Shown: piece by piece, positions 1-64,000 of the stretch | How positions within the stretch are numbered: position 1 is the stretch's first letter | Layout of the letters: the number at the start of each line of letters is the position of its first letter | From: Nitrospira japonica | GTDB taxonomy: Bacteria > Nitrospirota > Thermodesulfovibrionia > UBA6902 | Reading direction: 5' to 3' | NCBI GenBank assembly: GCA_020723105.1 | Contig: DYJL01000001.1 | Location: 1-64,000 of the forward strand | DNA length: 64,000 nucleotides | The notes under the pieces: generated by a model | Told to the model about the DNA's origin: nothing | What the model saw: the letters and a program-made list of their open reading frames with translations, nothing else | The model's database searches: none | Position numbers and translations under genes: made by a program

Positions 1-1
1 C

Positions 2-1189
2 AACGATTTGTTTTTACTTCTACCTACGGTAACATTTTTTATGAGTCAATTCGCTGTGCTCGGAATAGTCATCGGTGTTACTGCAGTTATACTTTTGGTA
101 TCTATTGGTGAGGGGACCAGGTTATATATCAAGAATGAATTTACAGGGTTAGGCTCAAACATTCTCATTGTTGTTCCCGGCAAGACCTCCAAGGAAGGCG
201 GCACCCATATGGGGACTTCTGCTGTCAGAAAACTTGTGTATGACGATGCGTTACTCATTAAAAAACGCTCGAGATATATTCAATATGCCATTCCTGTAAT
301 AGTGGGCACTTCTCTGGTAAAATATGGAGGCCGAAACAGGCATACATACATAGCCGGAGTCACCGAAGACTATTTTGTTACAAGAAACCTTAGTATTGAT
401 ACGGGCCGCTTTCTAAGCGCATCGGAAGTCGCTTCGAAGAGACATGTTTGTATTCTCGGCAAGACGGTCAAGAGCGAATTAATCAGAGATGAAAATCCTC
501 TCGGAGCGCTTCTGACTATAGGCGAGAGCAAATACAGAGTGATAGGAATTATGGCGCATAAAGGTGTTACGCTCGGATTTGATATAGATGATATCGTATT
601 CATCCCGACAACTGCTGCCAGAGACATGTTTGATACGGACAGCCTTTTTAATATAACTGTCAAGGTGCGGAGTGAAAATGAGATAGAAGCGGCCAAAAAA
701 GATATAAGGGAAATTCTCATCAGAAGGCATGCCGGAGAAGAAGATTTTACCATAATGAGTCAGGATGAGATGATTGCTGTTATGGACCGGATTTTAAAGA
801 TAATGACGTCTGTGCTCGCAGGAATTGCAGCGATCTCATTGCTGGTAGGCGGCATTGGTATTATGAATATAATGCTTGTTTCTGTAAAAGAGAGGACCAG
901 GGAGATAGGTTTGAGAAAAGCAGTTGGAGCAAAGAGTAAAGACATTTTATTTCAATTTCTCATGGAGGCTGTTGTGCTGAGTCTTATCGGAGGTTTCCTG
1001 GGGATCTTTCTGGGAACGGTCCTGACACTGACAATACCGTTTGCAATGGATTTTCTGCCGACACAGTTAAGCATGTGGGCGATATTGATGGCCTTCTTTT
1101 TCTCGGCAGGCGTGGGAATATTTTTTGGGGTATATCCTGCACGAAAGGCGGCCGGGTTAAACCCGATAACTGCACTGAGATATGAGTAA
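2..1189 (+). CDS. MacB/FtsX-type ABC transporter permease, 5' end incomplete
   Basis: Inner-membrane permease of the MacB family, which works with a separate ATPase to move lipids, lipoproteins or small molecules. An N-terminal hydrophobic helix contains LGIVIGVTAVILL. A periplasmic MacB_PCD-like domain of about 220 residues follows, and then three C-terminal helices with the signatures RTREIGLRKAVGA and GVYPARKAAG. The frame is open from base 2. The residues before the first helix do not resemble the usual basic cytoplasmic N-terminus, so the true start is probably cut off by the window edge; the first ATG in frame is at 41. The stop overlaps the tamB start by 8 bp, suggesting one operon with the outer-membrane assembly genes. 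The partner ATPase is not in the window. Confidence 0.8.
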   Translation, partial: NDLFLLLPTVTFFMSQFAVLGIVIGVTAVILLVSIGEGTRLYIKNEFTGLGSNILIVVPGKTSKEGGTHMGTSAVRKLVYDDALLIKKRSRYIQYAIPVIVGTSLVKYGGRNRHTYIAGVTEDYFVTRNLSIDTGRFLSASEVASKRHVCILGKTVKSELIRDENPLGALLTIGESKYRVIGIMAHKGVTLGFDIDDIVFIPTTAARDMFDTDSLFNITVKVRSENEIEAAKKDIREILIRRHAGEEDFTIMSQDEMIAVMDRILKIMTSVLAGIAAISLLVGGIGIMNIMLVSVKERTREIGLRKAVGAKSKDILFQFLMEAVVLSLIGGFLGIFLGTVLTLTIPFAMDFLPTQLSMWAILMAFFFSAGVGIFFGVYPARKAAGLNPITALRYE

Positions 1190-4100
1190 AACAAAGAAGC
1201 GTCTTGTTACAGCCTTTGCAGCAATACTGTTTGTAGCAGTAATATTTTTTCTGCTGAGGGGGCCGTATCTGTCCAATTACACAAAAAGACTTATAATCCC
1301 CGTGCTTGAGGATATAACAAAAGAAAGAATAATCATTGATAAAGCTGTCATTAATCTCTTTCCTTTCTATATTCAGGCCAAGGGCTTCAAGATGTTTGAC
1401 AGGGACGGAAATAAACTCATCTGGATTACAAAAACACGCGCTTATATTGATGTTGCGGGAGTATTTTCAAAGGAACTGAGAATAAGAAAATTAACGCTCA
1501 AGGAACCTGATGTCACTGCTGACGAGGTATCGCTGCAGCGGGTAATTAAAAATGTAAAGAAGTCTCTTGCAGCAGAAGAAAGCAGAAAATATAAAATCAG
1601 TTTTAGCAATATCGAATTCACGGACGGCCGGTTTAATCTGAAAAAGGCAGACGGGTTGATTTTTTCAGGGGAGGGTCTCTTTTTTGAGATGACCGCAAAA
1701 AACCAGCTCTCAGCTCAATTACGGCTCAACAAGGGAAAGGTGAGGACCTCGGAGCAGACAATAATGAAAGTCAGTCTGGACAGCAGGATGAAAATAACAG
1801 ATAAAGGAGTTGCACTGACAGAGCTGAATATTAATTCTTCAAAATCCGGACTGCATGCCCGGGGTGATATCTATTTTACTGCTGAAGGCGGGCTGAAAAG
1901 CGTAACTCTTAACGGTAATGCAAAAATATATGAAGATGTAATCAATAAACTGTTTGGCGTGAAAAGTAACAGGGATGACGTACTGACTTTTGACGGTTTA
2001 ATCAACATGAATATGGATACTGCTTTGAAACAGCCGCAGTTTACTGTTGCTCTGAAGACCGAAAGCCGGTTCTATCTTGAAACGTTGATGAATATTCTGG
2101 AGGTAAAAGAAAACATCATTGGCAAAGTTTCAGTGAAGGGTGAAATATCCGGGACCTTTCCCGAATTCACAGGGAACGGTACCGCAAGACTTGAAAATGC
2201 AGTATTTGACACCCTTCAGCTTGATGATGCTGAAGGAGAAATTGCATATAAGAACAATAAATTCAGTTTGAATAACTTTACGGCCCATACATATAAAGGA
2301 GAAATGAAAGGGAACGCTTCTCTTTTATTGCCCCATGGCGACTATGCAGTAGAGGCAGATGTGTTGCGTGTCAGCAGTCCTGAATTCTTCAAATTTATAA
2401 AATGGGAGCCGCCGTTTCCTGCCGGTGAAATAAACGGACATTATCAGTTAAGGCATGAGCATGAACATGATATAGAGGTGCGGGCTGATGTCAATTATCT
2501 GAATACGTCAGTACCGGAAGGGAACCTGTTCAGCAGGCTGCGTACGATAAAAGGGTCCCTGCATTTAAAAGAGGAAGTTCTTACATTCTATAATGCAGTC
2601 CTCTCAACAGCAGTCTCTGAACTTGCACTTGATGGAAATATAGATTTCAAAAGAAATATGATGAATCTCGATGTAAAGCTTGACAGCAGGGATATATCAG
2701 ACCTTACAGCGCCTCACCTTACAAGACTTGCTGCTCCGGGAACATTTAAAGGTCGGGCAAGAGGGTCCATTACGGACCCTGAAATATCCGGCAATTTTGA
2801 TGCAGGTTCCGGGAATATTTATGGAATGATGTTTACGGGTGCATCTGCGGACCTTCTATATAAAGTTAATTTGCTTTCTGTGCCGCGTCTTAATATTAAA
2901 AGTGGAAAAGCATCCTGTGATGCTTCAGGCTCGGTTGAGTTCAGAAATGCAAAAGGGCTCTTTCATTTTAATGAACCCTTTTATAAGGCAAAGGCTGCAA
3001 TTAATGATGTAGCTATCAAACCCTTTATTAAGGCCTTCTATAAAGATATCCCTGTGACCGGCGCTGTAAACGGTTTGCTCTCATTTGAAGGCGATTCAAA
3101 GAACTTCAGGGCCGGAGGCGACTTAGTTGTTAAAGATGCTGCGGTATATGGACAGCAGTTTGAAAAGGTCCTTGTTAAAACAACGGTACATCCGGATGAT
3201 ATAGAATTTCATTCTGTTTCAGCCCAAAAGGGCACATCCATTTTTGATTTAAAAGGGAACCTGTCTTTTGATAAAAAATTTAATTTTTCCGGATCTTCTT
3301 CCAAAATAAATTTATCTGATATTAATGTCCTGCAGCAATTTTCAATTGGAGGAAGTTCCCGTATTGCAGTGAAGGGTTCAGGTACATTTGAGAAACCGGA
3401 TATAAATCTTACTGTTGATATTCCCGAAAGCACTTTCAAAGGAGTCCAGACAGGAATGGGCCAGATTGAAGGCTTGTTGAGGGATGATGCTCTTTCTTTT
3501 CGGGGAAATTTTATAAATGGTTTAATCACTGCTGCTGCGAAGGCCGTGTTATCAGAGAAGGTATCGTGGGATGCGGATTTTGACTTCCATAAAGGCAGTT
3601 ATAATTTTCTCCTGTCAGGCTTCATGAAGAAAGTACCTAAAGACCTGGCGCTTACGCTGGAAGGAAAAATCAAGATAAAGGGCGAAGGGGAGAATATTTC
3701 ATTGCTGTCAAAATTTGGATATTTGACCTGCAATCTCTACGGATATAATTTACGAAACAGTAATGATATTGTTTTGGAACTTGCAGAAAAAGAACTCAGG
3801 ATAAAATCTTTTTCATTAACAGGCGACAATGCAAAGCTGTCTGCTGAGGGAGTATTAAAACTAAGAGAACAGGTTAATGCAAAAATCAAAGGAAGCCTCA
3901 ACCTGGCGCCCTTAATAACTGTATCAGACAAGCTTGCAGCTTTAAAAGGTCAGGGAGATTTTGTTGTTGATATTGCAGGGCCGTGGGATGTTCCTGATGT
4001 TACCGGAGAGATAAATATAAATGAGGCCCTGGCGTCATTGAACGAATATCCTTACAAGGTGGGGCCGCTAAACGGAACAGTCTTTCTGAAAAAAGACAGG

Positions 4101-5150
4101 TTTACTTTTGATTCTGTAAAAACCAGTTTCGGCGGAGGCAGTGTAATTTTATCCGGTGTAGGTTATCTTAAAGGGCTTTCCATCAAGAGGATTTTTATCT
4201 CTTCAGCGGTTACTGGAATAACTGTAAGACCTATGCAAAAAGTAAGCGCAACGATAGATGGAAAACTTTTTTATGAAACTTCTGAAAAAGGGGCGTTTAT
4301 CTCCGGGAACATTGATATAAGAAAAGCCAGATACGAAAAGAATGTGGAATGGAATAAGTGGCTTATCAGCCTGAAAGAGATTAATAAGGATACGTTAAGC
4401 TACCCAGCCTTTTTTAAAAATACCGAGTTCAACGTATATCTTGCAGGAGCTGATAATATTGTCATTGATAATAATATTGCAAAGACACCGGTAAAGATAG
4501 CCCTGAACCTTACAGGCCGTGTCGGCAGGTTCGGGCTCTTAGGAAGAGTCGAAGCCCGGGAAGGGAGCATATATTTCAGGAGCAACGAATTTAAGATTCT
4601 TGAAGGAAGCAATGTGGATTTTATAAATGCCAGCAAAATAATTCCGGTTTTTCACATCATCGCAGAGACTTATACAGGCAATTACTATGTAAAACTGAAT
4701 CTGGACGGCACCATGGACAAATTTACTTTATCGCTGTTTTCAGAACCTCCTTTAAGTGAAATGGAAATTCTTGCCTTACTTACAATTGGACAGACAGGAA
4801 AGGAGTCAAAGGGTTTTGAAAGCGGCATCGCTGCAAGTGAAGCAGCATCAGTCCTGACCGGGGGGCTTCAGGAGGTAATGCAGGAGAATATCAAGAATAT
4901 TACAGGATTCGAACGTTTCATGATTGAGCCCCATACAACCTCAACAGGCGCCGTGGGGCCCAGGGTTACGATCGGGAAACGTCTGCTTGAAGATAAACTT
5001 TTCGTGACATATTCGACATCAATGGGCACTACAGAGGAAAGTATTTTACGTCTTGAATATAAACTTGACAAGAACATTTCTGTTATCGGCTCCAAGGATG
5101 AAATAGGCAGTGTAGGTGGAGACTTTAAATTCAGGTTTGAGTTTAAATAA
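1182..5150 (+). CDS. tamB: TamB-like translocation and assembly module protein (DUF490/AsmA-like)
   Basis: Very long (1322 aa) periplasm-spanning protein of the TamB/AsmA class, known to form a hydrophobic beta-groove linking the inner membrane to an Omp85 partner. The family is implicated in outer-membrane protein insertion and phospholipid transport. A single N-terminal membrane anchor (about residues 8-27) precedes about 1000 residues of repetitive beta-rich sequence. The C-terminal DUF490 domain carries the typical pattern: a GSIYFRSNEFKI-type strand, then GTMDKFTLSLFSEPPLSEME and LLTIGQTG. It is followed 21 bp later by an Omp85 gene, as is usual for TamB-TamA pairs. Assignment is by architecture and the C-terminal motif. 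Confidence 0.87.
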   Translation: MSKTKKRLVTAFAAILFVAVIFFLLRGPYLSNYTKRLIIPVLEDITKERIIIDKAVINLFPFYIQAKGFKMFDRDGNKLIWITKTRAYIDVAGVFSKELRIRKLTLKEPDVTADEVSLQRVIKNVKKSLAAEESRKYKISFSNIEFTDGRFNLKKADGLIFSGEGLFFEMTAKNQLSAQLRLNKGKVRTSEQTIMKVSLDSRMKITDKGVALTELNINSSKSGLHARGDIYFTAEGGLKSVTLNGNAKIYEDVINKLFGVKSNRDDVLTFDGLINMNMDTALKQPQFTVALKTESRFYLETLMNILEVKENIIGKVSVKGEISGTFPEFTGNGTARLENAVFDTLQLDDAEGEIAYKNNKFSLNNFTAHTYKGEMKGNASLLLPHGDYAVEADVLRVSSPEFFKFIKWEPPFPAGEINGHYQLRHEHEHDIEVRADVNYLNTSVPEGNLFSRLRTIKGSLHLKEEVLTFYNAVLSTAVSELALDGNIDFKRNMMNLDVKLDSRDISDLTAPHLTRLAAPGTFKGRARGSITDPEISGNFDAGSGNIYGMMFTGASADLLYKVNLLSVPRLNIKSGKASCDASGSVEFRNAKGLFHFNEPFYKAKAAINDVAIKPFIKAFYKDIPVTGAVNGLLSFEGDSKNFRAGGDLVVKDAAVYGQQFEKVLVKTTVHPDDIEFHSVSAQKGTSIFDLKGNLSFDKKFNFSGSSSKINLSDINVLQQFSIGGSSRIAVKGSGTFEKPDINLTVDIPESTFKGVQTGMGQIEGLLRDDALSFRGNFINGLITAAAKAVLSEKVSWDADFDFHKGSYNFLLSGFMKKVPKDLALTLEGKIKIKGEGENISLLSKFGYLTCNLYGYNLRNSNDIVLELAEKELRIKSFSLTGDNAKLSAEGVLKLREQVNAKIKGSLNLAPLITVSDKLAALKGQGDFVVDIAGPWDVPDVTGEININEALASLNEYPYKVGPLNGTVFLKKDRFTFDSVKTSFGGGSVILSGVGYLKGLSIKRIFISSAVTGITVRPMQKVSATIDGKLFYETSEKGAFISGNIDIRKARYEKNVEWNKWLISLKEINKDTLSYPAFFKNTEFNVYLAGADNIVIDNNIAKTPVKIALNLTGRVGRFGLLGRVEAREGSIYFRSNEFKILEGSNVDFINASKIIPVFHIIAETYTGNYYVKLNLDGTMDKFTLSLFSEPPLSEMEILALLTIGQTGKESKGFESGIAASEAASVLTGGLQEVMQENIKNITGFERFMIEPHTTSTGAVGPRVTIGKRLLEDKLFVTYSTSMGTTEESILRLEYKLDKNISVIGSKDEIGSVGGDFKFRFEFK

Positions 5151-5171
5151 GTGATAAACAGGGACTGAGAA

Positions 5172-7880
5172 ATGCGAACTAAAAAAATAATATTAATATT
5201 TTCTGTCTTCTTCCTGCTTTTTGCCTCCCGCTTTTTGATTCCTGCTTTTACTTATGCTGCTGAATCAAAAGAAGTAATCAGGGCCCTTGAAGTTGAGGGC
5301 CTGATCCGTATAAGTGAAAAAGAACTGATAAGCCTGATCTGCTTTAAAACAGGACAGGTCCTTGACAGAGAAGCATTGAGAGACGGCATAAGACGGGCCT
5401 TTACCAAAGGTATTTTTCAGGATATACAGGTTGTATCTGCACCTTATGAAGACGGAATTAAATTAAAGTACATTGTCAGAGAAATACCTCTGATAAAGAA
5501 GATTACAGTAGAAGGCCCCAAAAATATATCAGGCAAAAACATCAGGCAGGTATTTTTATATAAAGAGGGGGAAGATTTTAAGGAAGAGTATCTGGATCAG
5601 GCTAAAACAGAGCTTGTTAATTTTTATAAAAGAAAAGGTTTTCCTGAGGCGGCTGTTTCAATTACTGTTGAAAGTGTAAAGAAAAATTCTGCTGTAGACT
5701 TAAATGTAAACATAAGTGAAGGCCTGCCGTTAATTATCAAGAAAATAAGTTTGCCTGATGATATGAGAGATATCTTCAGAATCCGGGAAGGGGAAATATT
5801 CGACCGGGATGTTGTGGATCAGGCGTTGAGAAAACTGGAAGCTTATTTAAAAAAGCAAAACCATATCCACCCTGTTATTGGCCCGTATAAGTTCATTGAC
5901 GGAAATCTCATGTTTCCTGTTAACAAAGGGCCTGTGCTGGAAATGATTTTTGAGGGCAACCTGGCAGTCAGTTCAAAGAGACTCAGGGATGAGGTCCCTT
6001 TCTTTGAGGATCAGGAAGTGACAGATGAGGCCATACAGGAAGCTATAGACCGTATCAGGGACGTCTATTTAAGCGAAGGGTATTACCACGCCCGCATTGC
6101 AGCGGGGCTTACGAGTGAAGAAAGTATATTTAAAATTAAATTTATTATATTTGAAGGGGAAAAGGTTTTCCTGAAAAAAATAAATATTCAGGGTATCAGC
6201 ATAGCGCCTGACGTTATAAAAAAGATTATCCCCCTTGAAGAAGAGAAACCATATAATGAAAACAACCTCGAAGCCAGCAGGGAAACGATCCTCAGATTTT
6301 ATAATGCGCTTGGTTATCTTCAGGCAGATATAACCGGGGTCGAAAAACGCTTTCAGGAGGACGGCGCTAAACTGGAACTTATGTTTAAAATCAATGAGGG
6401 CCCCCAGACAAAAATTAAGAAGATCGAAATTTCCGGCAATAAGAATATCAGTACTCCTGAGATAATAAAAGCCCTGCGGCTGGAGGAAGAAATACCGTAT
6501 AACGTGATTGATATCGGAGATGCAAGATACAGGCTTCTTTCATTATATAACAGGCACGGCTATATAGATGCCCGCATTGAAGTCGAGAGTGCCTTTGACA
6601 ATAATAAGGCTTTCATAACTTTCAGGATTACAGAAAATAGACCCTCTTTTATCGGAAAGATTATTTATCGTGGCAATCAGAAGACAAAACCAAAAATTAT
6701 TGAACGTGAGTTTTCTCTGGAAGACGGCGACCTCTTTAATTACGAGGAACTGCTGAAGATGAAACAACGGCTTTATAAGCTTGGTATTTTCAGCGAGGTA
6801 TCAATAGATACACTGGAACCAGAAAGTGCCAGCGAAAACCACGTTACAAGAGATGTGCTTATTTCCTTGAAGGAAGGGAATGCCGGTTCAGTTGAAATAA
6901 GCCTGGGTTATGGCGACTATGAAAGATTCAGGGGGGCGCTGGATATCAATTACCGCAATCTCGGAGGATATAACAGACAGGCCGGTTTTCGGGCTGAAAC
7001 GAGTTCCGTTGAGCAAAGATATGTATTCAGTTTTAAAGAGCCGAGGCTTTTCAATAAACCTGATTTGCCGTTTAATGTTTTATTGATGAAAGAGGACGTC
7101 AGATCAGTCAATCCTGACACAAATGAAGTGCGTTATAAAATTGACAGGATGAGTTTGCTTCTTGGCGTTGAAAGACAGATAAAGAAAAACTGGAAGGCGC
7201 ATCTCAATTATGAATATTCCCTTGTAGATACAAAAGATGTTCAGCCAGGCGTTGTATTAAGCAAGGAAGATACCGGCACTTTAGCCATAGGTAATGTTTC
7301 AGCTTCCCTGTTCTATGATAATCGAAATGATCCTTTTGATCCATCGTCCGGATCCTTGCAGGGCATTGTTTTAAAAATTGCTTCAAGGGCGCTGCTGTCC
7401 GAGAGTGAATTTATAAAAGGAACCTTGCAGAGCTCCTGGTTTTTTCCATTAGCAAAGAAAGTCGTCTTTGCCTTTTCTTTGCGTGGAGGAGCGGCTTACA
7501 GTTATGACCACATTAAAGAGCTGCCTCTTGTTGAAAGATTTTTTCTCGGTGGGAGATCAACTGTAAGAGGATACAGCAATGACACTCTGGGGCCTAAAGG
7601 GGAAAATGATAGTCCGACGGGCGGTAATATATTTGCACTCGCAAACACTGAATTCAGATTTTCACTTGGCAAAGGGTTTGGACTTGTGACATTCCTGGAT
7701 GCCGGCAATGTCTGGAAATTGGCAGAGGACCTAAAAGCAGAATTGAAATATACTGCTGGTGCAGGGTTAAGATACGGGACCCCGGTGGGGCCTCTCAGGA
7801 TAGATTATGGCCAGAAAATAAATAAAGAAGATGATGAAAGCTCCGGAGAGCTGCATTTTACTTTTGGACATGCTTTTTAA
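5172..7880 (+). CDS. bamA: Omp85 outer-membrane assembly factor (BamA/TamA family) with extra POTRA repeats
   Basis: 902-aa outer-membrane protein. A signal peptide (about residues 1-29) is followed by a long POTRA region to about residue 565 and a C-terminal Omp85 barrel. The barrel has the L6 motif VRGY in RSTVRGYSNDTLGPKG and ends in a terminal phenylalanine (TFGHAF). I count about seven POTRA-like units, starting near residues 37, 110, 180, 260, 330, 410 and 485, each with the strand/helix pattern and a Y-hydrophobic-GY or G-Y/F element. E. coli BamA has five and TamA three. It lies directly after tamB and before a SurA-like chaperone, so this is an outer-membrane biogenesis operon. Whether it acts as the general BamA or a dedicated TamA partner cannot be decided here. 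Confidence 0.87.
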   Translation: MRTKKIILIFSVFFLLFASRFLIPAFTYAAESKEVIRALEVEGLIRISEKELISLICFKTGQVLDREALRDGIRRAFTKGIFQDIQVVSAPYEDGIKLKYIVREIPLIKKITVEGPKNISGKNIRQVFLYKEGEDFKEEYLDQAKTELVNFYKRKGFPEAAVSITVESVKKNSAVDLNVNISEGLPLIIKKISLPDDMRDIFRIREGEIFDRDVVDQALRKLEAYLKKQNHIHPVIGPYKFIDGNLMFPVNKGPVLEMIFEGNLAVSSKRLRDEVPFFEDQEVTDEAIQEAIDRIRDVYLSEGYYHARIAAGLTSEESIFKIKFIIFEGEKVFLKKINIQGISIAPDVIKKIIPLEEEKPYNENNLEASRETILRFYNALGYLQADITGVEKRFQEDGAKLELMFKINEGPQTKIKKIEISGNKNISTPEIIKALRLEEEIPYNVIDIGDARYRLLSLYNRHGYIDARIEVESAFDNNKAFITFRITENRPSFIGKIIYRGNQKTKPKIIEREFSLEDGDLFNYEELLKMKQRLYKLGIFSEVSIDTLEPESASENHVTRDVLISLKEGNAGSVEISLGYGDYERFRGALDINYRNLGGYNRQAGFRAETSSVEQRYVFSFKEPRLFNKPDLPFNVLLMKEDVRSVNPDTNEVRYKIDRMSLLLGVERQIKKNWKAHLNYEYSLVDTKDVQPGVVLSKEDTGTLAIGNVSASLFYDNRNDPFDPSSGSLQGIVLKIASRALLSESEFIKGTLQSSWFFPLAKKVVFAFSLRGGAAYSYDHIKELPLVERFFLGGRSTVRGYSNDTLGPKGENDSPTGGNIFALANTEFRFSLGKGFGLVTFLDAGNVWKLAEDLKAELKYTAGAGLRYGTPVGPLRIDYGQKINKEDDESSGELHFTFGHAF

Positions 7881-7912
7881 AAAAGTAAAGAACGGGAAGT
7901 GAGAAATAAGAA

Positions 7913-8485
7913 ATGGTAAACAAAATAATAAATTTCAGAAGATCAGTCCTTGTTTTACTTTCCACTTTCCACTTGTCCTTTGTCACTTGTTCCTTTCTCC
8001 TCTTCCTGCTTCCTGCTTTGTCGCATTCTGAAGTCCTTGAGCGCATTGTGGCGATAGTGAATGACAATGTGATCTTACTGAGCGAGTACGAAGAGACCTT
8101 TAAAGCTCTAAGAAAGACTGATGAGGGAATTACAGAAGAGAAGGCTCTCGATGAAATGATAAACAGGGTTTTAATTTTAGAACAGGCAAGGAAATTGAGA
8201 TTAGGCAGTCTGTCAGATTCGGCAGAGGCCCTGAGTGATGATAAAATTATAACCGAATATATTGAGCGGAGAATAAAATCTTTTATTTATATCCCTATTG
8301 AAGAAATAGAGTCATATTATATGGATAACAGGGAACACTTTGCTGGCAAGGCCTTCTATGATGTTAAGGACGAAATAGAAGATTATCTCACACAGGGAGT
8401 ATTAACAAGAAAGATTGCTGAACATATTGAAGAACTGCGAAAGAAAGCTTATATTAGAGTGCAAAAAGACCCCGCTAAATTTTAG
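7913..8485 (+). CDS. SurA-like periplasmic chaperone, N-domain only
   Basis: 190-aa exported protein. After a signal peptide (residues 1-39), the segment ERIVAIVNDNVILLSEYEE matches the start of the SurA N-terminal chaperone domain. The following LDEMINRVLILEQARKL matches the family's helix pair, and a helical C-terminal tail ends in AYIRVQ. The parvulin PPIase domain seen in SurA/PrsA is absent, so any role should be as a holdase rather than an isomerase. It sits 32 bp after the Omp85 gene, consistent with escort of outer-membrane proteins. The hydrophobic core of the signal peptide is encoded by nine consecutive heptanucleotide units (7957-8019), an odd origin for a functional sequence. Confidence 0.72.
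   Translation: MVNKIINFRRSVLVLLSTFHLSFVTCSFLLFLLPALSHSEVLERIVAIVNDNVILLSEYEETFKALRKTDEGITEEKALDEMINRVLILEQARKLRLGSLSDSAEALSDDKIITEYIERRIKSFIYIPIEEIESYYMDNREHFAGKAFYDVKDEIEDYLTQGVLTRKIAEHIEELRKKAYIRVQKDPAKF
7957..8019 (+). repeat. Heptad-period array inside the SurA-like signal peptide
   Basis: Nine contiguous 7-bp units: ACTTTCC twice, then ACTTGTC, CTTTGTC, ACTTGTT, CCTTTCT, CCTCTTC, CTGCTTC and CTGCTTT. They encode about 21 codons, the hydrophobic core of the signal sequence. A looser 7-bp periodicity (GTGAGAA, ATAAGAA, ATGGTAA) also covers the start region at about 7899-7919. The unit sequence differs from the other heptad arrays in this window but the period is the same. Confidence 0.85.
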
Positions 8486-8510
8486 CAAACGAAAAGAGGG
8501 AGATATTAAA

Positions 8511-9353
8511 ATGAAAAGTGTCAAATCATTCATAACGCTCATAATTATCCTGAGTGCTGTTGCATCAGTACTTATGGCCTGCGGTGGTGGCGGCGGCGGA
8601 GGAGGAAGTGGTGATGGTGGTGGCAATGTCACACTGGAATCTATCACAGTAGTGCCTGCTAACTCGGTTGTCAGTGTTGGCAATACCAAACAGTTTACAG
8701 CAACCGGAACTTATTCTGACAGCAGCACACAGAATATTACATCATCAGTAATCTGGAGTTCATCGGATATATCAAAGGCCTCCATCAATAGTACAGGACT
8801 CGTAACGGCTGTTGCTGCGGGTGTAACTACAATTCGTGCAACATCAGGGGATATATCGGGGACTGTTACACTGACAGTAACCATCCTTCCCGAAACAGGA
8901 CAAACCATAAGCTATGGAACAGAAGATGATGGAAGTCTAAGGAAGGGCCTGGCCTGGCCCAGCCCGAGGTTTACAGCAGGAACAGTGGCTGAATCTGATT
9001 GTGTTACAGACAATCTTACGGGCCTGATGTGGGTTAAAAGTCCTGACAGCACAACAAGGACCTGGGCCAATGCCCTGATATATGCAAATGGCTTATCTCT
9101 TTGCGGTTATGACGATTGGCGTCTGCCCAACAGAAAAGAGCTGAGAAGTCTCGTTAACTATGGGGAGGCAACACAGGCCACCTGGCTCAATAATCAGGGA
9201 TTCAGCAATGTGCAGACATGGTATTACTGGTCCTCTACTACCTACGCAAATGATACGGACAATGCATGGGTCGTTTTTATGTGGTATGGCTATATGCAAC
9301 CCGGTTCCAAGACCACCAGCATTTATGTTTGGCCTGTGCGCTCCGGCCAGTGA
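8511..9353 (+). CDS. Lipoprotein with Big_2 and DUF1566 domains
   Basis: 280-aa predicted lipoprotein. The start at 8511 is chosen because GAGGGAGAT lies just upstream and the sequence then reads as a lipoprotein signal peptide with lipobox LMAC; an earlier in-frame start would precede this signal. A Gly/Ser-rich linker follows the Cys. A bacterial Ig-like (Big_2) domain spans about residues 45-120 (TNTGLVTA-type core), and a DUF1566/Lcl C-terminal-like domain spans about 135-280, with TGLMWVKSP, WRLPNRKEL and YYWSSTTY. Such proteins are surface or adhesive proteins of unknown function. The DUF1566 part is nearly identical in DNA to that of the next gene, indicating local duplication. Confidence 0.8.
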   Translation: MKSVKSFITLIIILSAVASVLMACGGGGGGGGSGDGGGNVTLESITVVPANSVVSVGNTKQFTATGTYSDSSTQNITSSVIWSSSDISKASINSTGLVTAVAAGVTTIRATSGDISGTVTLTVTILPETGQTISYGTEDDGSLRKGLAWPSPRFTAGTVAESDCVTDNLTGLMWVKSPDSTTRTWANALIYANGLSLCGYDDWRLPNRKELRSLVNYGEATQATWLNNQGFSNVQTWYYWSSTTYANDTDNAWVVFMWYGYMQPGSKTTSIYVWPVRSGQ

Positions 9354-9383
9354 TTTATTATGACCGAATGGGGAGGAGAAGGA

Positions 9384-9956
9384 ATGAAAAAGATAATTGT
9401 CATGCTTATGGCTGCAATAGTTTTTACAGCAGGGATAATATATGCAGCTACGGTAAATTTACCAGAAACCGGACAGACAACATGTTATGACGCAACAGGC
9501 GCTGTTATTGCCTGCACAAGCACCGGACAGGACGGAGATTTGGAAATGGGCGTGGCCTGGCCCAGCCCGAGATTTACAGCAGGAACAGGCACCGAGGCTG
9601 ATTGTGTCACAGATGAGCTTACGGGCCTGATGTGGGTTAAAAGCCCTGACAGCACAACAAGGACGTGGGCCAATGCCTTGATATATGCAAATGCCTTATC
9701 TCTTTGCGGTTATACTGACTGGCGTTTGCCGAACGTTAATGAAATTGAAAGCCTTGTAAATGCAGAACAGGCCAGCATAGCCATATGGCTCAATACTCAG
9801 GGTTTCAGTAATGTACAGGCAGATTACTATTGGTCGTCTTCTACTATCAGAAATATTGCGGCCGACGCCTGGAGTGTCCACATGTTGGAGGGCAGTGTGG
9901 AAAATGTCGTTAAGACCAATAGTTCGTATGTCTGGCCTGTGCGATCAGGACAGTAG
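9384..9956 (+). CDS. Secreted DUF1566 domain protein, paralogue of the preceding gene
   Basis: 190-aa secreted protein: a signal peptide (residues 1-21, ending IIYAA) plus one DUF1566 domain with TGLMWVKSP, WRLPNVNEIESL and YYWSSS. The start at 9384 is set by a strong GGAGGAGAAGG ribosome site. It lacks the lipobox and the Ig-like domain of its upstream neighbour. About 130 bp around 9601-9730 match 9001-9130 at the DNA level almost base for base, so the pair arose by a recent tandem duplication of about 600 bp followed by divergence in the N-terminal part and in the last 50 residues. Function unknown; exposure on the cell surface is an inference. Confidence 0.8.
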   Translation: MKKIIVMLMAAIVFTAGIIYAATVNLPETGQTTCYDATGAVIACTSTGQDGDLEMGVAWPSPRFTAGTGTEADCVTDELTGLMWVKSPDSTTRTWANALIYANALSLCGYTDWRLPNVNEIESLVNAEQASIAIWLNTQGFSNVQADYYWSSSTIRNIAADAWSVHMLEGSVENVVKTNSSYVWPVRSGQ

Positions 9957-9990
9957 GCAGAGGGATAGTGAGCAGCTTGACAGAACCGTT

Positions 9991-10467
9991 TTACAGCTCT
10001 TTTATAACTGCCAGTTCGTTACATTCCGGGAATTTGTGGCATTTAAGGCATTCGCCCCAGATTTTCTGGGGGAGGGAGTTTTTGTCAATATCATGAAAAC
10101 CTAATTCCTTGAAAAACCCCGGATGATAAGTAAGTGCAAATACCTTTTTTACGCCAAGCAGCTCAGCCTCTCTCAGACATTTTTTAACAAGCTTTTTACC
10201 CAGCCCCATGCGCTGATACTTATGTGATACGGCCACTGATCTGATTTCAGCAAGGTCTTCCCAGAGAATATGCAGGGCCGCTACGCCGATAATTTCTTTC
10301 TTATCAAAGCAGAGATAGAAATCGCGTATATTTTCATAGATTTCATTCAGGGAGCGTGGAAGCATTTCATCTCTATTGGCAAACTGGTTAACGAAAGCAT
10401 GTATTAATTTTGCATCTCCAATAGTCGCTTTTCTAAACTGGTGATTGGTTAATATCTTTTTCTTCAT
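9991..10467 (-). CDS. GNAT acetyltransferase, short ArgA (N-acetylglutamate synthase)-like
   Basis: 158-aa GNAT-fold protein. The acetyl-CoA site is seen in EIRSVAVSHKYQRMGLGKKL (the Q-x-x-G-x-G/A loop), followed by FFKELGF. The C-terminus KIWGECLKCHKFPECNELAV is the Cys-containing tail seen in short, stand-alone ArgA-type acetyltransferases that make N-acetylglutamate for arginine synthesis. The assignment to ArgA is by this tail only; another GNAT substrate is possible. It follows ppx by 6 bp on the same strand, so the two are probably co-transcribed. Confidence 0.65.
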   Translation of the reverse strand: MKKKILTNHQFRKATIGDAKLIHAFVNQFANRDEMLPRSLNEIYENIRDFYLCFDKKEIIGVAALHILWEDLAEIRSVAVSHKYQRMGLGKKLVKKCLREAELLGVKKVFALTYHPGFFKELGFHDIDKNSLPQKIWGECLKCHKFPECNELAVIKEL

Positions 10468-10473
10468 TGTTAT

Positions 10474-11448
10474 TTAGCAATTCATTTTTTTATAAAGCTC
10501 AACAAGTATTCCTTCTCTCAGGCCGTAATTGCTGACTGTAATTTCTTTGAAATTTAAAAGTTCCATTAACTTTAAAAGTATAAGTGTTCCCGGCACTATA
10601 ATGTCAAGCCTCGAAGGTTCAAACGGGATAAGTTTTGCTCTCTCATCTGTACTGACAGTAGAAATGATGGAAAAGATATTCTCTGCCTTTCTCCTGGTTA
10701 TTTTTGTACCATGAATTTTCTTATGTTCAAATTTTCTGAGTTTCTTTACAAGGGCTGCAAGGGTAGTCAATGTGCCTGCAGTGCCGATAAGGACTGTTTC
10801 AGAGCCGAGGATAGAGTTCCGAGTTATAAGTTTTAAATATGGTTTTAGAATTTCTCTGATTTCCCGGGAAATGTATCTTTCCATCTTGATTAAATCTTCT
10901 TTCAATGGAGGATCATGCCTCATGAATTTGCCTGCCAGATATACAACCCCAAGCCTGAGGCTACGCACAAGTAACGGCTTGCCGTGCCTTGAGAAAATAA
11001 GCTCGGTGCTTCCGCCTCCTATATCTACCATGAGCGCTGTGTCTGGTATCTTTATGTCTATCAGTATGCCGGAGGCGGTTTTCCGGGCCTCTTCCTCTCC
11101 GCTGATTATTTTTATCCTGAGCCCGGCGGCATCTTTGGCTCTCATAAGAAAGTCATCACTATTCTGCGCCTCTCTGAGAGCGCTTGTGGCTACCGCTGAT
11201 ACTTTGAGGACTTCATACAGTGACAGAATTTCACTGAATCTGCAGAGGGCCTTCAGGCTTTTTGTGATGGCTTCTCTTTTGAGCAGGCCTTTGCTGGAAA
11301 GCCCGGCCCCGAGTCGTGTGATTATTCTTTCCGAGGCAACTTCTTTGATCGAATAAGTTCTTTTGTCAGGATTAGCATAAACATATGCTATCAGGAGCCT
11401 GAACGTATTAGTTCCAATGTCAATTGCTGCGAGAGGTTTGTCTGACAC
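10474..11448 (-). CDS. Ppx/GppA-family exopolyphosphatase
   Basis: 324-aa member of the Ppx/GppA phosphatase family (ASKHA fold), which degrades polyphosphate and/or pppGpp. Diagnostic segments are AAIDIGTNTFRLLIA (phosphate-1 loop) near the N-terminus, LMVDIGGGSTELIF (phosphate-2) near residue 140, and LIGTAGTLTTLAAL. The length matches short bacterial Ppx1-type enzymes without the C-terminal HD domain. The start is GTG at 11448; no clear Shine-Dalgarno is visible. Polyphosphatase and guanosine-pentaphosphatase activities cannot be separated by sequence alone. Confidence 0.88.
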   Translation of the reverse strand: MSDKPLAAIDIGTNTFRLLIAYVYANPDKRTYSIKEVASERIITRLGAGLSSKGLLKREAITKSLKALCRFSEILSLYEVLKVSAVATSALREAQNSDDFLMRAKDAAGLRIKIISGEEEARKTASGILIDIKIPDTALMVDIGGGSTELIFSRHGKPLLVRSLRLGVVYLAGKFMRHDPPLKEDLIKMERYISREIREILKPYLKLITRNSILGSETVLIGTAGTLTTLAALVKKLRKFEHKKIHGTKITRRKAENIFSIISTVSTDERAKLIPFEPSRLDIIVPGTLILLKLMELLNFKEITVSNYGLREGILVELYKKMNC

Positions 11449-11517
11449 AATGAGGATTATAAGAAAAAAAGAAAAAATTTACCATGATAAATTTATATTT
11501 TTATAATTAAATTTATC

Positions 11518-11548
11518 TTGACATTTCACGTAGATATTGAGTTAGAAT
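11518..11548 (+). promoter_or_regulatory. Candidate sigma-70 promoter for the beta-helix/MopE protein
   Basis: TTGACA at 11518-11523 is followed after 19 bp by TAGAAT (11543-11548); TTAGAA with an 18-bp spacer is the alternative. It lies about 60 bp upstream of the start codon at 11607, in the divergent gap after ppx. The rest of the gap is AT-rich with no gene. Confidence 0.5.
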
Positions 11549-11606
11549 TTATCATCCTTTCCAATAAAAATTAGATAGCAGGAATAACAACGAAGGATTG
11601 TCTCTC

Positions 11607-14600
11607 ATGAAAATAACGCATATATTCTACAGATTGGCCCTTAGTCTTATTTTATTCTCAGGGGTATATAGCGAAGTGAGTGCGGATACTTTTGTATCCG
11701 GATCAATTTCTGCTGATACTACGTGGACCTGTGCCGGCAGTCCGTATATTTTAACTGGAAATGTAATGGTTCAACAGGGCCTTACCCTTACAATAGAGCC
11801 GTGCGTAGTTGTTAAGTTAGATCCGGACAAGTCTATACTGGTTGACGGGACCCTGATTGCACGAGGTACAAATGCCAGTAAGATTACCTTCACGGCAAAC
11901 GGGGGCCCCTGGGGATATATTCATTTTAGTGATACAAGCGCAGATGCAGTATATGATGCAAATGGAAACTTCACAGGAGGCTCTGTTCTGGAGCATGTTG
12001 TTGTTGAACAGGGAGGCGGTTTAAATGTAAGCAATAACGGAGCGCTTAGAATGGAAAAGGCCCATCCGTTTATTAATTATTGTGCTGTCAGAAATAATAA
12101 GGCATCAGGGATTTATGCATGGGATCTGACCAGCCAGCTCAAGGTTACAAACAGCGTTATCAGCGGGAATAACGGTCGCGGCCTTTATGTATTTGGCGGG
12201 ACAGCCGCTGTCTCAAACAGCGATATCAGTAATAACATGGATGGCGGCATCTATGCTTATTACGGAACAGTTATCGTCTCGGGCAATACCATAAGCAATA
12301 ACATAACAGCCAATGACGGCGGCGGCATCTTTGTCGGTTTCGGAATATCTGCCATCTCGAATAATACGATAAGCAATAACGCCGCTACCAACTATTCTAA
12401 AGGCGGCGGCATTTATATCTATTACGGCACAAGTAATATTTCAGGCAATACAATTGAAGATAACTCTGAAGGGATTTATTCATGGTCCAGCAAGGTTACG
12501 ATTTTCAACAATATCATACGCAATAATAACGGTACAGGAATTAATGCTGAATGGTTTAGCACAGCAGATATCCTGAAAAATATAGTCAGGGACCATGCAG
12601 GCCGGGGAATCTCCACCAGCAACAGTGCCGCTGCTATATCTCATAATATTATTCTCAATAACAGAGATGGTGGCATCAATGAGGGGAATGATATTTCAAA
12701 TAATATCATAAGCAATAATTCAACCTCAGGCGAGGGCGGAGGGATAAAAAATTCAAAGGGGCGCATCATTAATAATTCTATTTTATTCAACACCGCATTA
12801 AAGGCTCCTGCGGTCCTGTCTGATTACAGCAATTATGATTTTATGAACAACACAATCACAGGCAATAATACAACTGGTTTATATGCAATACATCTTGGCG
12901 CCCGTCCCAGATTTAGCAGCAATAATATTTTTAATAATAGCGCTACATATACTCTATGGAATGGCAATAACGAGGGGGCGGGAAGTGTTAGTGCATCAGG
13001 CAACTGGTGGGGAACTGCATCAGCATCCGTGATTGCCGGAGAGATTTATGACTGGTTTGATGATGCTACCAGGAGTGTTGTGAATTATTCTCCCTTTGCT
13101 GCTGCCATACTCAATGATCCTCCAGTTTCTCCTCCTGCAGGTTTAACTGTCACCTCATGGAAAAGGCCGTTTACACTGTCATGGAATGCGAACCCTGAGA
13201 GTGATATTGCGGGATACAATGTTGCCTATTGGGATGCTGATTCCAATTACTATTCTGTTGATGCGGGTCCTGTCACAAGCTATGTTCTGAATACCCTTCC
13301 CGCGGGCACATATGATTTAACAATCACTGCTTATGACAATGATATCTCTGTTGTTGATGATCCAGACACTGTTGTTAACGAGAAACAGACAAGCGGACAT
13401 GAGAGCTGGTATGCAAACATGGTAACAATTACTGATAGCGACCGTGACGGCTACTCAGCAGATGCAGATTGTGATGACAGCAACATGTATATTAATCCTG
13501 AAGCAACTGAAGCGTGCGACGGCATTGATAACGACTGCGATGGAATAATTGACGAAGGCTTTAATAAGACTTTTTACAGAGATGCTGATAATGATGATTA
13601 TGGAAATCTGTATGACTCTGTGCAATCCTGCACCCAGCCTCAGGGCTATGTGACCGACAACACAGACTGCAATGACAAATCTCCAAAGGAATATCCCGGA
13701 CAGCTTTGGTACAGTGATACTGATAATGACGGGTATTCAGACGGGGCTACCTCCATCTCCTGTGCAAGGCCTGCTGCTTATAAGCTGTCGTCAGAATTAA
13801 CGGCTTTATCCGGCGATTGTGATGACACTCAGGCCAGTGCTTATACCGGAGCAACTGAAATCTGTGACAATCTGGACAATGATTGTGATAGTTTGACTGA
13901 TGAAAATCTGACGCGTACGACCACCTGCGGAGGGGTAGGGGCATGTTCATGGAATACCGGAACCGAGACGTGCACTGCCGGGGTATGGGGAGGCAATACC
14001 TGCGATCCATTCAAAGGCGCTGCTCCAGAGGTATGTAACGGGATAGACGATGATTGTGACGGCGCTACTGACGAAGGCGTCATAAAGACCTTTTACAGAG
14101 ATGCTGACGGGGACAACTATGGAAATGCTAACAGTGTTATTCAGTTTTGCACTCAGCCCTTTGGATATGTGCCAGATAATTCAGATTGTGATGACAGCGA
14201 TCCAAAGGAGTATCCAGGACAGCTCTGGTATATTGATTCTGATAATGACGGGCATTCAAGCGGAGTTGCTTCTATCTCCTGCACAAGGCCCGCTGCTTAT
14301 AAGCTGTCGTCAGAATTAACGGCTTTATCCGGTGATTGCGATGACACTCAGGCCAGTGTCTATACCGGAGCAAGTGAGATATGTGACAATCTGGATAACG
14401 ATTGTGATGCTTTAGCCGATGAAGCTCTGACTCGTACGACTACCTGTGGAACAGGGGTATGCTCAGGCAATACCGGATTTGAGACTTGCACGGCCGGAGC
14501 ATGGGGAGGCAATACCTGCGATCCATTCGAAGGCGCTGTGCCAGAGGTATGTAACGGACTGGATGATGACTGTGACGGCGCTACTGACGAAGGTGTCATA

Positions 14601-15350
14601 AAGCTCTTTTATAAAGATGCTGATAAAGATGGTTATGGCAATCTGTCTGACTCTGTGCAATCCTGCACCCTGCCGTCAGGATATGTGATAAATAATACAG
14701 ACTGTAATGATGCAGATTCAGTAGAACATCCCGGACAGGCCTGGTATAAGGATGCTGATAATGACGGATATTCTGATGGAACATCGGATACAAAGTCGTG
14801 CACAAGGCCTTATGGTTACAAGGCATCACGTCTGGAAATATCAACAAAAGGGACGCTTGATTGTAATGATAACGATCCAAACATCTATCCCGGGGCTAAA
14901 GAGGGTTTGTATGGAGACCCGACTTGCAGCGATGGGGCAGACAACAATTGCGACGGTTTCATAGATTCAAAGGACCGGAAATGTTATGCCTCTGACTTAT
15001 TAGTTACACGGGTAAGCAATCCGCCCAAGAGCAGGAAGAAGGGCAGCAGTTTTAAGATAAGCAGCACTACAAAAAATCAGGGAAAGAAAACGTCCAACAG
15101 GTCCTCAATACGCTATTATCTCTCACAGGATGTCCTGAGAGATATCAATGATTTTCCGCTAAGGGCGCATGCTGTACCGAGATTGCTGAAAGGGGCCAGG
15201 TTCACTAAAATTATAAAAATTACAATCCCTGACGATGCAGTTACCGGGAGTTATTACTTGATAGCTTGTGCAGATAACGGAGATATTGTAATTGAAAGTG
15301 ATGAGGACAATAACTGCACGGCCTCAGGTGGAATGATTGAGGTAAAGTAG
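11607..15350 (+). CDS. Giant secreted beta-helix / MopE-repeat / CARDB protein
   Basis: 1247-aa exported protein. The start at 11607 follows GAAGGA and opens a signal peptide ending near residue 27. Residues about 60-470 form a right-handed parallel beta-helix with many short Asn-rich rungs (ISNNTISNN-like, NosD/pectate-lyase style). A fibronectin-like segment (about 500-575) follows. About 500 residues of MopE-type putative metal-binding repeats then appear, with motifs DSDRDGYSADADCDD, DNDCDGIIDEG and NDCDALADE. A C-terminal CARDB adhesion domain (about 1130-1245) ends in SDEDNNCTAS. MopE repeats are Cys/Asp-rich and linked to calcium or copper binding in other bacteria. It is likely surface-attached or released; no sorting signal is visible. 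It is probably expressed alone from the promoter at 11518. Confidence 0.82.
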   Translation: MKITHIFYRLALSLILFSGVYSEVSADTFVSGSISADTTWTCAGSPYILTGNVMVQQGLTLTIEPCVVVKLDPDKSILVDGTLIARGTNASKITFTANGGPWGYIHFSDTSADAVYDANGNFTGGSVLEHVVVEQGGGLNVSNNGALRMEKAHPFINYCAVRNNKASGIYAWDLTSQLKVTNSVISGNNGRGLYVFGGTAAVSNSDISNNMDGGIYAYYGTVIVSGNTISNNITANDGGGIFVGFGISAISNNTISNNAATNYSKGGGIYIYYGTSNISGNTIEDNSEGIYSWSSKVTIFNNIIRNNNGTGINAEWFSTADILKNIVRDHAGRGISTSNSAAAISHNIILNNRDGGINEGNDISNNIISNNSTSGEGGGIKNSKGRIINNSILFNTALKAPAVLSDYSNYDFMNNTITGNNTTGLYAIHLGARPRFSSNNIFNNSATYTLWNGNNEGAGSVSASGNWWGTASASVIAGEIYDWFDDATRSVVNYSPFAAAILNDPPVSPPAGLTVTSWKRPFTLSWNANPESDIAGYNVAYWDADSNYYSVDAGPVTSYVLNTLPAGTYDLTITAYDNDISVVDDPDTVVNEKQTSGHESWYANMVTITDSDRDGYSADADCDDSNMYINPEATEACDGIDNDCDGIIDEGFNKTFYRDADNDDYGNLYDSVQSCTQPQGYVTDNTDCNDKSPKEYPGQLWYSDTDNDGYSDGATSISCARPAAYKLSSELTALSGDCDDTQASAYTGATEICDNLDNDCDSLTDENLTRTTTCGGVGACSWNTGTETCTAGVWGGNTCDPFKGAAPEVCNGIDDDCDGATDEGVIKTFYRDADGDNYGNANSVIQFCTQPFGYVPDNSDCDDSDPKEYPGQLWYIDSDNDGHSSGVASISCTRPAAYKLSSELTALSGDCDDTQASVYTGASEICDNLDNDCDALADEALTRTTTCGTGVCSGNTGFETCTAGAWGGNTCDPFEGAVPEVCNGLDDDCDGATDEGVIKLFYKDADKDGYGNLSDSVQSCTLPSGYVINNTDCNDADSVEHPGQAWYKDADNDGYSDGTSDTKSCTRPYGYKASRLEISTKGTLDCNDNDPNIYPGAKEGLYGDPTCSDGADNNCDGFIDSKDRKCYASDLLVTRVSNPPKSRKKGSSFKISSTTKNQGKKTSNRSSIRYYLSQDVLRDINDFPLRAHAVPRLLKGARFTKIIKITIPDDAVTGSYYLIACADNGDIVIESDEDNNCTASGGMIEVK
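13560..14990 (+). repeat. Intragenic ~520-bp tandem duplication of MopE modules
   Basis: Three successive modules begin near 13560, 14075 and 14595 with K-T/L-FY-R/K-DAD. The first two are nearly full copies, including the shared DNA around the segment encoding AAYKLSSELTALSGDCDDTQ (13775-13835 and 14290-14350); the third is shorter and more diverged. The pattern indicates growth of the protein by segmental duplication. Confidence 0.85.
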
Positions 15351-15358
15351 AGGGGGCC

Positions 15359-16228
15359 TTATAATTGATTTTTTAATTTTGGGATAATGCCTGCATCTTC
15401 TGCCCGTGACAGAATCTCATTTACTGCCTTTTCACCATCCTCACCGATATCAAGAGAATAGTCATTTACATACAAGTCAATGTGCTGATTAATAACATCG
15501 GCGGAAAGTTCCTGCGCATGCTTTTTAATATATTCTGTGGGCTCGCTTCGGTTTTCTAAAGCATATTCAACGCTTCGCCTGATTAGTGAATTTATTTTAT
15601 TATGCAGATCCGTACCGAGTATTTTCTTTGCAATGATGCACCCAAGTGGAAGGGGCTGGCCGGTCTCTTTTTCCCACCAGGCGCCGAGATCCAGAACCTG
15701 CCTGAGTCCATACGAAGGATATGTGAATCTGCTTTCATGAATTATCAAACCCGCGTCAACATCTTCTTTTGCCACTGCATCCATGATTTTGTGAAAAGGC
15801 ATCTCGATAAAGACAGGGAGTAGGGGGTAGGGGGCAGGGGGCAGGTTACGGGATACCCTTGCGAATGCAGGATCATATAGTTGCAATAACAGGAAGGCTG
15901 TAGTCAATTTACCTGGGATGGCGATCTTCTTATCACGTAACTCCTCCATTGAATAATCATGTTTTGCCACGATAAGCGGGCCGCATCCTTTACCGAGCGC
16001 TCCACCGGCTCTTAACAGACTGTATTTATCGCGCAAGTGTCCAAATGCATGATAGGAGATTTTTGTTAAGTCCAGTTCTGTGTTAAGCGCTTTCTGATTC
16101 AGTGTTTCGACATCAAGGAGGATTTCTTTGAACTTCAAAGCCCCGGTATTGATTGGCCCGTGAATCAATGCGTAAAAGATGAAGGTATCATTAGGGCAGG
16201 GGGAATAACCAAGGGCGAGTGGTTTCAT
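15359..16228 (-). CDS. mqnD: 1,4-dihydroxy-6-naphthoate synthase MqnD
   Basis: 289-aa enzyme of the futalosine menaquinone pathway, converting cyclic dehypoxanthine futalosine to 1,4-dihydroxy-6-naphthoate. The N-terminus LALGYSPCPNDTFIFYAL, the DVETLN segment, KIAIPGKLTTAFLLLQL and DAGLIIHESRFTY are characteristic of the family. The substrate-binding-protein-like fold and length match. It implies menaquinone-based anaerobic or microaerobic respiration. Around residues 128-138 the sequence is Pro-rich (NLPPAPYPLLPV), encoded by a heptad array (15815-15842) that appears to be an in-frame insertion at a surface loop. Confidence 0.92.
   Translation of the reverse strand: MKPLALGYSPCPNDTFIFYALIHGPINTGALKFKEILLDVETLNQKALNTELDLTKISYHAFGHLRDKYSLLRAGGALGKGCGPLIVAKHDYSMEELRDKKIAIPGKLTTAFLLLQLYDPAFARVSRNLPPAPYPLLPVFIEMPFHKIMDAVAKEDVDAGLIIHESRFTYPSYGLRQVLDLGAWWEKETGQPLPLGCIIAKKILGTDLHNKINSLIRRSVEYALENRSEPTEYIKKHAQELSADVINQHIDLYVNDYSLDIGEDGEKAVNEILSRAEDAGIIPKLKNQL
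15815..15842 (+). repeat. G-rich heptad array in frame in mqnD
   Basis: Four exact 7-bp units on the + strand: AGGGAGT, AGGGGGT, AGGGGGC, AGGGGGC. On the coding strand they give the Pro-rich loop of MqnD. The unit is of the same CCCTRN class as the arrays at 29590, 32194, 32966 and 42977. Runs of five guanines make G-quadruplex formation possible. Confidence 0.88.
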
Positions 16229-16234
16229 TGTTCA

Positions 16235-16606
16235 TTATTTTCCCTGCTTAACCTTATAATCTTCAATGGCCTTGTGAAGGGCATCTGCACCAAGGTTTGA
16301 GCAGTGCATCTTCTGCGGAGGCAGGCCGTCAAGCGCTTCAGCAAGGGAAGCTTTTGTTATCTTCAATGCTTCATCAAGGGTCAGGCCCTTAACCATTTCT
16401 GTCACCATGCTTGATACTGCTATGGCCGCACCGCAGCCAAAGGTCTGGAATTTTGCATCAGTTATTTTGTCGTCACTTACTTTAATATATATCTTCATCA
16501 CATCACCGCATACAGGATTGCCCTCGGTTCCTATTCCATCGGCGTCAGGCATTTCTCCGACATTGCGGGGATTGGTAAAATGATCCATTACTTTTGCACT
16601 GTACAT
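16235..16606 (-). CDS. iscU: IscU/NifU-type Fe-S cluster scaffold
   Basis: 123-aa scaffold protein on which [2Fe-2S]/[4Fe-4S] clusters are assembled. The three ligand cysteines are present in NPVCGDVM, FGCGAAIA and KMHCSNLGADAL, with the Asp of the CGD motif. The start at 16606 is chosen because GGAGGG lies just upstream and the family begins with M-Y-x-x-K-V-M-D-H-F. It overlaps the end of the NifS-like gene by 19 bp, so translation is probably coupled. The reading frame could be extended upstream by eight residues, but this would skip the ribosome site. Confidence 0.92.
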   Translation of the reverse strand: MYSAKVMDHFTNPRNVGEMPDADGIGTEGNPVCGDVMKIYIKVSDDKITDAKFQTFGCGAAIAVSSMVTEMVKGLTLDEALKITKASLAEALDGLPPQKMHCSNLGADALHKAIEDYKVKQGK

Positions 16607-17784
16607 GATGAACCCTCCATTCCTTCCCATCCTTTAGCATAAGGGGATATTCCCCTCAGGCGCGAAATAATCTGGGGAAAAGTTTCATTGAAATAATTTA
16701 TATCTTCTTCCGTGGTTTCTTCTCCGAGAGTAAAAACAACTGAACCCTGTGCCAGGTGTGCCGGGATTCCGATTGATATGAGGACCGGAGATGCTTTCAG
16801 GGCCTTTGAGCTGCATGCAGAACCGCTTGCTGAATAAATGCCTTTGGCTGCCAGAAGCAGCAGCATGGCTTCACCTTCTATATATTCAACGACGAAACTT
16901 GCATGACCGGGCAGGCGTTTTTCCGGAGGCCCGGTCAGTAGAACTTTTTCTGTTTTGAGAGCATTGGTTATCAGTTTGTCCCTCAGAACTTTCACACGGT
17001 CCATCCTTTTTTGTAAATCCCTTTTTGCAAGCTCTGCGGCCTTTCCCATGCCGACAATTGCAGGGACGTTCTCTGTTCCTGCTCTTCTGCCGCCTTCCTG
17101 TATCCCGCCATAAATCAGGGGCACTATCCGGCCGCCTTCTCTTACATAAAGCGCCGCTGCGCCCTTGGGGCCATAAAACTGATGCGCTGTAAAAGAAAGG
17201 AGATCCACGCCGAGCGCCTGAACATCAACCGGAATATTGCCGACTGATGCAACGGCATCTGTGTGCAGGATTAGGCCCTTCTGCTTTGCAATCCTGCTGA
17301 TCTCTACTATCGGCTCTATGGCGCCGATCTCGGGGCTTGCATGAATTATCGAGATTAAAATGGTTTCTTTGGTGAGGGCCTTTTCAACGTCTTCAGGATT
17401 GATCAGGCCGTATTTGTCTACAGGAAGATATGTTACGGCAAATCCTGATTTTTCAAGAAAGCGTGCAGTATTTAAAACCGAATGGTGTTCAATTTTAGAC
17501 ACAATAATGTGCTTTCCTTTATTCTGATTCGCATATGCTATACCTTTTAATGCAAAGTTGTTGGCCTCAGCTCCGCTTGCAGTAAAGATGATTTCTTTAG
17601 GTTTTGCATTGATAAGCGCTGCAGTGCTTTCCCGGGCTTTCTCAATAGCCTCCCGGGCCTTCAGGCCCGGTTCATAAATGCTCAGCGGATTTCCGTATAG
17701 TTCCCTGAAATACGGAAGCATTGCCTCCAGCACCTCGGGATGTAAAGGATTTGTTGCCACATGATCAAGATATATCGTTTTCAT
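16588..17784 (-). CDS. NifS/IscS-like protein lacking the PLP lysine
   Basis: 398-aa class-V aminotransferase-fold protein in the place of the cysteine desulfurase of an isc operon. Family features kept are the N-terminal IYLDHVATNPLHPEVLEAM, His101 (EHHSVL), Asp176 (HTDAVAS) and the active-loop cysteine Cys324 in SASGSACSS. However, the lysine that forms the PLP Schiff base (normally in S-x-HK-x-YGPKG) is glutamine 202 in SFTAHQFYGPKG; the codon on the minus strand is CAG. The usual NNEIG asparagine is replaced (HASPEIG, residues 148-154), and the usual Gln near residue 179 is Ala. It may be a non-canonical or inactive desulfurase that passes sulfur supplied by the adjacent TusA-like protein. 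No second NifS is in the window. Confidence 0.85.
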   Translation of the reverse strand: MKTIYLDHVATNPLHPEVLEAMLPYFRELYGNPLSIYEPGLKAREAIEKARESTAALINAKPKEIIFTASGAEANNFALKGIAYANQNKGKHIIVSKIEHHSVLNTARFLEKSGFAVTYLPVDKYGLINPEDVEKALTKETILISIIHASPEIGAIEPIVEISRIAKQKGLILHTDAVASVGNIPVDVQALGVDLLSFTAHQFYGPKGAAALYVREGGRIVPLIYGGIQEGGRRAGTENVPAIVGMGKAAELAKRDLQKRMDRVKVLRDKLITNALKTEKVLLTGPPEKRLPGHASFVVEYIEGEAMLLLLAAKGIYSASGSACSSKALKASPVLISIGIPAHLAQGSVVFTLGEETTEEDINYFNETFPQIISRLRGISPYAKGWEGMEGSSCTVQK

Positions 17785-17801
17785 TTTGACTCCCTGATTT
17801 A

Positions 17802-18107
17802 TTAGCCCGAGGGCTTCCTCTTTCTAATAAAAAATTTATAATGATCCTCATCTTCAAAAATCCCCATGAATTCATTTCCTGTCTTTTTGCACCAATCAGG
17901 AATATCTTCAAGCGCTCCGTCATAATCTGTAAGGATGGAAAGGATTTGACCCCCGTCAAGATCTTTTATCTGGTCCTCGATGGTCAACAAGTGCATTGGA
18001 CACATCATATAAATAATATCAGTCGTTGCATCTGCTGCTAACGGCTGGTCCAGAAACATGAGCTGTTTATCGCTTTGCAATTTGGTAACAACCTCCGCTG
18101 CTGACAA
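17802..18107 (-). CDS. TusA/SirA-like sulfur carrier protein
   Basis: 101-aa protein whose C-terminal 75 residues match the TusA sulfur-carrier fold. MMCPMHLLTIEDQIKDLDGG carries the conserved CPxP/H-type cysteine, and DIPDWCKKTGNEFMGIFED matches the family's second half with its extra cysteine. It lies between the Rrf2 regulator and the NifS-like gene on the same strand, so it probably donates or relays persulfide sulfur in this operon. The start is uncertain: the frame opens with TTG at 18107, and the first internal ATG is at 18059. Confidence 0.75.
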   Translation of the reverse strand: MSAAEVVTKLQSDKQLMFLDQPLAADATTDIIYMMCPMHLLTIEDQIKDLDGGQILSILTDYDGALEDIPDWCKKTGNEFMGIFEDEDHYKFFIRKRKPSG

Positions 18108-18111
18108 TCAA

Positions 18112-18537
18112 TTACCCCGTTATCTTTACTTCTTCTTTAATTAAATCATTGAGGCTTATTGTTCCGAGAAAGTTTTCTATTTTTTCTCCAAGTGATTTCC
18201 ATAATAATCTTGCAACACATCCTTCAACGCGGTTGCAGCCTCTGTCTCCAGGCACAAGGCACTGGGCAATAGTGACAGGTCCTTCTAGGGCATTCAGGAT
18301 CATGCCAATGCTTATCTCTTCAGGTTTTTTATTTATGATATAACCGCCGCCGGGGCCTTTCTGACTTTTAATGAGTCTGGACTTCCGGAGTTTATTAAGA
18401 AGTTGTTCGAGATAAGCAACAGAAACATCCTGCCGTTCGGAAATCTCTTTAATTGTCAGAGGGCCTTTTTGATAATTTTTTGCTAATTCAAACATAGCCC
18501 GAACACCATATTGTCCCTTGGTTGAGAGTTTAAGCAT
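18112..18537 (-). CDS. Rrf2-family Fe-S-type transcription regulator (IscR-like)
   Basis: 141-aa winged-helix regulator. The N-terminus MLKLSTKGQYGVRAMFELA and the recognition region VSVAYLEQLLNKLRKSRLI are typical of Rrf2. Three cysteines spaced C-x7-C-x5-C (CLVPGDRGC NRVEGC) can ligate an Fe-S cluster as in IscR. It heads the TusA-NifS-IscU operon, so autoregulation by cluster status is the likely mode. Its own promoter (18544-18572) leaves essentially no 5' leader. Confidence 0.9.
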   Translation of the reverse strand: MLKLSTKGQYGVRAMFELAKNYQKGPLTIKEISERQDVSVAYLEQLLNKLRKSRLIKSQKGPGGGYIINKKPEEISIGMILNALEGPVTIAQCLVPGDRGCNRVEGCVARLLWKSLGEKIENFLGTISLNDLIKEEVKITG

Positions 18538-18543
18538 GTAAAT

Positions 18544-18572
18544 AGAATAAAATAGTTTACTAAAACTGTCAA
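18544..18572 (-). promoter_or_regulatory. Promoter of the Rrf2-isc operon, apparently leaderless, with operator
   Basis: On the minus strand TTGACA (18567-18572), a 17-bp spacer and TATTCT (18544-18549) form a strong sigma-70-like promoter. Only 6 bp separate the -10 box from the ATG at 18537, so the transcript should start at or next to the start codon. Inside the spacer the dyad AGTTT-TAGT-AAACT (about 18553-18566) is well placed as an Rrf2/IscR operator. Confidence 0.7.
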
Positions 18573-18601
18573 GTAATGCCCGAAAAATAGAGATAGAGGA
18601 T

Positions 18602-18679
18602 TGTCATTGCGAGGAAAGCGAAGCAATCTTGTCTTTTTCAATGAGATTGCCACGAACCCTTCGGGTTCTCGCAATGACA
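18602..18679. repeat. REP/MITE-like palindromic element, copy 1 (TGTCATTGCGAG family)
   Basis: 78-bp element bounded by perfect 12-bp inverted termini TGTCATTGCGAG and CTCGCAATGACA, with the internal GAAGCAATCT and an inner small palindrome GAACCCTTCGGGTTC. Related copies are at 27505-27574 and inside 41459-41622. It lies between the Rrf2 promoter and the 3' end of a radical SAM gene. Confidence 0.88.
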
Positions 18680-18708
18680 GGTAGAATATAGTGTTTCTCA
18701 TTCTATCT

Positions 18709-20313
18709 CTATTTTTCGGTTATGTGAGGATCGCTTTCAAATAAAGAGGGTCTGTGTTTTCTGAAATAGGTCAGCTTTTTGCTGTACTGCAGGTCTGATT
18801 TGCTGAGGTAATTGAAGAGCAATTTCGAAAGGGCTGATCTCCAATATCCGGAGAAGGTTCTTATTACCTGATTCATGTTGTAATTTAATGACCTTGCAAT
18901 AAGAAACATATATACAGCGGGTTCAACAGTGCGTTTGATGATAAAAAACAGGACGTGTGTCAACAGTGAATGAGTCAGGTTTCTGGATTTTGAAGGCCTG
19001 TTTAGTAAATTTATAAAAGATTTAGGGATATACGGGGTAATGTAAAGTAATTTATTAAGATACGTATAATCAATATCAACCATATATCTATTAAGATAGG
19101 CCTCAGGATTTATGATTTTATCATCAAGCGCTTTTTGGGTAAGAGGTGTTCCCGGAAAGAAAGTAAGGTGTGCCAATGAGATGGTATATGGTCTTGTGAG
19201 ACGGGACATGGCGCTGATGGTTTCCATCATGTTTTCTTCGGTTTCATATGGATTGTCTACTATCATTTCATAGTACGGAACAGCCTTGAATTCAGAAATA
19301 AGTACAGCAGCATTCTTAACGGTTGCAAAGGGAACCTTTCTGTCATATATGTTGAAGTTGACGTGGTCGCTCCCTGATTGCACGCCCATAACAACTATGC
19401 TTAGCCCGGCATCTTTGAGCAGGGACAGTTTTTCCTTGTCAAGCATTGTCGGAATAGCCCGGACAATAAAGGGCAGGTTGATATGTTTTTTGTATTCCTC
19501 GCAAAAGCGTTTAATCCACTCTTTGTTGTGAACAAAGAAACAATCATCCTGAAAATTTATATATAAAACAAAATCGTCTTTCCTGACTTCCTTTAATTCC
19601 TCAATACAGTTTTCAACGGACCTCTCCCGGACTTTCCTTCCATAGACACTCACAAGGGAAGCGTTGGCGCAGTATCCGCAATTAAATGGACAGCCCCTTG
19701 TTGTTATCATCATGTGACAGGTGCCTCCATAAAGCGCATATTTGCGGAAGAGGCGGGGGGCGCTGGCAAAGTTGTATATTTTATTATTATGGAATCCATA
19801 ATAATACTGAGGAAGATATTCCTGATATGGCAGGTGGTCCAGCTCTGCTATTGGCGGAGCCGCGTCCTGTTTAATTACTGTTTCGTTATGTCGAATCCAG
19901 ATGTTTGGAAGGGCCGGTACAAGGTCTTTGCCTTTATCACGGAAATGGTCCAATAAGGAGACAACAGTATTTTCTCCCTCTCCATAACATATGTAGTCTG
20001 CGTATTTTATGCATTCTTCGGGTTTGACTATTGCGTGGACGCCGCCCCATATTATGGGGGTCTGAAATTTTTCCCTCAGGAGATAAGAGAGGTTCTTGGC
20101 CGAGTAAAACTCAATTGACATCAAACTGATACCTGTTAAATCAGGGTCATAATCACGAATAAAATCTTCAATCGCCGGATGCAATTCCGGCTCTAAATAA
20201 CCGGGCAATAACAGTATCTTTGCATCATGTCCCCTGGCGCGCACCTGTGCAGCGATGTATTTCAGTCCGGCCACATATGCATTAGCTTGTAAAGAGATAA
20301 GCAGGCACTTCAT
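18709..20313 (-). CDS. B12-binding-domain radical SAM protein, function unknown
   Basis: 534-aa protein. The N-terminal part (residues 1-130) resembles the B12-binding domain of class-B radical SAM enzymes, with IIWGGVHAIVKPEE and ADYICYGEGE, although a DxHxxG cobalamin motif is not clear. The radical SAM core starts near residue 200 with TTRGCPFNCGYCAN, the CxxxCxxC motif for the [4Fe-4S] cluster. The last 150 residues are family-specific and hydrophobic in part. Such proteins make methyl transfers or ring rearrangements on lipids, pigments or phosphonates; nothing here fixes the substrate. It is divergent from the next radical SAM gene. Confidence 0.82.
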   Translation of the reverse strand: MKCLLISLQANAYVAGLKYIAAQVRARGHDAKILLLPGYLEPELHPAIEDFIRDYDPDLTGISLMSIEFYSAKNLSYLLREKFQTPIIWGGVHAIVKPEECIKYADYICYGEGENTVVSLLDHFRDKGKDLVPALPNIWIRHNETVIKQDAAPPIAELDHLPYQEYLPQYYYGFHNNKIYNFASAPRLFRKYALYGGTCHMMITTRGCPFNCGYCANASLVSVYGRKVRERSVENCIEELKEVRKDDFVLYINFQDDCFFVHNKEWIKRFCEEYKKHINLPFIVRAIPTMLDKEKLSLLKDAGLSIVVMGVQSGSDHVNFNIYDRKVPFATVKNAAVLISEFKAVPYYEMIVDNPYETEENMMETISAMSRLTRPYTISLAHLTFFPGTPLTQKALDDKIINPEAYLNRYMVDIDYTYLNKLLYITPYIPKSFINLLNRPSKSRNLTHSLLTHVLFFIIKRTVEPAVYMFLIARSLNYNMNQVIRTFSGYWRSALSKLLFNYLSKSDLQYSKKLTYFRKHRPSLFESDPHITEK

Positions 20314-20412
20314 TGGATAAGTTGTATTTCTATTCCTGAGTTTAATTGAGTTGTCAATAATAAAGAATTTAAAATTATAATGTCAATCAAGAGAGGTTTG
20401 TTCGTGCCTTCA

Positions 20413-20442
20413 TTGACCTGAAGATTTTGGATGACTTATAAT
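20413..20442 (+). promoter_or_regulatory. Promoter of radical SAM gene, very short leader
   Basis: TTGACC (20413-20418), an 18-bp spacer and a perfect TATAAT (20437-20442). The ATG at 20452 is only 10 bp past the -10 box, giving a leader of zero to three bases. An upstream in-frame ATG at 20431 lies inside this promoter and is therefore unlikely to be the start. Confidence 0.65.
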
Positions 20443-20451
20443 AGCCGCAGC

Positions 20452-21870
20452 ATGAAAATATCTCTTCTGAAAGTCAGAGAACCTTCTGTTGATATCCCTG
20501 AGGTGACACCGCCCTTAGGCCTTATGTATCTGGCCGGTTATTTGAGGAAGTACAGGCCGGGCCGGGACCACATAAACATATTGGACCTTTCAGTCCAGAG
20601 CGAAGATTATGTTTTTGAAAAGCTTAAGGAAGCAGACCTGATAGGCTTGTCATCTACAAACCGGGACGGATTATATCTTAAAAGGATAATGAATCATGTA
20701 CGGGACATAAACAGGAACTGTTCGGTGATTTTAGGAGGGCCTATCGTATCCAGTTCGCTGAGTGAACTGTATGACCATTTTAATATGGATTGCGCAGTTG
20801 CTTACGAAGGTGAGCAGACTCTCCTTGAAGTCGTTGAGAAGTTTGACAGTGATAATCTGCCGTTTGAGGCCATAAAAGGCCTTGTATATAAAAATGGAAG
20901 CAGCCAGTTTACCGGCAGAAGGGAAACTATCGAAGATCTCGATGATGCAATACCTTTTCCAGCCTGGGATCTTGTTCTGGAAAACCCGCTTTCTGAGGAA
21001 TACTGGAAAAGAAAGAGTTTTGCGTTTTTCAGAAATGAGAGAAAGTACATGGGGCTTTTCACGTCCCGCGGATGTCCATACACATGTATATACTGCCACG
21101 ATATTTTTGCAAAACGTTTCCGGGCCCACTCTGCTGAAAGGGTCGTGGCTGAGATAGAATATTTAAATAGCAAGTTCGGAATCCGGGATTTCGAGTTTTA
21201 TGACGATACCTTTAACTTTGACAAGGACAGAACCAGAAAGATATGTGACCTGCTGATAGAGGAAAAGTTAAAGATAAACATGTATTTTCCAAACGGGCTC
21301 CGGGCTGACAGGCTTGAGAAAGACATAATTGAAAAAATGGCAAGAGCTGGCACTAAAGTTATGTGCTTTGCCATTGAGACTGTATCTGAGAGGCTGCAGA
21401 AGCTCCTCAGGAGAAATCTGAAATTTGACAACATCAATGAAATGATAGAAGTTGCAGTAAAAAACGGTATTCATTCGGAAGGATTCTTTATGCTCGGGCA
21501 TCCGACTGAAACCAAAGAAGAGATGCTGGCCACAATAGACTTTGCCGCAAAATCCCCTTTGCATTCAGCCGCCTTCTCAATAGCCATTCCGCAGAAAGGG
21601 ACCGAGCTTTTTTCGAAATACATCGGGGAGCAAACCCCTCAGTCTTTTGGACAAGGGTATTACGTATATTCCAGCGCTATATCACAACTGCAGCCTCAGG
21701 AGGTAAGAAAACTCCTGACGCATACGTTTGTAAAATTCTATCTCAGGCCTTTAAGAATTATCAGGATTCTAAAAACCTTTCCAGTGAGATTTATCTTCAG
21801 CAGGAGATTTCTGGTCCAGATATTTAAATGGCTGGATGTAGTCTTCCACAAGAAGCGGGCTACCCTGTAA
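20452..21870 (+). CDS. B12-binding-domain radical SAM protein, second paralogue
   Basis: 472-aa protein with an N-terminal Rossmann-like B12-binding region (EVTPPLGLMYLAGYLRK, then VILGGPIVSSS and CAVAYEGEQTLLEV). A radical SAM core begins near residue 203 with TSRGCPYTCIYCHD (CxxxCxxC). The GFFMLGHPTETKEEM segment is typical of the HpnJ/BchE/MiaB-like TIM barrel. It reads away from the other radical SAM gene. The substrate is unknown; lipid or pigment modification is common in this class. The start is placed at 20452 because of the promoter position. Confidence 0.82.
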   Translation: MKISLLKVREPSVDIPEVTPPLGLMYLAGYLRKYRPGRDHINILDLSVQSEDYVFEKLKEADLIGLSSTNRDGLYLKRIMNHVRDINRNCSVILGGPIVSSSLSELYDHFNMDCAVAYEGEQTLLEVVEKFDSDNLPFEAIKGLVYKNGSSQFTGRRETIEDLDDAIPFPAWDLVLENPLSEEYWKRKSFAFFRNERKYMGLFTSRGCPYTCIYCHDIFAKRFRAHSAERVVAEIEYLNSKFGIRDFEFYDDTFNFDKDRTRKICDLLIEEKLKINMYFPNGLRADRLEKDIIEKMARAGTKVMCFAIETVSERLQKLLRRNLKFDNINEMIEVAVKNGIHSEGFFMLGHPTETKEEMLATIDFAAKSPLHSAAFSIAIPQKGTELFSKYIGEQTPQSFGQGYYVYSSAISQLQPQEVRKLLTHTFVKFYLRPLRIIRILKTFPVRFIFSRRFLVQIFKWLDVVFHKKRATL

Positions 21871-21882
21871 TTGTTTCTCTGC

Positions 21883-24375
21883 TTAATGTATGATTCTGAA
21901 CCAGGATGCTGCGGTGCTCAGGTTTTCAGCGTTTTTATAGAGAGTATCTGCGGTCTGCTTTATCTCTATTATTGAGTTATTCATGTCTTTGGTTATTTTA
22001 TCAATGACCTCCATGCTCTGTGATACCTGTTCCGAAGCCGAGGACTGTTCATCAGAAGCTGTAGCTATCTTTTGTATCATAGCGGCCTCTTTGTCAGAAG
22101 CAGAGACTATCCTGTCAAGTGAACTTTTTGCCGATTCTACAAGTTCTACGCCTGACTCAGCCTCTTCCTTGCCATGCTTCATGGCCTTTATGGATTTTGA
22201 TACAGCCTCCTGAATATTTTTAATTATGCTCGTAATCTCATGAGTAGAGCCGACGGTCCTTTCAGAAAGATTTTTTACCTCATCTGCCACTACAGCAAAC
22301 CCCCGTCCGTACTCGCCTGCGCGTGCAGCCTCTATAGCGGCATTTAAGGCCAGAAGATTAATCTGCTGGGCTATTTCGTTAATAACATCAATTACCCTGC
22401 CTATTTCCTTGGAACTCTCACCAAGTGATTCTGCCAGTACGGCGGCGTCTTTGACGGCATTTGAGATGTTTATCATGCCGTCCACTGACTTGACTACTGC
22501 GTCCTTGCCTTTTCTTGCGAGTTCAGCAGTTTCTTTTGATGTGGAAGAAGTTTCAGTTGCGGTCTTTGCAACCTCTGATATGGATTGCGTCATTTGTGTC
22601 ATTGAGACTGCGGACTGCGCAATCTGCCTCGTTTGTTCATCAGAGCCCTTTGCAATGTTATCTGCATAATTCTGAAGAACTATGGACCGCATGGCTAAAT
22701 CATTAATTATTGCTGCTATATCAGATATTATATCGGTTAATTTTTCTGAGGCGGTGTTGAAATAACTGGCGACTTCGCCAAATTCATCTTTTGATGATAT
22801 ATCCATCTTGCAGTTAAAGTTCCCGCTGCCAAATTCCTGGGCCAGCGTAACAAGCTTTTTGATAGGATGGGTGATTGAATTGGAAAGCTGCCTGCTGAAA
22901 ATCAGGCTAGAGCAAAGAATGGCAATTCCCAGAACCAATATGCTTACTGTATAAATTCCTACAATCTTATTTACAGACTTTACTGATTTCTCCTGTTCTG
23001 TTTGTGCAGCCGTTACCCCGGCTTTGCCTTTTTCCCTCTGACTGGCAATAAGGGCTTTAAGTTTGTCATTCAGGTTTGAAACCTGTTCGTTTACCTGCAC
23101 CACGTTCCGGAGCTTTTCTGTAACGCCGTCTCTGGAATACATCATATTTCTGATTTCATTAAATGAGGAATCAACGATTTTCAGGAGCTTAAGCTCATCG
23201 GTTTTTTTGAGCGTTGCGAGATTTGCTGACAGTTTTTCACTCATGGACCCGGCTTGATTTAATTCAAGCCTGACACGGCTGACTGTCTTATCAATCTCTG
23301 AAGCAGTCTTTGCCATAAAGGTTTCATGAATATTCCTCTGGAGATTATAACCGAAGGCTACGAGTTCACTGTTTTGCGCCAGAACCTTGGAGGCAATATC
23401 CGAGGTGTCCAGAGAAGCATTCAGTTGTTTGTTTTCTGAATTAAAATCTTCAGAAGACTTTTCATCAATGTCTCCTACAATAGTTGTTAGCTGGGCTAAT
23501 TTCTGTAAGATTATGGCCCGGCTATGCAGCAGTTTGTTTTTTGTTTCACCATCCGGATTTTTAAACAGGTTATCCTTAAGCTCAATCAACCCGCCTGTGC
23601 CGGATACATATTTTGAAATGTCGGATATCCCGTCAATAAGTTCTTTAACCGTAGAAGAGTCCTTTTCAGACTTTGCAAGTTCGCTTTGTGTAATCCAGCG
23701 ATGAAAACTGTTATAACGGCTCTGAGCCACAGTAAGCTCGGTTTTGTTGTCTGCTGCCACTATCTCAAATATGGCCTGTTTAAAATCTTTGATAGCATAT
23801 ACAACGGTCTGGACATTTTTTATGCGTTGAGTTATCTTCTTCACGGTGTTATTGGATGTCGAGAGCTGGTCCATGGAGTTTCTCTGCAACTTTTTTACTG
23901 ATGCGTCCAGTTGGTTCAGGTTTTTTGTAATGTCCTGGAGTTTTTTATTCATCAGATCATTTGCAGTCTTTGCACCGGCCTCGGTCTTGAGACGCTCCTC
24001 CGTTATTCTGATAATGTCCCTCGTAGTATGAGACAGTTCCTGAAGCTCGTTGTTTGTTGAAGCGCTTTCAGATTTAAACGCAGCAAGTTCCCTGGATACT
24101 CTTTCAGCTCCGGCAATGCTTCTTTCAGCCTCTGTCTTTGAAGTGTTGAAATCTGAAAGAGTTGCTGAAGTGGTCACCTTGAGCAGGTTTGAAGTATGCT
24201 CCTGAAACACCTTCTGCAGCTCTACCATCTTCAACTGATACGGTGTTGAATGTTCAGTAAGAGTGGACAGGTTTCTCTGGACAAACTTCATACCTAAAAG
24301 GCTGAACGTAATTATAACGGCAAAGCCGGCTATTATTACAATTATGTTAAGGACAAGTTTCTTCTTGATGGTCAT
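21883..24375 (-). CDS. Methyl-accepting chemotaxis protein with large periplasmic domain
   Basis: 830-aa chemoreceptor. TM1 lies at about residues 8-30. A long, helical, Ser/Thr/Asn-rich periplasmic region of about 440 residues follows. TM2 is at about 468-490, then a HAMP domain starts near 495. The cytoplasmic signalling domain has the highly conserved hairpin tip [21 protein letters not shown] near residue 670. No CheB/R pentapeptide is present at the C-terminus. Its start is 3 bp after the stop of a PstS-like binding-protein gene, and an AAGGA site overlaps that stop, so the two are co-expressed. The binding protein could present a ligand to this receptor. Confidence 0.9.
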
Positions 24376-24378
24376 GTA

Positions 24379-25158
24379 TTAATCCTTGATATACTTCTTG
24401 CCTTCACCTGTGAAGAAATCCAGCACCTTTTTAACAGAAGGCGAGGGATCGCCCCTTGTTATAAGCATGAGCGGCCTGCTGATTTCCTGAATCTCCGGGA
24501 CTTTCACCTTTCCCTCATTACCGGGAAGATTTATGAACCCCATGCTGACTGCGCCAATGCCTTCCGGAAACTGCGCTACATTATCTATCTCTTTTCTGGT
24601 GGTCTCAACTTCTATCGCACCGACAACATAAGGCTCTCCGTCCATTATCATTTTCTGAAACACCTTTTTTGTGGCAGAGCCGAGATGCGAAGTTATGACG
24701 ATTACAGGTATGTCACTGCCCCCGACTTCTTTCCAGTTTGAGATTTTCCCTGTATGGAGCCCTTTTAACTGTTCCTTTGAAAGCTTTGTGACAGGGTTTG
24801 AAGGATTGATGATTACCTTAATTATGTCACTTGTGATAACATTAGATTTCAAGTCTGCCGGAGCATCGAGTCCTGTAGCTGCCTTCATGCTTGAAACTGC
24901 ATCTGGAATTTCTTCCGAGGCCATAGATGCATCACATTTACCTTTAACAAGATCTTCCAGCCCGTTGCCTGTACCGTTGCCGACGAGTTCGAGTTTTATT
25001 CCGGTGGCCTGTTCCAGGGCTGCCTTTCCGGGTTCCATTATCCTTTTTTGAATAGTGGTCGAGCCGTGCAGTTTTACGACCTCGCCCCACGCTGTAATTG
25101 CTGTCAACATAAATATGAGAGTTAACAGTGAAAATAACACCTTATAATTCCTTCCCAT
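24379..25158 (-). CDS. PstS-like periplasmic substrate-binding protein
   Basis: 259-aa exported binding protein of the phosphate-type (PBP-like) family. The start at 25158 is set by AGGAGG just upstream and a signal peptide of about 24 residues. The mature part begins VVKLHGSTTIQKRIMEP, resembling the GSTT phosphate-contact loop of PstS. It continues with the family's KLSKEQLKGLHTGKISNWKEVGG and SGS/SHLGSATKKVFQ segments. No ABC permease or ATPase genes are adjacent. It sits in a two-gene operon with a chemoreceptor, which suggests sensing rather than uptake. The ligand (phosphate or another oxyanion such as tungstate) cannot be fixed. Confidence 0.82.
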   Translation of the reverse strand: MGRNYKVLFSLLTLIFMLTAITAWGEVVKLHGSTTIQKRIMEPGKAALEQATGIKLELVGNGTGNGLEDLVKGKCDASMASEEIPDAVSSMKAATGLDAPADLKSNVITSDIIKVIINPSNPVTKLSKEQLKGLHTGKISNWKEVGGSDIPVIVITSHLGSATKKVFQKMIMDGEPYVVGAIEVETTRKEIDNVAQFPEGIGAVSMGFINLPGNEGKVKVPEIQEISRPLMLITRGDPSPSVKKVLDFFTGEGKKYIKD

Positions 25159-25255
25159 TTTGGTCCTCCTTTGACCTTTAAAGAATATTTGTTCTGGATT
25201 TATTACGGCAGATAGTGTGAAAAACTTTAGCGTCATAATATGTTCGAAAAAAATT

Positions 25256-25290
25256 AGCAGGCTGCTGAAATACTTTTTCAGCAACCTGCT
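25256..25290. repeat. Palindrome AGCAGG-x-TGCTGAAA, solo copy
   Basis: Inverted repeat AGCAGGCTGCTGAAA / TTTCAGCAACCTGCT with a 5-base centre, in the divergent gap between the PstS-like gene and the second chemoreceptor. The same sequence forms the outer termini of the composite element at 41459-41622, so it is a repeat family and not only a terminator. Confidence 0.8.
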
Positions 25291-25371
25291 AAAGTTTAAA
25301 GGCATTCCTGCCGAAAAGATTTTTGAGGATTAGCAATTTTAATAATATTAATATAAAGACAGGAGCTGACA

Positions 25372-26658
25372 ATGAATTTAAAAGACCTGAAGATTAAAAA
25401 CCTGATTATGCTTTGCGTTTATGTTCCGGTAATATTCGTTTTATTGTTTAATATCTCATTAATAATTTTTTTTGCCGCTGGCGGCTCCGCTGTTGTCCTG
25501 ACAGGAGCAATATGGGGACTTACAATAGCAAATGTATGTTTGATTGTGGGTGGTATTGTCAGCTACTGGATTCTTATTCAAAAAATAATCAATCCTTTAA
25601 ATGATGGAGTCGCTGTAACAAACAGACTGGCTGAAGGTGAAATTAATTTTGAGATTAGCGAGGGGAGTGGGGATGAATTGGGTAAATTGCAAACAGCCCT
25701 GAAAAGCCTGATAGAAAATTTAAGCAGGATAGTAGGCCAGATAAAGGATGTATCTTCCACGCTCGCAAGCAGTTCAGAAGAGGTGTCCACGACAACATCA
25801 AAGATAACCTCCGGCATAGATGATCAGACAAAACAGATAGAACAATCTGCTGCAGCCATAACCGAAGTCTCTCAGAGCATAATAGAGGTTGCAAAGAATG
25901 CTTCGAATGCATCCGAGGCTGCCCGGGCTTCGGTGAATATTGCCGAAGAAGGCAAGTCCGTTGTTGAAAGGACCGTAACAAGTATGTTAAATATTGCTGA
26001 AAATGTTGAAAAATCTTCACAGACCATAGGAGAACTTGGCGAGAGCAGCAAGCAGATAGGCGATATAATTAATGTAATTAATGATATTGCAGGGCAGACA
26101 AATCTTCTGGCGCTGAATGCGGCCATAGAGGCTGCAAGGGCCGGAGAGCAGGGCCGGGGCTTTGCCGTCGTGGCTGATGAGGTGAGAAAACTTGCAGAAA
26201 AGACTGCAAAAGCCACGGATGAAATTACCGAAATGATTAAAAAGATACAGAGAGAAACAGAGAAGTCTGTTCAGAGCATGATGCAGAACAAGGACGAGGC
26301 TGAAGAGGGCGTTAAATTAGCAAGTCAGGCTCAGGGATCACTTGAGAAAATTGTACAGGCCTCTGAAACCTGTTTGGAGATGGTGCATTCAATTGCCGCT
26401 GCAACTGAAGAGCAATCCTTAGCAGTTGAGGAAGTATCCTCGAGCATGGAAAATGTTGCAAATGTATTCGGCTTTTCCAGGGATTCAGTCGCACAAATCT
26501 ATACATCCACTAATGAACTTGCGCGCATTGCCGGTGAATTAAGAGGGCTTGTATCCTGGTTCAAGACAGAGTCTGATACATTCAGAGGGAGTTCAGGATA
26601 TCCAGGCATTTCCCATTATAATGGTAAAGCTGTTTCTACTCCTTCCGGAAGAAGCTGA
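25372..26658 (+). CDS. Methyl-accepting chemotaxis protein with minimal sensory region
   Basis: 428-aa chemoreceptor with two close N-terminal membrane helices (about residues 13-35 and 44-68). There are fewer than 10 residues between them, so it has no periplasmic ligand domain. A HAMP domain (about 70-122) and a signalling domain follow, with the conserved tip [21 protein letters not shown] near residue 240. It probably senses a membrane or cytoplasmic signal, or works in arrays with the neighbouring receptor. The ribosome site is AGGAG, 6 bp before the ATG. It is divergent from the binding-protein/chemoreceptor operon. Confidence 0.9.
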
Positions 26659-26663
26659 CAATA

Positions 26664-27461
26664 TTACTTAAAGCTTTGTTCTTCAGATGGGAATATGCCT
26701 TTTTCGATTTCCTCACGGTAGAGTTTGACTGACTTCAAAATATCATCTTTCATGTTCGCATATTGTTTAACGAATTTCGGGACAAATCTTTCAAACAGGC
26801 CGATTACATCATGAAGGACGAGTATTTGACCGTCACAGTGAGGGCCTGCGCCAATGCCAATTGTAGGGATGGAAAGTTCCTCAGTAATTCTTTTTGCAAG
26901 ATTCATGGGTATGGCCTCAAGCAATAAAGAAAAGGCTCCAGCGTCTTCAATAATATGGGCGTCTTCAATAAGTTTTTTTGCGGCCTGTTCTGTCTTACCC
27001 TGAACCTTGTATCCACCTATCCTGTGAACCGACTGGGGGGTGAGGCCTATATGGGCCATTACAGGAATGTCTGATTTTGTTAAAGCCCTGATATGCTCTG
27101 CAACCTCTGCACCGCCTTCCATTTTAACGGCTGAAGCGCCGGCCTCTTTTAAAAACCTGCCGGCATTTTGCACAGCCTCCGGGAGGCTTACCTGATATGA
27201 CATGAAGGGCATATCTCCAATAACCATTGCATTCTTTACGGCTCTTGCAACCATCTTTGTATGGTAAATCATTTCATCCATGGTTACAGGAAGGGTGTTT
27301 TCCAGTCCCTGAACCACCATTCCCAGAGAATCGCCTACCAGGATAGCGTCGAGGCCCGCTTCATCTACAATGCGCGCAGAGGGATAATCATAGGCTGTGA
27401 GCATGGTAATTTTCCGGCCCTCTTTTTTCTTTTTTAAAAAATCCTGAATTGTAAATGGCAT
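26664..27461 (-). CDS. panB: 3-methyl-2-oxobutanoate hydroxymethyltransferase PanB
   Basis: 265-aa enzyme making ketopantoate from 2-oxoisovalerate and methylene-THF, the first step of pantothenate synthesis. The sequence has [51 protein letters not shown] and [17 protein letters not shown], all diagnostic. The start at 27461 follows AGGAG; the open frame continues upstream for 23 residues, but these are not conserved. It uses methylene-THF, linking it to the folate genes nearby. Confidence 0.95.
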
Positions 27462-27504
27462 ATTAATCGCTCCTGTAATTATTCTCCTGCATTTTAAATA
27501 GAGC

Positions 27505-27574
27505 GTCATTGCGAGGAGCGTTAGCGACAAAGCAATCTAAGGAGAGAGATTGCTTCGCTATTGCTCGCAAGGAC
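27505..27574. repeat. REP/MITE-like palindromic element, copy 2
   Basis: 70-bp element with inverted ends GTCATTGCGAG and CTCGCAAGGAC and the internal pair AAGCAATCT / AGATTGCTT. It fills the gap between the panB start and the FKBP stop codon, which begins 2 bp beyond it, and could act as a terminator for the FKBP transcript. Confidence 0.87.
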
Positions 27575-27575
27575 A

Positions 27576-28010
27576 TTATTTCATCTGCGCTATTTCCACC
27601 AGTTCCAGGTCAAATACAAGTTCTTTTCCTGCTAAAGGATGATTTGCATCCATCAGGAAACCTTTTTCAGTTACAGATAAAACCGTCACAGCCACAGATT
27701 TGCCGTCAGTCCTGTGCATTTTTATTGTATCTCCAACTCTCGGGTCAAAATCTGCCGGAGCGTTTTTTCTTTCAAATTCAAAAACTTTTTTCTCATCACG
27801 AAGTCCGTAAGCCTCTTCAGGAGTGATTGTAACTGTCTTTGTCTCATTCAGGGCTATACCGAGAATTGCCTTTTCAAAACCCGGAATTATATCACCATCA
27901 CCTATAGTGAATTCTATCGGCGCTGTTTCTCTTGAAGATTCAACCAACTGGCCGTTTGCATCTTTTAAAGTATAATGTACCTTAACTCTGTCTCCTTGTT
28001 TTGGGTGCAT
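27576..28010 (-). CDS. FKBP-type peptidyl-prolyl isomerase, SlyD-like
   Basis: 144-aa SlyD-type FKBP. The FKBP core contains GDRVKVHYTLKDANGQLVES and GDGDIIPGFEKAILG. The inserted-flap (IF) chaperone domain follows with VTITPEEAYGLRDEKKVFEF. It ends with DANHPLAGKELVFDLELVEI, the family's signature. The His-rich nickel-binding tail of E. coli SlyD is absent. It is a cytoplasmic folding helper; no operon partner is obvious. Confidence 0.92.
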   Translation of the reverse strand: MHPKQGDRVKVHYTLKDANGQLVESSRETAPIEFTIGDGDIIPGFEKAILGIALNETKTVTITPEEAYGLRDEKKVFEFERKNAPADFDPRVGDTIKMHRTDGKSVAVTVLSVTEKGFLMDANHPLAGKELVFDLELVEIAQMK

Positions 28011-28088
28011 GCAGTTCCTCCATATTTGATTTAAGTCTATGAATAAAGCGGATTGATTTTCTGTAAGATTATAACATACATAACTGCA

Positions 28089-28925
28089 CTACTGTCTTGT
28101 CCTTTTTCGGAGGAAAAAGATACCGGCTCCGATTGCTATCATGATGAAACAAAGTATTTGCCCCATTGTTATGAAACCGAAATAAAAGCCAAGCTGCGGA
28201 TCCGGATCGCGTACAAATTCTATAAAAAACCTCACGGCTCCATAACCAATCAGATACAGGGAAAGAAAAAATCCGTCGAACACTCTCTTTTTTCGAAGCC
28301 CCCATAGCACAAGAAAGAGAAAAACTCCTTCAAAGAGGGCCTCATAAAGTTGTGAGGGATGCCTTGGTTTATTCGACATATCGAGAGGGAAATACATACC
28401 CCATGGAAAATCGGTAATTCTGCCGTAAAGCTCGCCATTTATAAAATTGCCGATTCTGCCGAAGGTGTATCCTATTGGAATCGAAGGTATCAGAAAATCC
28501 CCGAATTGCCAGAAGTCTATTCTATATTTATGACAGAATATTTTACTGGCAAGAAGAACGCCAATTAAGCCTCCGTGATAGGACATGCCTGCAAGTCCTG
28601 TAAAATGGAAGCCTCCGGAAAAACTGAAAGGCAGGATTATCTCCAGGGGTTTGGATATGTAGTAACTGAAGTTATAAAAAAACACATACCCTATCCGGGC
28701 GCCGATTAAGAGGCCTGCAATAGCCCAGACAAAATAGTTTTCGACATCTGTTTTTTTGTAACTGAAAGCCTCATGCTTCAGCCTGTGCAGGGAAAGCAGA
28801 TATACGACCGTGAAGGCCGCAATATACATCAATCCGTAATAGCGGACCTGAAATCCTCCGATCTGAAAAATATAAGGCTTTATGTGTTCCGGTATATGCT
28901 GCCAGAAGCTGATTAGGTTATTCAT
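28089..28925 (-). CDS. lgt: Phosphatidylglycerol-prolipoprotein diacylglyceryl transferase Lgt
   Basis: 278-aa, seven-helix inner-membrane enzyme that attaches diacylglycerol to the lipobox cysteine of prolipoproteins. Conserved elements are VRYYGLMYIAAF, MSYHGGLIGVLLA (catalytic His region), RIGNFINGELYGR (Arg/Asn/Glu signature) and RHPSQLYEALFEG. The ATG at 28925 is preferred by family length; an upstream GTG at 28955 is possible and neither has a good ribosome site. It is needed for lipoproteins such as those at 8511 and 57297. Confidence 0.94.
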   Translation of the reverse strand: MNNLISFWQHIPEHIKPYIFQIGGFQVRYYGLMYIAAFTVVYLLSLHRLKHEAFSYKKTDVENYFVWAIAGLLIGARIGYVFFYNFSYYISKPLEIILPFSFSGGFHFTGLAGMSYHGGLIGVLLASKIFCHKYRIDFWQFGDFLIPSIPIGYTFGRIGNFINGELYGRITDFPWGMYFPLDMSNKPRHPSQLYEALFEGVFLFLVLWGLRKKRVFDGFFLSLYLIGYGAVRFFIEFVRDPDPQLGFYFGFITMGQILCFIMIAIGAGIFFLRKRTRQ

Positions 28926-28971
28926 GTTTGCACTATGTTGCGAAATAACAGGCACAGGCTGGAAACAGGGT

Positions 28972-29412
28972 TTATTTAAAGTGATTCAGGATTTCAGATT
29001 TGGGGGTATTGGTTAAATCAAGAGTGATATTTTTATGTAATCCGGATTTTACTTTTGGATCTAATTTTTCAACAAGTTCTTTGTTGATTTTTTCTCCGGC
29101 GGCCAGGTACCAGTCTTTACAATCTTCTTTTATCAGTAACGTGCTGATATCATTTGCGATTAATTTAACCAGTTTCTTTTTGATCTCTGCTTCAAGATGG
29201 TGAGGCTCTCCGTAGCCCTTTGCAACTTCACCTTCTCCGCCGCCGCCCACGAATCTTCCCGCAATATCACTTAATCGTTCTCCCAATTTACCATGCCCTT
29301 CAATGGAATCATAACTTTCAATCAGTTCAATTCTGGGGCTTGCAAGGGGATCCTTAGTAACTCTATACGCCCTGAAATGTCCTAAATCAACTGTGATTAT
29401 TATTATGCTCAT
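28972..29412 (-). CDS. Host-attachment-type (pfam Host_attach) small protein
   Basis: 146-aa protein. MSIIIITVDLGHFRAYRV at the N-terminus and the C-terminal KDWYLAAGEKINKELVEKLDPKV and LDLTNTPKSEILNHF match the family named host attachment protein, whose fold resembles archaeal release factor/pelota-like domains. The central region is Gly-rich (GRFVGGGGEGE). The biological role in free-living bacteria is not established. AAAGGAA lies just before the ATG. It lies 46 bp from lgt. Confidence 0.7.
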   Translation of the reverse strand: MSIIIITVDLGHFRAYRVTKDPLASPRIELIESYDSIEGHGKLGERLSDIAGRFVGGGGEGEVAKGYGEPHHLEAEIKKKLVKLIANDISTLLIKEDCKDWYLAAGEKINKELVEKLDPKVKSGLHKNITLDLTNTPKSEILNHFK

Positions 29413-29589
29413 AATATTCCTTTCTTATAGAACCATATTACAGCATTATCCCCTTGCCCGCAACTATTTCATGTTATTAATCTAAAATTTATTTAATTCT
29501 TTTAACATACATGGCAGCCTGCTTCAGAATTTCTACAAACGACAAACGGCATATTACATTTTTACTTCAAGCAGTTTCTTTTATTTTTT

Positions 29590-29624
29590 TCCCTACCCCC
29601 TGCTCCCTATCCCCTAATCCCTTT
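29590..29624 (+). repeat. C-rich heptad array, intergenic
   Basis: Five contiguous 7-bp units: TCCCTAC, CCCCTGC, TCCCTAT, CCCCTAA, TCCCTTT. It is in the 285-bp gap (29413-29697) downstream of metF; the rest of that gap is AT-rich and I see no gene or clear terminator in it. Confidence 0.88.
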
Positions 29625-29697
29625 TCAGCAGAGGTGTCGTATAGAAATTCTTTCACAGCCTTCCATATCTGCAACCATTAAAACAGAGTTAGTCTAT

Positions 29698-30579
29698 TTA
29701 CAACAACCCGGCTCTTTCCATTATCACTGGGACTTTGTCTTCCATGCCTATTGCCATGATATGCACGCCGTCGCAGATTTTCTCATCCCGCAATTGTTTG
29801 ATATGTCGGGCTGCTATATTTAGTCCTGTATCGAGGGCCTTTTCTTTTCCGGCGGCCTTAAGCTCATCTATCAAATTCTGAGGCACCTTAATTCCTGGGA
29901 CAAAGTTATTCATGAAGTTGGCCATTCCAGCGCTTTTCAGGACGACTATCCCAGCCATGATTTTTACATTGTACTGTCTTGCATGCTTCATAAAGGTCTT
30001 GAATTTTTCTATATCGTAGATGGCCTGTGTCTGGAAAAACTTCGCTCCTGCTGCGACCTTCTTCCCAAATTTTATAAGCTGCGGCTCTATGGGGTTTGAC
30101 TCAGGAGTTACTACTGCCCCCTGAAAATAATCAGTGGACCCTTTTAAATCATTACCGGACATGTCCTTTCCGTTGTTCATTCCGTCTACAATCTTCAGGA
30201 GCTGGACTGACTCTACATCATAGACCGGTTTTGCCTGTTTGTGGTCACCTGCAGAGACATGGTCTCCGGTCATGCAGAGCACATTCTTTATTCCCAGCAC
30301 GTAAGCGCCGAGCAGGTCTGCCTGAAGACCTATTCTGTTTCTGTCACGGCAGGTCATCTGGAGTATCGGTTCAAGTCCGTTTTCTAACGCCAGCTTGCAT
30401 ACTGCTATGGAAGATATCCTCATGACAGCCGACTGGTTGTCGGTAATGTTAGCTGCATCAATCTTGCCGCGCAGAAGTTCCATATGATGGAGCATTTCTT
30501 TTATATCAGTTCCCTTGGGAGGGCCTATTTCTGCAGTAACGACAAATTTGCCTGAGTTAATTATATCCCTGAAGCTCAT
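29698..30579 (-). CDS. metF: 5,10-methylenetetrahydrofolate reductase MetF
   Basis: 293-aa TIM-barrel flavoprotein reducing methylene-THF to methyl-THF, the last methyl-branch step of the Wood-Ljungdahl pathway. It has VVTAEIGPPKGTD, a catalytic-Glu-type N-terminus (AEIGPPKG), IDAANITDN, and LCMTGDH for folate/flavin contacts. It overlaps metV by 4 bp, the arrangement known in acetogens and Nitrospirota in which MetV is an obligatory partner. Electrons may come from ferredoxin or NADH through MetV, rather than NADPH directly; that is family knowledge, not visible here. Confidence 0.92.
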   Translation of the reverse strand: MSFRDIINSGKFVVTAEIGPPKGTDIKEMLHHMELLRGKIDAANITDNQSAVMRISSIAVCKLALENGLEPILQMTCRDRNRIGLQADLLGAYVLGIKNVLCMTGDHVSAGDHKQAKPVYDVESVQLLKIVDGMNNGKDMSGNDLKGSTDYFQGAVVTPESNPIEPQLIKFGKKVAAGAKFFQTQAIYDIEKFKTFMKHARQYNVKIMAGIVVLKSAGMANFMNNFVPGIKVPQNLIDELKAAGKEKALDTGLNIAARHIKQLRDEKICDGVHIMAIGMEDKVPVIMERAGLL

Positions 30580-31244
30580 TTTTTCTTTTCCTCCTTTGTT
30601 CTGGTGACTAAAGTGCGCGGCTTCCGATTCCTGGACCAGTCCTTGGCCTCAAGAGTTTCCTTCATGTCGTCAAGACGATTGATTTTATTCAACCGCTCGT
30701 AGATGCGCACCCAGGCGCATTTTATATCAGGACTGACTTCGCAGTTGCCGTCATTCGTTCCGCCGCAGGGGCCGTTTAAAAGTCCTTTCGGGCAGTTCGT
30801 CACCGGACAAATTCCGCCTGTCATGTCAATGATACATTCACCGCAAAGCGAACATCTCTCATCGAACATCTGAAAACGAGTCATGTTTCCAAGAAATAGT
30901 GAATCATTGCTTGGATACACGGGCTTGTCCGGGAAGATTTCTACTGCGGACTGGGTTCCCGCGCCGCAGGACATGACGATGATAGCCTCGGCAGCATCAC
31001 AAGCATCCTTGTCCTTTTTAAGCTCGATCTTTGTACCGAGGGTCTGACAACCTGTTTTTGGCACTACTTTGCCAGTGACTTTTTTACCCTCTGCCTCTAA
31101 TAATTGCGCAAGTTCATTCAGCGCCTCTTCATTGCCTGTTCCACACAGGGAAGCGCATTCAGAGCACCCTATAAGAAAAAAGCTGTTATACTTCTTTATC
31201 TTTTCCAATAGTGCGCTGCGATCTTTTTTTGATGTTATTATCAT
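30576..31244 (-). CDS. metV: MetV, zinc/Fe-S partner of methylene-THF reductase
   Basis: 222-aa cysteine-rich protein (MTHFR C-terminal domain family). Cysteines occur in IGCSECASLCGTG, KTGCQTLG, MSCGAG, DERCSLCGECI, GGICPVTNCPKGLLNGPCGG and IKCAW. The CSLCGEC...CP...CPKG...CGG block is the family signature. In acetogens MetV forms the MetFV complex. Translation is coupled to metF by ATGA-type overlap, and AGGAGAG precedes the ATG. Confidence 0.92.
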   Translation of the reverse strand: MIITSKKDRSALLEKIKKYNSFFLIGCSECASLCGTGNEEALNELAQLLEAEGKKVTGKVVPKTGCQTLGTKIELKKDKDACDAAEAIIVMSCGAGTQSAVEIFPDKPVYPSNDSLFLGNMTRFQMFDERCSLCGECIIDMTGGICPVTNCPKGLLNGPCGGTNDGNCEVSPDIKCAWVRIYERLNKINRLDDMKETLEAKDWSRNRKPRTLVTRTKEEKKK

Positions 31245-31264
31245 TTTTCTCTCCTTTAATACTA

Positions 31265-32170
31265 TTATATTCCTGCATGCATCTTTGCTGAAGCAACTGT
31301 GTTCTTCATCAGCATGGTAATGGTCATAGGACCTACGCCGCCTGGCACAGGTGTGATGGCGCCGGCAATTTCCCTGGCAGCATCAAAGTCCACGTCGCCT
31401 TTCAGGATAGGCACCATCTTGCCGGTCTTTTCACTTTTCTTTTCGCCAACACGGTTGACGCCAACGTCTATGACGCAGGCGCCGGGTTTAATCCATTCAG
31501 GTTTCACAAGGCCCGGTACGCCTGCTGCGACAATGAGTATGTCGGCGCGTTTGCAATGTGCCTCAAGATTTTTGGTGCCGGTATGCACTATAGTCACAGT
31601 GGCGTTTGCGCCTCTGCCTTTCTGCAGCATAATGTTGGCAATAGGCTTTCCAACGATATTGGAACGGCCTACGACTACAACTTCGGAACCAGAAGTTTCA
31701 AAACCGGAACGCACAATCAATTCCTGAATACCGGCAGGGGTGCATGGAAGAAATTTTGCTTCTTTGCCGCCGATCATTAACCTGCCGACATTAACCGGAT
31801 GGAAACCGTCTACGTCTTTGTCGGGGTCTATGGCATTGAGCACCTTCTTTTCGTCAATATGCTTTGGCAGCGGGAGCTGGACGAGGATGCCGTGTATCTT
31901 AGGGTCTTTGTTGTATTTATCAATGAGTTTTAACAGGTCCGCTTCTGAAATATCTTCGGGCTGGTCATCCTGTATGGAATTAAAACCAAGCTCATGCGCT
32001 GTCTTCTGCTTGCCTGTAACATAACTGATTGAGGCTGGATTTTTACCCACCAGAATAGTAACAAGCCCGGGAACGACCCCGTGCTTATCTTTCAACTCTG
32101 TGACTTCTTTCTTAAGCTCTTCGCGTATCTGTGCAGCAATTTCTGTACCGCTTATGATTTTTGCAGACAT
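31265..32170 (-). CDS. folD: Bifunctional methylene-THF dehydrogenase/methenyl-THF cyclohydrolase FolD
   Basis: 301-aa enzyme interconverting formyl-, methenyl- and methylene-THF with NAD(P). The signatures SYVTGKQKTAHELG (catalytic Lys/Tyr), GILVQLPLPKHID, VDGFHPVNVGRL, VVVGRSNIVGKP and AGAITPVPGGVGPMT are all present. GGAGG stands before the ATG. It follows folE (upstream on this strand) after a hairpin-forming heptad array and precedes metV, so folD-metV-metF form a methyl-branch operon. Confidence 0.95.
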   Translation of the reverse strand: MSAKIISGTEIAAQIREELKKEVTELKDKHGVVPGLVTILVGKNPASISYVTGKQKTAHELGFNSIQDDQPEDISEADLLKLIDKYNKDPKIHGILVQLPLPKHIDEKKVLNAIDPDKDVDGFHPVNVGRLMIGGKEAKFLPCTPAGIQELIVRSGFETSGSEVVVVGRSNIVGKPIANIMLQKGRGANATVTIVHTGTKNLEAHCKRADILIVAAGVPGLVKPEWIKPGACVIDVGVNRVGEKKSEKTGKMVPILKGDVDFDAAREIAGAITPVPGGVGPMTITMLMKNTVASAKMHAGI

Positions 32171-32193
32171 TTTCTTCCTCCTTTAATTTTTGT

Positions 32194-32267
32194 GGATTAA
32201 GGATTAAGGGGTATGGGGTATGTTATTCATTTCTAATAACCCTTATCCCCTAATCCCTATGCCCTGT
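32194..32267. repeat. Heptad arrays arranged as an inverted repeat between folE and folD
   Basis: Left arm: GGATTAA twice then GGGGTAT twice (32194-32221). Right arm: CCCTTAT, CCCCTAA, TCCCTAT, GCCCTGT (32240-32267). The arms are imperfectly complementary and the core GTTATT...AATAAC extends the stem, so the transcript could fold into a long hairpin between folE and folD. Confidence 0.88.
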
Positions 32268-32271
32268 CTTT

Positions 32272-32835
32272 TTAATCCCTTTTCTTTATCAGCTCAAGCA
32301 ATTCGAGCCTTGTTGATTCCTTTGTGCGGAATATGCCCCTGACTGCTGATGTGATAGTCCTTGCATTGGGCTTTTTAATTCCTCTCATGGAAAGACATAA
32401 ATGCTCGGCATCTATGATGACCATTGCGCCTTTTGGTTTTAATTTTTCCATAATCATGTCAGCGAGCTGTGTTGTCAGGCGTTCCTGAACCTGCGGCCTT
32501 TTTGCAAACATTTCAACAGCCTTTGCAAGTTCACTTAAACCGACAATCTTCCCCCCCGAAGGAATATATGCAACATGCGCCTTGCCGATAAATGGCAGGA
32601 GATGATGTTCACACACAGAATAAAAAGGTATATCCTTGAGAAGAACCATTTCATCATGGCTCTCGCCCTCTATGGGTTTTAACAGTTCTTCTTCCGGTGT
32701 TTCAAGGCCTGCAAAAATTTCCTCGTATAATTTTGCTATCCGCTGAGGTGTTTCTTTTAGTCCGGCTCTTTCAGGGTCTTCACCGATACCCTCAAGGATT
32801 AACCTGACGCCTTTTTCTATCTTCTTTTTATTCAT
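32272..32835 (-). CDS. folE: GTP cyclohydrolase I FolE
   Basis: 187-aa enzyme making dihydroneopterin triphosphate, the entry to tetrahydrofolate synthesis. Zinc-ligand and active-site motifs [20 protein letters not shown] and [21 protein letters not shown] are present, with the second zinc cysteine in [14 protein letters not shown]. It overlaps the cyclo-ligase gene upstream by 4 bp. It supplies the folate cofactor that the neighbouring C1 genes use. Confidence 0.95.
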
Positions 32836-33425
32836 AGTTTTTTACAAGCTATCGTTCTCTTATCTGTTATTATCTTATCCATTTTTACATCATGCTTTTC
32901 GCTTGGTATGTTAGCGACAATCTGTTCTTCAAAGGCAAGCGCTATAAGAACGGGTTTTTTACTACCCCCTAATCCCTGACCCCTGATCCCTGAAAAAAGT
33001 TTATCATAATAACCTGCGCCATAACCGAGACGGTTGCCTGTAATATCAAACCCTGCGCCTGGGACTATTACTAAAGCAATGTCATCCAACTGCTTCTCAC
33101 GGACTTTTTTTATCTTTGGTTCAGGAATGCCCATGTAACCAGTCTCAATTTCTGATTTGTCTTTTATCTCAAAAAGCCTTAATATTTTTTTTCTGCTGTC
33201 AACTCTGGGCAAGACCACATTTTTTTTTAACTTTAATGCATGCGCAATACTTTTTAGTGTGTCTACCTCACTTCTGAAAGAAGCATAGAACAATATGTCT
33301 TTTGCCTGCCTGAAGTCAGACGATATATAGAGTCTTTTTCTTATCGCTGCTTCTTTTCCCCTTTTTTCCTCAGGCGTAATACGGTCTCTTCTTTTAAGAG
33401 CTTTTTCTCTCAGGTGTTTCTTCAA
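32832..33425 (-). CDS. 5-formyltetrahydrofolate cyclo-ligase with in-frame repeat insertion
   Basis: 197-aa enzyme of the 5-FCL family, recycling 5-formyl-THF to methenyl-THF with ATP. Seen are the basic N-terminus with R-x-x-ITPEEK, the [19 protein letters not shown] segment, [21 protein letters not shown] and ALAFEEQIV. Between GYYDKLF and PVLIALAF there is an unusual [13 protein letters not shown] stretch encoded by a heptad array (32966-32993); related enzymes have a short loop here. It overlaps both neighbours by 4 bp, placing cooC, this gene and folE in one operon. Confidence 0.88.
32966..32993 (+). repeat. C-rich heptad array in frame in the 5-FCL gene
   Basis: Four units: CCCCTAA, TCCCTGA, CCCCTGA, TCCCTGA. 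They encode the Gly/Arg-rich loop of the cyclo-ligase on the minus strand. Confidence 0.88.
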
Positions 33426-34195
33426 ACTAATTTTTCTAAACTTTTCTTTATGGTTACTGCTTCCTCAAGGGTCTGCGGAGACGCTTTATAAGACGGAAGA
33501 CCGTTAATATCGGATTCCATAATACTCTCGTTAAAACTTATCTGCCCCAGGAACTCTATAGCGCCAATGCTGTTTTTAATAAACTGCACATCCTCCTGTT
33601 TACGGACCTTGTTGGCTATTAAAAAGACCTTTTTCACCCTAAGTTCTTTTGCAAGATTTTTGACAGAGATAGCTGTTTGAATGCTCCTCTGTCCCGGTTC
33701 AACAACAACGATAAAGGCATCCACGCCTTCCGCAGTTCCCCTGGTCAGGTGCTCTATTCCTGCCTCCATATCAACGATGACAATTTCGTTCCTTTCTACA
33801 ATCAGATGTTTTAAGAGTCTTCTTAATAATGCATGTTCGGGACAGTAGCAACCTGATGCAGCAAACTTGGATTGGCCCATCACAAGAAGTGTGACGTTGT
33901 CTATTTTATAGCCAAAACCTTCAGGGATATCATCTACCTTTGGATTAATCTTGAATATATTGCCGCTGGTTCCGGGTTTTGCGCCGGTCCTCTCTTCAAT
34001 CAGTTCAGCCATTTCAGCAATAGGTTTTATTGTTTTTAGTTCATTCCCTGAGACGCCGAGCGCTGATGCAAGATTAGCATCCGGGTCTGCGTCAACCGCA
34101 ATAACTTTCTTGCCTTCCGATGCATATAGATGGCTTAACAGCGCAGACACAGTGGTTTTACCGACGCCGCCTTTGCCTGTAATTGCTATTTTCAT
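33422..34195 (-). CDS. cooC: CooC/AcsF-type nickel-insertion ATPase
   Basis: 257-aa MinD-like P-loop ATPase that matures carbon monoxide dehydrogenase/acetyl-CoA synthase. The deviant Walker A is KIAITGKGGVGKTT. The CooC-specific Cys motif is in ASGCYCPEHALLRRLL, and Walker B/Switch is VIVDMEAGIEHLTRGT. The CODH/ACS genes themselves are not in the window but are implied. It begins an operon with 5-FCL and folE, all on the minus strand. Confidence 0.9.
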   Translation of the reverse strand: MKIAITGKGGVGKTTVSALLSHLYASEGKKVIAVDADPDANLASALGVSGNELKTIKPIAEMAELIEERTGAKPGTSGNIFKINPKVDDIPEGFGYKIDNVTLLVMGQSKFAASGCYCPEHALLRRLLKHLIVERNEIVIVDMEAGIEHLTRGTAEGVDAFIVVVEPGQRSIQTAISVKNLAKELRVKKVFLIANKVRKQEDVQFIKNSIGAIEFLGQISFNESIMESDINGLPSYKASPQTLEEAVTIKKSLEKLV

Positions 34196-34292
34196 CTTAC
34201 TTTACCTTTAATTGAAGAATGCATCTGCCAAAGAGTAAAAATATTACCACTAAAAGATGAATTTTGTCAAAAAAAACGATTGGTTTTCCTTG

Positions 34293-34298
34293 TATAAT
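34293..34298 (+). promoter_or_regulatory. Candidate -10 box of the diguanylate cyclase gene
   Basis: A perfect TATAAT stands 63 bp before the ATG at 34362; TTGTCA at 34264-34269 is upstream, but at 23 bp it is too distant for a standard spacer. The box lies downstream of the first in-frame ATG at 34257 and argues against that start. Confidence 0.4.
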
Positions 34299-34361
34299 AG
34301 TAATCAAAATTATTATAATGAAATTCAAGATTTTAATAAAAAAAGACGATTAGTAGGTGAC

Positions 34362-36032
34362 ATGGCTAATTATTCTGAATCAAACAACTACATTGACAAA
34401 ACAATGAAATATTTTAACCTGCGCCGTTATTTCTCTATTTTCAGTTTAGTGGTAATTATATTACTGACAATAATATTAAGCGGCGTAGTTTACTGGAACC
34501 AGAAAAAAGTATTAATCGAATATTCGATATCCTCAGCCATGATGTTTGCGCAGCAGATAAATGTCAGCATCAATAAAAAATTTATAGAATTTCATTTATC
34601 ATCAGATAATAACCTGCAAATAAACAAAGACGCCCTCCTGCTTTTACAGCTTGATACTGTTGCAGAATCTTTTTTGAAGGAATATGGTGATATCAAAAAA
34701 ATTAAAATTTTCAACCGGGAAAGAAAGATTATCTATTCATCAGATGTTTATGACATTGGTTTTATTAATGCCAGCAAACACTTAAAGATGGCCTTAACCG
34801 GCAAACCAGCAACGGAATTGACGCGATACGACGAGGAAATTACTGAGGACACAACAGACACAGGGAACAAATTCTCTTTAGATATTCTTGAGGTTTATGT
34901 CCCCATTTACAAAAATCTGAACAATCCGGTACAGGAAGAAATTATCGGAGCTTTTGAGATATATAAGGATGTAAGCTTGGTTTATCATCTGACAAAAAAA
35001 GAATTTTACAAGGTCCCTCTGCTGCTCTTCTTCTCTATGGGCCTGCTCTATCTGTTCTTACAGATTGTTATCAAGAAGGCAAGCAACCTTATCAATAAAC
35101 AGAACGAAAAGATAGAGCTGTACAATCTTGAACTTACAGAGGCGCAGCAGAGGATAAAGAAGGCCATAAACGATGTCATCGAGAATAGGAATTTTCATGT
35201 AAGGCTTCAAGCCGATAATCTTCTGAAATGCTGGGAAGTGAAAAATTGCAAACATGTCGGGTGTCCCAGCTATAAGTCGGAGAATTTGCGGTGCTGGCAG
35301 GTGTCGGGGACCTTCTGCGGAAACAAGGTGCAGGGGTATTTTGCAAACAAGTACGGTGATTGCAGAAAATGTGAAGTGTATCAGAATGCATTTAAAGACC
35401 GCATCAGCATGATCGGTGAAAGTTTTAATAATATGATGGTGCTTCTGGAAAACGAACGCGAAGAACTTCAGAAACTGAACGACAAGCTGAACGTGCTTAT
35501 TGATACGGACCCTTTGACTGAAACTGGAAACCGGAGAAGTTTTCAGAAGAGGATGGAGAGCATCCATCTGCTTTCTCTCAGGTATAACCATCCTTACAGT
35601 ATTATTATCTGCGATGTAGACTATTTTAAATCATATAATGATACCTACGGACACCAGAAAGGCGATTATGCGCTTGTCTCAATAGCCAACATCATGAAAA
35701 CTTCAGTAAGAAGGACTGATGAAATATTCAGGTGGGGTGGTGAGGAGTTTATCATTATTTTACCGGAGCAGAATCTTCTGGCGTCACTGAAAGTTGCAGA
35801 AAATCTCAGGGCTGCTGTTGAGTCGCTTGGAATTCCCCATTTGGGATCGTCTTCCAGGATCTTGACCATCAGCGTCGGGGTTGCATGCAATATTGCTGAT
35901 AATGTCAAATATATCTCATGGGAAAATGTGGTCAAGCAGGCTGACGATGAACTCTATAACGCCAAGGCTGCAGGGAGAAACTGTGTATATCCGGACGTAA
36001 ATATGAAAAACATCTCGGATGAGAAAACATAA
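34362..36032 (+). CDS. Membrane GGDEF diguanylate cyclase with Cys-rich two-CW-like domain
   Basis: 556-aa protein. TM1 is at about 22-45, a periplasmic sensor of about 170 residues follows, and TM2 is at about 217-236. A cysteine-rich segment spans about 289-340 (LKCWEVKNCKHVGCPSY, RCWQVSGTFCG, CRKCEVYQN). A GGDEF domain spans about 390-545 with the active-site motif RWGGEEFIII. The Cys segment matches the two-CW type motif found in sensory proteins of anaerobes and may bind metal or an Fe-S cluster. It makes c-di-GMP if active. The start at 34362 is preferred because AGTAGGTG precedes it and a -10 box lies between it and the earlier ATG. Confidence 0.88.
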   Translation: MANYSESNNYIDKTMKYFNLRRYFSIFSLVVIILLTIILSGVVYWNQKKVLIEYSISSAMMFAQQINVSINKKFIEFHLSSDNNLQINKDALLLLQLDTVAESFLKEYGDIKKIKIFNRERKIIYSSDVYDIGFINASKHLKMALTGKPATELTRYDEEITEDTTDTGNKFSLDILEVYVPIYKNLNNPVQEEIIGAFEIYKDVSLVYHLTKKEFYKVPLLLFFSMGLLYLFLQIVIKKASNLINKQNEKIELYNLELTEAQQRIKKAINDVIENRNFHVRLQADNLLKCWEVKNCKHVGCPSYKSENLRCWQVSGTFCGNKVQGYFANKYGDCRKCEVYQNAFKDRISMIGESFNNMMVLLENEREELQKLNDKLNVLIDTDPLTETGNRRSFQKRMESIHLLSLRYNHPYSIIICDVDYFKSYNDTYGHQKGDYALVSIANIMKTSVRRTDEIFRWGGEEFIIILPEQNLLASLKVAENLRAAVESLGIPHLGSSSRILTISVGVACNIADNVKYISWENVVKQADDELYNAKAAGRNCVYPDVNMKNISDEKT

Positions 36033-36033
36033 A

Positions 36034-36858
36034 CTACTTTATTCCTGACAACAGGGCCTGACGCATTACATCAACAGGCGGTTTTATTCCGGTCCAGAGT
36101 TCAAAAGCCAATACCCCTTGCCATAAAAGCATACCAGAACCATCAAGGGTTATTGTTCCTTTTTCTGCCGCCTCTTGCAAGAACTTTGTTTTCTTATAGA
36201 CCAGATCACATACGGTCATGTCGGACGTAATAAGATCAGGGGCCCAGGGCAGGGGATCCCCGGGTTTAAGACCCAGAGGTGTGGCATTAATTACCATATG
36301 CAGTTTTTCGACGGGCTTTAATTTTTCAGCAAGAAAGACATTGCTGCGGATCTTCTGAAGGTCGTTTGTTAATTTTTCTGCTTTCTGCATGTCAACATCA
36401 TACAGAAAAAGCTTTGAAGCCTTTTCGCTCAGGTAATAACCAATGGCTCGTGACGCCCCTCCGGCGCCAATTATCAAAATATTCCGGCCCTCTGCAGATA
36501 TTCCAGTTTCTGACAGGGAACTCATAAATCCTCTTCCATCAGTATTGTATCCTTTCAGCTTACCGTCAGAATTAACTACAGTATTGACTGCGCCAATAAA
36601 TGAGGCCTCTTTATCAACTTCATCAAGCAGAGGGATGACATTTTCTTTATGCGGTACGGTAATATTTACCCCGAGCAGGTTCAGGCTTCGAATTGCTTTG
36701 ACGGCGACTGGCAGTTCATTTGACAACACCCTGAAAGGTATGTAACACATATCAAGCCCCAGTTTTTTGAATGCAGAATTGTGCATGGCCGGAGACAGGG
36801 TATGCTCTATCGGGTTGCCAAAGATTCCGATTATTTTAGTTTTCCCACTTACATCCAT
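36034..36858 (-). CDS. aroE: Shikimate dehydrogenase AroE
   Basis: 274-aa NADP-dependent enzyme of aromatic amino acid synthesis. It has GIFGNPIEHTLSPAMHN for shikimate binding, GVNITVPHKENVIP with the catalytic Lys, AVNTVVN, NTDGRGFM, the Rossmann GAGGASRAIGYYL and NATPLGLKPGD. It overlaps the upstream DUF512 gene by 23 bp. Confidence 0.95.
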   Translation of the reverse strand: MDVSGKTKIIGIFGNPIEHTLSPAMHNSAFKKLGLDMCYIPFRVLSNELPVAVKAIRSLNLLGVNITVPHKENVIPLLDEVDKEASFIGAVNTVVNSDGKLKGYNTDGRGFMSSLSETGISAEGRNILIIGAGGASRAIGYYLSEKASKLFLYDVDMQKAEKLTNDLQKIRSNVFLAEKLKPVEKLHMVINATPLGLKPGDPLPWAPDLITSDMTVCDLVYKKTKFLQEAAEKGTITLDGSGMLLWQGVLAFELWTGIKPPVDVMRQALLSGIK

Positions 36859-38128
36859 TGGTTATTCCTTTTAAAAGTCCTTCCGGTGTCGGGTCAATGG
36901 CTTTAACATGCATGCCGAGGCACTCTTCGACATCCTTAAGCGTAACGTTGTCCAGAAAAACATCGGAGCCATATCTGAGGGCTATATTCGGCACCAGCAG
37001 ACAGTCTGCCTTAACTTTACCGGCAATGGTTTTTATAATATCCTTACCGGTGAGCAATCCGGCTACAGTCACAGTCGAACCGAAAAATTTATTTTCAACT
37101 TTAAATACGTCCAGACTAAGTCCCTCTATTGTACTGAGCCTTTTTGAGAATTCTTCAAGATAAGGCATAAATGAACTTCCTGTATAAACGGCTACTTTCT
37201 GGGGTTCAATCTTTTTGGGCAGCTTCAATTTCCTGGAAGCATGAAGGAAAGACGGCACCAGTCCAACTCCATTCTCTATTTGTGGTAAATCGCTGTAATC
37301 CTTAAGAGGGGGGAAGGGATGTTCCGCCTTAATATAAAATTCATCTGCGAGATAAATCAGGGGGTCTCCGTGGCGTTTCTTGAAGCGGTCCCGGGCCTGT
37401 TTTACAGTATCTATAACTTTTAGCGCCCCGGCTTTTTCAAAAGGCCTGATCTGCATGTTTTTATGTTTTGTCAAACCAACCGGCACTACTGCTATGGATG
37501 CAACATAAGGATAAAATTTCTGGAGGTCCTTAATGGTCTTTACAAGCTCTTCCCCATCATTTATTCCATGACACAGGACTATTTGCAGGTGCAATCTTAT
37601 CTTGCGGCCTGTCAATTGCAGTAATTCTGAAAGTATGTCCGGGGCCTTTGCGTTGCCGATCATTTTCCTTCGCAAGTCATTATTTGTAGTATGTACTGAT
37701 ATATAGAGGGGGCTGAGTTTCTGCTCTACGATACGTTTCTTATCCGAGTCAGAAAGATTTGTAAGGGTTATGTAATTGCCATACAGAAAAGACATGCGAT
37801 AATCATCATCTTTTAAATAAAGTGATTTTCTCATGCCTTTTGGCATTTGATCCACAAAACAGAAAATACATTTGTTCCTGCAGGATTTTGTCTTGAAAGG
37901 TTTCAGCTCAATACCAATGCTGTCATCATCTTTTTTCTTTATCTTAAACATTTGTGTTTTACTGCCGCGCTGTATTTTCAGATTGAGAATATCATCTTTA
38001 AGATAAAACATATAATCTACAACATCTCTCACGGGTTTTCCGTTAATGCCTAAGATAATGTCCCCTTTTTCAAGACCGGCCTCATGGGCCATTCCGCCGT
38101 CAGTTATATTATTTATTGTTGCATACAT
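36836..38128 (-). CDS. DUF512 PDZ-radical SAM-like protein
   Basis: 430-aa member of the DUF512 family. An N-terminal PDZ domain (GMAHEAGLEKGDIILGINGK) is followed by KSCRNKCIFCFVDQMPKGMR, a CxxxCxxC cluster motif of radical SAM type. The family core then has SPLYISVHTTN, LQIVLCHGINDG and the C-terminal YTGSSFMPYLEEF. Members are widespread in anaerobes. Known work on the family is limited; a role in tRNA or protein modification has not been settled. It overlaps aroE. Confidence 0.82.
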   Translation of the reverse strand: MYATINNITDGGMAHEAGLEKGDIILGINGKPVRDVVDYMFYLKDDILNLKIQRGSKTQMFKIKKKDDDSIGIELKPFKTKSCRNKCIFCFVDQMPKGMRKSLYLKDDDYRMSFLYGNYITLTNLSDSDKKRIVEQKLSPLYISVHTTNNDLRRKMIGNAKAPDILSELLQLTGRKIRLHLQIVLCHGINDGEELVKTIKDLQKFYPYVASIAVVPVGLTKHKNMQIRPFEKAGALKVIDTVKQARDRFKKRHGDPLIYLADEFYIKAEHPFPPLKDYSDLPQIENGVGLVPSFLHASRKLKLPKKIEPQKVAVYTGSSFMPYLEEFSKRLSTIEGLSLDVFKVENKFFGSTVTVAGLLTGKDIIKTIAGKVKADCLLVPNIALRYGSDVFLDNVTLKDVEECLGMHVKAIDPTPEGLLKGITNGCKWEN

Positions 38129-38145
38129 AAGCTTGATTGATATCT

Positions 38146-38688
38146 CTAATTGTTTTCAACGTTTGCTATTTTTAGACCTTTATATACGTAATGAAGCCCT
38201 GCTATTGTTGTTACTATTGCAACCAGAATAAAGACTGACAAAGGAATGCGCAGCATTTCATCTATATTACACATAAGAAGGATTGAACCTATTAAGATGA
38301 ATTGACAGGCGCTTGCAACTTTTCCCATAAAACTTGGTTCGACCCTCAGATTATGTGTAGCAAGGTAAAGGATCACACATCCTGTTAAAACTATTACATC
38401 TTTACTGATTACAATGATTGTAAGCCATTTAGGCATTAATCCATAAGCGCTCATAAGAACAAAAGAGGTCACTAAAAAAAATTTGTCGGCAATGGGGTCC
38501 AGAATACGTCCAAAATAAGTTACCTGCTTCTTAACTCTTGCTATAAGTCCGTCCAGGAGATCCGTAACAGATGCCAGAATAAAAACCAGTAACGCTATTT
38601 TGAATTCTCTGTATATAAGAGTAACAGCAAAAAACGGTAAAAGCAATATCCTTGCAAGAGTCAAAATATTGGGAAGATTTCTGATCAT
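38146..38688 (-). CDS. pgsA: CDP-diacylglycerol-glycerol-3-phosphate 3-phosphatidyltransferase PgsA
   Basis: 180-aa membrane enzyme committing CDP-DAG to phosphatidylglycerol. The CDP-alcohol phosphotransferase signature DG-x2-AR-x8-G-x3-D-x3-D is present in TDLLDGLIARVKKQ and FGRILDPIADK. The start at 38688 gives the usual MIRNLPNILTLARILLLPFF; the longer frame would run through the terminator at 38704-38737. It provides PG, the lipid donor for Lgt. Confidence 0.9.
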   Translation of the reverse strand: MIRNLPNILTLARILLLPFFAVTLIYREFKIALLVFILASVTDLLDGLIARVKKQVTYFGRILDPIADKFFLVTSFVLMSAYGLMPKWLTIIVISKDVIVLTGCVILYLATHNLRVEPSFMGKVASACQFILIGSILLMCNIDEMLRIPLSVFILVAIVTTIAGLHYVYKGLKIANVENN

Positions 38689-38703
38689 AAGAAAATACAA
38701 AAT

Positions 38704-38737
38704 AAAAACCCCTGCGCTTTTCAGCAACAGGGGTTTT
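38704..38737 (-). terminator. Intrinsic terminator of fhs
   Basis: On the minus strand AAAACCCCTG, a 13-base loop and CAGGGGTTTTT form a G/C-rich stem followed by T residues, immediately after the fhs stop and before the pgsA start. Confidence 0.85.
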
Positions 38738-38748
38738 CTGTTTTTAAC

Positions 38749-40512
38749 TTAAAATAAACCTTTGACTTTACCTGTATTCACGTCTACGTCAACTCTGCGG
38801 TAAGCAGGGTCTGAAGCGGTTCCAGGCATTAATTTAATTGCACCTGCAACAGGGACCACAAAGCCTGCGCCTTTGTAAGTGAGGATGTCGCGTACCAGGA
38901 GTTTCCATCCTTTGGGAACGCCTTTCAGGTTCGGGTTATCAGTAAGGCTCAGATGTGTTTTGACCATGCACGTTCCAAGTTTCTGTATCTCGGGGTCTTC
39001 CTCCATCCTCTTTGCCTTTGCAAGCGCCTCAGGCGTATATTCAACTCCGTCTGCACCATAAACCTGCTCCGCAATTAATTCAATTCTCGTTCTGAGAGGA
39101 GTTGAGAGATCATAGAGAAACTTAAAGTTATTTGGTTCATTGCATGCATCAACAACTGCATCTGCAAGTTCCAGCGCTCCTTCTCCACCGTACTGCCAGT
39201 GTTTAGAAAGAGCAACCCTTGCGCCTGAGGACTCTGCAATCCTGCGGACCGCCTTGATCTCGTTGTCGGTATCCGTGTAGAAGGCGTTTATACACACGAC
39301 CGGATTAATACCGGCCTTCTTAACGACATTGACCAGGTGAATGAGGTTTTCACAGCCTTTCTCCACCCATCCTACATTCTCGCCTTTGTATTCTTCAGGA
39401 ATCGGCTTGCCGGGCACTGGAATTGGCGCGCCTCCGTGACATTTCAGAGCTCTGATAGTTGCAACAAGAACTGCAGCATTGGGCTTTAACCCTGAGAACC
39501 TGCACTTCAGGTTCCAGAATTTCTCGAACCCGATATCGGCAGCGAAACCGGATTCTGTTACGTTGTAATCACCAAGTTTAAGACCTATCCTGTCTGCAAT
39601 AATGGAAGACTGCCCGATCGCGATGTTTGCAAAAGGCCCTGCATGAACAAGCACAGGCTGCCCTTCGATGGTTTGCATAAGGTTCGGATTCAATGCCTCG
39701 ACCATCCATGCTGTCATTGCGCCTGCAACATTAAGGTCCTCTGTCGTAACGGGTTTACCGCTCTTGTCATACGCTACAACGATCCGGCCCATTCTCTCTC
39801 TCATGTCCTTCAGGTCTTTTGCAACGGCTAGGATAGCCATGACTTCAGACGAAACTGCTATTGCAAAGCCGGAGTTCATCATAAAGCCGTCGTTCTTGCC
39901 GCCGAGTCCTATTGTTATCTCTCTTAATGCCTGTGCGCAGAAATCCATAATCCATTTCATCTCCACGTTCCGTGGATCAATATTGAGTCTCTTTAATTTC
40001 CGTTTTGCAAGCTGGTCATCGGTATAATTAAATTCGTGCTGTATTCTGGAAGTAAGCGCTACCATTGCAAGGTTATGAGCATTCATGATTGCATTGATAT
40101 CACCTGTAAGCCCCAGAGAGAAAGGTGTAAGAGGAATGCATTGCGAGAGTCCGCCGCCTGCAGCAGAACCTTTGATGTTCATTGTAGGCCCGCCGGAAGG
40201 CTGACGGATAGCGGCTATAACGTTCTTCTTGCGTTTTCCGAGTCCCTGCGTCAGTCCCATTGTCGTAGTTGATTTGCCTTCACCAAGCGGGGTAGGGGTA
40301 ATGGCTGTAACGTCAACGTATTTCCCGTCAGATTTATTTGCAAGGCGTTTCAGTATTTTATTGAAATCCAGTTTTGCTACATAGTGTCCGTGCGGCAGAA
40401 GTTCCTCTTTTTGCAGTCCAAGTTCTTCGCCAAGCTGATAAACTGTTTTCATGTGCTTTTCAGCAGCTTCAGCTATTTCCCAGTCTGCATGTTTTGTTGG
40501 ATCAAGCGGCAT
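38749..40512 (-). CDS. fhs: Formate-tetrahydrofolate ligase
   Basis: 587-aa ATP-dependent enzyme making 10-formyl-THF from formate, the entry of the Wood-Ljungdahl methyl branch. The P-loop-like [20 protein letters not shown], the [19 protein letters not shown] region and [14 protein letters not shown] are diagnostic. The length slightly exceeds the usual 555-560. ATG 40512 is chosen because AGGAGG lies 8 bp upstream; a TTG two codons earlier is less likely. With folD, metV, metF and cooC it indicates a complete methyl branch. Confidence 0.95.
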
Positions 40513-40822
40513 GTTCAAATCCTCCTTAAAAATGGTTTGGTAACTAACCTGAGATAAAATTCTTTGCTGACATTTTGAAATTCAGGGAGTTGTGTTTTCC
40601 CTCTATTGTTAAATTTTAAAAAGCGCTTATGTATTTGAAGCTTCGAAAATAATGGAAACTGAAAGTTTAAAATCGTAGCATAGAGCATATTATGCTGTCA
40701 AACAAAATCTTATAGCGAATATTACTATTTGAAAATGTAATAAAAGCCCTTCTGAATTTCTTCTCAGTTATACTGCTGCACTATTGGATTTTGCGTCTGT
40801 ACGGAGGCTTATGACTGAAGGC
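40513..40822. other. Intergenic region upstream of fhs and of the riboswitch
   Basis: AT-rich gap containing the fhs ribosome site and presumably its promoter on the minus strand. I see no gene, repeat or RNA signature in it apart from short imperfect palindromes such as GCATA-x6-TATGC near 40678. Confidence 0.5.
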
Positions 40823-40852
40823 TTGACATAAGTTTTCTGTTTCAGATAAGGT
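40823..40852 (+). promoter_or_regulatory. Candidate promoter of the riboswitch transcript
   Basis: Perfect TTGACA at 40823-40828 followed by TAAGGT at 40847-40852 (18-bp spacer; GATAAG with 16 bp is the alternative). Transcription would begin just before the aptamer at about 40860. Confidence 0.55.
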
Positions 40853-40865
40853 ATCTTTACAAAAA

Positions 40866-40973
40866 AATAAAGGGGAGTAGCTGAGTTGGTGGATATCGTC
40901 AGCACGTTCCGTTTTACACCGTTATGCGGGACCGGTACCACTGGTTAGGTAACTAATAAGCAAGACCTTTACC
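40866..40973 (+). ncRNA. yybP-ykoY family (Mn2+) riboswitch
   Basis: The region begins AAAGGGGAGTAGC, the 5' consensus of the yybP-ykoY aptamer, and ends GCAAGACCTTTACC, its 3' consensus; AAAGG and CCTTT form the closing P1 stem. The segment between can fold into the two-legged four-way-junction layout of the family. In other bacteria this RNA binds Mn2+ and turns on manganese exporters or P-type ATPases. Here the 3' strand AAGACCTTTACC is also the 5' arm of the terminator at 40962-41013, so metal binding would free the transcript from termination (an ON switch). Downstream are a zinc-ribbon gene and a P2A-type cation ATPase. Confidence 0.85.
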
Positions 40974-41013
40974 ACGGGAACATTAAATGTATGTTCGTGG
41001 TGAAGGTCTTTTT
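40962..41013 (+). terminator. Riboswitch expression-platform terminator
   Basis: Stem AAGACCTTTACCACG-G-GAACAT, loop TAAATGT, then ATGTTC-GTGGTGAAGGTCTT and a run of Ts. It is a nearly perfect 20-bp stem and is mutually exclusive with aptamer stem P1, because both use the strand at 40962-40973. Confidence 0.88.
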
Positions 41014-41051
41014 ATTAATAACATAAAGATAAAATAAAGGAGGAAACAAGT

Positions 41052-41357
41052 ATGCCAGGAAGACCAAGTGAAAAAGAAGCAGAATTTATCGCACGAATGG
41101 AGTATGAAAGAAGAAAGAAGATCGAAGAGGAAAAACACAAAAAGCTTAAGGAGGAAGAGAAGAATAAACTGAAGGAACTCCATCATATGAGATGCCCTAA
41201 GTGCGGGATGGATCTTTTGGAGATAGATTATAAAAACATTAAAGTCGATAAATGCTCTGAATGTGAAGGTATATGGCTTGACGCTGGAGAGCTTGAGGCC
41301 GTATCAAAACTCGAAAAGGGCGGACTTGATAAGCTGTTCAGTGTGTTTAAAAAATAG
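41052..41357 (+). CDS. TFIIB-type zinc-ribbon protein (zf-TFIIB)
   Basis: 101-aa protein. A charged, Lys/Glu-rich coiled-coil N-terminus (residues 1-45) precedes a zinc ribbon, MRCPKCGMDLLEI ... VDKCSECEGIWLDAGELE, the two CxxC pairs of the zf-TFIIB family. GGAGG lies 8 bp before the ATG. It is the first gene after the Mn riboswitch, so its expression should respond to metal. Function unknown; a metal-handling or regulatory role is inferred from context only. Confidence 0.85.
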   Translation: MPGRPSEKEAEFIARMEYERRKKIEEEKHKKLKEEEKNKLKELHHMRCPKCGMDLLEIDYKNIKVDKCSECEGIWLDAGELEAVSKLEKGGLDKLFSVFKK

Positions 41358-41458
41358 TTTTAATAATTTCTTAAATTTAGATTAATCCAGATTGTTCATG
41401 AATTTTACCCTGGAGGAAGTGTGGCTCTCCAATAGAGAGAGAGGCGTGCTTCATCTAT

Positions 41459-41622
41459 CAGGTTGCTGAAAAAATATTTTAGCTGTCTTTGCGAGCGAAG
41501 CGAAGCAATCTTTCTTTACCGCTCGGGATAAATTCCGCAAACTCAAAATTAATAAGTTTGAGATTGCTTCGTCGCAAAATACGCTCCTCGCAATGACAAT
41601 TACAGACTTTTTCAGCAGCCTG
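41459..41622. repeat. Composite nested palindromic element, copy 3 of the GCGAG family
   Basis: 164-bp element. The outer inverted termini are CAGGTTGCTGAAAAA and TTTTTCAGCAGCCTG, the same as the solo palindrome at 25256. Nested inside are TTTGCGAGCGAAGCGAAGCA...TTTCTTT and GAGATTGCTTCGTCGC...CTCCTCGCAATGAC, the TCATTGCGAG family seen at 18602 and 27505. An element appears to be inserted within another. It stands between the zinc-ribbon gene and the ATPase gene; the rest of the 315-bp gap holds no gene. Confidence 0.87.
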
Positions 41623-41672
41623 TTATATCTATAAAGAATGTAGATCAGGTGAAAAACAGTAACAGGAGTTTT

Positions 41673-44375
41673 ATGCGCTGGCACCAGAAAACAGTTACAG
41701 AAGTTATAGATGAGTTTAAATCGTCAATTCACGGTATATCTTCAGAAGAATCTATCAAACGTCTTGGGGAATATGGCCTGAATGAATTAAAGGAAAAAAA
41801 GGGGAAGACCCCCTTTATGATGTTCCTGGACCAATTCAGGGACTTCATGATCCTGGTGCTTGTCGCTGCCGCTGTTATTTCAGGATTCATAGGCGAGTTA
41901 TCCGATACCATAGCAATAATTGTAATTGTCGTCCTTAATGCGGTTATCGGTTTTATACAGGAATACAGGGCTGAAAAAGCAATGGCGGCCCTTAAGAAGA
42001 TGTCCGCGCCTTCTGCAACAGTTGTAAGGAACGGAACGCCTGAAACTGTATCAGCTTCTCAGCTTGTTCCGGGAGATGTTGTCATCCTTGAAGCCGGGAA
42101 TATTGTTCCTGCTGATATGAGGGTAATCGAGTCTGCCCAATTGAAGGTTGAAGAGGCCGCTCTCACAGGTGAATCAGAAGCTGTTGAAAAGCATACCAAT
42201 GCCTTGCATGATGAGCATTTGCCGATAGGAGACAGGAAGAACACAGCATACAAAGGCACATTTGTAACCTATGGACGCGGCACAGGTATTATTGTTGCAA
42301 CAGGGATGGATACAGAGCTTGGCAAGATTGCAACTATGCTGCAGGAAGAGGAGGAGGTAAAGACGCCTCTTCAAAAGCGGCTTGCAAGCTTTGGACAAAA
42401 ACTCGCCGTTGCCGTACTTGCCATATGCGCAATAGTTTTCAGCATTGGTGTGATGAGAGGGGAACAGGTTCTGTTAATGCTGCTTACTGCTATTTCACTT
42501 GCAGTCGCCGCAATCCCTGAGGCACTGCCTGCAGTCATAACAATATCCCTGGCCCTTGGTGCAAATAAACTGGTAAAACAGAACGCCCTCATAAGAAAAC
42601 TCCCCGCAGTGGAAACACTCGGCTCTGTGACATACATCTGCTCTGATAAAACAGGAACGCTCACGCTGAATAAAATGACGGTGGAGGAGATTTATGTAGA
42701 CGGGGAAATTGATAGGGTAGACCCCCGTGTCTACCCTATCAAAAAGGGCGAACACGGGGGTTCGCCCCTACATACGTTGTTCACTGCTCTTGCCCTCAGT
42801 AATGATGCTGTTTTCAACAAAGATGGAAATGTCATTGGCGATCCGACGGAGATAGCGCTTTTTGATATTGCTGACAGGTATGGTTTTAATAAGCAGGAAC
42901 TTGAAAATGAATTTCCGAGAGTTGCTGAGATTCCGTTTGACTCAGACAGAAAGTGCATGACGACTTTTCATAAAGCAGGGGTTAGGAGTCAGGGGTTAGG
43001 GGTTAGTAAAGAAATTTCCCCTCCCTTGACTGGAGGAGGTGAGGGGGAGGGTGGATATGATTTCCTTTCTTTCACTAAAGGAGCGATTGAAGTCCTGCTT
43101 GTTAATTCAGACAATATCATGACATCTCAGGGGATGATGGAAATAGACAGGGAAGAAATCCTCAAGGTCAGCGACAGGATGGCTGCTGACGGTTTGAGAG
43201 TCCTTTGCATTGCCATGAGAAAGTGGGATAACCTGCCTGAAGATATGTCTGCTCAAAATGTGGAAAAGGGCCTCACTATTTTAGGTCTAATCGGTATGAT
43301 GGACCCTCCGAGAGAAGAGGCAAGAGAAGCTGTAGCCATGTGCAAAACAGCCGGAATAAAACCTGTGATGATAACAGGCGACCATCCGCTTACAGCGAGG
43401 ACTATAGCCCGGAGACTCGGAATTATTGAAGATGACTCCAGGGCAATCATTACGGGAAGGGAACTTGAAAAGTTATCGCTTGAGGAATTTGAAGAAAGGG
43501 TCGAGCACATAAGACTATACGCAAGAGTAGCTCCGGAACAGAAGTTGAAGATCGTGAAGGCGCTTCAGGACCAAGGACAGTTTGTTGCCATGACAGGAGA
43601 CGGCGTCAATGACGCCCCTGCATTGAAGAGGGCTGATATCGGCGTGGCAATGGGGATTACAGGGACAGACGTTTCAAAGGAAGCAGCCCATATGATTCTC
43701 ATTGATGATAACTTTGCCACGATTGTAAAGGCAGTAAAAGAGGGCCGAAAGATATTCGATAACATAAGAAAATTCATAAAATATCTTCTGACAACAAATT
43801 CAGGTGAGATATGGACGCTCTTTCTGGCGCCTCTTGCAGGATTGCCGATTCCGCTTTTGCCAATCCATATACTATGGATAAACCTTGTAACCGACGGGCT
43901 TCCTGCCCTTGCCTTGTCTGTCGAACCGGCAGAAGAAGATGTGATGAAGAGACCGCCAAGGCATCCGAAGGAGAGCATATTTGCATCCGGATTAGGACTT
44001 CATGCCATATGGGTTGGGCTTCTGATGGCTGGTATTGTTCTTTTTGTTCAGACATGGTCCATCAAGACTGAGCAGGCACACTGGCAGACCATGGTATTTA
44101 CAGTTCTTTGTCTTACACAGCTCGGACATGTCCTTGCAATAAGGTCAGAAAAGGAATCCCTTTTTAAAATTGGATTGTTTTCCAATAAGTATCTTTTGAC
44201 TGCTGTAATATTGACATTTATTCTACAAATGGCAACGGTATATGTACCTGTCCTGAATCCTATATTCAAAACAGAGCCGCTGACCTTAAATGAATTGGTG
44301 CTTACAATTGCCTTGTCGTCTATAGTATTTTTTGCTGTAGAGATAGAGAAGCTGATAAAACGGCGCCAACGCTGA
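41673..44375 (+). CDS. P2A-type cation-transporting ATPase (Ca2+/Mn2+), with repeat insertions
   Basis: 900-aa P-type ATPase of the SERCA/PMR1-like group. Visible are LTGESEAV in the actuator domain, [13 protein letters not shown] in M4, the phosphorylation motif CSDKTGTLT near residue 325, [10 protein letters not shown] near 641, and [14 protein letters not shown] in M6. The riboswitch upstream suggests Mn2+ as a substrate. CAGGAG before the ATG at 41673 sets the start; a GTG eight codons earlier is less likely. Two stretches in the nucleotide-binding domain (encoded by 42704-42775 and 42977-43055) are repeat-derived in-frame insertions of about 24 and 26 residues that the family normally lacks. 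Confidence 0.92.
42711..42767. repeat. Double-hairpin palindromic element in frame in the ATPase gene, with complementary loops
   Basis: Hairpin 1: GATAGGGTAGAC (42711-42722), loop CCCCGT, GTCTACCCTATC (42729-42740), perfect 12-bp arms. After AAAAA, hairpin 2: GGGCGAAC (42746-42753), loop ACGGGG, GTTCGCCC (42760-42767), perfect 8-bp arms. The two loops are exact reverse complements, so they could kiss. The element is read through in frame as part of the ATPase nucleotide-binding domain. Confidence 0.92.
42977..43051. repeat. Heptad array plus inverted repeat in frame in the ATPase gene
   Basis: Heptads AGGGGTT, AGGAGTC, AGGGGTT, AGGGGTT (42977-43004) are followed by a separate imperfect palindrome, CCCCTCCC (43018-43025) against GAGGGGGAGGG (about 43041-43051). 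Together they encode a Gly/Ser-rich loop of the ATPase (VRSQGLG, then [13 protein letters not shown]). Confidence 0.87.
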
Positions 44376-44467
44376 TGAATTATGTATCAGCAAAGGTAGA
44401 CCTCCCGGTTTACAAATATTAACCTTGTCATGTTATCCTTTTGAAAACCATACGTAAAAAGTATACG

Positions 44468-46549
44468 ATGCAATCTAATATATTATTCCCTATAAATGCC
44501 GAGAGTTTTACCTATTTCGTTCCAGAAGAACTTAAAGGAAAAATTAAGGTCGGTTCTCGGGTCCTTGCGCCTTTTAAGAAGGGAAGCAAGACAGGAATAG
44601 TGGTTGGAATAAGTGAAGATACAGACATGCTTGTTGGGGCTGGGGCAAGCCCTGCCCGAATTGATACAAATAAAAGGGCCGATGTAAAGGCTGCCACTAC
44701 AAAGAATGGCAAAGAAATCACCCTTAAATCTATTGAAGCCATCCTTGATGAGGAGTCTCTCATCCCTGACAATCTATTAAAACTCATTCAATGGGTAGGA
44801 CAGTATTATATGTCAACTACGGGGCTGGCTTTAAAAAATGCGGTGCCTTCCGGAATTTTTGAGGGCAAAAAAGGTGGAAAGGGCAGAATTGCTTACGATG
44901 ATACAGTTACACCTGTAAAAAATTATAATCTTACTTCAGAGCAGCAAAAAGCGCTCTCGGAAATTAATAAGACCCCGTCAGGCCCTTTTCTTCTCCATGG
45001 CGTTACAGGCAGTGGCAAAACTGAAGTTTATATCAGGGCTATTGAAGCGCTTGGCGATAAAGAGGCGATAGTTCTGGTCCCTGAGATTGCACTTGCCGCA
45101 CAGATTGTTGACAGGTTCCGCAGTCGTTTCCATGGTAAGGTAGCAATATTTCACAGCGGTCTTTCCACGGGAGAAAGAGTTTCACAATGGCTGAAAATAA
45201 AAAAAGGCGAGGTTAAAATAGTGCTTGGCGTCCGGAGCGCTGTCTTTGCTCCTTTTAAGAATCTTGGACTCATAATTGTGGATGAAGAACATGAGGCTTC
45301 GTATAAACAATTTGAAGGACTGAAATACAGCGCGAGAGATGTTGCGCTTGCACGGGCCAAGATTGAGGGGCTGAAAATAATCCTCGGCTCGGCTACACCG
45401 TCCATTGAAACTTATTATCATGCAAAAAAAGGAAATCTCACATATCTTGCACTGAGCAAAAGAATACAGCAGAAACCCATGCCGGAAGTTGAGATAATAG
45501 ATATGATAAAAGAGGAGAAAGAATCGCCGTCCTTTTCAAAAAAACTTCTGAAAGTTCTAAGGGAGAATCTTTCAGAAGAACATCAATCCCTCATCATGCT
45601 TAACAGGAGGGGATACTCACCGTTTCTTATGTGCACAGACTGCGGGTATACATATAAATGTCCGGCATGCAGCATTACCCTTACATACCATAAAGATACG
45701 AAGACGCTGAATTGCCATTACTGCAATTCACATCTTATGCCGCAAAATGTCTGCCCCAAATGTAACGGAATAAAACTGAAATACCTCGGCCACGGCACTC
45801 AAAGGGCTGAAGAGGAAATTCGTACCCTGATGCCAGAACTTTCCTTAAAGAGAATGGACCGGGACACAACCAGAAAAAAGCTTTCTCACTACAGGATTGT
45901 GAAAGATATGGAGGAAAAAAAGATTGACGTGCTGCTGGGCACACAAATGGTTGCCAAGGGGCATGATTTTCCGGAAGTAACGCTTGCTGCAATTGTTTCT
46001 ACAGATGTGGCATTGAATCTGCCGGACTTCAGATCGTCAGAAAGAACCTTCCAGTTACTGACTCAGCTTGCCGGCAGGGCAGGGCGTGGCGATGTAACAG
46101 GAAAAGTATACATGCAGACTTATGAGGCGCACCATTATGTTTTTGATTATGTACGCAATTATGATTACACTGGTTTTTATAACAAGGAAATAGAATTGAG
46201 AAAAGATCTGGCTTATCCGCCTTTCAGTAAGCTTATCAGAATTGTTCTGAATTTCAGAAACAAGGAGAAGGGGATAAATACTATGAAAGAGGTTTCTCTC
46301 AGAATAAAAAATACCATCCAACACCAGAATTCAAAGTTCAGAATTCAAAGTTCAAAACTCGAATTTGAAATTCTTGGCCCTTCGCCTGCGCCTATTGAAA
46401 AAATCAGAAATTTCTGGAGGTGGCATCTAATCTTAAAAGGCAGGAATTCAAAATCTCTCAGGCAGGCGGCATTTAAAATTCTGGAAATAATTAACGGTCT
46501 TAAGGATATAAAAATTGATGTGGATGTAGATCCGATTAATCTGCTTTAA
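44468..46549 (+). CDS. priA: Primosomal replication-restart helicase PriA
   Basis: 693-aa superfamily-2 helicase for replication restart. The N-terminal 3'BD domain is followed by the Walker A motif HGVTGSGKTE near residue 177, the DEEH box near 271, GSATPSIE, and a zinc-binding insertion with CTDCGYTYKCPACS and CHYCNSH...CPKC (about 389-434). The helicase motifs GTQMVAKGHDFP and QLAGRAGRG follow. The start could be ATG 44468 or TTG 44441; no strong ribosome site helps. A heptad array (46327-46375) adds Q/S/K-rich residues in the C-terminal domain. A possible GC-rich palindromic insertion is at about 44634-44657. Confidence 0.93.
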   Translation: MQSNILFPINAESFTYFVPEELKGKIKVGSRVLAPFKKGSKTGIVVGISEDTDMLVGAGASPARIDTNKRADVKAATTKNGKEITLKSIEAILDEESLIPDNLLKLIQWVGQYYMSTTGLALKNAVPSGIFEGKKGGKGRIAYDDTVTPVKNYNLTSEQQKALSEINKTPSGPFLLHGVTGSGKTEVYIRAIEALGDKEAIVLVPEIALAAQIVDRFRSRFHGKVAIFHSGLSTGERVSQWLKIKKGEVKIVLGVRSAVFAPFKNLGLIIVDEEHEASYKQFEGLKYSARDVALARAKIEGLKIILGSATPSIETYYHAKKGNLTYLALSKRIQQKPMPEVEIIDMIKEEKESPSFSKKLLKVLRENLSEEHQSLIMLNRRGYSPFLMCTDCGYTYKCPACSITLTYHKDTKTLNCHYCNSHLMPQNVCPKCNGIKLKYLGHGTQRAEEEIRTLMPELSLKRMDRDTTRKKLSHYRIVKDMEEKKIDVLLGTQMVAKGHDFPEVTLAAIVSTDVALNLPDFRSSERTFQLLTQLAGRAGRGDVTGKVYMQTYEAHHYVFDYVRNYDYTGFYNKEIELRKDLAYPPFSKLIRIVLNFRNKEKGINTMKEVSLRIKNTIQHQNSKFRIQSSKLEFEILGPSPAPIEKIRNFWRWHLILKGRNSKSLRQAAFKILEIINGLKDIKIDVDVDPINLL
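46327..46375 (+). repeat. AT-rich heptad array in frame in priA
   Basis: Seven contiguous 7-bp units: GAATTCA, AAGTTCA, GAATTCA, AAGTTCA, AAACTCG, AATTTGA, AATTCTT. The first four form two perfect 14-bp copies. They encode a stretch (HQNSKFRIQSSKL) before the conserved ILGPSPAPIEK. Confidence 0.88.
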
Positions 46550-46643
46550 ACTCCACTTTATCTATGGAGTTAGTATATAATAACCCGAAACTCAAATTAT
46601 CAATCAGTAACGTATAAGAATAAATACTGCATGTTTACTGCCT

Positions 46644-46671
46644 GCTGTCAGCTGTAAGCTGTCGGCTTTAA
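46644..46671 (+). repeat. Heptad array immediately before tRNA-Leu
   Basis: Four units: GCTGTCA, GCTGTAA, GCTGTCG, GCTTTAA, ending 2 bp before the first base of the tRNA gene. Confidence 0.85.
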
Positions 46672-46673
46672 AT

Positions 46674-46759
46674 GCCGGAGTGGTGGAATGGCAGACGCGG
46701 TGGACTCAAAATCCACTGAGGGCAACCTCGTGGGGGTTCAAGTCCCCCCTCCGGCACCA
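46674..46759 (+). tRNA. tRNA-Leu (anticodon CAA), with encoded CCA
   Basis: 86-nt class-II tRNA. The acceptor arms are GCCGGAG/CTCCGGC with discriminator A and encoded CCA. The anticodon stem GTGGA/TCCAC encloses the loop CTCAAAA, giving CAA for UUG codons. A variable arm (GAGGGCAACCTC) and the T-arm GGGGGTTCAAGTCCCCC are present. Its 3' end abuts the integrase gene of the conjugative element and is the likely attachment site. Confidence 0.97.
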
Positions 46760-46767
46760 TTTTCTTT

Positions 46768-47895
46768 TCAATGAGTTACATTCCTCAGACATGTCACCTC
46801 TCTCTCCTCAAAATCAGCGACTGTGCCCAAATTGTGCCCGAAATGTGCCTGTACCCTCTGGATTTTTTCTTCTGATTCTTCATGGAGCCTGAATACCTTT
46901 TCGGATGCCTTTTTCAGATCTGTTTCATTGACAATGTTATATCTGTCAAATACTGCTCTTGTCTTATGACCTGAAATTTTCATGGCAACCCTTTCAGGTA
47001 CGCCGGCTCTTATCATGTTTCTTACTGCGGTTCTTCTGAGGTCATGGAAAAGTTTACCTGAAAGACCGATCTCCCTGCAGGCAGACTCCCATGCGGACCT
47101 GAAATCCTTGATGGATTCTCCGTTTCTAAAACAGACATAAGGACACTGAAGATACGATTTATCCCTGAGGGTTTTTCGTTTGAATAGAGTGTCGTAAAGT
47201 TCGCCCGTAAGATAAATTATCCTCGGTTCGTTATTCTTGGTTGTGCCTGCTTCGAGAGTTATTTTCCTTTCAAAGATATTTACCTGTTTCCATGTTAGCG
47301 ACAGAATTTCTTCTTTCCTCATTCCTGTGTAATAGCCGATAATGAAAACAGGCTTAAGATAATCAGGTAAGATATCTCTAAGCTTCAGGTACTCCGCATG
47401 TTCAAAGTAACCTGTCCTGATATTGTTCTCTTTTAGCTTGGGTATGTACGGAATCTGAATTACCTTCGGCGGGGTCTGTCTTGCTCCTAAAGTGAACATT
47501 CTTTGTAATGCGGAAAGTTCACGATTGATCGTTCCGTTACGTGCTTTCTGTTCCTGTCTTTCCACGATGTACCGCTGAATCAGATCCGAAGTGATGTTAG
47601 CAACTTTCATGTTCGAGAAAAATGAGCGCAAGTGATTCAAACTGTGCTCGACTCTCTTAAGAGATTTTCTGCCGTTAAGTTTGTAATCTGTAAGCAAATC
47701 TTTTTCAAGTTCTTCAAACATGACTCTGCCGGATTTGAGACCTGGAAATTTATTTTCCACAATTTGACCTTCTCTTAATTTCAGTAATCTCTTGGCATCA
47801 CTTTCTTTTGTCGAATTTGTGCTTTCACGGTACGATTTTCCATTACGGTAATACTTAATCCAAAATACCTGGCCTCGCTTGTAGAGCATTCCCAT
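46768..47895 (-). CDS. int: Tyrosine recombinase/integrase
   Basis: 375-aa phage-type integrase. The N-terminal arm-type region ([20 protein letters not shown]) is followed by a SAM-like core-binding domain (about 60-160). The catalytic domain has Arg in TGMRKEE (about residue 188), HDLRR (about 285), [14 protein letters not shown] with the nucleophile Tyr (about 316), and the connecting Lys in TLEAGTTKN. The gene ends 8 bp from the tRNA-Leu 3' end, as is typical of elements integrated in tRNA genes. GGAGG stands before the start; the stop codon of the XRE gene lies just upstream, so the two are co-transcribed. Confidence 0.93.
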
Positions 47896-48120
47896 TTATT
47901 TTTCACCTCCTTCCTTTTTTGATTGTTTTTTACTCCGAGATTTTTTCTCACCCCCTTCCAATTCCAATGCTCTCAGGGCAAGAGATAGGAATGACGGAAC
48001 TTCTCTGGAACCTCTTTCCCATCTGCTAACGGTCATGGTGGCAACACCCAAAGCACTTGCAAGCTGACTTTGGCTATAAGTGTTTTTTTCTCTCCACCGT
48101 TTGAGTGCATCAGGTGTCAT
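47896..48120 (-). CDS. XRE-family HTH regulator of the element
   Basis: 74-aa protein with a Cro/C1-type HTH (TPDALKRWREKNTYSQSQLA, then VATMTVSRWERGSREVP) and a Lys-rich tail. It directly precedes the integrase gene. The ATG at 48120 is only 5 bp downstream of a strong -10 box (48126-48131), so the transcript should be leaderless, as for the cI repressor of phage lambda. It likely controls integration or excision. Confidence 0.85.
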   Translation of the reverse strand: MTPDALKRWREKNTYSQSQLASALGVATMTVSRWERGSREVPSFLSLALRALELEGGEKKSRSKKQSKKEGGEK

Positions 48121-48125
48121 GGCCA

Positions 48126-48154
48126 ACTATAAACCAATGGCATATAAATGTCAA
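48126..48154 (-). promoter_or_regulatory. Promoter of the XRE-integrase operon, leaderless
   Basis: On the minus strand TTGACA (48149-48154), exactly 17 bp, TATAGT (48126-48131); the start codon at 48120 begins 6 bp after the -10 box. Confidence 0.75.
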
Positions 48155-48164
48155 GATGCTCTCT

Positions 48165-48359
48165 TTAAAAGGTGAATTGAGTTTTATTTTTTTCGATCCA
48201 CGAATCCATATCCTTTATATCGAGGAGTATCCGTCTGCCATCTTTGATGTACGGCATTTTCCCAGCCCATAACATTTCTCTTAAAGCCCATACGCTCCGG
48301 CCCAAATAAACGGAAGCCTCATTTATGTTATAAAGGCGCTTCTCAGATTTTATACGCAT
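48165..48359 (-). CDS. Excisionase/AlpA-like MerR-type HTH protein
   Basis: 64-aa winged-helix DNA-binding protein: YNINEASVYLGRSVWALREMLWAG, then PYIKDGRRILLDIKDMDSWIEKN, the HTH_17 pattern of excisionases. Located upstream of the XRE-integrase operon on the same strand, it is the likely recombination directionality factor. The region 48360-48638 beyond it is AT-rich, with one palindrome-like pair GCTACC/GGTAGC at about 48528-48571, and no gene. Confidence 0.8.
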   Translation of the reverse strand: MRIKSEKRLYNINEASVYLGRSVWALREMLWAGKMPYIKDGRRILLDIKDMDSWIEKNKTQFTF

Positions 48360-48638
48360 TAGGGGGCCGTTACTGTATCTTGAAACATCATGATATTTCT
48401 GGTTTATAGATGCTGTGTTATGTAATGAATTTTAAATTTGTTCAAATAGCTTCTGAAGTCAGTTCTTCACCTCTGTATCGTATATTACTCCATAGTAAAC
48501 AAACTCGGATAATCTCCTAAAACCTGCTACCACTTGATTTATTGATATTAAATACCGATAAAAGGGTAGCAACGATTTCGGGACATGTTTCATTCATGTA
48601 GGAAAATCGATTTGCAGTAACATTATTGCAGTTTAATT

Positions 48639-49664
48639 ATGGACAGGAAGCACAAAATACTTATCATCGATGACGATTTCACGATTCGGCAGTCGTTATT
48701 ATTTATTTTGAAAGATAAGTATTATATCTTCTGTGAAAAAGGGGCTCTTCAGGGCATAAACTGTCTGGCTCAAAATAAAGTAGACGTGATAATAATGGAC
48801 ATAAGAATGCCGGAAATGAACGGCATAACTGCATTAAAACAAATCAAATCAATGTATCCGGGGGTTGAAGTAATAATTATGACTGCCTATGCGAACATTG
48901 AGACCGTTCAGGAATCAATTCGATACGGCGCTTCTGATTATCTGGTTAAGCCTTTTGATGTTCGTGACGTTCATGCTATCGTCGAGAGTGCCCTCCAAAA
49001 AAGAGAAATAAGATTGGGCCTCCTGTCAGAAAAAAATAAGCTTTTTGAAGCAAATCTGTATCTTGAGGAAATTCTAAGAACAGCCAAGCAGGAAATATTT
49101 AAAACTGTTGAAAGCAACATCGTAACATTATTAAAGACTGTTGCAGCAAAAGACGGATATACGTGGCAACACTCAGGGAGGGTCAGAGAATTAGCCGGGA
49201 AGATTGCGGAAACATTAAAACTGAATTTTGATGAGATACTGTGGCTTAAATTTGCCGCGGCTGTGCATGATATCGGGAAAATCAGAATTGACGGAAATCT
49301 TTTGATAAAAAATGGACAACTTACTCCGGAAGAATACAAAAATATAAAAACACACGCTGAAATAGGGGCCGATCTCATAAAGGATACCGGATTTATGAAT
49401 GATATTGTTCCGTCAATAAAGCATCATCACGAACATTATGACGGAACAGGATATCCGGGCAGCATCAAAGGCGAGGGGATTCCTTATCAATCGAGAATTA
49501 TTTCAGTAGCTGAAGCGATAGATTCTATGGCGCACTCGCCATTTAGGAAAAAAATATTAAACCGGGATCAAATCAAAAGAGAACTTGAGGATTGCGCCGG
49601 CACACAGTTTGACCCGAAAATAATAAAGAGCGTACTTTCGTCAAACCAGATCTGGCATAACTAA
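48639..49664 (+). CDS. Response regulator with HD-GYP c-di-GMP phosphodiesterase domain
   Basis: 341-aa two-domain protein. The receiver domain (1-125) has the acidic pocket (IIDDD) and phospho-acceptor Asp54 in VIIMDIRMPEMNG. The HD-GYP domain has VHDIGKIRI near residue 210 and HHEHYDGTGYPG near 262, the residues that hydrolyse c-di-GMP in RpfG-type enzymes. A short helical linker joins them. No histidine kinase is adjacent. It runs tail to tail with the following gene, overlapping its stop by 4 bp. It is unusual cargo at the edge of an ICE, between integrase and conjugation genes. Confidence 0.9.
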   Translation: MDRKHKILIIDDDFTIRQSLLFILKDKYYIFCEKGALQGINCLAQNKVDVIIMDIRMPEMNGITALKQIKSMYPGVEVIIMTAYANIETVQESIRYGASDYLVKPFDVRDVHAIVESALQKREIRLGLLSEKNKLFEANLYLEEILRTAKQEIFKTVESNIVTLLKTVAAKDGYTWQHSGRVRELAGKIAETLKLNFDEILWLKFAAAVHDIGKIRIDGNLLIKNGQLTPEEYKNIKTHAEIGADLIKDTGFMNDIVPSIKHHHEHYDGTGYPGSIKGEGIPYQSRIISVAEAIDSMAHSPFRKKILNRDQIKRELEDCAGTQFDPKIIKSVLSSNQIWHN

Positions 49665-50098
49665 TCTTTTTTCTTCAGGATACTTATCTCATCAAAACAA
49701 TCAACTTCTGTTGTAAGACAAAGTGTTTCGAGGAAATTCGTTATGAGCATGGCCGTGTTTGGATGGCGGTTGCTAATTTTATTACAGACAGAAAGAAATG
49801 CTTTTTCTTTTTCATTCAGGATAACGCCCTTATGGTCCCCTATAAGGTTAACAAAATCTTTGTATCCGTATTGAACCAGGAGATCCTTTATCTCGTTAGG
49901 AGTAAAACCCATAGCTTCAGCGATCTTTATGAAAAGAGGTTCTACAATTTTCTTTTCCTGAAGAATCAGATGATGCAGAGTTGTCCTAGATGTAACTTCG
50001 CTTACCCTTGAATGATTGATAAAATCTTCAATCGTGTCCCATCCTTTAGCATGCATTTTCCTTGTCAGGGGATTATTGGGATATGCAACCTTTCTCAT
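49661..50098 (-). CDS. Putative XRE-like repressor of the element
   Basis: 145-aa protein. Residues 20-75 (WDTIEDFINHSRVSEVTSRT ... IAEAMGFTPNEIKDLLVQYGY) have the helix pattern of an XRE/lambda-repressor HTH. The C-terminal half is helical and unfamiliar. It is divergent from the gene at 50225, across a palindromic operator (50117-50135), which suits an autoregulated repressor. No database family is recognised with certainty. Confidence 0.55.
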   Translation of the reverse strand: MRKVAYPNNPLTRKMHAKGWDTIEDFINHSRVSEVTSRTTLHHLILQEKKIVEPLFIKIAEAMGFTPNEIKDLLVQYGYKDFVNLIGDHKGVILNEKEKAFLSVCNKISNRHPNTAMLITNFLETLCLTTEVDCFDEISILKKKD

Positions 50099-50104
50099 GA
50101 TAAT

Positions 50105-50151
50105 AGTATAATGTTATTTGATTTAATAAATCAAATTAATTATTTATCAAA
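50105..50151. promoter_or_regulatory. Divergent operator with TTTGAT/ATCAAA palindrome
   Basis: A perfect 19-bp palindrome TTTGATTTA-A-TAAATCAAA (50117-50135) and a further half-site ATCAAA (50146-50151). On the minus strand TTGATT, 18 bp, TATACT (-10 at 50105-50110) forms a promoter for the repressor gene, and the palindrome covers its spacer. Confidence 0.7.
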
Positions 50152-50161
50152 TTAAACAAAC

Positions 50162-50190
50162 TTGACAAACAATAAAAAAAGTTGTAAAGT
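50162..50190 (+). promoter_or_regulatory. Strong promoter of the 50225 gene
   Basis: TTGACA (50162-50167), 17-bp spacer, TAAAGT (50185-50190). The open frame that begins with TTG at 50162 cannot start there because it is the -35 box. Confidence 0.65.
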
Positions 50191-50224
50191 TAAATATCAA
50201 TATTTCCCCTTTTACGCTTGTTGT

Positions 50225-50491
50225 ATGTTTAATGAATTTACACTTATAACGGCCTGTGTTAACTGTAAAAGCTGTGAGCAGGTGCCGCGATGTCCTTTAA
50301 GAGTGCCGCTTAACACAATAAATCCAAGACGATTCACCCCGAAGCCAAAGATTGATTTAAGATTTTGTCGCTCGAGGCAAAAAGATACCAGAGAGGATGA
50401 CATACAGGATGACATGCAGGATTTCCCCAGCCTTTTATCTGGAATAAAAGAAATGCAAAGTATATTAACGGAATTCATAGATTCTTCTTAG
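50225..50491 (+). CDS. Small Cys-cluster protein, unknown
   Basis: 88-aa protein. Near the N-terminus four cysteines are spaced C-x2-C-x2-C-x5-C (CVNCKSCEQVPRCPL), suggesting a small metal or Fe-S site. The rest is basic and then acidic (DTREDDIQDDMQD), with a helical end. It is transcribed from a strong promoter under the divergent palindromic operator, so it may be the first lytic-type or transfer-type gene of the element. The start at 50225 is the first ATG after the promoter; no good ribosome site is visible. Function unknown. Confidence 0.5.
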   Translation: MFNEFTLITACVNCKSCEQVPRCPLRVPLNTINPRRFTPKPKIDLRFCRSRQKDTREDDIQDDMQDFPSLLSGIKEMQSILTEFIDSS

Positions 50492-50521
50492 TAAATTTTT
50501 TTGTTTTTATTATCAAATAAG

Positions 50522-50542
50522 TTGATATACATATTATATCAA
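50522..50542. promoter_or_regulatory. Second TTGATAT/ATATCAA operator-like palindrome
   Basis: Inverted repeat TTGATAT-x7-ATATCAA in the 185-bp gap before the sigma-like gene. Its half-sites resemble those at 50117. The same gap has another inverted pair TACATAT/ATATGTA at about 50588-50612. Confidence 0.5.
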
Positions 50543-50676
50543 TTGTAATAACAGCTTTGCTAAGCATTAAATCGAATTACAAACGAATACATATAACACA
50601 ACGAATATGTAATACATTAGAACATCACATCTACTGATGTATTACCCAAAAAATAATAAAACTTTGGAGGTTGCCC

Positions 50677-51381
50677 ATGAATAACGGGAACGGCAAAAAA
50701 ATTGACAAACATGGAAACGCGAAAGAGGACAACAGCAAACAGGTTGATGAGGCTTTGCTGGTCTGGCAGTCACTGCAAAAGCAGATTAAGTATCTTTGTG
50801 AAAAAATAATCCGCTTCAATTCTATTAATACAGTTGAGGATTATATGCACGAAGCTTTTCTTGCCTGTTATGACGCAGTATGCCGTTATGATTCTTATGT
50901 AACCAAAAAGAAAAAAGAGCATGCCGCAGATCAAAAGGCAATAGGATGGAGTAAAGAAGTTCTTTGTGATCCCGGCAGTAGCTCACCTGCGCCCTACCAT
51001 ATTACGCAAATCGATAATGCAACACAGATGATCAATAAAACAATCATGAAGATTGAGGTCTTTGCTTTCTGGTATATCCAAAAAAGATTTTTCAAGCTCG
51101 CGGATATGAAAGAGGTTGTATTCAATATTTTCACTGAGGATGGGGAGTATATTGAAACGCTCTCTAATAGTGAGTACCGGAAAAAGAAAAAAGTTCTTGA
51201 ATTAAGAAAATGCGTCATCAGTACATCGAATATATTTAAATCAATGGATAAGCCTGATAGTGATGAGGACGAAGACAGCATTCAGGAATTCGTTGATCTT
51301 ACATTCATGGGTTTTAATGAAGAAGTCCGGATGATGCTTGAAGAGGATATTTCGAGATTTAAACTGGGGGTGGCAATTTAG
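50677..51381 (+). CDS. Sigma-70 region-2-like protein (candidate half of a split sigma factor)
   Basis: 234-aa protein. The segment VEDYMHEAFLACYDAVCRYD matches the sigma region 2.1-2.2 pattern (D-D-x-x-Q-E-x-x-L-G-L-x-x-A-V-x-x-Y-D), and after an insert of about 50 residues VFAFWYIQKRFFK resembles region 2.3-2.4 (TYAYWWIRQ). No region 4 is found in this protein. The next gene, whose ATG follows directly after this TAG, carries a region-4-like HTH. TGGAGG 6 bp before the ATG at 50677 sets the start. Two-polypeptide sigma factors are known in Bacillus (SigO-RsoA). This is a motif-level match only. Confidence 0.5.
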   Translation: MNNGNGKKIDKHGNAKEDNSKQVDEALLVWQSLQKQIKYLCEKIIRFNSINTVEDYMHEAFLACYDAVCRYDSYVTKKKKEHAADQKAIGWSKEVLCDPGSSSPAPYHITQIDNATQMINKTIMKIEVFAFWYIQKRFFKLADMKEVVFNIFTEDGEYIETLSNSEYRKKKKVLELRKCVISTSNIFKSMDKPDSDEDEDSIQEFVDLTFMGFNEEVRMMLEEDISRFKLGVAI

Positions 51382-52008
51382 ATGTATCATCATATGAAAC
51401 CACTGGATAAGAAGGAAATAGACAAATTATTCAGGCAGATCAAAAAGGACCGTCCCGACCTGCATACCCTGGAAAAAAATGAAATGGCAAGTTTAAGCCA
51501 TATCGGTCATCTCTATGTATTGGACAATGTAACACTGAAAGAGCTTTCAGAGTTCTGGGGCATTAGTAAAAACGGCGTCAGGAAACGGCTAAAAGAAAAA
51601 GTAAAATCCAAATCATGGTTTTTCAAATTGGCGGATAAAAATGAAAATGCAATGATAAAACTCTGTCCCGGTGACGCATTTCCCGATATTGGTGAGTACG
51701 TTAATTTTCTTAAATGGCGCTCTATATGTAAAAAGGAAAAAAGTATCTCAATAGCGGAGGTGGCAAATGTTCTGGGAATATCTAAAAGAACGGTTTATCG
51801 CTATATAAAGAGCGGGGAGCTTCATGCTTGTGGAGCTGATGAGACTATGATAATGAGGTTTTCATTTAATGCATTTGTTCAAAAAATAATTTTGGAAACA
51901 GAAATCAAACTCATTTTAATGAAAAATTATATCCAGAAAAACCAGAGAGAATTCAACATACCTGAAGGCAGCTCAGGTTCATGCTTTTGTGACACTGTGA
52001 GACAATAG
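51382..52008 (+). CDS. Double-HTH protein (sigma region-4-like plus excisionase-like HTH)
   Basis: 208-aa protein. Residues about 40-75 (HLYVLDNVTLKELSEFWG ... ISKNGVRKRLKEKV) resemble sigma region 4 or a similar HTH (L-T-L-x-E-I-x-x-x-x-G-I-S). Residues about 115-145 (SISIAEVANVLGISKRTVYR, then SGELHACG) form a second HTH of the excisionase/HTH_17 type. It starts at the base after the previous stop codon, so synthesis is coupled. The last dozen codons overlap the first unit of the 43-bp repeat array at 51974. It may be a DNA-binding partner of the region-2-like protein. Confidence 0.55.
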   Translation: MYHHMKPLDKKEIDKLFRQIKKDRPDLHTLEKNEMASLSHIGHLYVLDNVTLKELSEFWGISKNGVRKRLKEKVKSKSWFFKLADKNENAMIKLCPGDAFPDIGEYVNFLKWRSICKKEKSISIAEVANVLGISKRTVYRYIKSGELHACGADETMIMRFSFNAFVQKIILETEIKLILMKNYIQKNQREFNIPEGSSGSCFCDTVRQ

Positions 52009-52102
52009 CGGGAACTCAGGTTCCCACTTTCGTGACACTGCGAGACGAAAGCAGGAACCCTGGTTCCTGCTATTGTGACACCGTGAGATAAAACTGGGAA
52101 CT
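51974..52102 (+). repeat. Three tandem 43-bp palindromic iterons before parB
   Basis: Units at 51974-52016, 52017-52059 and 52060-52102, exactly 43 bp each with no spacers. They share C-A/T-GGTTC, a central GTGACAC-x-G-x-GAGA and a 3' GGGAAC/GGAACC arm. Unit 2 folds into CTTTCGT/ACGAAAG plus GGTTCC/GGAACC. The junction of units 2 and 3 forms GCAGGAACC-CT-GGTTCCTGC. The left arm of unit 3 (CTATTGT) is complementary to the right arm of unit 1 (ACAATAG). Changes between units often preserve pairing. It is a candidate centromere, origin or operator. Confidence 0.9.
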
Positions 52103-52165
52103 GACAAAAAGTAATATCACGATAGAACCATTTCTATCCTATAGTATCAACGGAGGTAAGTAAGA

Positions 52166-53428
52166 ATGAGTGAAACAAGTAAGACAACATCATTGGAGTC
52201 ATTATCGCGAGATCCTGTTCTAATGGTTGAAACTGAAAAATTAAAGGTTATTGATCAACCTATGCCCGATCTTGATTCAGGAATTCTTCTGTGGTTGGAA
52301 AATAGTATAAAGGAATTTGGCATCAAGATTCCGATTAGAATTTCATCCGACTATACGATCATCGACGGCCGGAACCGGTACGCAATCGCGAATAAATTGA
52401 AAATGGATATGGTCCCATGTATCATCTCAGACACGAACTCGAATCCTCTTGAGCAGGTCTTAAAGTATGACCTGGAGCTTGGCAGAAGAGCCATCTTGCC
52501 GCATGAAAGAAGCAAACTACTTATTAAAAGGAATAAGTATTACAAAAAATGCGAGGAAGACAGCATTGATTGCTGTCTAACGAAGATTATCCCTGAGATG
52601 CATGATACGGCAAAAAAGATTTATGAGGTCTCAAGGAATATGTCCATTATTATGAACATCGCAGCTCAGCCGCGGGAAGTTCAGGCAGCCTTTATAAAAG
52701 AGATTGCGGTAGTGGTTGATGATAAGCTGGACGGTAATCTCTCGGAAGAGATAAAGAGACTGAGTCAAACTGAGATCGATTTAAAGAAGGAGCTGGAATC
52801 AACCAAAATAGCCCAGGACAGGATTCTCAAGGAATACGAAGATATGAAAAATCAGTTTGTCAGATTACAGGGGAACATGAAGGCTGACATAGAAAATAAA
52901 CTTAAAACCAAAGAAAAAGAACTTGAAGAAAGATATAAAGTTTCATCACCCGAGGAAATACAAAAACTTGCCGGAAAAATACGGGAAGATGTCCACGAAG
53001 AATACGACAATGAACTTTATGATCTTCACGAAAAGCTGAAAAATATGTCCAAATCGCTCAGTGATAAAAGCGAGAAACAAGATAAATTAAAAGAAGAGTT
53101 AGCGGAATTGGAACAAAAGAAAAAAGATCTGGAACTCATAAATCAAAATCTCAAAAATAAAATAGGGGCTCACCATAATGTCATAGTGGGACTTGCGAGA
53201 CCTGACAAGTTCGCAAAGCGTTTGGAGATGACATTCAATGATCTTAACAACACATTCACAGGATTAACTGAAATTGGGTTTGATGGATTTGATGGTTATT
53301 TTATAGAGCACATGCGGAAAACGCTGGAAAAGATCAAAGACGTCACAGTGGAACTCGAAAAGCTTTTTCAGAAGATGTCTGCCAACGGCAACAGTGGTAC
53401 AGAGAATCTTGGAAAAATCGGAAATTAG
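52166..53428 (+). CDS. ParB-like partition/nuclease-fold protein with long coiled coil
   Basis: 420-aa protein. Residues about 20-130 are a ParB N-terminal domain with IDGRNRYAIANKLKM (the G-x-x-R-x-x-A box) and LPHERSKLL for the HTH-adjacent part. Residues about 195-350 form a Lys/Glu-rich coiled coil, and a helical C-terminus follows. No ParA is adjacent. The 3 x 43-bp array lies only 63 bp upstream, so it probably binds there, either for segregation of the excised circle or for autoregulation. GGAGG lies before the ATG. Confidence 0.78.
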   Translation: MSETSKTTSLESLSRDPVLMVETEKLKVIDQPMPDLDSGILLWLENSIKEFGIKIPIRISSDYTIIDGRNRYAIANKLKMDMVPCIISDTNSNPLEQVLKYDLELGRRAILPHERSKLLIKRNKYYKKCEEDSIDCCLTKIIPEMHDTAKKIYEVSRNMSIIMNIAAQPREVQAAFIKEIAVVVDDKLDGNLSEEIKRLSQTEIDLKKELESTKIAQDRILKEYEDMKNQFVRLQGNMKADIENKLKTKEKELEERYKVSSPEEIQKLAGKIREDVHEEYDNELYDLHEKLKNMSKSLSDKSEKQDKLKEELAELEQKKKDLELINQNLKNKIGAHHNVIVGLARPDKFAKRLEMTFNDLNNTFTGLTEIGFDGFDGYFIEHMRKTLEKIKDVTVELEKLFQKMSANGNSGTENLGKIGN

Positions 53429-53493
53429 ATTAACTCGACTAAATAACTCTGTGGTGACCTTTCCCCTGCTATAGTAGTTGATATATGCTGAGT

Positions 53494-53739
53494 CTACTGA
53501 TTGTCCAGTGAAATTTTATCCATAACCATCTGAATCTGTTTTTGAGTCATCCAGCCTTTCTCGGAAAAAATCTCTCCAATTAGTCTTGGAGGTCTGAGCC
53601 TGCTGAAAGAGTCAATAGAGACTTGTTCTGACAAGACCTGCTTAACCTGCTCGGCAGTAACAAATCCCATTTCAATTGCGATCTGTCCGAATTTGTTAGC
53701 AAGTTTTACATCAATTTGGGTATTTATATTTTTATTCAT
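53494..53739 (-). CDS. Mini-protein with two MshEN/GspE-N-like repeats
   Basis: 81-aa protein made of two similar halves: KFGQIAIEMGFVTAEQVKQV and RLIGEIFSEKGWMTQKQIQM. These match the RLGxxLxxxGxxxxxxLxxxL pattern of the T2SS/MshE N-terminal domain, which binds c-di-GMP in MshE. Here it stands alone, with no ATPase. It faces the ParB gene tail to tail. A c-di-GMP effector role would fit the HD-GYP protein 4 kb away, but this is inference. ATG 53739 is used; the frame could begin at TTG 53745. Confidence 0.6.
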   Translation of the reverse strand: MNKNINTQIDVKLANKFGQIAIEMGFVTAEQVKQVLSEQVSIDSFSRLRPPRLIGEIFSEKGWMTQKQIQMVMDKISLDNQ

Positions 53740-53842
53740 AATCAATTTTAACGGATTCCCGTTTAAAAGTCTTTGAAGAGAGCATTATTCAACGTCACTA
53801 AGAAAAAACGGCCAGGAATTAATACATGTAAGAGAAGATGCG

Positions 53843-54304
53843 ATGATGAAACGGCAAACCGGCATAAATACATACGTTATAGCATCATTATTAATATTCT
53901 TATTTTCATTGCCGGCATATTCCTTCTGTTTTGAAGAAGCCGGTGAGATGTATGATATAGTCCCGGAAATTCTTGAGGCGATTGCACAGGTTGAATCAAA
54001 CAACCGATATGATGCGGTCAATTTTGGCAACAAGAATAGAAGCTACGACTTTGGTTTGATGCAGATCAACTCGTCATGGTATGGCAAAATCGGGAAGGAC
54101 TTATGGATGGAACTGGGGGACCCATGTATAAATATAAAAGTAGGGGCATGGATTTTGGCTCAATGTTTTCAACAATACGGATATACCTGGAAGGGGATAG
54201 GATGTTATAACGCAAGAAGTGAAGAGAAGCAAAAAATATACATATCCAAAATTCAAAAGGCCGTCAATAAGCACAAATCTCCGCCTGAATCAAAAGCAAA
54301 TTAG
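53843..54304 (+). CDS. Lytic transglycosylase (VirB1/SLT-like)
   Basis: 153-aa exported protein. A signal peptide (about 1-28, ending PAYSFC) precedes an SLT domain with the catalytic Glu in AIAQVESNNRYDAVN, then DFGLMQINSSWYG and AWILAQCFQQYGYTWKGIGCYN. Such enzymes open the murein for the conjugation channel. It is the first of the long run of same-strand transfer genes. Confidence 0.88.
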   Translation: MMKRQTGINTYVIASLLIFLFSLPAYSFCFEEAGEMYDIVPEILEAIAQVESNNRYDAVNFGNKNRSYDFGLMQINSSWYGKIGKDLWMELGDPCINIKVGAWILAQCFQQYGYTWKGIGCYNARSEEKQKIYISKIQKAVNKHKSPPESKAN

Positions 54305-54328
54305 AAATGGCGGAAAAAATATTCTCAT

Positions 54329-55009
54329 ATGTTAAATATCGGCTATCTCATACCCTTTCTGGTAATAAAGGCGCTTCCGGACTACGATTCGTATCTGGTA
54401 ACGCTTATAGATAAAGGAGTTTTAGCACAACTTCCCAGGAGATACGCGTTTAAGGATTACAAAATCGGCGAAACAGGGTGGGCGTCCGTATTTAATATTC
54501 AGGGCTCAAGAGTAACGCTGTCGCAGAAATCAACACAGTATGTCAGGAAGATCATGGAGCACATCCTTTCCCCGCTTCTGAAGGAAAAAAAGATCAAAGT
54601 CAAGAGAGTGGCAAAGATGGCCGCTGCTTCTTTTTTCAAAGTAGCTGTTGAATCTTTATGCGGCATGTCGAATAAGGATATTCTTAATGAATTGAGACCG
54701 TACCTGAAAGAAACGAAAGACTACATTGCCGAAAAAGTAATAATAGTTAAATACTCCGATGATGCACTGGAGTACATAATCAACTCGCTTGTGCCTGCTC
54801 CGTTAAACAGGATAGAGCAGATAATGATTCGTAAAGATATCAGCCAGGTAAAAATATCAGTCCCTGAGAAGTATGTCGGGATTTTTTTAGGGCCAAAGGC
54901 CATGAACGTGCTGACAGCGGCAAAATTAACGGGATATAACATCAAGATAATAGAAGTAAAGGAGGATATGAATGGAAACAACGAAGCTTCACATGACGAA
55001 ACCGAGTGA
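54329..55009 (+). CDS. NusA-like S1-KH protein without the RNA polymerase-binding domain
   Basis: 226-aa protein that aligns by eye along the central part of NusA. An S1 domain covers about 10-75 (GVLAQLPRRY, KIGETGWASVFNIQGSRVTL), followed by STQYVRKIMEHILSPLLKEK and IKVKRVAKMAAASFFKVAVE, which parallel NusA's S1-KH1 linker (FLRKLFELEVPEI, VEIKAVAREPGSRTKVAV). KH1 ends VIIVKYSDDALEYIINSL (NusA: IDIVxWSxDPAEFVxNAL). KH2 has FLGPKAMNVLTAAKLTGYNI (NusA: AIGKGGQNVRLASxLTGWxI). The NusA N-terminal domain is missing and the GxxG loops of both KH units are degenerate. It likely binds RNA and may act in antitermination or transcript processing within the element. Confidence 0.72.
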   Translation: MLNIGYLIPFLVIKALPDYDSYLVTLIDKGVLAQLPRRYAFKDYKIGETGWASVFNIQGSRVTLSQKSTQYVRKIMEHILSPLLKEKKIKVKRVAKMAAASFFKVAVESLCGMSNKDILNELRPYLKETKDYIAEKVIIVKYSDDALEYIINSLVPAPLNRIEQIMIRKDISQVKISVPEKYVGIFLGPKAMNVLTAAKLTGYNIKIIEVKEDMNGNNEASHDETE

Positions 55010-55598
55010 AACGGGAAGGGGTGTCACAGAAGAAGAGCTCAAAGACAAGGGCAAGAGAATACTTGAATTAAAGCTGCGGGCTGCGGGAAATCCGGACAGC
55101 ATATTTATACTGCCTTTCGGAACTGAGGGATTTAAGATGGCTCATATGGCCCGTACCGGCGACAAATTAATGTCCCTGGTCAAAAGAAAATTCGGGATTT
55201 CAATAGATGTGCAGCAGGCAAAGGAAATATTTCGGGAGTTTGAAGATTTCGCTGTCAACTTATGGAAATTTGTTTACAAACTGTCCCCGAATCTTCATAA
55301 CATCGAGCCAAAAGACTGGAGAAGAATTAACGATTCCATAGAGGTCAAGAAAACCATAGCTTATCGCAGGGCGTCAATTGCAGTTGAGCCGCGCTCCGAG
55401 GAATCCGCAATGATAGCCATGGCAGTCAGGATCATACAGCAAAAGAATGTTGAGTTAAGACAAACTTCAACGTTTGATGAGCTTGAAAAATTTGTCAGGG
55501 AATACGTCAAACTGCTTTCAGATTTTGACAGGCTTCTGGAAAATGCATCTGAGAAGCTGTCGGTCGAATACAGACCGTATCTTAAGGACGAGAAATAA
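54972..55598 (+). CDS. Unknown conjugative-element protein
   Basis: 208-aa, largely helical, soluble protein with no recognised domain. It overlaps the NusA-like gene by 38 bp and starts after GGAGG, so translation is coupled. Noteworthy segments are PDSIFILPFGTEGFKMAHMA near residue 41 and a charged C-terminal helix bundle. Conserved placement between the NusA-like protein and the T4SS genes suggests a transfer or DNA-processing role, but none is visible. Confidence 0.6.
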   Translation: METTKLHMTKPSETGRGVTEEELKDKGKRILELKLRAAGNPDSIFILPFGTEGFKMAHMARTGDKLMSLVKRKFGISIDVQQAKEIFREFEDFAVNLWKFVYKLSPNLHNIEPKDWRRINDSIEVKKTIAYRRASIAVEPRSEESAMIAMAVRIIQQKNVELRQTSTFDELEKFVREYVKLLSDFDRLLENASEKLSVEYRPYLKDEK

Positions 55599-55646
55599 AG
55601 AATGAATTCCGGGTCACTCCCGGATATGACAAAAAAGAGGATTGCA

Positions 55647-56069
55647 ATGACACCCACACAACCATATTTTTACGAATTGATTTACCATCCGCAGACCAGG
55701 TTTTTCCTGCAAAAATTTAAAGAGGGCCCAGGCGCACGGGTATTTACGGACGTCGTAAACATGGCGCCTCCGGATGCACGGGACGAGGCTTTAAAACTGG
55801 GAGAGGCCATGGACTCCTTCTGCAAAAATATCTACCACGTGGAGATCAAGGCAGGAAGGTTCAACAAAAGTTACGACAGCTTTATACTTCAACCTGAAGT
55901 AACAGCGCTGAGGCTGACCTACATTTTAAATACATTGAGCGCGACACATCCCCAACACTACAGAAAATTCTTTGCCGCGATTGCGGCGTCCATCTTTAAG
56001 GGCATGGCCGCAGCCGGGCTGCAGGCGGAATTTGTTACGGGAGGTAATACAGATACATGTCAATCATGA
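55647..56069 (+). CDS. Unknown conjugative-element protein
   Basis: 140-aa protein of unknown function, helical, without membrane segments or cysteine motifs apart from SFCKNI. The start at 55647 is preferred (AGAGGA upstream); an in-frame ATG at 55602 would include a hairpin CCGGGTCACTCCCGG in its first codons. It overlaps the TraB gene by 13 bp. Confidence 0.55.
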   Translation: MTPTQPYFYELIYHPQTRFFLQKFKEGPGARVFTDVVNMAPPDARDEALKLGEAMDSFCKNIYHVEIKAGRFNKSYDSFILQPEVTALRLTYILNTLSATHPQHYRKFFAAIAASIFKGMAAAGLQAEFVTGGNTDTCQS

Positions 56070-57307
56070 ACAATCTGACAGAAAAGAAAAAACAGAAATT
56101 AAGGATGTTGTTGATAGTGGGGGGATTGGTGATCCTTGTAGTTATTATATCCTCCGTCATGGGCGGCAAGAACAAAAATAAAGATATGCAGGATAACGAA
56201 GCCCGGGAAAAGGGCAAGTTCTCTCTTCTCACGGAGAAGGTGGAGAAAGAATCGTGGATTGCCGCACAGGGGACTAACATCAAAAAGCTTCAGATTGAAA
56301 ATGAGGAATTCAGAAGAGAGATGGAATCGATCAAAGGTAACCTGGAGAATATTCAGGCAAAACAAAAGGACATCGAGATTACAGCAAGAAATGCCGTTTT
56401 CTCTAACTCGGCCGGCAAGCCGGAAGATAAAATCTCAAAGCCCAATGCTGTTCCGCCATTACCAAGAATAGATAAAGACAGGACTGGGACCACGGACAGT
56501 AGCCCGGAGCATGAAGGGAAGCGGCCGAGGAAGGATTCGGCAGCATCCAGGCGCGACCTCTCCATCAAGGTCTATACGGATAGTTCAACCGTAGAAGCTG
56601 AGAAACCTGATACTAAAAAAAAGAAAGCAGAAAGCGGCCCAGCGATAACTCTTTCAAGCGGCAGTTTCATGAAAGCGGTAATGCTTAACGGCATTGACGC
56701 GCCGACGGATTTCGGGTCAAAGACCGAACCCTATCCTGTATTGATGAACGTTAGTGATACGGCAATTCTGCCTAATTTGCACAGGATGAATCTTAAAAAC
56801 TGCTTTATTATCGGCGCTGGATACGGAAATCTTGCAGATGAGAGGGCGTACATTCGGACAGAGAAATTAAGCTGCATAACGGCATCAAACAAGGTAATTG
56901 ACACTGCATTGAAAGGGCATGCAATAGGAGAGGACGGCAAGCTTGGCATAAGGGGCAAGCTGGTCAGCAAACAGGGTCAGCTTATAGCGCAGTCTCTTCT
57001 GTCCGGAACACTTTCCGGGCTTGCCAAGGCGTTTAAGCCTCAGCAGAGCGTGGCCATCAATCTAAACCCTAATAGCGGCGGCACGGGTTACGCTACACCG
57101 GGGGCAGAGGAGGTTTTACGTTCCGGTGGGGCGGAAGGTGTAAGTTCTGCAATGAATAAGGTATCGGAGTTTTACCTAAAGATGGCTGAAAAAATTTTCC
57201 CCATAATCGAGATAGATGCCGGACGAAAGGTGGATATTCTTGTGCTTGAGCAAACGGATTTAAAGCCCGGCGATGCCGGATCAGGAGGATTAAATCATGA
57301 AAAATAG
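56057..57307 (+). CDS. traB: TraB/VirB10-type T4SS channel protein
   Basis: 416-aa inner-membrane-anchored protein spanning the periplasm. TM is at about 17-36, a coiled coil at about 60-110, a Ser/Pro/charged linker follows, and then a VirB10 domain (about 190-405) with PVLMNVSDTAILPNLHRMNL, FIIGAGYGNLADERAYIRTE and GIRGKLVSKQGQLI. It forms the outer-membrane core complex with TraK and TraV. It overlaps traV by 11 bp. Confidence 0.9.
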   Translation: MSIMNNLTEKKKQKLRMLLIVGGLVILVVIISSVMGGKNKNKDMQDNEAREKGKFSLLTEKVEKESWIAAQGTNIKKLQIENEEFRREMESIKGNLENIQAKQKDIEITARNAVFSNSAGKPEDKISKPNAVPPLPRIDKDRTGTTDSSPEHEGKRPRKDSAASRRDLSIKVYTDSSTVEAEKPDTKKKKAESGPAITLSSGSFMKAVMLNGIDAPTDFGSKTEPYPVLMNVSDTAILPNLHRMNLKNCFIIGAGYGNLADERAYIRTEKLSCITASNKVIDTALKGHAIGEDGKLGIRGKLVSKQGQLIAQSLLSGTLSGLAKAFKPQQSVAINLNPNSGGTGYATPGAEEVLRSGGAEGVSSAMNKVSEFYLKMAEKIFPIIEIDAGRKVDILVLEQTDLKPGDAGSGGLNHEK

Positions 57308-57815
57308 TTTACTCATATTAATTGTCTTATTTGTAGGAATCATTATGGCAGGTTGTGCGCCAAAGTATGCCTGCAAGGAAACAATTCCGAAAACGCGGTG
57401 TGCCTCACTAACAGAGGTATATGCTGAACAGGTTACAGGGCTGCCGGCTTCCGATTCAGTGGAAAAAGTTTCATCTCAAGAAGCGATAATTCGGAAAAGA
57501 GACAGAAAAGACGGGCATTATGCAGCCCTGATAGTTTCGTCTTTGAACAATAGTGGACAACATCGGGATTTAAACAGCGTTGAAATAGTCAAAGGCATGA
57601 AGGGCGATGATCAACTGCCCATTCTCAGGCCTCCCAAGGTTGTTCGGATATGGTTTGCGCCATGGGTGGACAGCAATGAAGACCTGAACATGGATACCTA
57701 CATCTATACGGAGATTCGCGGGACCAAATGGATACTTGGCGAGAAGACGCCAGGAAGCGGGAGGTCCAATACCTTGCCCGGAAATATCGGACGCATAACC
57801 GGTGCGCTTGAGTAG
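57297..57815 (+). CDS. traV: TraV-like outer-membrane core lipoprotein
   Basis: 172-aa lipoprotein with lipobox IIMAGC (Cys20), followed by a second pair CKETIPKTRC that resembles the TraV Cys pair. The C-terminal half (PILRPPKVVRIWFAPWVDSNEDLNMDTYIYTEI) matches the TraV pattern of interaction with TraB. It directly follows traB, as in F-type systems. Confidence 0.82.
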   Translation: MKNSLLILIVLFVGIIMAGCAPKYACKETIPKTRCASLTEVYAEQVTGLPASDSVEKVSSQEAIIRKRDRKDGHYAALIVSSLNNSGQHRDLNSVEIVKGMKGDDQLPILRPPKVVRIWFAPWVDSNEDLNMDTYIYTEIRGTKWILGEKTPGSGRSNTLPGNIGRITGALE

Positions 57816-57905
57816 TACAGAAACATATTGAGGCGCTGAAATTTCATTACCACAGGATTCCTGTGAGGGATAATCTCCGGAAATACTGAAAAGGAGGAAC
57901 ACTGT

Positions 57906-58199
57906 ATGAAATATCTCAAGGCAATACTGCCGGTCATGGCCCTAATGATTATGGGCCTGGCAGCCAATGCCTTCGCAGGCGCAAACGGCGCTGAATTCGC
58001 CCCGGTTGAGACAGCCCTGTTGGACTGGGCGCAGGGCGGGCTCGGCAGGGCGCTTGCACTGGGTATTTTCCTCGTGGGAACCGGCGTCGGCATCGCCAGA
58101 CAGTCGCTTATGTCCATTGCTACCGGATTAGGTGGCGGATTAGCCCTGTTCTATTTGCCGGACGTTATCACCAGTATCGTTGCAGCCATGATTGTGTAG
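57906..58199 (+). CDS. Conjugative pilin (TraA/VirB2-like)
   Basis: 97-aa protein: a long leader (about 1-24, ending NAFA before GANGAE) plus two hydrophobic helices (about 45-65 and 72-95) separated by a short basic loop (RQSL), the pattern of F-type and VirB2 pilins. AGGAGG lies 10 bp before the ATG. A hairpin directly after the gene (58214-58247) suggests higher expression of pilin than of the genes that follow. Sequence motifs are weak, so the assignment rests on layout and position. Confidence 0.7.
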   Translation: MKYLKAILPVMALMIMGLAANAFAGANGAEFAPVETALLDWAQGGLGRALALGIFLVGTGVGIARQSLMSIATGLGGGLALFYLPDVITSIVAAMIV

Positions 58200-58213
58200 C
58201 GTCAGGTATCCCG

Positions 58214-58247
58214 GGAAGCGGGAAGGTCATAAGACTTTTCCGCTTCC
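58214..58247 (+). terminator. Hairpin after the pilin gene, likely attenuator or mRNA stabiliser
   Basis: 15-bp stem GGAAGCGGGAAGGTC / GACTTTTCCGCTTCC with G-T pairs and a 4-base loop ATAA, followed only by ATCTTTTC, so partial termination is expected. Confidence 0.7.
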
Positions 58248-58300
58248 ATCTTTTCAGATGTAAAAAGTAATGATCAGACAAATATATGAGGAGTAATACA

Positions 58301-58522
58301 ATGCATATAGTAACGGTGCTGGACTATGACGGAAGTCTCCTGGCCGGATGCAGACCGAAACGGGCCCGCAAATTGATGAAAACGAAAAGGGCCCGGCCGG
58401 TGACATACAACGGAGCCTTTGCCATTCAATTAATAAGAAAAAGAGCGCATAAAGAAGAAGTCCGCTTAAATACCTGTGATGTAAACAACACAACATTAAT
58501 CAACGGAGGGAATGATCAATAG
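58301..58522 (+). CDS. Stand-alone RRXRR/PLMP-like mini-protein
   Basis: 73-aa protein. VLDYDGSLLAGCRPKRARKL, then MKTKRARPVTYNGAFAIQLI, fits the RRXRR (PLMP) module found at the N-terminus of IscB-type nucleases and related HNH proteins (V-L-D-x-x-G-x-P-L-M-P-x-x-P-x-R-A-R-x-L-L-x-x-G-x-A). No RuvC or HNH domain follows. It ends next to TraC (its stop is followed directly by the TraC ATG) and starts after GAGGAG, so it is co-expressed with the transfer genes. Role unknown; nucleic-acid binding is an inference from the family. Confidence 0.6.
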   Translation: MHIVTVLDYDGSLLAGCRPKRARKLMKTKRARPVTYNGAFAIQLIRKRAHKEEVRLNTCDVNNTTLINGGNDQ

Positions 58523-60961
58523 ATGGATGCCATCAAGGTAGCAGAGCAGTTATTAGAGAGAGAATCGTTAAGCGAACTTTTACCCTATCTGGCCTATGAC
58601 GATGAGCATAAGATATATGCGCTTGATGACGGCATAGGTTTTCTCCTGGAATGCTCTCCTTTGAGCCTTGCAGGCTCTGATACAGTGGCTGCCTTGAGGG
58701 GTGTGCTTGAGTCTTCGTCCAATCCGGTCGGCATGTGCATGCAGTTCATGCTGCTGTCAACCAGAGACATCAAGCCCGTTCTGGATCAGTACGTCCTGCT
58801 GCGCGAAATCCGTAACGGCAACAGTCTCTACACCGAGTTCTGCAAGAAGAGAAGGGAGTTTTATCTTGAGGGCTCAAAGAAGAGCATCCTTTCAGGATAT
58901 GAATACATTGTGCGGGATTTCAGGCTTTTTATCAGCGTCAAGCTTACGCTCAAGCTCAGGACCCCTGAGGAATACAAACGTGCGAAGATAAAAGCTGTAG
59001 AGCTGAGAAATACTATTGCCCAGGCGCTGAGGACCTCCTACCTGCATCCCCGTGCAGTCCCGGAAACAGAGCTGGTTTATCTTCTTAAAATGCTCATTAA
59101 TCCGTCTCATGAGCCCGAGACCGCTCCCCGGTGCGACCCTTCGATACCGCTTAAGGACCAGGTCGTGTATGCAGACAACAACATTGAGGTAAATAAAGAT
59201 TACATGATACTTGACGGCAAGTACTGCAAGAGTTTCACTGTCAACCAGTATCCGGAGGAATGGGATATCTCATCAGCCATTTCCTTTATAGGGGATGCAT
59301 ATGAGAATCTCAAGCAGATCCCAACAAATTTTTTTATTGTCTTCAACTGCATCACGCTGGACCAGTTGTCAACCGGCAAAAGGATACAGAAACTGTCTAT
59401 GTCGATCAACTACCAGGCCTTCGGCCAGATCGCCAAGTTTCTGCCGGACATTCTAAGGAAAAAGGAAAACGTAGACAGGCTGATGGCGCAGATGGCAAAC
59501 AAGGAGCAATTGGTCAAGGCATACTTCCATGTCTTTGTGTACGCCGATGATATGGAGCACCTGCAGCAGATGACAGGACAGATCAAGAGTATCTTCCGAA
59601 ATATCGGCATCTTACTGCAGGATGACACATACATCAACCTTCCGCTTTTTCTACAATCGCTGCCTATGGGGATTGTCCATGAGGCGCAGGGCAGCCTCAA
59701 GCGGTACAAAACACTGACGACAAGCAACGCCTCGGAGCTTGCGCCTGTACAGGCTGACTGGAAGGGCACGGGCACGCCTGTTATGCTGCTTTTTTCACGC
59801 AGAGGGCAGACGATGACTTTTGACCTCTTTGACAACAGGCAGGGCGGCAAGAATGCGATAGTCGTTGCAGGCACGGGCGGAGGTAAGAGCTTCTTTGTCA
59901 ACGAAGCAGTTGTTTCGTATCTCGGCCTCGGCAGTAAAATATGGATCATCGATGTAGGCGGTTCGTACAAGAAGATAGCAGAGGTCTTTGGCGGGGAATT
60001 TATCACATTCGGGCCTGAGTCAAAGGTCAATATTAATCCGTTTACCAAGATCAGGGATTTCAAGGAGCTTCAGGACGAGCATATGTCGGTTTTAAAAGGC
60101 ATGCTGGCGCAGATGGCGTCGCCGAACAACCCCATTACGGATATAGAATTCTCCTATCTGGAGGAGGCCATAGGGGAGTGTTTCATTAAATACCATGCGA
60201 ATACAACGATAACAAACATTGTAGAGTATCTGGCCAATGGCCCGGATTTAAGACAGCATGACCTGGGCAAGATGCTTTTCCCGTATACGAACAGGGGCTC
60301 ATACAGGAATTACTTTGAAGGGCCGAGCAACCTGAGGCCTGAGAGCAATTTTGTGGTGCTTGAACTTGAGGAGTTGAAGACAAAGAAGGATTTGCAGGAG
60401 GTTGTGCTGCTGTCTCTGATTCACCAGATACAGCAGGATATGTACCTTGCAGCAGGCAAAGAAGATGTAAAGAAACTGGTTATCATGGATGAGGCATGGG
60501 ACCTCCTGGGAGGCGGCAATACCGGAAAGTTTATGGAGGACGGGTACCGGCGTTTCAGGAAATATGGCGGAGCGGCAATTTCCATAACCCAGAGCTTCGA
60601 AGATTTCGACCGGTTTCCGGCAGGCAAGGCGATCATTGCCAACAGCGCCTTCAAGTGTTTCCTGAGACAGGAACATGCGAGCATCGAAGCGCTACGGAAA
60701 TCAAAGCAGGTAGTTTTACCCGAACACTTTTTTCAGATGATCATGTCGGTCAATACCGATCCGGGCAACTATTCCGAGGTCTTTTTGATGACACCTCTGG
60801 GATACGGCGTTGGCCGGTTGATAGTGGACCGGTTTACACAGCTTTTGTATACCACCGATCCGGATGAAAAGACGCGCATTAAGCGTTTCCTTGATACCGG
60901 GCTGGAATTAACCTTTGCTATCGAGAAAGTTATGGAGGAAGAAAAAAGTCTGAGGTCCTGA
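58523..60961 (+). CDS. traC: TraC/VirB4-type conjugation ATPase
   Basis: 812-aa cytoplasmic/inner-membrane ATPase energising pilus assembly. The N-terminal TraC-specific domain has FLLECSPLSLAG. Walker A is AGTGGGKSFF near residue 452, Walker B is KKLVIMDEAWDLLGGG near 652, and RRFRKYGGAAISITQS follows. The length matches TraC of F-like systems. Confidence 0.92.
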   Translation: MDAIKVAEQLLERESLSELLPYLAYDDEHKIYALDDGIGFLLECSPLSLAGSDTVAALRGVLESSSNPVGMCMQFMLLSTRDIKPVLDQYVLLREIRNGNSLYTEFCKKRREFYLEGSKKSILSGYEYIVRDFRLFISVKLTLKLRTPEEYKRAKIKAVELRNTIAQALRTSYLHPRAVPETELVYLLKMLINPSHEPETAPRCDPSIPLKDQVVYADNNIEVNKDYMILDGKYCKSFTVNQYPEEWDISSAISFIGDAYENLKQIPTNFFIVFNCITLDQLSTGKRIQKLSMSINYQAFGQIAKFLPDILRKKENVDRLMAQMANKEQLVKAYFHVFVYADDMEHLQQMTGQIKSIFRNIGILLQDDTYINLPLFLQSLPMGIVHEAQGSLKRYKTLTTSNASELAPVQADWKGTGTPVMLLFSRRGQTMTFDLFDNRQGGKNAIVVAGTGGGKSFFVNEAVVSYLGLGSKIWIIDVGGSYKKIAEVFGGEFITFGPESKVNINPFTKIRDFKELQDEHMSVLKGMLAQMASPNNPITDIEFSYLEEAIGECFIKYHANTTITNIVEYLANGPDLRQHDLGKMLFPYTNRGSYRNYFEGPSNLRPESNFVVLELEELKTKKDLQEVVLLSLIHQIQQDMYLAAGKEDVKKLVIMDEAWDLLGGGNTGKFMEDGYRRFRKYGGAAISITQSFEDFDRFPAGKAIIANSAFKCFLRQEHASIEALRKSKQVVLPEHFFQMIMSVNTDPGNYSEVFLMTPLGYGVGRLIVDRFTQLLYTTDPDEKTRIKRFLDTGLELTFAIEKVMEEEKSLRS

Positions 60962-61019
60962 GCGTCTGGAAGTAATATACGAATAACACTTATCTGAAAC
61001 AAAAAGAGAGACAATAACG

Positions 61020-61766
61020 ATGATACCGGCATTAATAATTCTGTCATTAGCTTTTTATCAAAACACGTATACATATGAATCTGGCTTAATACAGTTTGAG
61101 ACCGGAAAAACTTATGTATTGTGTCAGGACTCTTTTGAGACATCGTGTCATCCTGTAACGGATAAGACACTGAAAAAACCAGAGAGCAAAGAAACAATGA
61201 CAAACGGAAAAGCTGACGTGACCAAGCAAATGGAAACGGCAAACGCTAAACCCGAATCACACAGAAAGATCACGCTTCCTATAATTGAGGATATGAAGAA
61301 GTTTCAACCGGAGCAAAAAGAGGTCGTTTCTCTCATGAAAGATTCAATCCGTACAGTCTCAGTTATAAAGACTCCTTCAAAAAAGAAGGCAAGCGGCAGT
61401 CCTTTTGCTATTGAGCCCAACGGTTATTATGAACCTGACAAGATGGATGATTTCATGTCAAGGATAAAAGAAGACGAACCATCGGACAAAGAGCAGCAGG
61501 TTGTCAGCAGGGCTGAAGTGCATTTCATGATTGACGACCAGGGGCTTTATATTGGTTCATCAGACAGGCAGACGCTTGAGGCATTAAGAGAACGCTACAA
61601 GGGACATTTGCTCAGATTTAAAGGATATGGTCTTGATGAAGACGAGGCGCAGTGGATGATACTGTCAGTGATGGAGGTGTTAACGCCCGGAGAAATCGAA
61701 GAAATACAAACATACCGGGATAAAAATAAAAAACTTGTAATTGTCGAGGTGCTTAATGAGATTTGA
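61020..61766 (+). CDS. Unknown exported T4SS-associated protein
   Basis: 248-aa protein with a short hydrophobic N-terminus (MIPALIILSLAFYQNTYTY), a Lys/Glu/Pro-rich, probably disordered middle and an ordered C-terminal domain (about 165-248: RAEVHFMIDDQGLYIGSS, then VLTPGEIEEIQTYRDK). It overlaps the TraE gene by 11 bp, in the position of a small Tra accessory protein. It does not resemble TraL or TraF. Confidence 0.6.
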   Translation: MIPALIILSLAFYQNTYTYESGLIQFETGKTYVLCQDSFETSCHPVTDKTLKKPESKETMTNGKADVTKQMETANAKPESHRKITLPIIEDMKKFQPEQKEVVSLMKDSIRTVSVIKTPSKKKASGSPFAIEPNGYYEPDKMDDFMSRIKEDEPSDKEQQVVSRAEVHFMIDDQGLYIGSSDRQTLEALRERYKGHLLRFKGYGLDEDEAQWMILSVMEVLTPGEIEEIQTYRDKNKKLVIVEVLNEI

Positions 61767-62397
61767 TCAATTCATTAAAAACTGGAAGACGCTCCTTGTA
61801 GAGAATTTCTTCCTTAAGGCCGTAACCCTTCTCCTTCTGATCGGCTTGATATTGAATGCCACCTTTTTAAAAAAGGACACAGTCGTTATGATTTCTCCCC
61901 CTGATGTGAGGGAAGAATTCTGGGTCGGAAAAGGAAAGGCGTCGGAATCGTACATCGAGCAGATGGCGGTCTTCTTTGCTACGCTGAGCGGTAATCTTTC
62001 GCCCTCCAATGCTGCATACAATGTCAATGCCCTGCTGCAATACGTTATGCCGGGCGGTTATGGCGACATAAAGAGCAGCCTTATGGGAGAGGCGTTATCC
62101 ATTATAGAAAATAATGTTACACAGGCGTTTTTCCCTAATGATGTTAAGGTTGACGGCACAACTGCAACTGTTAAGGGTAAGACCGTAAGAAAGATAGGCT
62201 CTGCCAACCCGGTGACAGAGCAGGTCATGTACACGATGAAATTCATTATTGATAACTACAAAATATACATTAACGAGCTCTATATTGATTATCCCGATAA
62301 GAGAAAGAGGAATTTAATAAGTGAGAAAAGCGGTATGGCAGACAGGGAACAAATTAAAAAGAAATTTGATGAAATTGAAAAGGAGATGAAGGAATAA
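61756..62397 (+). CDS. traE: TraE-like T4SS inner-membrane protein (VirB8-like)
   Basis: 213-aa protein: a short cytoplasmic N-terminus, one TM (about 19-38, FFLKAVTLLLLIGLILNATF) and a periplasmic VirB8/TraE domain with VMISPPDVREEFWVGKGKAS and SYIEQMAVFFATLSGNLSPS, matching TraE. The start at 61756 follows GAGGTG. TraL, usually directly before traE, is not found here. Confidence 0.85.
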   Translation: MRFDQFIKNWKTLLVENFFLKAVTLLLLIGLILNATFLKKDTVVMISPPDVREEFWVGKGKASESYIEQMAVFFATLSGNLSPSNAAYNVNALLQYVMPGGYGDIKSSLMGEALSIIENNVTQAFFPNDVKVDGTTATVKGKTVRKIGSANPVTEQVMYTMKFIIDNYKIYINELYIDYPDKRKRNLISEKSGMADREQIKKKFDEIEKEMKE

Positions 62398-63143
62398 TGA
62401 AAAAGATCGCGATCCTGTTAATGATGGCAATCATAAACATATCAGGCGTTTTCGCTATGGAAACCATGAAACTCTCACAGGGAGAAACACAATTTGCAGA
62501 TCTGTCAGGCAGGGATCTGAATGTCATTCTATTCCCTGATCCCGTTAAGGTAATGACCCAGAGCGAACTTCTGGATATAAAAATTGAAGGCCAGAGGGTA
62601 TTTATTTCATTTAAAACAGGAACTGAACTCATACTGGACGCGCCGCAGCAGATTTATTTCCTGACAAAGGATGGAACTTATTCAATGGTAGTCATTCCCA
62701 AGGGCATCCCGGGCAAAACGATTATGGTACAGACAGAGGGCAATGTGACAGAAAACAATGCCCTGAAATGGGAGCAGGAACATCCTTACATCGAAACCGT
62801 AAAGGAGCTTGTCAAGGCTATGTATTTGGACAAGCTTCCATCAGGATATTCCGTAACAGACCCAGGCGGCGGAGTTGATGTCTCGGCATGGGAAGGCTTG
62901 ATCCAGGTGATGAGCAGGAAGTATGTGGGGGCTTCACTGAGCGGTGAAGTCTACACACTGCACAACAAGTCGGCCAATGTGGCCAGGATTAAGGAGCAGG
63001 AGTTTTATGAGAGGGGAGTAGTTGCTGTATCGATTGATTCTCACGAATTGCAGCCAGATGAACAGACAAACCTGTATCTTGTAAAGAAATTAGTTGTTGC
63101 GGATGATGCGGATTCGGGGACATTGAATGTGATGTCGCAGTGA
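62397..63143 (+). CDS. traK: TraK-like T4SS secretin-type core protein
   Basis: 248-aa exported protein with a signal peptide (about 1-20). The N-terminal half resembles the TraK secretin-like domain (LSQGETQFADLSGRDLNVIL ... VFISFKTGTEL ... IYFLTKDGTYSMVVIPKGIP). It shares an ATGA junction with traE, the usual F-type order E-K. It completes the TraB-TraK-TraV core complex. Confidence 0.85.
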   Translation: MKKIAILLMMAIINISGVFAMETMKLSQGETQFADLSGRDLNVILFPDPVKVMTQSELLDIKIEGQRVFISFKTGTELILDAPQQIYFLTKDGTYSMVVIPKGIPGKTIMVQTEGNVTENNALKWEQEHPYIETVKELVKAMYLDKLPSGYSVTDPGGGVDVSAWEGLIQVMSRKYVGASLSGEVYTLHNKSANVARIKEQEFYERGVVAVSIDSHELQPDEQTNLYLVKKLVVADDADSGTLNVMSQ

Positions 63144-63217
63144 GTATATCTTCCGGTTATTAGTTGAAAAGGCTTTAAGAAAGATCAGTAACACCATTAC
63201 TAATAAGGAGAATAAGA

Positions 63218-63784
63218 ATGAGTAACATTAAAAAAATATTAAAATCATGGGTAGACGATAAACCTGTTTGTAACAGAAGCATAGGAGACATTTCAGAAAC
63301 AAAGTTTGAATGCTTATATGAAGGAAATGATATGGTCTTGGGCCGGCTCCATTTTCCAGGGGTTAACAACTGTGAAAGCTGCTGCGGCTTGCTGTTTAAG
63401 TTTGAGACTTCAATTTTCAGAAGAAATATCGTGCAAGTTGTTCTTGTTGAGCTTCCTGAAAACATGGGGACATCTGTTACACAAATGTGCGAAGAAATCG
63501 CGCAGTATGTCCATAACAAGATGTTGGCGCATTATCCCGTAAACAGTATTATGTGGTATGAGCATTATGTGAGAACTGAAGAGAGCAATTATCCCATAGA
63601 TATTTGGGAGACATTTTTCGATGTTCACAATATCGAAGAGCTTTTCTACTATCGGAACCCTAATTGGAAAAAATGTGAAGATGAGGGATTTCTTAAAGAG
63701 ATCATCGCTACCGTAAGTAAGGTTCTTAATGTCAAATATAGCGAACGGCGGGAAGATGAATTTTTTGTGAAGATATCAAAATAA
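63218..63784 (+). CDS. Unknown cytoplasmic protein
   Basis: 188-aa protein, no recognised domain or signal peptide. It has a Cys group (NNCESCCGLLF) near residue 50 and another pair in QMCEEIAQ. AAGGAG lies 6 bp before the ATG. It follows traK by 74 bp and may be accessory cargo rather than a transfer gene. Confidence 0.6.
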   Translation: MSNIKKILKSWVDDKPVCNRSIGDISETKFECLYEGNDMVLGRLHFPGVNNCESCCGLLFKFETSIFRRNIVQVVLVELPENMGTSVTQMCEEIAQYVHNKMLAHYPVNSIMWYEHYVRTEESNYPIDIWETFFDVHNIEELFYYRNPNWKKCEDEGFLKEIIATVSKVLNVKYSERREDEFFVKISK

Positions 63785-64000
63785 GGAAGGTGTTGTCTTA
63801 CAATCGATATCCTCTGTCATTAAACGTGCTTTCTTTCGAAAAGAGATAGTTTTTTATTAAAAATAAATTTGCGATGTACGGCATGAACTAAATAATCAGA
63901 AATGATTATTGGTATCCGTATGTTCAGTGATTGTAAATTAAATTTATAATATATTCCAAAGGGAATAAACAATAATACGTTGGCCTTAATTCATTGCATA
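63785..64000. other. AT-rich non-coding end of the window
   Basis: 216 bp without a gene, clear promoter or tRNA fragment. No copy of the tRNA-Leu 3' end is present here, so the right attachment site is outside the window. Confidence 0.6.

Follow-up and report, generated by a model that had tools for sequence, protein, structure and literature searches.

Our analysis of the window, i.e., the whole 64,000-nucleotide stretch of Nitrospira japonica DNA, suggested that a yybP-ykoY Mn2+ riboswitch very probably serves as the transcriptional ON switch of an operon that encodes a P2A ATPase for cation efflux together with a zf-TFIIB protein. Computation established how the RNA folds, that its metal site is conserved, that it overlaps a terminator and how the operon is ordered (Table 1).

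Table 1. Features of the riboswitch locus and the operon downstream in the window.
Feature	Position	Strand	Details
-35 promoter element TTGACA	40823..40828	+	exact TTGACA
Mn2+ riboswitch aptamer	40867..40973	+	P1.1, L1, P1.2, P3.1, L3, P3.2, P4; without P2 hairpin; R2 56.3 bits, R1 88.4 bits
Loop L1 core	40874..40879	+	G9 Mn2+ contact = 40875, A10 A-minor base = 40876
Loop L3 CGTCAGCACG	40897..40906	+	U39, C40, A41, C45 equivalents; A41 = discriminator adenosine at 40901
Intrinsic terminator overlapping P1 3' strand	40955..41016	+	26 pairs, -29.3 kcal/mol alone
Small zf-TFIIB (Zn_ribbon_TFIIB) protein	41052..41357	+	101 aa; PF13453 E 1e-14
Interspersed repeat between zf-TFIIB and ATPase genes	41453..41628		terminal inverted repeats 41453-41473 / 41608-41628
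P2A cation ATPase, PMR1/LMCA1-like (Ca2+/Mn2+ class)	about 41673..44375	+	Pfam cation ATPase N and C domains

Judged from its sequence, the RNA is an ordinary member of the known class of yybP-ykoY (Mn2+) riboswitch aptamers, as the original prediction had proposed. Both consensus elements named there are present, GGGGAGTAG at 40872-40880 and GCAAGACCTTTACC at 40960-40973, and the leader is conserved from genus to class in DNA searches. The fold of the leader had a z-score of -4.75, and none of 200 shuffled sequences was equally stable. When 29 members from the same taxonomic class were aligned, unguided RNAalifold returned the yybP-ykoY fold P1.1-L1-P1.2-P3.1-L3-P3.2-P4, in which positions 40868-40873 of the window pair with 40966-40971 to form P1.1 and the outermost P1 pair is an A-C mismatch. 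Across 97 matches, standard pairs occupied 95.3% of pair cells and two-sided changes were seen at 22 of 28 pairs; this level of covariation was reached by none of 500 shuffles, and slid controls also fell far below it. Two covariance models were then compared, R1 built from 29 class RNAs including that of the window, and R2 built from 41 RNAs of other phyla, none of them Nitrospirota. The R2 match at 40866-40973 was the top match of the whole genome, with an E-value of 1.5e-11 that, like all R1 and R2 E-values, is rough because calibration was shortened. R1, whose score on the window is that of a training member, recovered E. coli alx (44.4 bits, approximate E 4.9e-12) and mntP (23.7 bits, approximate E 1.4e-6), and homology to validated members was thereby statistically supported in both directions.

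The public model RF00080 behaved differently, giving no match above its cut-off anywhere in the window and 7.5 bits at the riboswitch locus against a gathering score of 45. Such a missing covariance-model hit had been named as a refutation in the original prediction, yet the miss carries no weight, because RF00080 likewise overlooked E. coli K-12 alx and mntP at gathering score (alx was absent even at E 0.05) as well as 16 further loci from other phyla that share the motif and in many cases lie upstream of TerC or P2A genes. Both E. coli RNAs are described as Mn2+ riboswitches in the literature (PMC9603457). The cut-off was passed by none of 200 class genomes, and the copy in Rfam 15 (tested on L067 and L176) has a printed consensus without a P1 helix and with an end other than the GCAAGACC element. 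As this test does not discriminate, a match to RF00080 was not treated as defining. The same miss might also be expected of a plain intrinsic terminator or attenuator that resembles the two consensus words by chance, but such a coincidence is exceedingly improbable, being already refuted by the independent model R2 together with the covariation, and the RNA was found in 80 of 230 class genomes. Regulon counts that rely on RF00080 are too low, since large parts of this well-studied riboswitch class, even two textbook cases from E. coli, escape the public Rfam model.

The residues of the metal site point to the same riboswitch class. In the L. lactis structure 4Y1I, Mn2+ is contacted by G9, U39, C40, A41, U44 (a phosphate contact) and C45 (PMC9190785), and A10 has an A-minor role (PMC6754395). 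With the L3 words aligned by eye, these contacts correspond to G40875, U40899, C40900, A40901, A40904 and C40905 of the window, respectively, and A10 corresponds to A40876. Loops L1 (GGGGAGUA) and L3 (CGUCA..ACG), with the equivalents of G9, U39, C40, A41, C45 and A10, are all present in the window and in 90-97 of 97 relatives; A40876 was invariant among the 97 aligned matches, and G40875, C40900 and A40901 were each conserved in 96 of them. The equivalent of U44, which is A in the window as in alx, is the sole contact residue that is changed.

The P2 hairpin of the four-way junction has no counterpart in the window, where GGGGAGTA and CGTCA lie only 17 nt apart, too close to accommodate it, whereas the L. 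lactis RNA has P2 and a four-way junction, and the four-way junction of X. oryzae also includes this hairpin. Sixty-three of 96 members share the 17-nt spacing and 14 more have 16 or 18 nt; a spacing of 23 nt was seen in 6 of 96, most with a short P2-like hairpin. In E. coli alx the spacing is 18 nt and P2 is apparently absent too, and a search with a fixed-spacing pattern returned at least 118 loci from Bacillota, Pseudomonadota and others, most from other phyla. Because alx and many other phyla share the short spacing, the absence of P2 was ruled out as a novelty and represents variation of a known kind, P2 not being a defining element. E. coli alx (yybP-ykoY, RF00080), which is found by models built without it, resembles the window RNA in its L1/L3 core, in the L1-L3 spacing without room for P2 and in its P3 and P4 arms; the two differ in that the P1 3' strand of the window RNA is re-used by a terminator, and in the genes that follow, zf-TFIIB and P2A ATPase genes in the window but a TerC gene for alx.

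The terminator consists of arms at 40955-40983 and 40991-41016, whose inner 20 pairs are broken only by a 2-nt bulge, in good agreement with the near-perfect 20-bp hairpin first described. Its 5' arm contains the 3' consensus element, also as anticipated, and the strand 40966-40971 is common to P1.1 and the terminator, so that the two structures, using the same nucleotides, are mutually exclusive. When P1 was enforced, the energy was -27.8 up to about 40992, as good as that of the fold without constraint; the full-length RNA reached -53.8 in the terminator state versus -39.4 with P1 enforced. Enforcing P1 is almost free until about 41000 has been transcribed; with a complete terminator the penalty is about 14 kcal/mol. 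In 87 of 96 class copies, a T run lies downstream, preceded by a segment able to pair with the P1 3' strand. Upstream of the aptamer, the -10 element of the window is weak (about 40845-40850), and a stricter promoter scan did not return the window promoter. At least five of the six TTGACA positions were present 25-60 nt upstream of the aptamer in 79 of 96 relatives, mostly at 35-40 nt, compared with 12 after shuffling.

In studied members, Mn2+ bound between L1 and L3 stabilises P1.1 and the terminator is blocked (PMC6754395, PMC11087558); the L. lactis yoaB riboswitch has a terminator overlapping P1.1, as in the window, and is an ON switch (PMC11087558, PMC9190785), the direction that we infer here. 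Because the same parts occur in the same order as in these members, and the arrangement is shared by most class copies (87/96), Mn2+ as the ligand and the ON direction can be proposed with high confidence by analogy, and the ON logic of the original prediction stands on the same footing. At low Mn2+, the terminator would capture 40966-40971 and transcription would stop near 41010-41016. With Mn2+ bound between L1 and L3, P1.1 would be held and the terminator could not form; read-through would then allow the zf-TFIIB protein and the ATPase to be made, and Mn2+ would be exported.

The genes downstream are those first proposed, a PF13453 zinc ribbon and, beyond a repeat, a P2A ATPase. The zf-TFIIB protein carries the two-CxxC ribbon of PF13453, and this part matches the solved chain 8yoz; it is distinguished from PF13453 proteins by a charged segment of about 45 residues at its N-terminus, and an accessory role in metal efflux is inferred for it. 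The ATPase belongs to the same family as the P2A ATPases PMR1/SPCA and LMCA1, with full-length similarity, and its nearest solved structures are LMCA1 and then SPCA1. Its best NCBIfam model was the PMR1-type TIGR01522, with 758.9 bits against a cut-off of 798.3, and since this score lies below the equivalog cut-off, its metal preference is, unlike theirs, not assigned; Mn2+ as the pump substrate is suggested by analogy with the studied members. The yoaB gene of L. lactis is likewise a P-type cation ATPase gene. A further difference from PMR1/SPCA and LMCA1 is the presence of repeat-derived stretches in the cytoplasmic domain. The segments 42699-42776 (palindromic) and 42980-43055 are repeat-like, poorly conserved and in frame within the ATPase gene, and at both corresponding sites of the cytoplasmic domain the ATPase of the relative L107 carries repeat-like peptides that differ from these.

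The zf-TFIIB-to-ATPase gap is 319 nt in the window versus usually 25-140 nt in relatives. It is long because a repeat entered it; this repeat, which has the ends CAGGTTGCTGAAAAA and TTTTTCAGCAGCCTG and matches the genome at about 60 places, resembles a MITE-type element. In relatives the ATPase belongs to the operon, a correction to the original prediction, and in the window, where the gap carries the repeat, the riboswitch transcript most likely includes, or once included, the ATPase, since the repeat accounts for the excess length and the gaps of relatives are short. Separate transcription of the ATPase was rejected on the same grounds. The locus is flanked by genes for FTHFS (38749-40518, minus strand) and PriA (44441-46549, plus strand), and the sole Rfam match in the window was a Leu-type tRNA gene, its variable arm long, at 46674-46756.

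The identified relatives carrying the RNA belong to Nitrospirae/Thermodesulfovibrionia. As the first gene after the 96 copies, HtpX was commonest (37), followed by zf-TFIIB and beta-carbonic anhydrase (12 each), P2A ATPases (9, plus 2 ATPases of a second type), GDT1/UPF0016 (4), UPF0114 and UPF0182 (3 each), and TerC, a small zinc ribbon and an HflK-like band-7 protein (2 each), among others. The order riboswitch, zf-TFIIB, ATPase recurs in L107, L117, L119, L120 and L121, and in relatives the same RNA is followed by the canonical Mn2+ exporters TerC and GDT1/UPF0016 as well as by P2A ATPases. The htpX gene of the window's own genome had no riboswitch match. Beta-carbonic anhydrase lies directly 3' of the riboswitch where it is the first gene (L103, L131, L142 and others), and this placement may be connected with the way in which Mn2+ riboswitch genes depend on pH.

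Such targets raise the alternative of a homologous RNA that has come to sense pH or another cation instead, many class targets being membrane protease or other stress genes and not exporters. The prevalence of HtpX and carbonic anhydrase as first genes, and a connection drawn between alkalization and the mntP and alx riboswitches of E. coli (PMC9603457), would agree with such a shift. It is nevertheless quite unlikely, as hardly any variation was seen in the first-shell Mn2+ residues, the discriminator adenosine among them, and TerC, GDT1 and P2A pumps, all known Mn2+ exporter families, lie downstream of the same RNA.

The association of zf-TFIIB and HtpX with this riboswitch was also examined outside the class, at 87 riboswitch loci from outside Nitrospirota for which sufficient downstream DNA was available, with 242 strands of the same loci as controls. 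The HtpX model matched at six of the 87 loci, all from Selenomonas and behind TerC where this could be read, and the zf-TFIIB model at four, three of them in Xanthomonadaceae directly before TerC and one in an Actinomycetota-labelled MAG; neither model matched any control strand (0/242). The riboswitches and neighbouring genes of two Actinomycetota-labelled MAGs (L216 and L261) are very like Nitrospirota ones, which reflects either transfer or mis-binning. The original prediction had stated that the zf-TFIIB protein has no known metal link, a view revised by this recurring genomic association with Mn2+ export. No paper linking htpX, zf-TFIIB or carbonic anhydrase to Mn2+ riboswitches was found in the open-access library searched, which does not prove absence. 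Judging by genome context, zf-TFIIB and HtpX recur as partners of manganese efflux, an association that is apparently unreported and the least expected of our results. In B. subtilis, TerC proteins co-purify with HtpX and FtsH, and cells without TerC proteins require FtsH for viability (PMC10246235), which makes a shared manganese and membrane-quality response plausible.

The chances appear evenly balanced that small zf-TFIIB proteins and the HtpX protease are dedicated bacterial Mn2+-stress parts, separately placed under Mn2+ riboswitches in several lineages, with zf-TFIIB assisting or regulating the adjoining exporter (P2A ATPase or TerC). These associations provide a lead to the function of small zf-TFIIB proteins, a common family, and would, in Nitrospirota, tie manganese stress to carbonic anhydrase as well as to membrane proteolysis (HtpX, HflK-like); the zf-TFIIB and HtpX lead is testable in culturable Selenomonas or Xanthomonadaceae.

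Follow-up and report, generated by a model that had tools for sequence, protein, structure and literature searches.

Background

By analogy, the nearest functional parallel to the locus described here is KfrA of plasmid RA3. Its site O_K consists of five 9-bp repeats, three in one direction and two in the other, over kfrAp; binding depends on the number of repeats, and KfrA is linked to partition proteins (PMC7783346). In the stretch of DNA analysed here (the window, the first 64,000 nucleotides of a contig of Nitrospira japonica), an iterated site likewise precedes the gene for a protein with a long coiled coil in a conjugative element. Unlike O_K, this site consists of six strictly alternating half-units of 21.5 bp, and the domain joined to the coiled coil is ParB_N instead of the HTH of KfrA.

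KorB of plasmid RK2 has an HTH of its own and acts at single short operators scattered over the plasmid, unlike the present locus, whose sites are clustered in a single array and whose ParB-like protein has no recognisable ParB HTH. KorB is an example of a ParB-family protein with a regulatory role on a conjugative plasmid (PMC11790492). The combination of a ParB-family protein and an HTH partner is shared with KorB and KorA, which control conjugative-plasmid genes (PMC11790492).

The srpMRC locus of the SXT/R391 integrative conjugative elements combines a ParM-like gene with short repeats, both direct and inverted, to which the small protein SrpR binds; the srpC repeats are four 13-bp sites adjoining srpM (PMC4489591). 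Like SXT/R391, the element studied here is integrative and conjugative, has transfer genes of the F type and encodes a ParM-like protein. Unlike srpC, its array is separated from the ParM-like gene by about 35 kb and adjoins a different cassette.

Structure of the array

The original prediction, of three contiguous 43-bp units with a shared core ahead of a parB gene, was borne out. TRF finds 3.0 contiguous 43-bp copies at 51972-52102 (75% matches, no indels, score 157), and a second repeat search returns the same three copies at spacings of 43 and 43 bp. Each contains the core GTGACACNGNGAGA, which begins at 51989, 52032 and 52075, exactly 43 bp apart. No fourth exact copy of this core occurs in the 3.13-Mb genome, all three lying within the array, and a search for further copies of the array elsewhere in the genome returned none. 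The predicted placement is equally correct: the final 35 bp of the preceding ORF (51382-52008) lie within the array, which ends 63 bp ahead of the start codon of the ParB-like gene (ATG at 52166). The array encodes the C-terminal end of the upstream protein, which extends beyond the C-termini of its relatives. A small inverted repeat, GATAGAAccaTTTCTATC, lies at 52121-52138, between the array and the parB start.

Six alternating half-units describe the array better than three 43-bp units. An unbiased two-strand motif finder returns six 18-bp sites on strands + - + - + -, in one register, with a motif score of 152 against a shuffle maximum of 104. In the frame of the motif, the steps between sites alternate between 20 and 23 bp, corresponding to dyads every 21.5 bp, or about two turns of DNA. 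The half-units, of about 21.5 bp, alternate strictly and have the consensus GGTTCC-N7-GT-N2-CAC; most of their conserved letters belong to one of two boxes, GTTC(C) and GT-N2-CAC. Five of the six reach 23-26 bits in leave-one-out scoring against about 14.5 bits for the best site elsewhere in 144 kb of the contig (table 1).

The self-complementarity of the array (94) is the highest of 3,194 sliding windows in the 64 kb (mean 23, s.d. 7.2) and exceeds that of all 200 dinucleotide shuffles. The accompanying claim of compensating changes holds for two base pairs, which vary yet stay paired, but was overstated, as other changes break the pairing. The pair 52031/52047 varies from T-A to C-G across the dyad, and the outer pair of the junction palindrome from G-C to A-T. 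G.G and A.A oppositions recur unchanged in each of the three cores; because positions 17-18 alternate GA/CT with orientation, no core dyad is perfect.

Table 1. Coordinates of the array, its parts and the genes around it.
Feature	Position	Strand	Evidence or score
Tyrosine integrase, adjoining tRNA-Leu at 46674-46759 (left end of element)	46768..47895	-	
Sigma-70 region-2-like protein, 236 aa, first cassette gene	50671..51381	+	
Double-HTH protein, 208 aa; HTH ~38-73, MerR/Xis-like winged HTH ~119-158, long C-terminal helix	51382..52008	+	
Whole array, six 21.5-bp half-units alternating (three 43-bp units)	51972..52103	.	repeat search, TRF, motif finder, self-complementarity
Half-unit 1 AGGTTCATGCTTTTGTGACACT	51975..51996	+	leave-one-out 23.9 bits vs 14.7 best elsewhere
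Half-unit 2 GAGTTCCCGCTATTGTCTCACA	51996..52017	-	leave-one-out 26.2 bits vs 14.5 best elsewhere
Half-unit 3 AGGTTCCCACTTTCGTGACACT	52018..52039	+	leave-one-out 26.2 bits vs 14.8 best elsewhere
Half-unit 4 GGGTTCCTGCTTTCGTCTCGCA	52039..52060	-	leave-one-out 24.3 bits vs 14.1 best elsewhere
Half-unit 5 TGGTTCCTGCTATTGTGACACC	52061..52082	+	leave-one-out 22.9 bits vs 14.3 best elsewhere
Half-unit 6 CAGTTCCCAGTTTTATCTCACG, degenerate	52082..52103	-	11.9 vs 12.6 bits; placed by register, not score
Junction ('A') palindrome GGGAACTCAGGTTCCC	52010..52025	.	
Junction ('A') palindrome AGGAACCCTGGTTCCT	52053..52068	.	
ParB_N domain plus long coiled coil, 420 aa	52166..53428	+	
Type IV secretion genes, TrbI/TraB-, TraV-, TraC-type; first part of transfer region	56057..60961	+	

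The cassette and its host element

The array lies within a cassette of three genes, encoding a sigma-region-2-like protein, a double-HTH protein and a protein with a ParB_N domain and a coiled coil. Region 2 of the sigma-like protein aligns with sigma factors from this genome and from related ones (hhalign, E 3e-5, probability 73%). This protein also matches the N-terminal part of the sigma-70 model TIGR02937 (positions 8-47, E 0.034), and the double-HTH protein its C-terminal part (126-156, E 2.2e-5), so that a split sigma-like pair is possible from the sequences. A sigma region 4 in the double-HTH protein was considered and, despite the TIGR02937 match, is unsupported by profile comparison.

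In the double-HTH protein, the second HTH and the helix that follows match the winged HTH fold of MerR/BldC/Xis-type proteins. Unlike those proteins, it has an extra HTH ahead of this domain, and the half-unit of the array has two boxes. Predicted models of the double-HTH and ParB-like proteins are of moderate confidence (pLDDT 79 and 72).

The ParB_N match (PF02195) of the window protein is at the cut-off, with 26.3 bits; the homologue in a related element (G048, described below) reaches 45 bits. In the model, this N-terminal domain superposes on Myxococcus ParB (Z 12.3, 2.1 Å, 75 residues). Sequence and model both place a ParB N-terminal (putative CTPase) domain in the protein. Profile comparison with the best ParB chains finds no sequence match to a ParB-type HTH past the N-terminal domain; alignment of the structural model to ParB chains reaches residue 127 in one chain only.

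A large integrative conjugative element adjoining tRNA-Leu carries the array in its left arm. Its transfer genes are of the F type; further along lie TraG and, about 40 kb from the array, genes for a coupling protein and an HD-domain relaxase candidate. No 15-bp repeat of the tRNA end that could mark attR was found within 144 kb of the contig. No ParA was found in the region of the element covered, in agreement with the prediction that none lies near the array; the sole ParA-family match on the contig, at 34001-34186, is outside the element. A ParM-like actin gene is present at contig 87610-88593, about 35 kb from the array. Together with a small upstream gene it occupies contig 87610-88988, outside the window, and the two are possibly the partition system of the element. 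Also outside the window, contig 102330-112116 has the look of a defence island, with SNF2-like helicase, methylase-like and large ATPase-like genes, as judged by eye from ORF starts.

Related elements

The cassette was searched for in 230 genomes, drawn from the class and from a phylum-wide sample. With an orthologue of the HTH gene, it was found in three further elements (G035, G048 and G205); no sigma-like gene was found in the G048 element. A fourth relative, G059, has a different DNA-binding gene, and carries an N-terminal domain weakly related to that of the ParB-like protein. The G035 and G048 contigs are Nitrospirota MAG records CALZJD010000339.1 and JACRHH010000008.1. Matches in G168 and G170 were dropped, the cassette being absent. 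No relatives of the ParB-like protein were found in plasmids, and none of the double-HTH protein in plasmids or viral contigs; matches of the ParB-like protein to phage and viral contigs cover the ParB_N domain only and were not used.

Related elements, in which the original prediction proposed to look for the same repeats, gave a divided answer: two of the four relatives carry an array and two do not. G035 (locus L020) has a 2 x 42 bp array in the same gap between the HTH and parB genes, with 28-bp repeats at 42-bp spacing and alternating palindromes, amounting to three to four half-units only. G048 (locus L019), a 30%-identical relative, has eight alternating half-units, spaced by about 21 bp, immediately ahead of the HTH and parB genes, which are nearly contiguous there. 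This spot is the strongest inverted self-match of L019, and the two of 147 scanned segments of the locus (19 kb) that reach at least four alternating pairs both fall on it. The G048 array is imperfect, with a motif score of 118.4 against a shuffle maximum of 118.0. A Rep3 initiator gene lies at L019 11824-12510, with three direct iterons of 21-22 bp just upstream (L019 11551-11612); these iterons and the alternating array are about 0.4 kb apart.

No array is detectable in G205 or G059. Inverted repeats upstream of the sigma-like gene in G205 are suggestive but irregularly spaced, and were not counted as an array. In the G205 homologue of the ParB-like protein, P22_AR_N stands in place of ParB_N, ahead of the same coiled-coil tail; the P22 antirepressor N-terminal domain is recognised with E 1.4e-31 (L021 7930-9108).

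The HTH proteins of the array-bearing elements are 27-28% identical, and the G205 orthologue 22%. Scanning the relatives with the window matrix, and the reverse, gave no detection either way; because the matrices do not cross-recognise, we do not claim sequence homology between the arrays. What the window, G035 and G048 have in common is the architecture, with different letters, and these three arrays are the only ones known.

Function of the array

Of the roles originally proposed, namely a centromere or parS, an origin with iterons or an autoregulatory site, the regulatory one is favoured. We give about an even chance to the reading, drawn from sequence comparison, that the array serves the double-HTH protein next to it as an operator with several cooperatively bound sites, and controls the genes on the parB side. 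One monomer would occupy each 21.5-bp half-unit, with one HTH per box (GGTTCC and GTNNCAC); the alternation would create head-to-head and tail-to-tail contacts, and the bound monomers would all sit on the same side of the helix, at intervals of two turns. Whether the array is occupied would govern transcription of the ParB-like gene, and perhaps that of the transfer genes beyond; in G048, where the array precedes the HTH gene, it would bring autoregulation as well. We infer the binder and its match of one HTH per box, along with the cooperativity and the sign of the regulation.

As expected of an iterated operator, the repeated site has no comparable match elsewhere in 144 kb of the contig and recurs in two of four relatives. 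The double-HTH protein is more probably the binder than the ParB-like protein, because it has two HTH segments for the two boxes of each half-unit, a predicted MerR/Xis-like domain with a long helix, and a place in all three array-bearing elements. Co-occurrence does not by itself separate the candidates, since both proteins are present in all three. The letters of the site diverge along with the HTH protein, which suggests a co-evolving site and specific binder. Against the operator reading, G205 keeps an HTH orthologue yet shows no array, and in two elements (the window and G035) it is parB that the array adjoins. No convincing sigma-70 promoter was found between array and parB. It is conceivable, but a long shot, that the sigma-region-2-like and double-HTH proteins jointly recruit RNA polymerase to the array and switch on the ParB-domain clamp and the transfer genes, as a two-gene sigma-like regulator in a family of Nitrospirota conjugative elements not described before.

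Binding by the ParB-like protein itself, at a parS or centromere or at a KorB-like operator or CTP-clamp loading site, is unlikely, though it deserves serious weight. The array stands just upstream of that gene in the window and in the same gap in G035, and the protein has a ParB-like N-terminal fold; ParB-family proteins bind palindromes, and KorB is both clamp and repressor (PMC11790492). The profile match ends, however, after the N-terminal domain. The lack of a ParB HTH recognisable by sequence and the exchange of the N-terminal domain in G205 both lower the standing of this protein as binder, and G059 has the weakly related domain and no array. A parS or centromere is further disfavoured because the element has a ParM-like gene elsewhere and no ParA was found; a ParA-type Walker ATPase next to parB, which ParABS would call for, is missing from the region of the element covered. 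That the array is an iteron origin, or part of an oriT on the integrase side of the element, where the oriT of SXT lies, is improbable. Repeats, inverted repeats and a position near int would suit either, and the distant relaxase candidate and coupling gene, though they weaken the case, are compatible with oriT. An iteron origin has direct repeats beside an initiator gene, whereas these half-units alternate; it is disfavoured because a search for the Rep3 family found no such initiator in this genome and the Rep3 gene of G048 has its own iterons beside its array.

A centromere bound by the double-HTH protein, in a one-protein partition system like that of staphylococcal pSK1 Par, is quite improbable. 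Iterated sites ahead of a coiled-coil gene would suit a segrosome, and the second HTH weakly resembles the DNA-binding domain of pSK1 Par on centromere DNA (8csh), at a Z of 4.8 that is within the range of common folds. The element has a separate ParM-like gene with its small upstream gene, and comparable SXT/R391 elements use SrpM and SrpR (PMC4489591). Least of all do we expect the array to act in RNA, as a leader or attenuator hairpin of the parB mRNA. The predicted folding of the transcript is strong (z -5.4 to -7.9), but any inverted repeat would fold, the G048 array does so weakly (z -2.8), and no Rfam family is matched at the gathering score. The even 21.5-bp spacing of the dyads is explained by the helix repeat of DNA, not by RNA, and the core mismatches are fixed in all units.

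Significance

With the operator of the double-HTH protein as the preferred reading, the array provides a concrete candidate for the site of control in a family of conjugative elements about which little is known. Half-units that alternate every two turns are kept in three elements while their letters change, which suggests that binder and site co-evolve. A parB gene with repeats upstream need not mean a centromere, because in a relative with the same cassette the ParB domain has been exchanged for an antirepressor domain.

Follow-up and report, generated by a model that had tools for sequence, protein, structure and literature searches.

Specialized copies of the general elongation factor NusG serve long operons, including conjugation operons. 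RfaH is encoded on the chromosome and acts via RNA polymerase and ops sites; according to a 2022 paper, no antitermination system other than RfaH was known to affect the conjugation operons of Gram-negative bacteria (PMC8955417). The paper also describes conAn of pLS20-type plasmids, which combines one protein with one RNA and whose operon has more than 20 terminators (PMC8955417). As for NusA itself, the N-terminal domain of the ordinary bacterial protein docks on the flap of the polymerase, and its S1, KH1, and KH2 domains then touch the RNA (PMC12288461). Archaeal NusA is described as consisting of KH domains only, with no S1 (PMC8116511).

We studied a gene for a NusA-like protein that lies in a stretch of 64,000 nucleotides (the window) and is carried by a conjugative element. 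As in bacterial NusA (TIGR01953), the order of the domains is S1, KH1, and KH2, and the two proteins can be aligned over about 200 residues. Unlike bacterial NusA, the protein has no N-terminal domain and no GxxG loop in KH1; it scores 49.6 bits against TIGR01953 (E = 2.7e-13) and does not reach the curated equivalog cut-off of 253.4 bits; and it is encoded on an element, beside a separate chromosomal NusA. Archaeal NusA (TIGR01952) also lacks the N-terminal domain, and its KH region is a weak match (22.6 bits), but S1 can be aligned in our protein and bacterial NusA scores higher. With the NusG paralogues and RfaH (PMC8955417), the protein would share the idea that transfer operons are served by a specialized copy of a general elongation factor. 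The likeness is in idea only, as our protein is related to NusA and not to NusG. With conAn it shares having two parts (there is a partner gene, see below) and a place at the start of a run of conjugation genes, which is a likeness by position. It is set apart from conAn in that both of its parts are proteins and in that terminators are not in excess.

The initial annotation placed this gene on a conjugative element, and we agree. There is an integrase gene at a tRNA-Leu gene, a repeat that marks attL and attR, and a set of proteins of an F-type transfer system: TraA, TraB, TraV, TraC, TraE, TraK, TrbC, TraU, TraN, TraF, and TraH. (The genes for TrbC, TraU, TraN, TraF, and TraH are past the end of the window, at contig positions 64001-84000.) The two copies of the 53-bp repeat start at 46705 and 235807, so the element is about 189 kb; we read the content of its first 37 kb. 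The nusA-like gene is the second gene in a run that continues into traB, traV, the pilin gene, and traC. The features are listed in Table 1.

Table 1. Features of the element in the window (positions are those of the window unless the contig is named; limits of the S1-like part are approximate)
Feature	Position	Strand	Description
attL	46705-46757	+	53-bp exact repeat; 3' part of tRNA-Leu (46674-46759); second copy at contig 235807-235859
Tyrosine integrase of the element	46768-47895	-	beside tRNA-Leu (46674-46759)
Lytic transglycosylase (IagB/SLT)	53843-54304	+	first of the run; 24 nt upstream of the nusA-like gene
nusA-like gene	54329-55009	+	226 aa; S1-KH1-KH2 protein without the NusA N-terminal domain; from the ORF call, NusA matches, and family alignments
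S1-like part	54338-54532	+	about residues 4-68; by alignment to the chromosomal NusA of the same genome
KH1-like part	54590-54763	+	about residues 88-145; GxxG loop absent
KH2-like part	54764-54964	+	about residues 146-212; loop at 54890-54901 is GPKA
Partner gene	54972-55598	+	basic protein (208 aa) with two halves that are alike; no known family
TraB/VirB10	56057-57307	+	
TraV lipoprotein	57297-57815	+	
TraA-family pilin	57906-58199	+	NF041281, 81.3 bits (cut-off 50)
Terminator-like hairpin	58214-58247	+	15 pairs; between the pilin gene and traC; pattern match only
TraC, F-type	58523-60961	+	TIGR02746, 680 bits (above cut-off)
TraE	61741-62397	+	
TraK	62397-63143	+	

The initial annotation also saw a resemblance to the S1-KH1-KH2 part of NusA, and named a profile search with no NusA S1/KH match as the outcome that would refute it. 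NusA profiles do match. Besides TIGR01953 from NCBIfam, the NusA profile NF006645 aligns residues 172-377 of NusA to residues 21-217 of our protein (E = 9e-13), and KH_5 from Pfam scores 28.3 bits, which is above its gathering score of 27 (E = 2e-6). The best relatives with solved structures are NusA proteins; for instance, a phmmer comparison to NusA from M. tuberculosis (2asb) gives E = 7e-8. If we use a profile of the family to which the protein belongs (16 members, see below), then positions 5-213 align with residues 110-320 of a solved NusA (4mtn; E = 1.4e-15). That range covers S1, KH1, and KH2, so together with the NF006645 alignment this indicates that the architecture of S1 followed by two KH domains is present. 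When it is aligned with the NusA that this genome encodes on its chromosome, the protein starts at about the start of S1 and ends shortly past KH2, and the S1-like part is well conserved between the protein and its closest relative. The gene is, by sequence comparison, homologous to NusA, with a resemblance far beyond chance.

The chromosomal NusA is a full-length protein of 368 amino acids (contig C63, 412.6 bits) and is the sole other match in the genome, so the gene that we describe is an additional copy that is carried by the element. We also built an AlphaFold model of the NusA-like protein, and we give it little weight: it is weak (the mean pLDDT is 55.6, and about 30 in the S1 part), and four NusA rows went into building it, which biases the match that Foldseek finds between the model and NusA.

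The RNA polymerase-binding domain was reported as missing in the initial annotation, and a Pfam scan of the protein finds no match to the corresponding family (PF08529). In 10 of 10 genomes tested, PF08529 has a single match, in a frame of NusA length (355-446 aa) that is apart from the element's gene, so we found no detached copy of the N-terminal domain. The GxxG loops had been described as degenerate, and this is only partly correct. In KH1, the loop is kept in none of the 16 members of the family. In KH2, G-x-x-G is kept in 14 of the 16, and the exceptions are the protein from the window (GPKA) and one other (L062, with GKAA), so loop degeneracy is a trait of the family for KH1 only. The family is homologous to NusA, as judged from these alignments and scores, yet it departs from NusA in features that define it (the N-terminal domain, the KH1 loop, and the score).

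To define the family, we used two profiles, one from two proteins (those of the window and of genome G059; E ≤ 1e-9) and one from 16 distinct members (E ≤ 1e-26). Either of them identifies the same 17 of the 395 genomes that we sampled from the host phylum. With the 16-member profile, members score 237-329 bits, while chromosomal NusA proteins score 53-78 bits (and one more NusA scores 82 bits). Each of the 16 members matches TIGR01953 individually (E ≤ 0.01). By these scores, the family and chromosomal NusA are clearly separated and clearly related. In a tree with 53 rows, the family is separated from NusA by a branch that has 100/100 support and a long stem (length 4.12). (One of the rows, NUSA_L002, is a wrong fragment of 111 aa and should be ignored.) The single clade of NusA-like proteins spans 10 genera. 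Among 200 genomes near the host, the only other carrier that we counted is G059, whose protein is related to the whole of ours and is 36% identical. Matches were obtained in 195 of these 200 genomes; besides those in the host's own genome and in G059, we read them as chromosomal NusA, as they score at most 35 bits and the frames are 277-434 aa among the matches listed.

The significant matches of the family are to NusA, and its weaker matches are to the KH regions of ribosomal protein S3 and to other RNA-binding proteins. This bears on the idea that the protein is an accessory to DNA transfer or replication, in which its OB-fold (S1) and its KH domains would bind the single-stranded DNA of the element. 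All 16 of the proteins are basic (pI 9.2-9.8), the gene is linked to transfer genes, and a KH domain with a preference for single-stranded DNA and single-stranded RNA has been reported (PMC7949032), all of which would suit such a role. Against it are the kinds of proteins that the family resembles, and the lack of any relaxase that we could identify among the neighbors that were scanned (a part of all of the neighbors). We consider it improbable.

A NusA that has kept the parts that contact RNA and lost its anchor to polymerase might instead be a decoy for or an antagonist of the host's NusA or Nus complexes. It would occupy the partners of NusA or its sites on RNA and would shift the host's transcription while the element is active. 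However, the family is a long way from the NusA rows in the tree and has lost the KH1 loop, which makes competition for the same sites unlikely, and we rate this explanation as very improbable.

It might also be argued that the gene is a broken and functionless remnant of a captured nusA, as the N-terminal domain and the KH1 loop, two hallmark parts, are gone. This is largely refuted by the way the gene has been kept. Its frame is open in 17 of 17 loci, and dN/dS is 0.07-0.10 in four of the five close pairs (the fifth was not computable), so the gene is maintained by purifying selection. The constant partner and the spread of one clade across genera also argue against a remnant, and we give this explanation almost no chance.

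One of the related elements may have moved recently. Two carriers from different genera, G355 and G427, are 100% identical over 19,811 bp around the gene (loci L067 and L068). Their chromosomal nusA loci, by contrast, are 72.7% identical in the piece that aligns best. We take this as a sign of recent transfer, unless one of the assemblies is contaminated. L068 was excluded from our alignments and motif counts.

Across the sampled genomes, the gene is associated with F-type TraC. Of the 17 genomes that have the gene, 15 have a TraC match (E ≤ 1e-30), compared to 41 of the 378 genomes that lack the gene (Fisher p = 3.4e-12). In the two carriers without TraC (G380 and G389), the gene is on contigs of 21.6 and 9.9 kb. 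By coordinates, 12 of the 15 genomes with both have them on one contig and one strand, about 4-49 kb apart. If we require TraC to score above its curated cut-off, then there are 18 genomes, of which 10 have the gene and 8 do not, so the gene marks a subset of F-type elements. Since 41 of the 56 genomes with a TraC match, and 8 of these 18, lack the gene, F-type transfer is not generally dependent on it.

The gene tends to be at the beginning of a run of genes. Using mechanical ORF calls, it is the first gene of its run in 13 of the 17 loci and the second in the other 4. Among the 12 genomes with both on the same contig and strand, TraC comes before it in 10 and after it in G000 and G059, so in those 10 the transfer region as a whole would not begin with this gene. 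In 13 of the 15 same-phylum loci, TraN is among the genes downstream of it, and in the window these genes include TraB to TraK. Other neighbors that recur in the 15 same-phylum loci are a coiled-coil protein (14 loci), an HD-domain protein (14), a YbjQ-like protein (13), and a transglycosylase (13). (We clustered the neighbors by BLAST and named each cluster from one representative, L072.) The HD-domain protein is at L072:15530-16915, and G059 has a relative of it.

A constant neighbor is the partner gene: all 17 loci have a member of its family directly downstream of the nusA-like gene and in the same orientation. (In L070 and L075, the partner was seen by profile only; L075 is cut by the end of the contig; and both are outside of the partner alignment.) In the window, when the partner gene is read from its first ATG, it shares 38 nt with the nusA-like gene. 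The partner proteins are basic (pI 8.6-10.0 in the 14 of 14 that we examined), and the two halves of the protein are alike (hhalign probability 95.5, E = 1.3e-8). Comparisons of the partner to Pfam and to solved structures gave nothing convincing. We set aside an AlphaFold model of the partner alone, which has a pLDDT of 41.

A NusA that retains only the RNA side of the protein, and that is encoded next to the same partner where transfer runs begin, most plausibly regulates those runs at the level of RNA. We tentatively propose that the element carries a factor that binds RNA and, jointly with its partner, controls the transfer transcripts of the element itself, perhaps as they are elongated. 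A captured NusA would have been cut down to its RNA-binding S1-KH1-KH2 part; the N-terminal domain that anchors it to polymerase and the GxxG of KH1 would have been lost, and the KH2 loop mostly kept. The protein would be made at the head of a run of transfer genes, along with the basic and internally duplicated partner. It would bind the element's own transcripts via S1 and KH2 and, presumably in contact with the partner, would modify their elongation, their termination, or their coupling. As a result, the genes of a long transfer run would be expressed together. A role in the transcription of long tra operons, by analogy with the NusG paralogues, would fit the position of the gene. The presence of the same pair of genes in the transfer runs of related elements suggests that these elements carry their own RNA-level control of DNA transfer. 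As the polymerase-binding domain is missing and we found no detached copy of it, a role in elongation would need some other anchor. The loss of the nucleic-acid loop of KH1 in all 16 members and the GPKA in KH2 of the window protein also speak against the proposal, as do the genomes in which the gene follows TraC and the F-type genomes that lack the gene.

We looked for intrinsic terminators. There are 4 sites in 238 same-direction gaps from 20 stretches of elements and 5 sites in 177 chromosomal gaps, and none of those 4 sites is in the 14 distinct same-phylum loci. At 46500-64000 in the window, there are 19 terminator-like sites, versus 15.2 (standard deviation 4.2) in shuffled sequences. 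There is thus no excess of intrinsic terminators in the transfer runs (the gaps were taken from mechanical ORFs, and the scan covered the intrinsic type only), and antitermination at intrinsic terminators is unsupported. The window does have one strong hairpin, between the pilin gene and traC, which was missed by the gap scan; our guess is that this is due to an ORF on the opposite strand of the gap, which is probably spurious.

A short motif, GTAATA, often precedes the nusA-like gene. In 12 of the 14 distinct same-phylum loci, it starts 12-100 nt upstream of the start codon, and G059 has it at 24 nt; the window, L062, and L070 have no copy of it ahead of the gene. In the 14 loci, the motif is within 100 nt upstream of 17 of 222 ORFs, versus 2 of 286 ORFs in 16 chromosomal stretches from two genomes (p = 4.8e-5; the excess comes largely from the nusA-like gene itself, which accounts for at least 9 of the gaps listed, the related loci are not independent, and the motif was picked post hoc). 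The window and L034 were left out of this comparison. By eye, GTAATA is near the ribosome-binding region in several loci. The motif may be part of a promoter, a DNA operator, or a site on the RNA. A longer form, the heptamer GTAATAY, occurs in gaps of L062-L076 and, in the window, at 50609, 52111, 58293, and 60972; it is often directly ahead of the nusA-like gene and of a few other genes, and it is rarer before chromosomal ORFs than in the gaps of the elements.

These results can also be explained by a post-transcriptional regulator, which would bind the transfer mRNAs or its own leader via S1 and KH2 and would control translation or decay, with no role at the polymerase. It would presumably be comparable to FinO/ProQ-like or S1-like proteins. 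In favor of it are the lack of the N-terminal domain, the lack of an excess of intrinsic terminators, and GTAATA ahead of the gene, which is rarer before chromosomal ORFs. But GTAATA is missing from three loci, including the window, its distance from the gene varies, it could equally be a DNA element, and no RNA target is known. We think that this alternative is somewhat unlikely, and action on elongating polymerase is our first choice over action on finished mRNA.

A more specific form of the elongation proposal is that the NusA-derived protein and its duplicated partner form a two-protein, RNA-guided complex for elongation or antitermination. To load the complex, the element would use a short signal of its own, GTAATAY, close to the gene for the NusA-derived protein, and a sigma-like pair that is encoded at 50671-52008 may take part. 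This is speculative, and we consider it unlikely. If it is true, then this would be, to our knowledge, the first NusA-based counterpart of the NusG paralogues of long operons. More broadly, if the family acts on transfer transcripts, then NusA, like NusG, would have been recruited and dismantled by mobile elements, and the family would be a natural test of what S1 and KH domains can do without an anchor to polymerase.

As to the sigma-like pair, the ORF at 50671-51381 looks by eye like region 2 of sigma-70 (the match to TIGR02937 is weak, with E = 0.034), and it has a relative in G059. The ORF at 51382-52008 has a HTH_17 domain (E = 8.6e-14) and a helix-turn-helix like that of sigma region 4 (E = 2.2e-5). 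The two ORFs may together make up a split sigma factor that belongs to the element. A profile built from two rows had no match among solved structures, so the sigma reading remains a hint.

We also searched for the family in other mobile elements. With four members as tblastn queries against 72,556 plasmid records, we obtained matches in 22, 28, 1, and 1 records, and we did not recognize any member of the family among them. Of the 28 records, 12 matched under an annotated NusA, and 14 of the other 16 are records of over 1.3 Mb. The remaining two are small records: the match in a Niveibacterium record is behind rimP, and the match in a Phocaeicola record is in a frame of 420 aa; the two score 57 and 82 bits, which is NusA-like and not member-like. 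The Amphritea match is to a full nusA that is flanked by rimP and infB. The partner had no match in the plasmid records. Twelve phage records were matched, without annotation and over at most 51% of the query, and no member was recognized there. Scans of viral contigs found no member of the family, and their single hit (L077) is a chance match within another protein. Pattern scans of genome contigs found none and then five hits from Bacillota, of which the four that we inspected are full NusA proteins. As the patterns came from two divergent members (P0001 and G059), these scans say little about other phyla. In the part of the literature that we covered, we did not find a NusA copy that is devoted to a mobile or conjugative element.

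Several other genes of these elements may be of interest. Close to the integrase gene, inside the element, there is a response regulator with an HD output domain (HD_5) at 48639-49664 of the window. In another locus (L036:358-8988), the transfer region contains a pair of very long ORFs whose products have PKD and bacterial Ig domains and are possibly surface or pilus-linked proteins. In G059, near the genes of the element, a 39-nt tandem unit (L034:12318-12743, noticed by eye) gives an ORF of 13-aa repeats.
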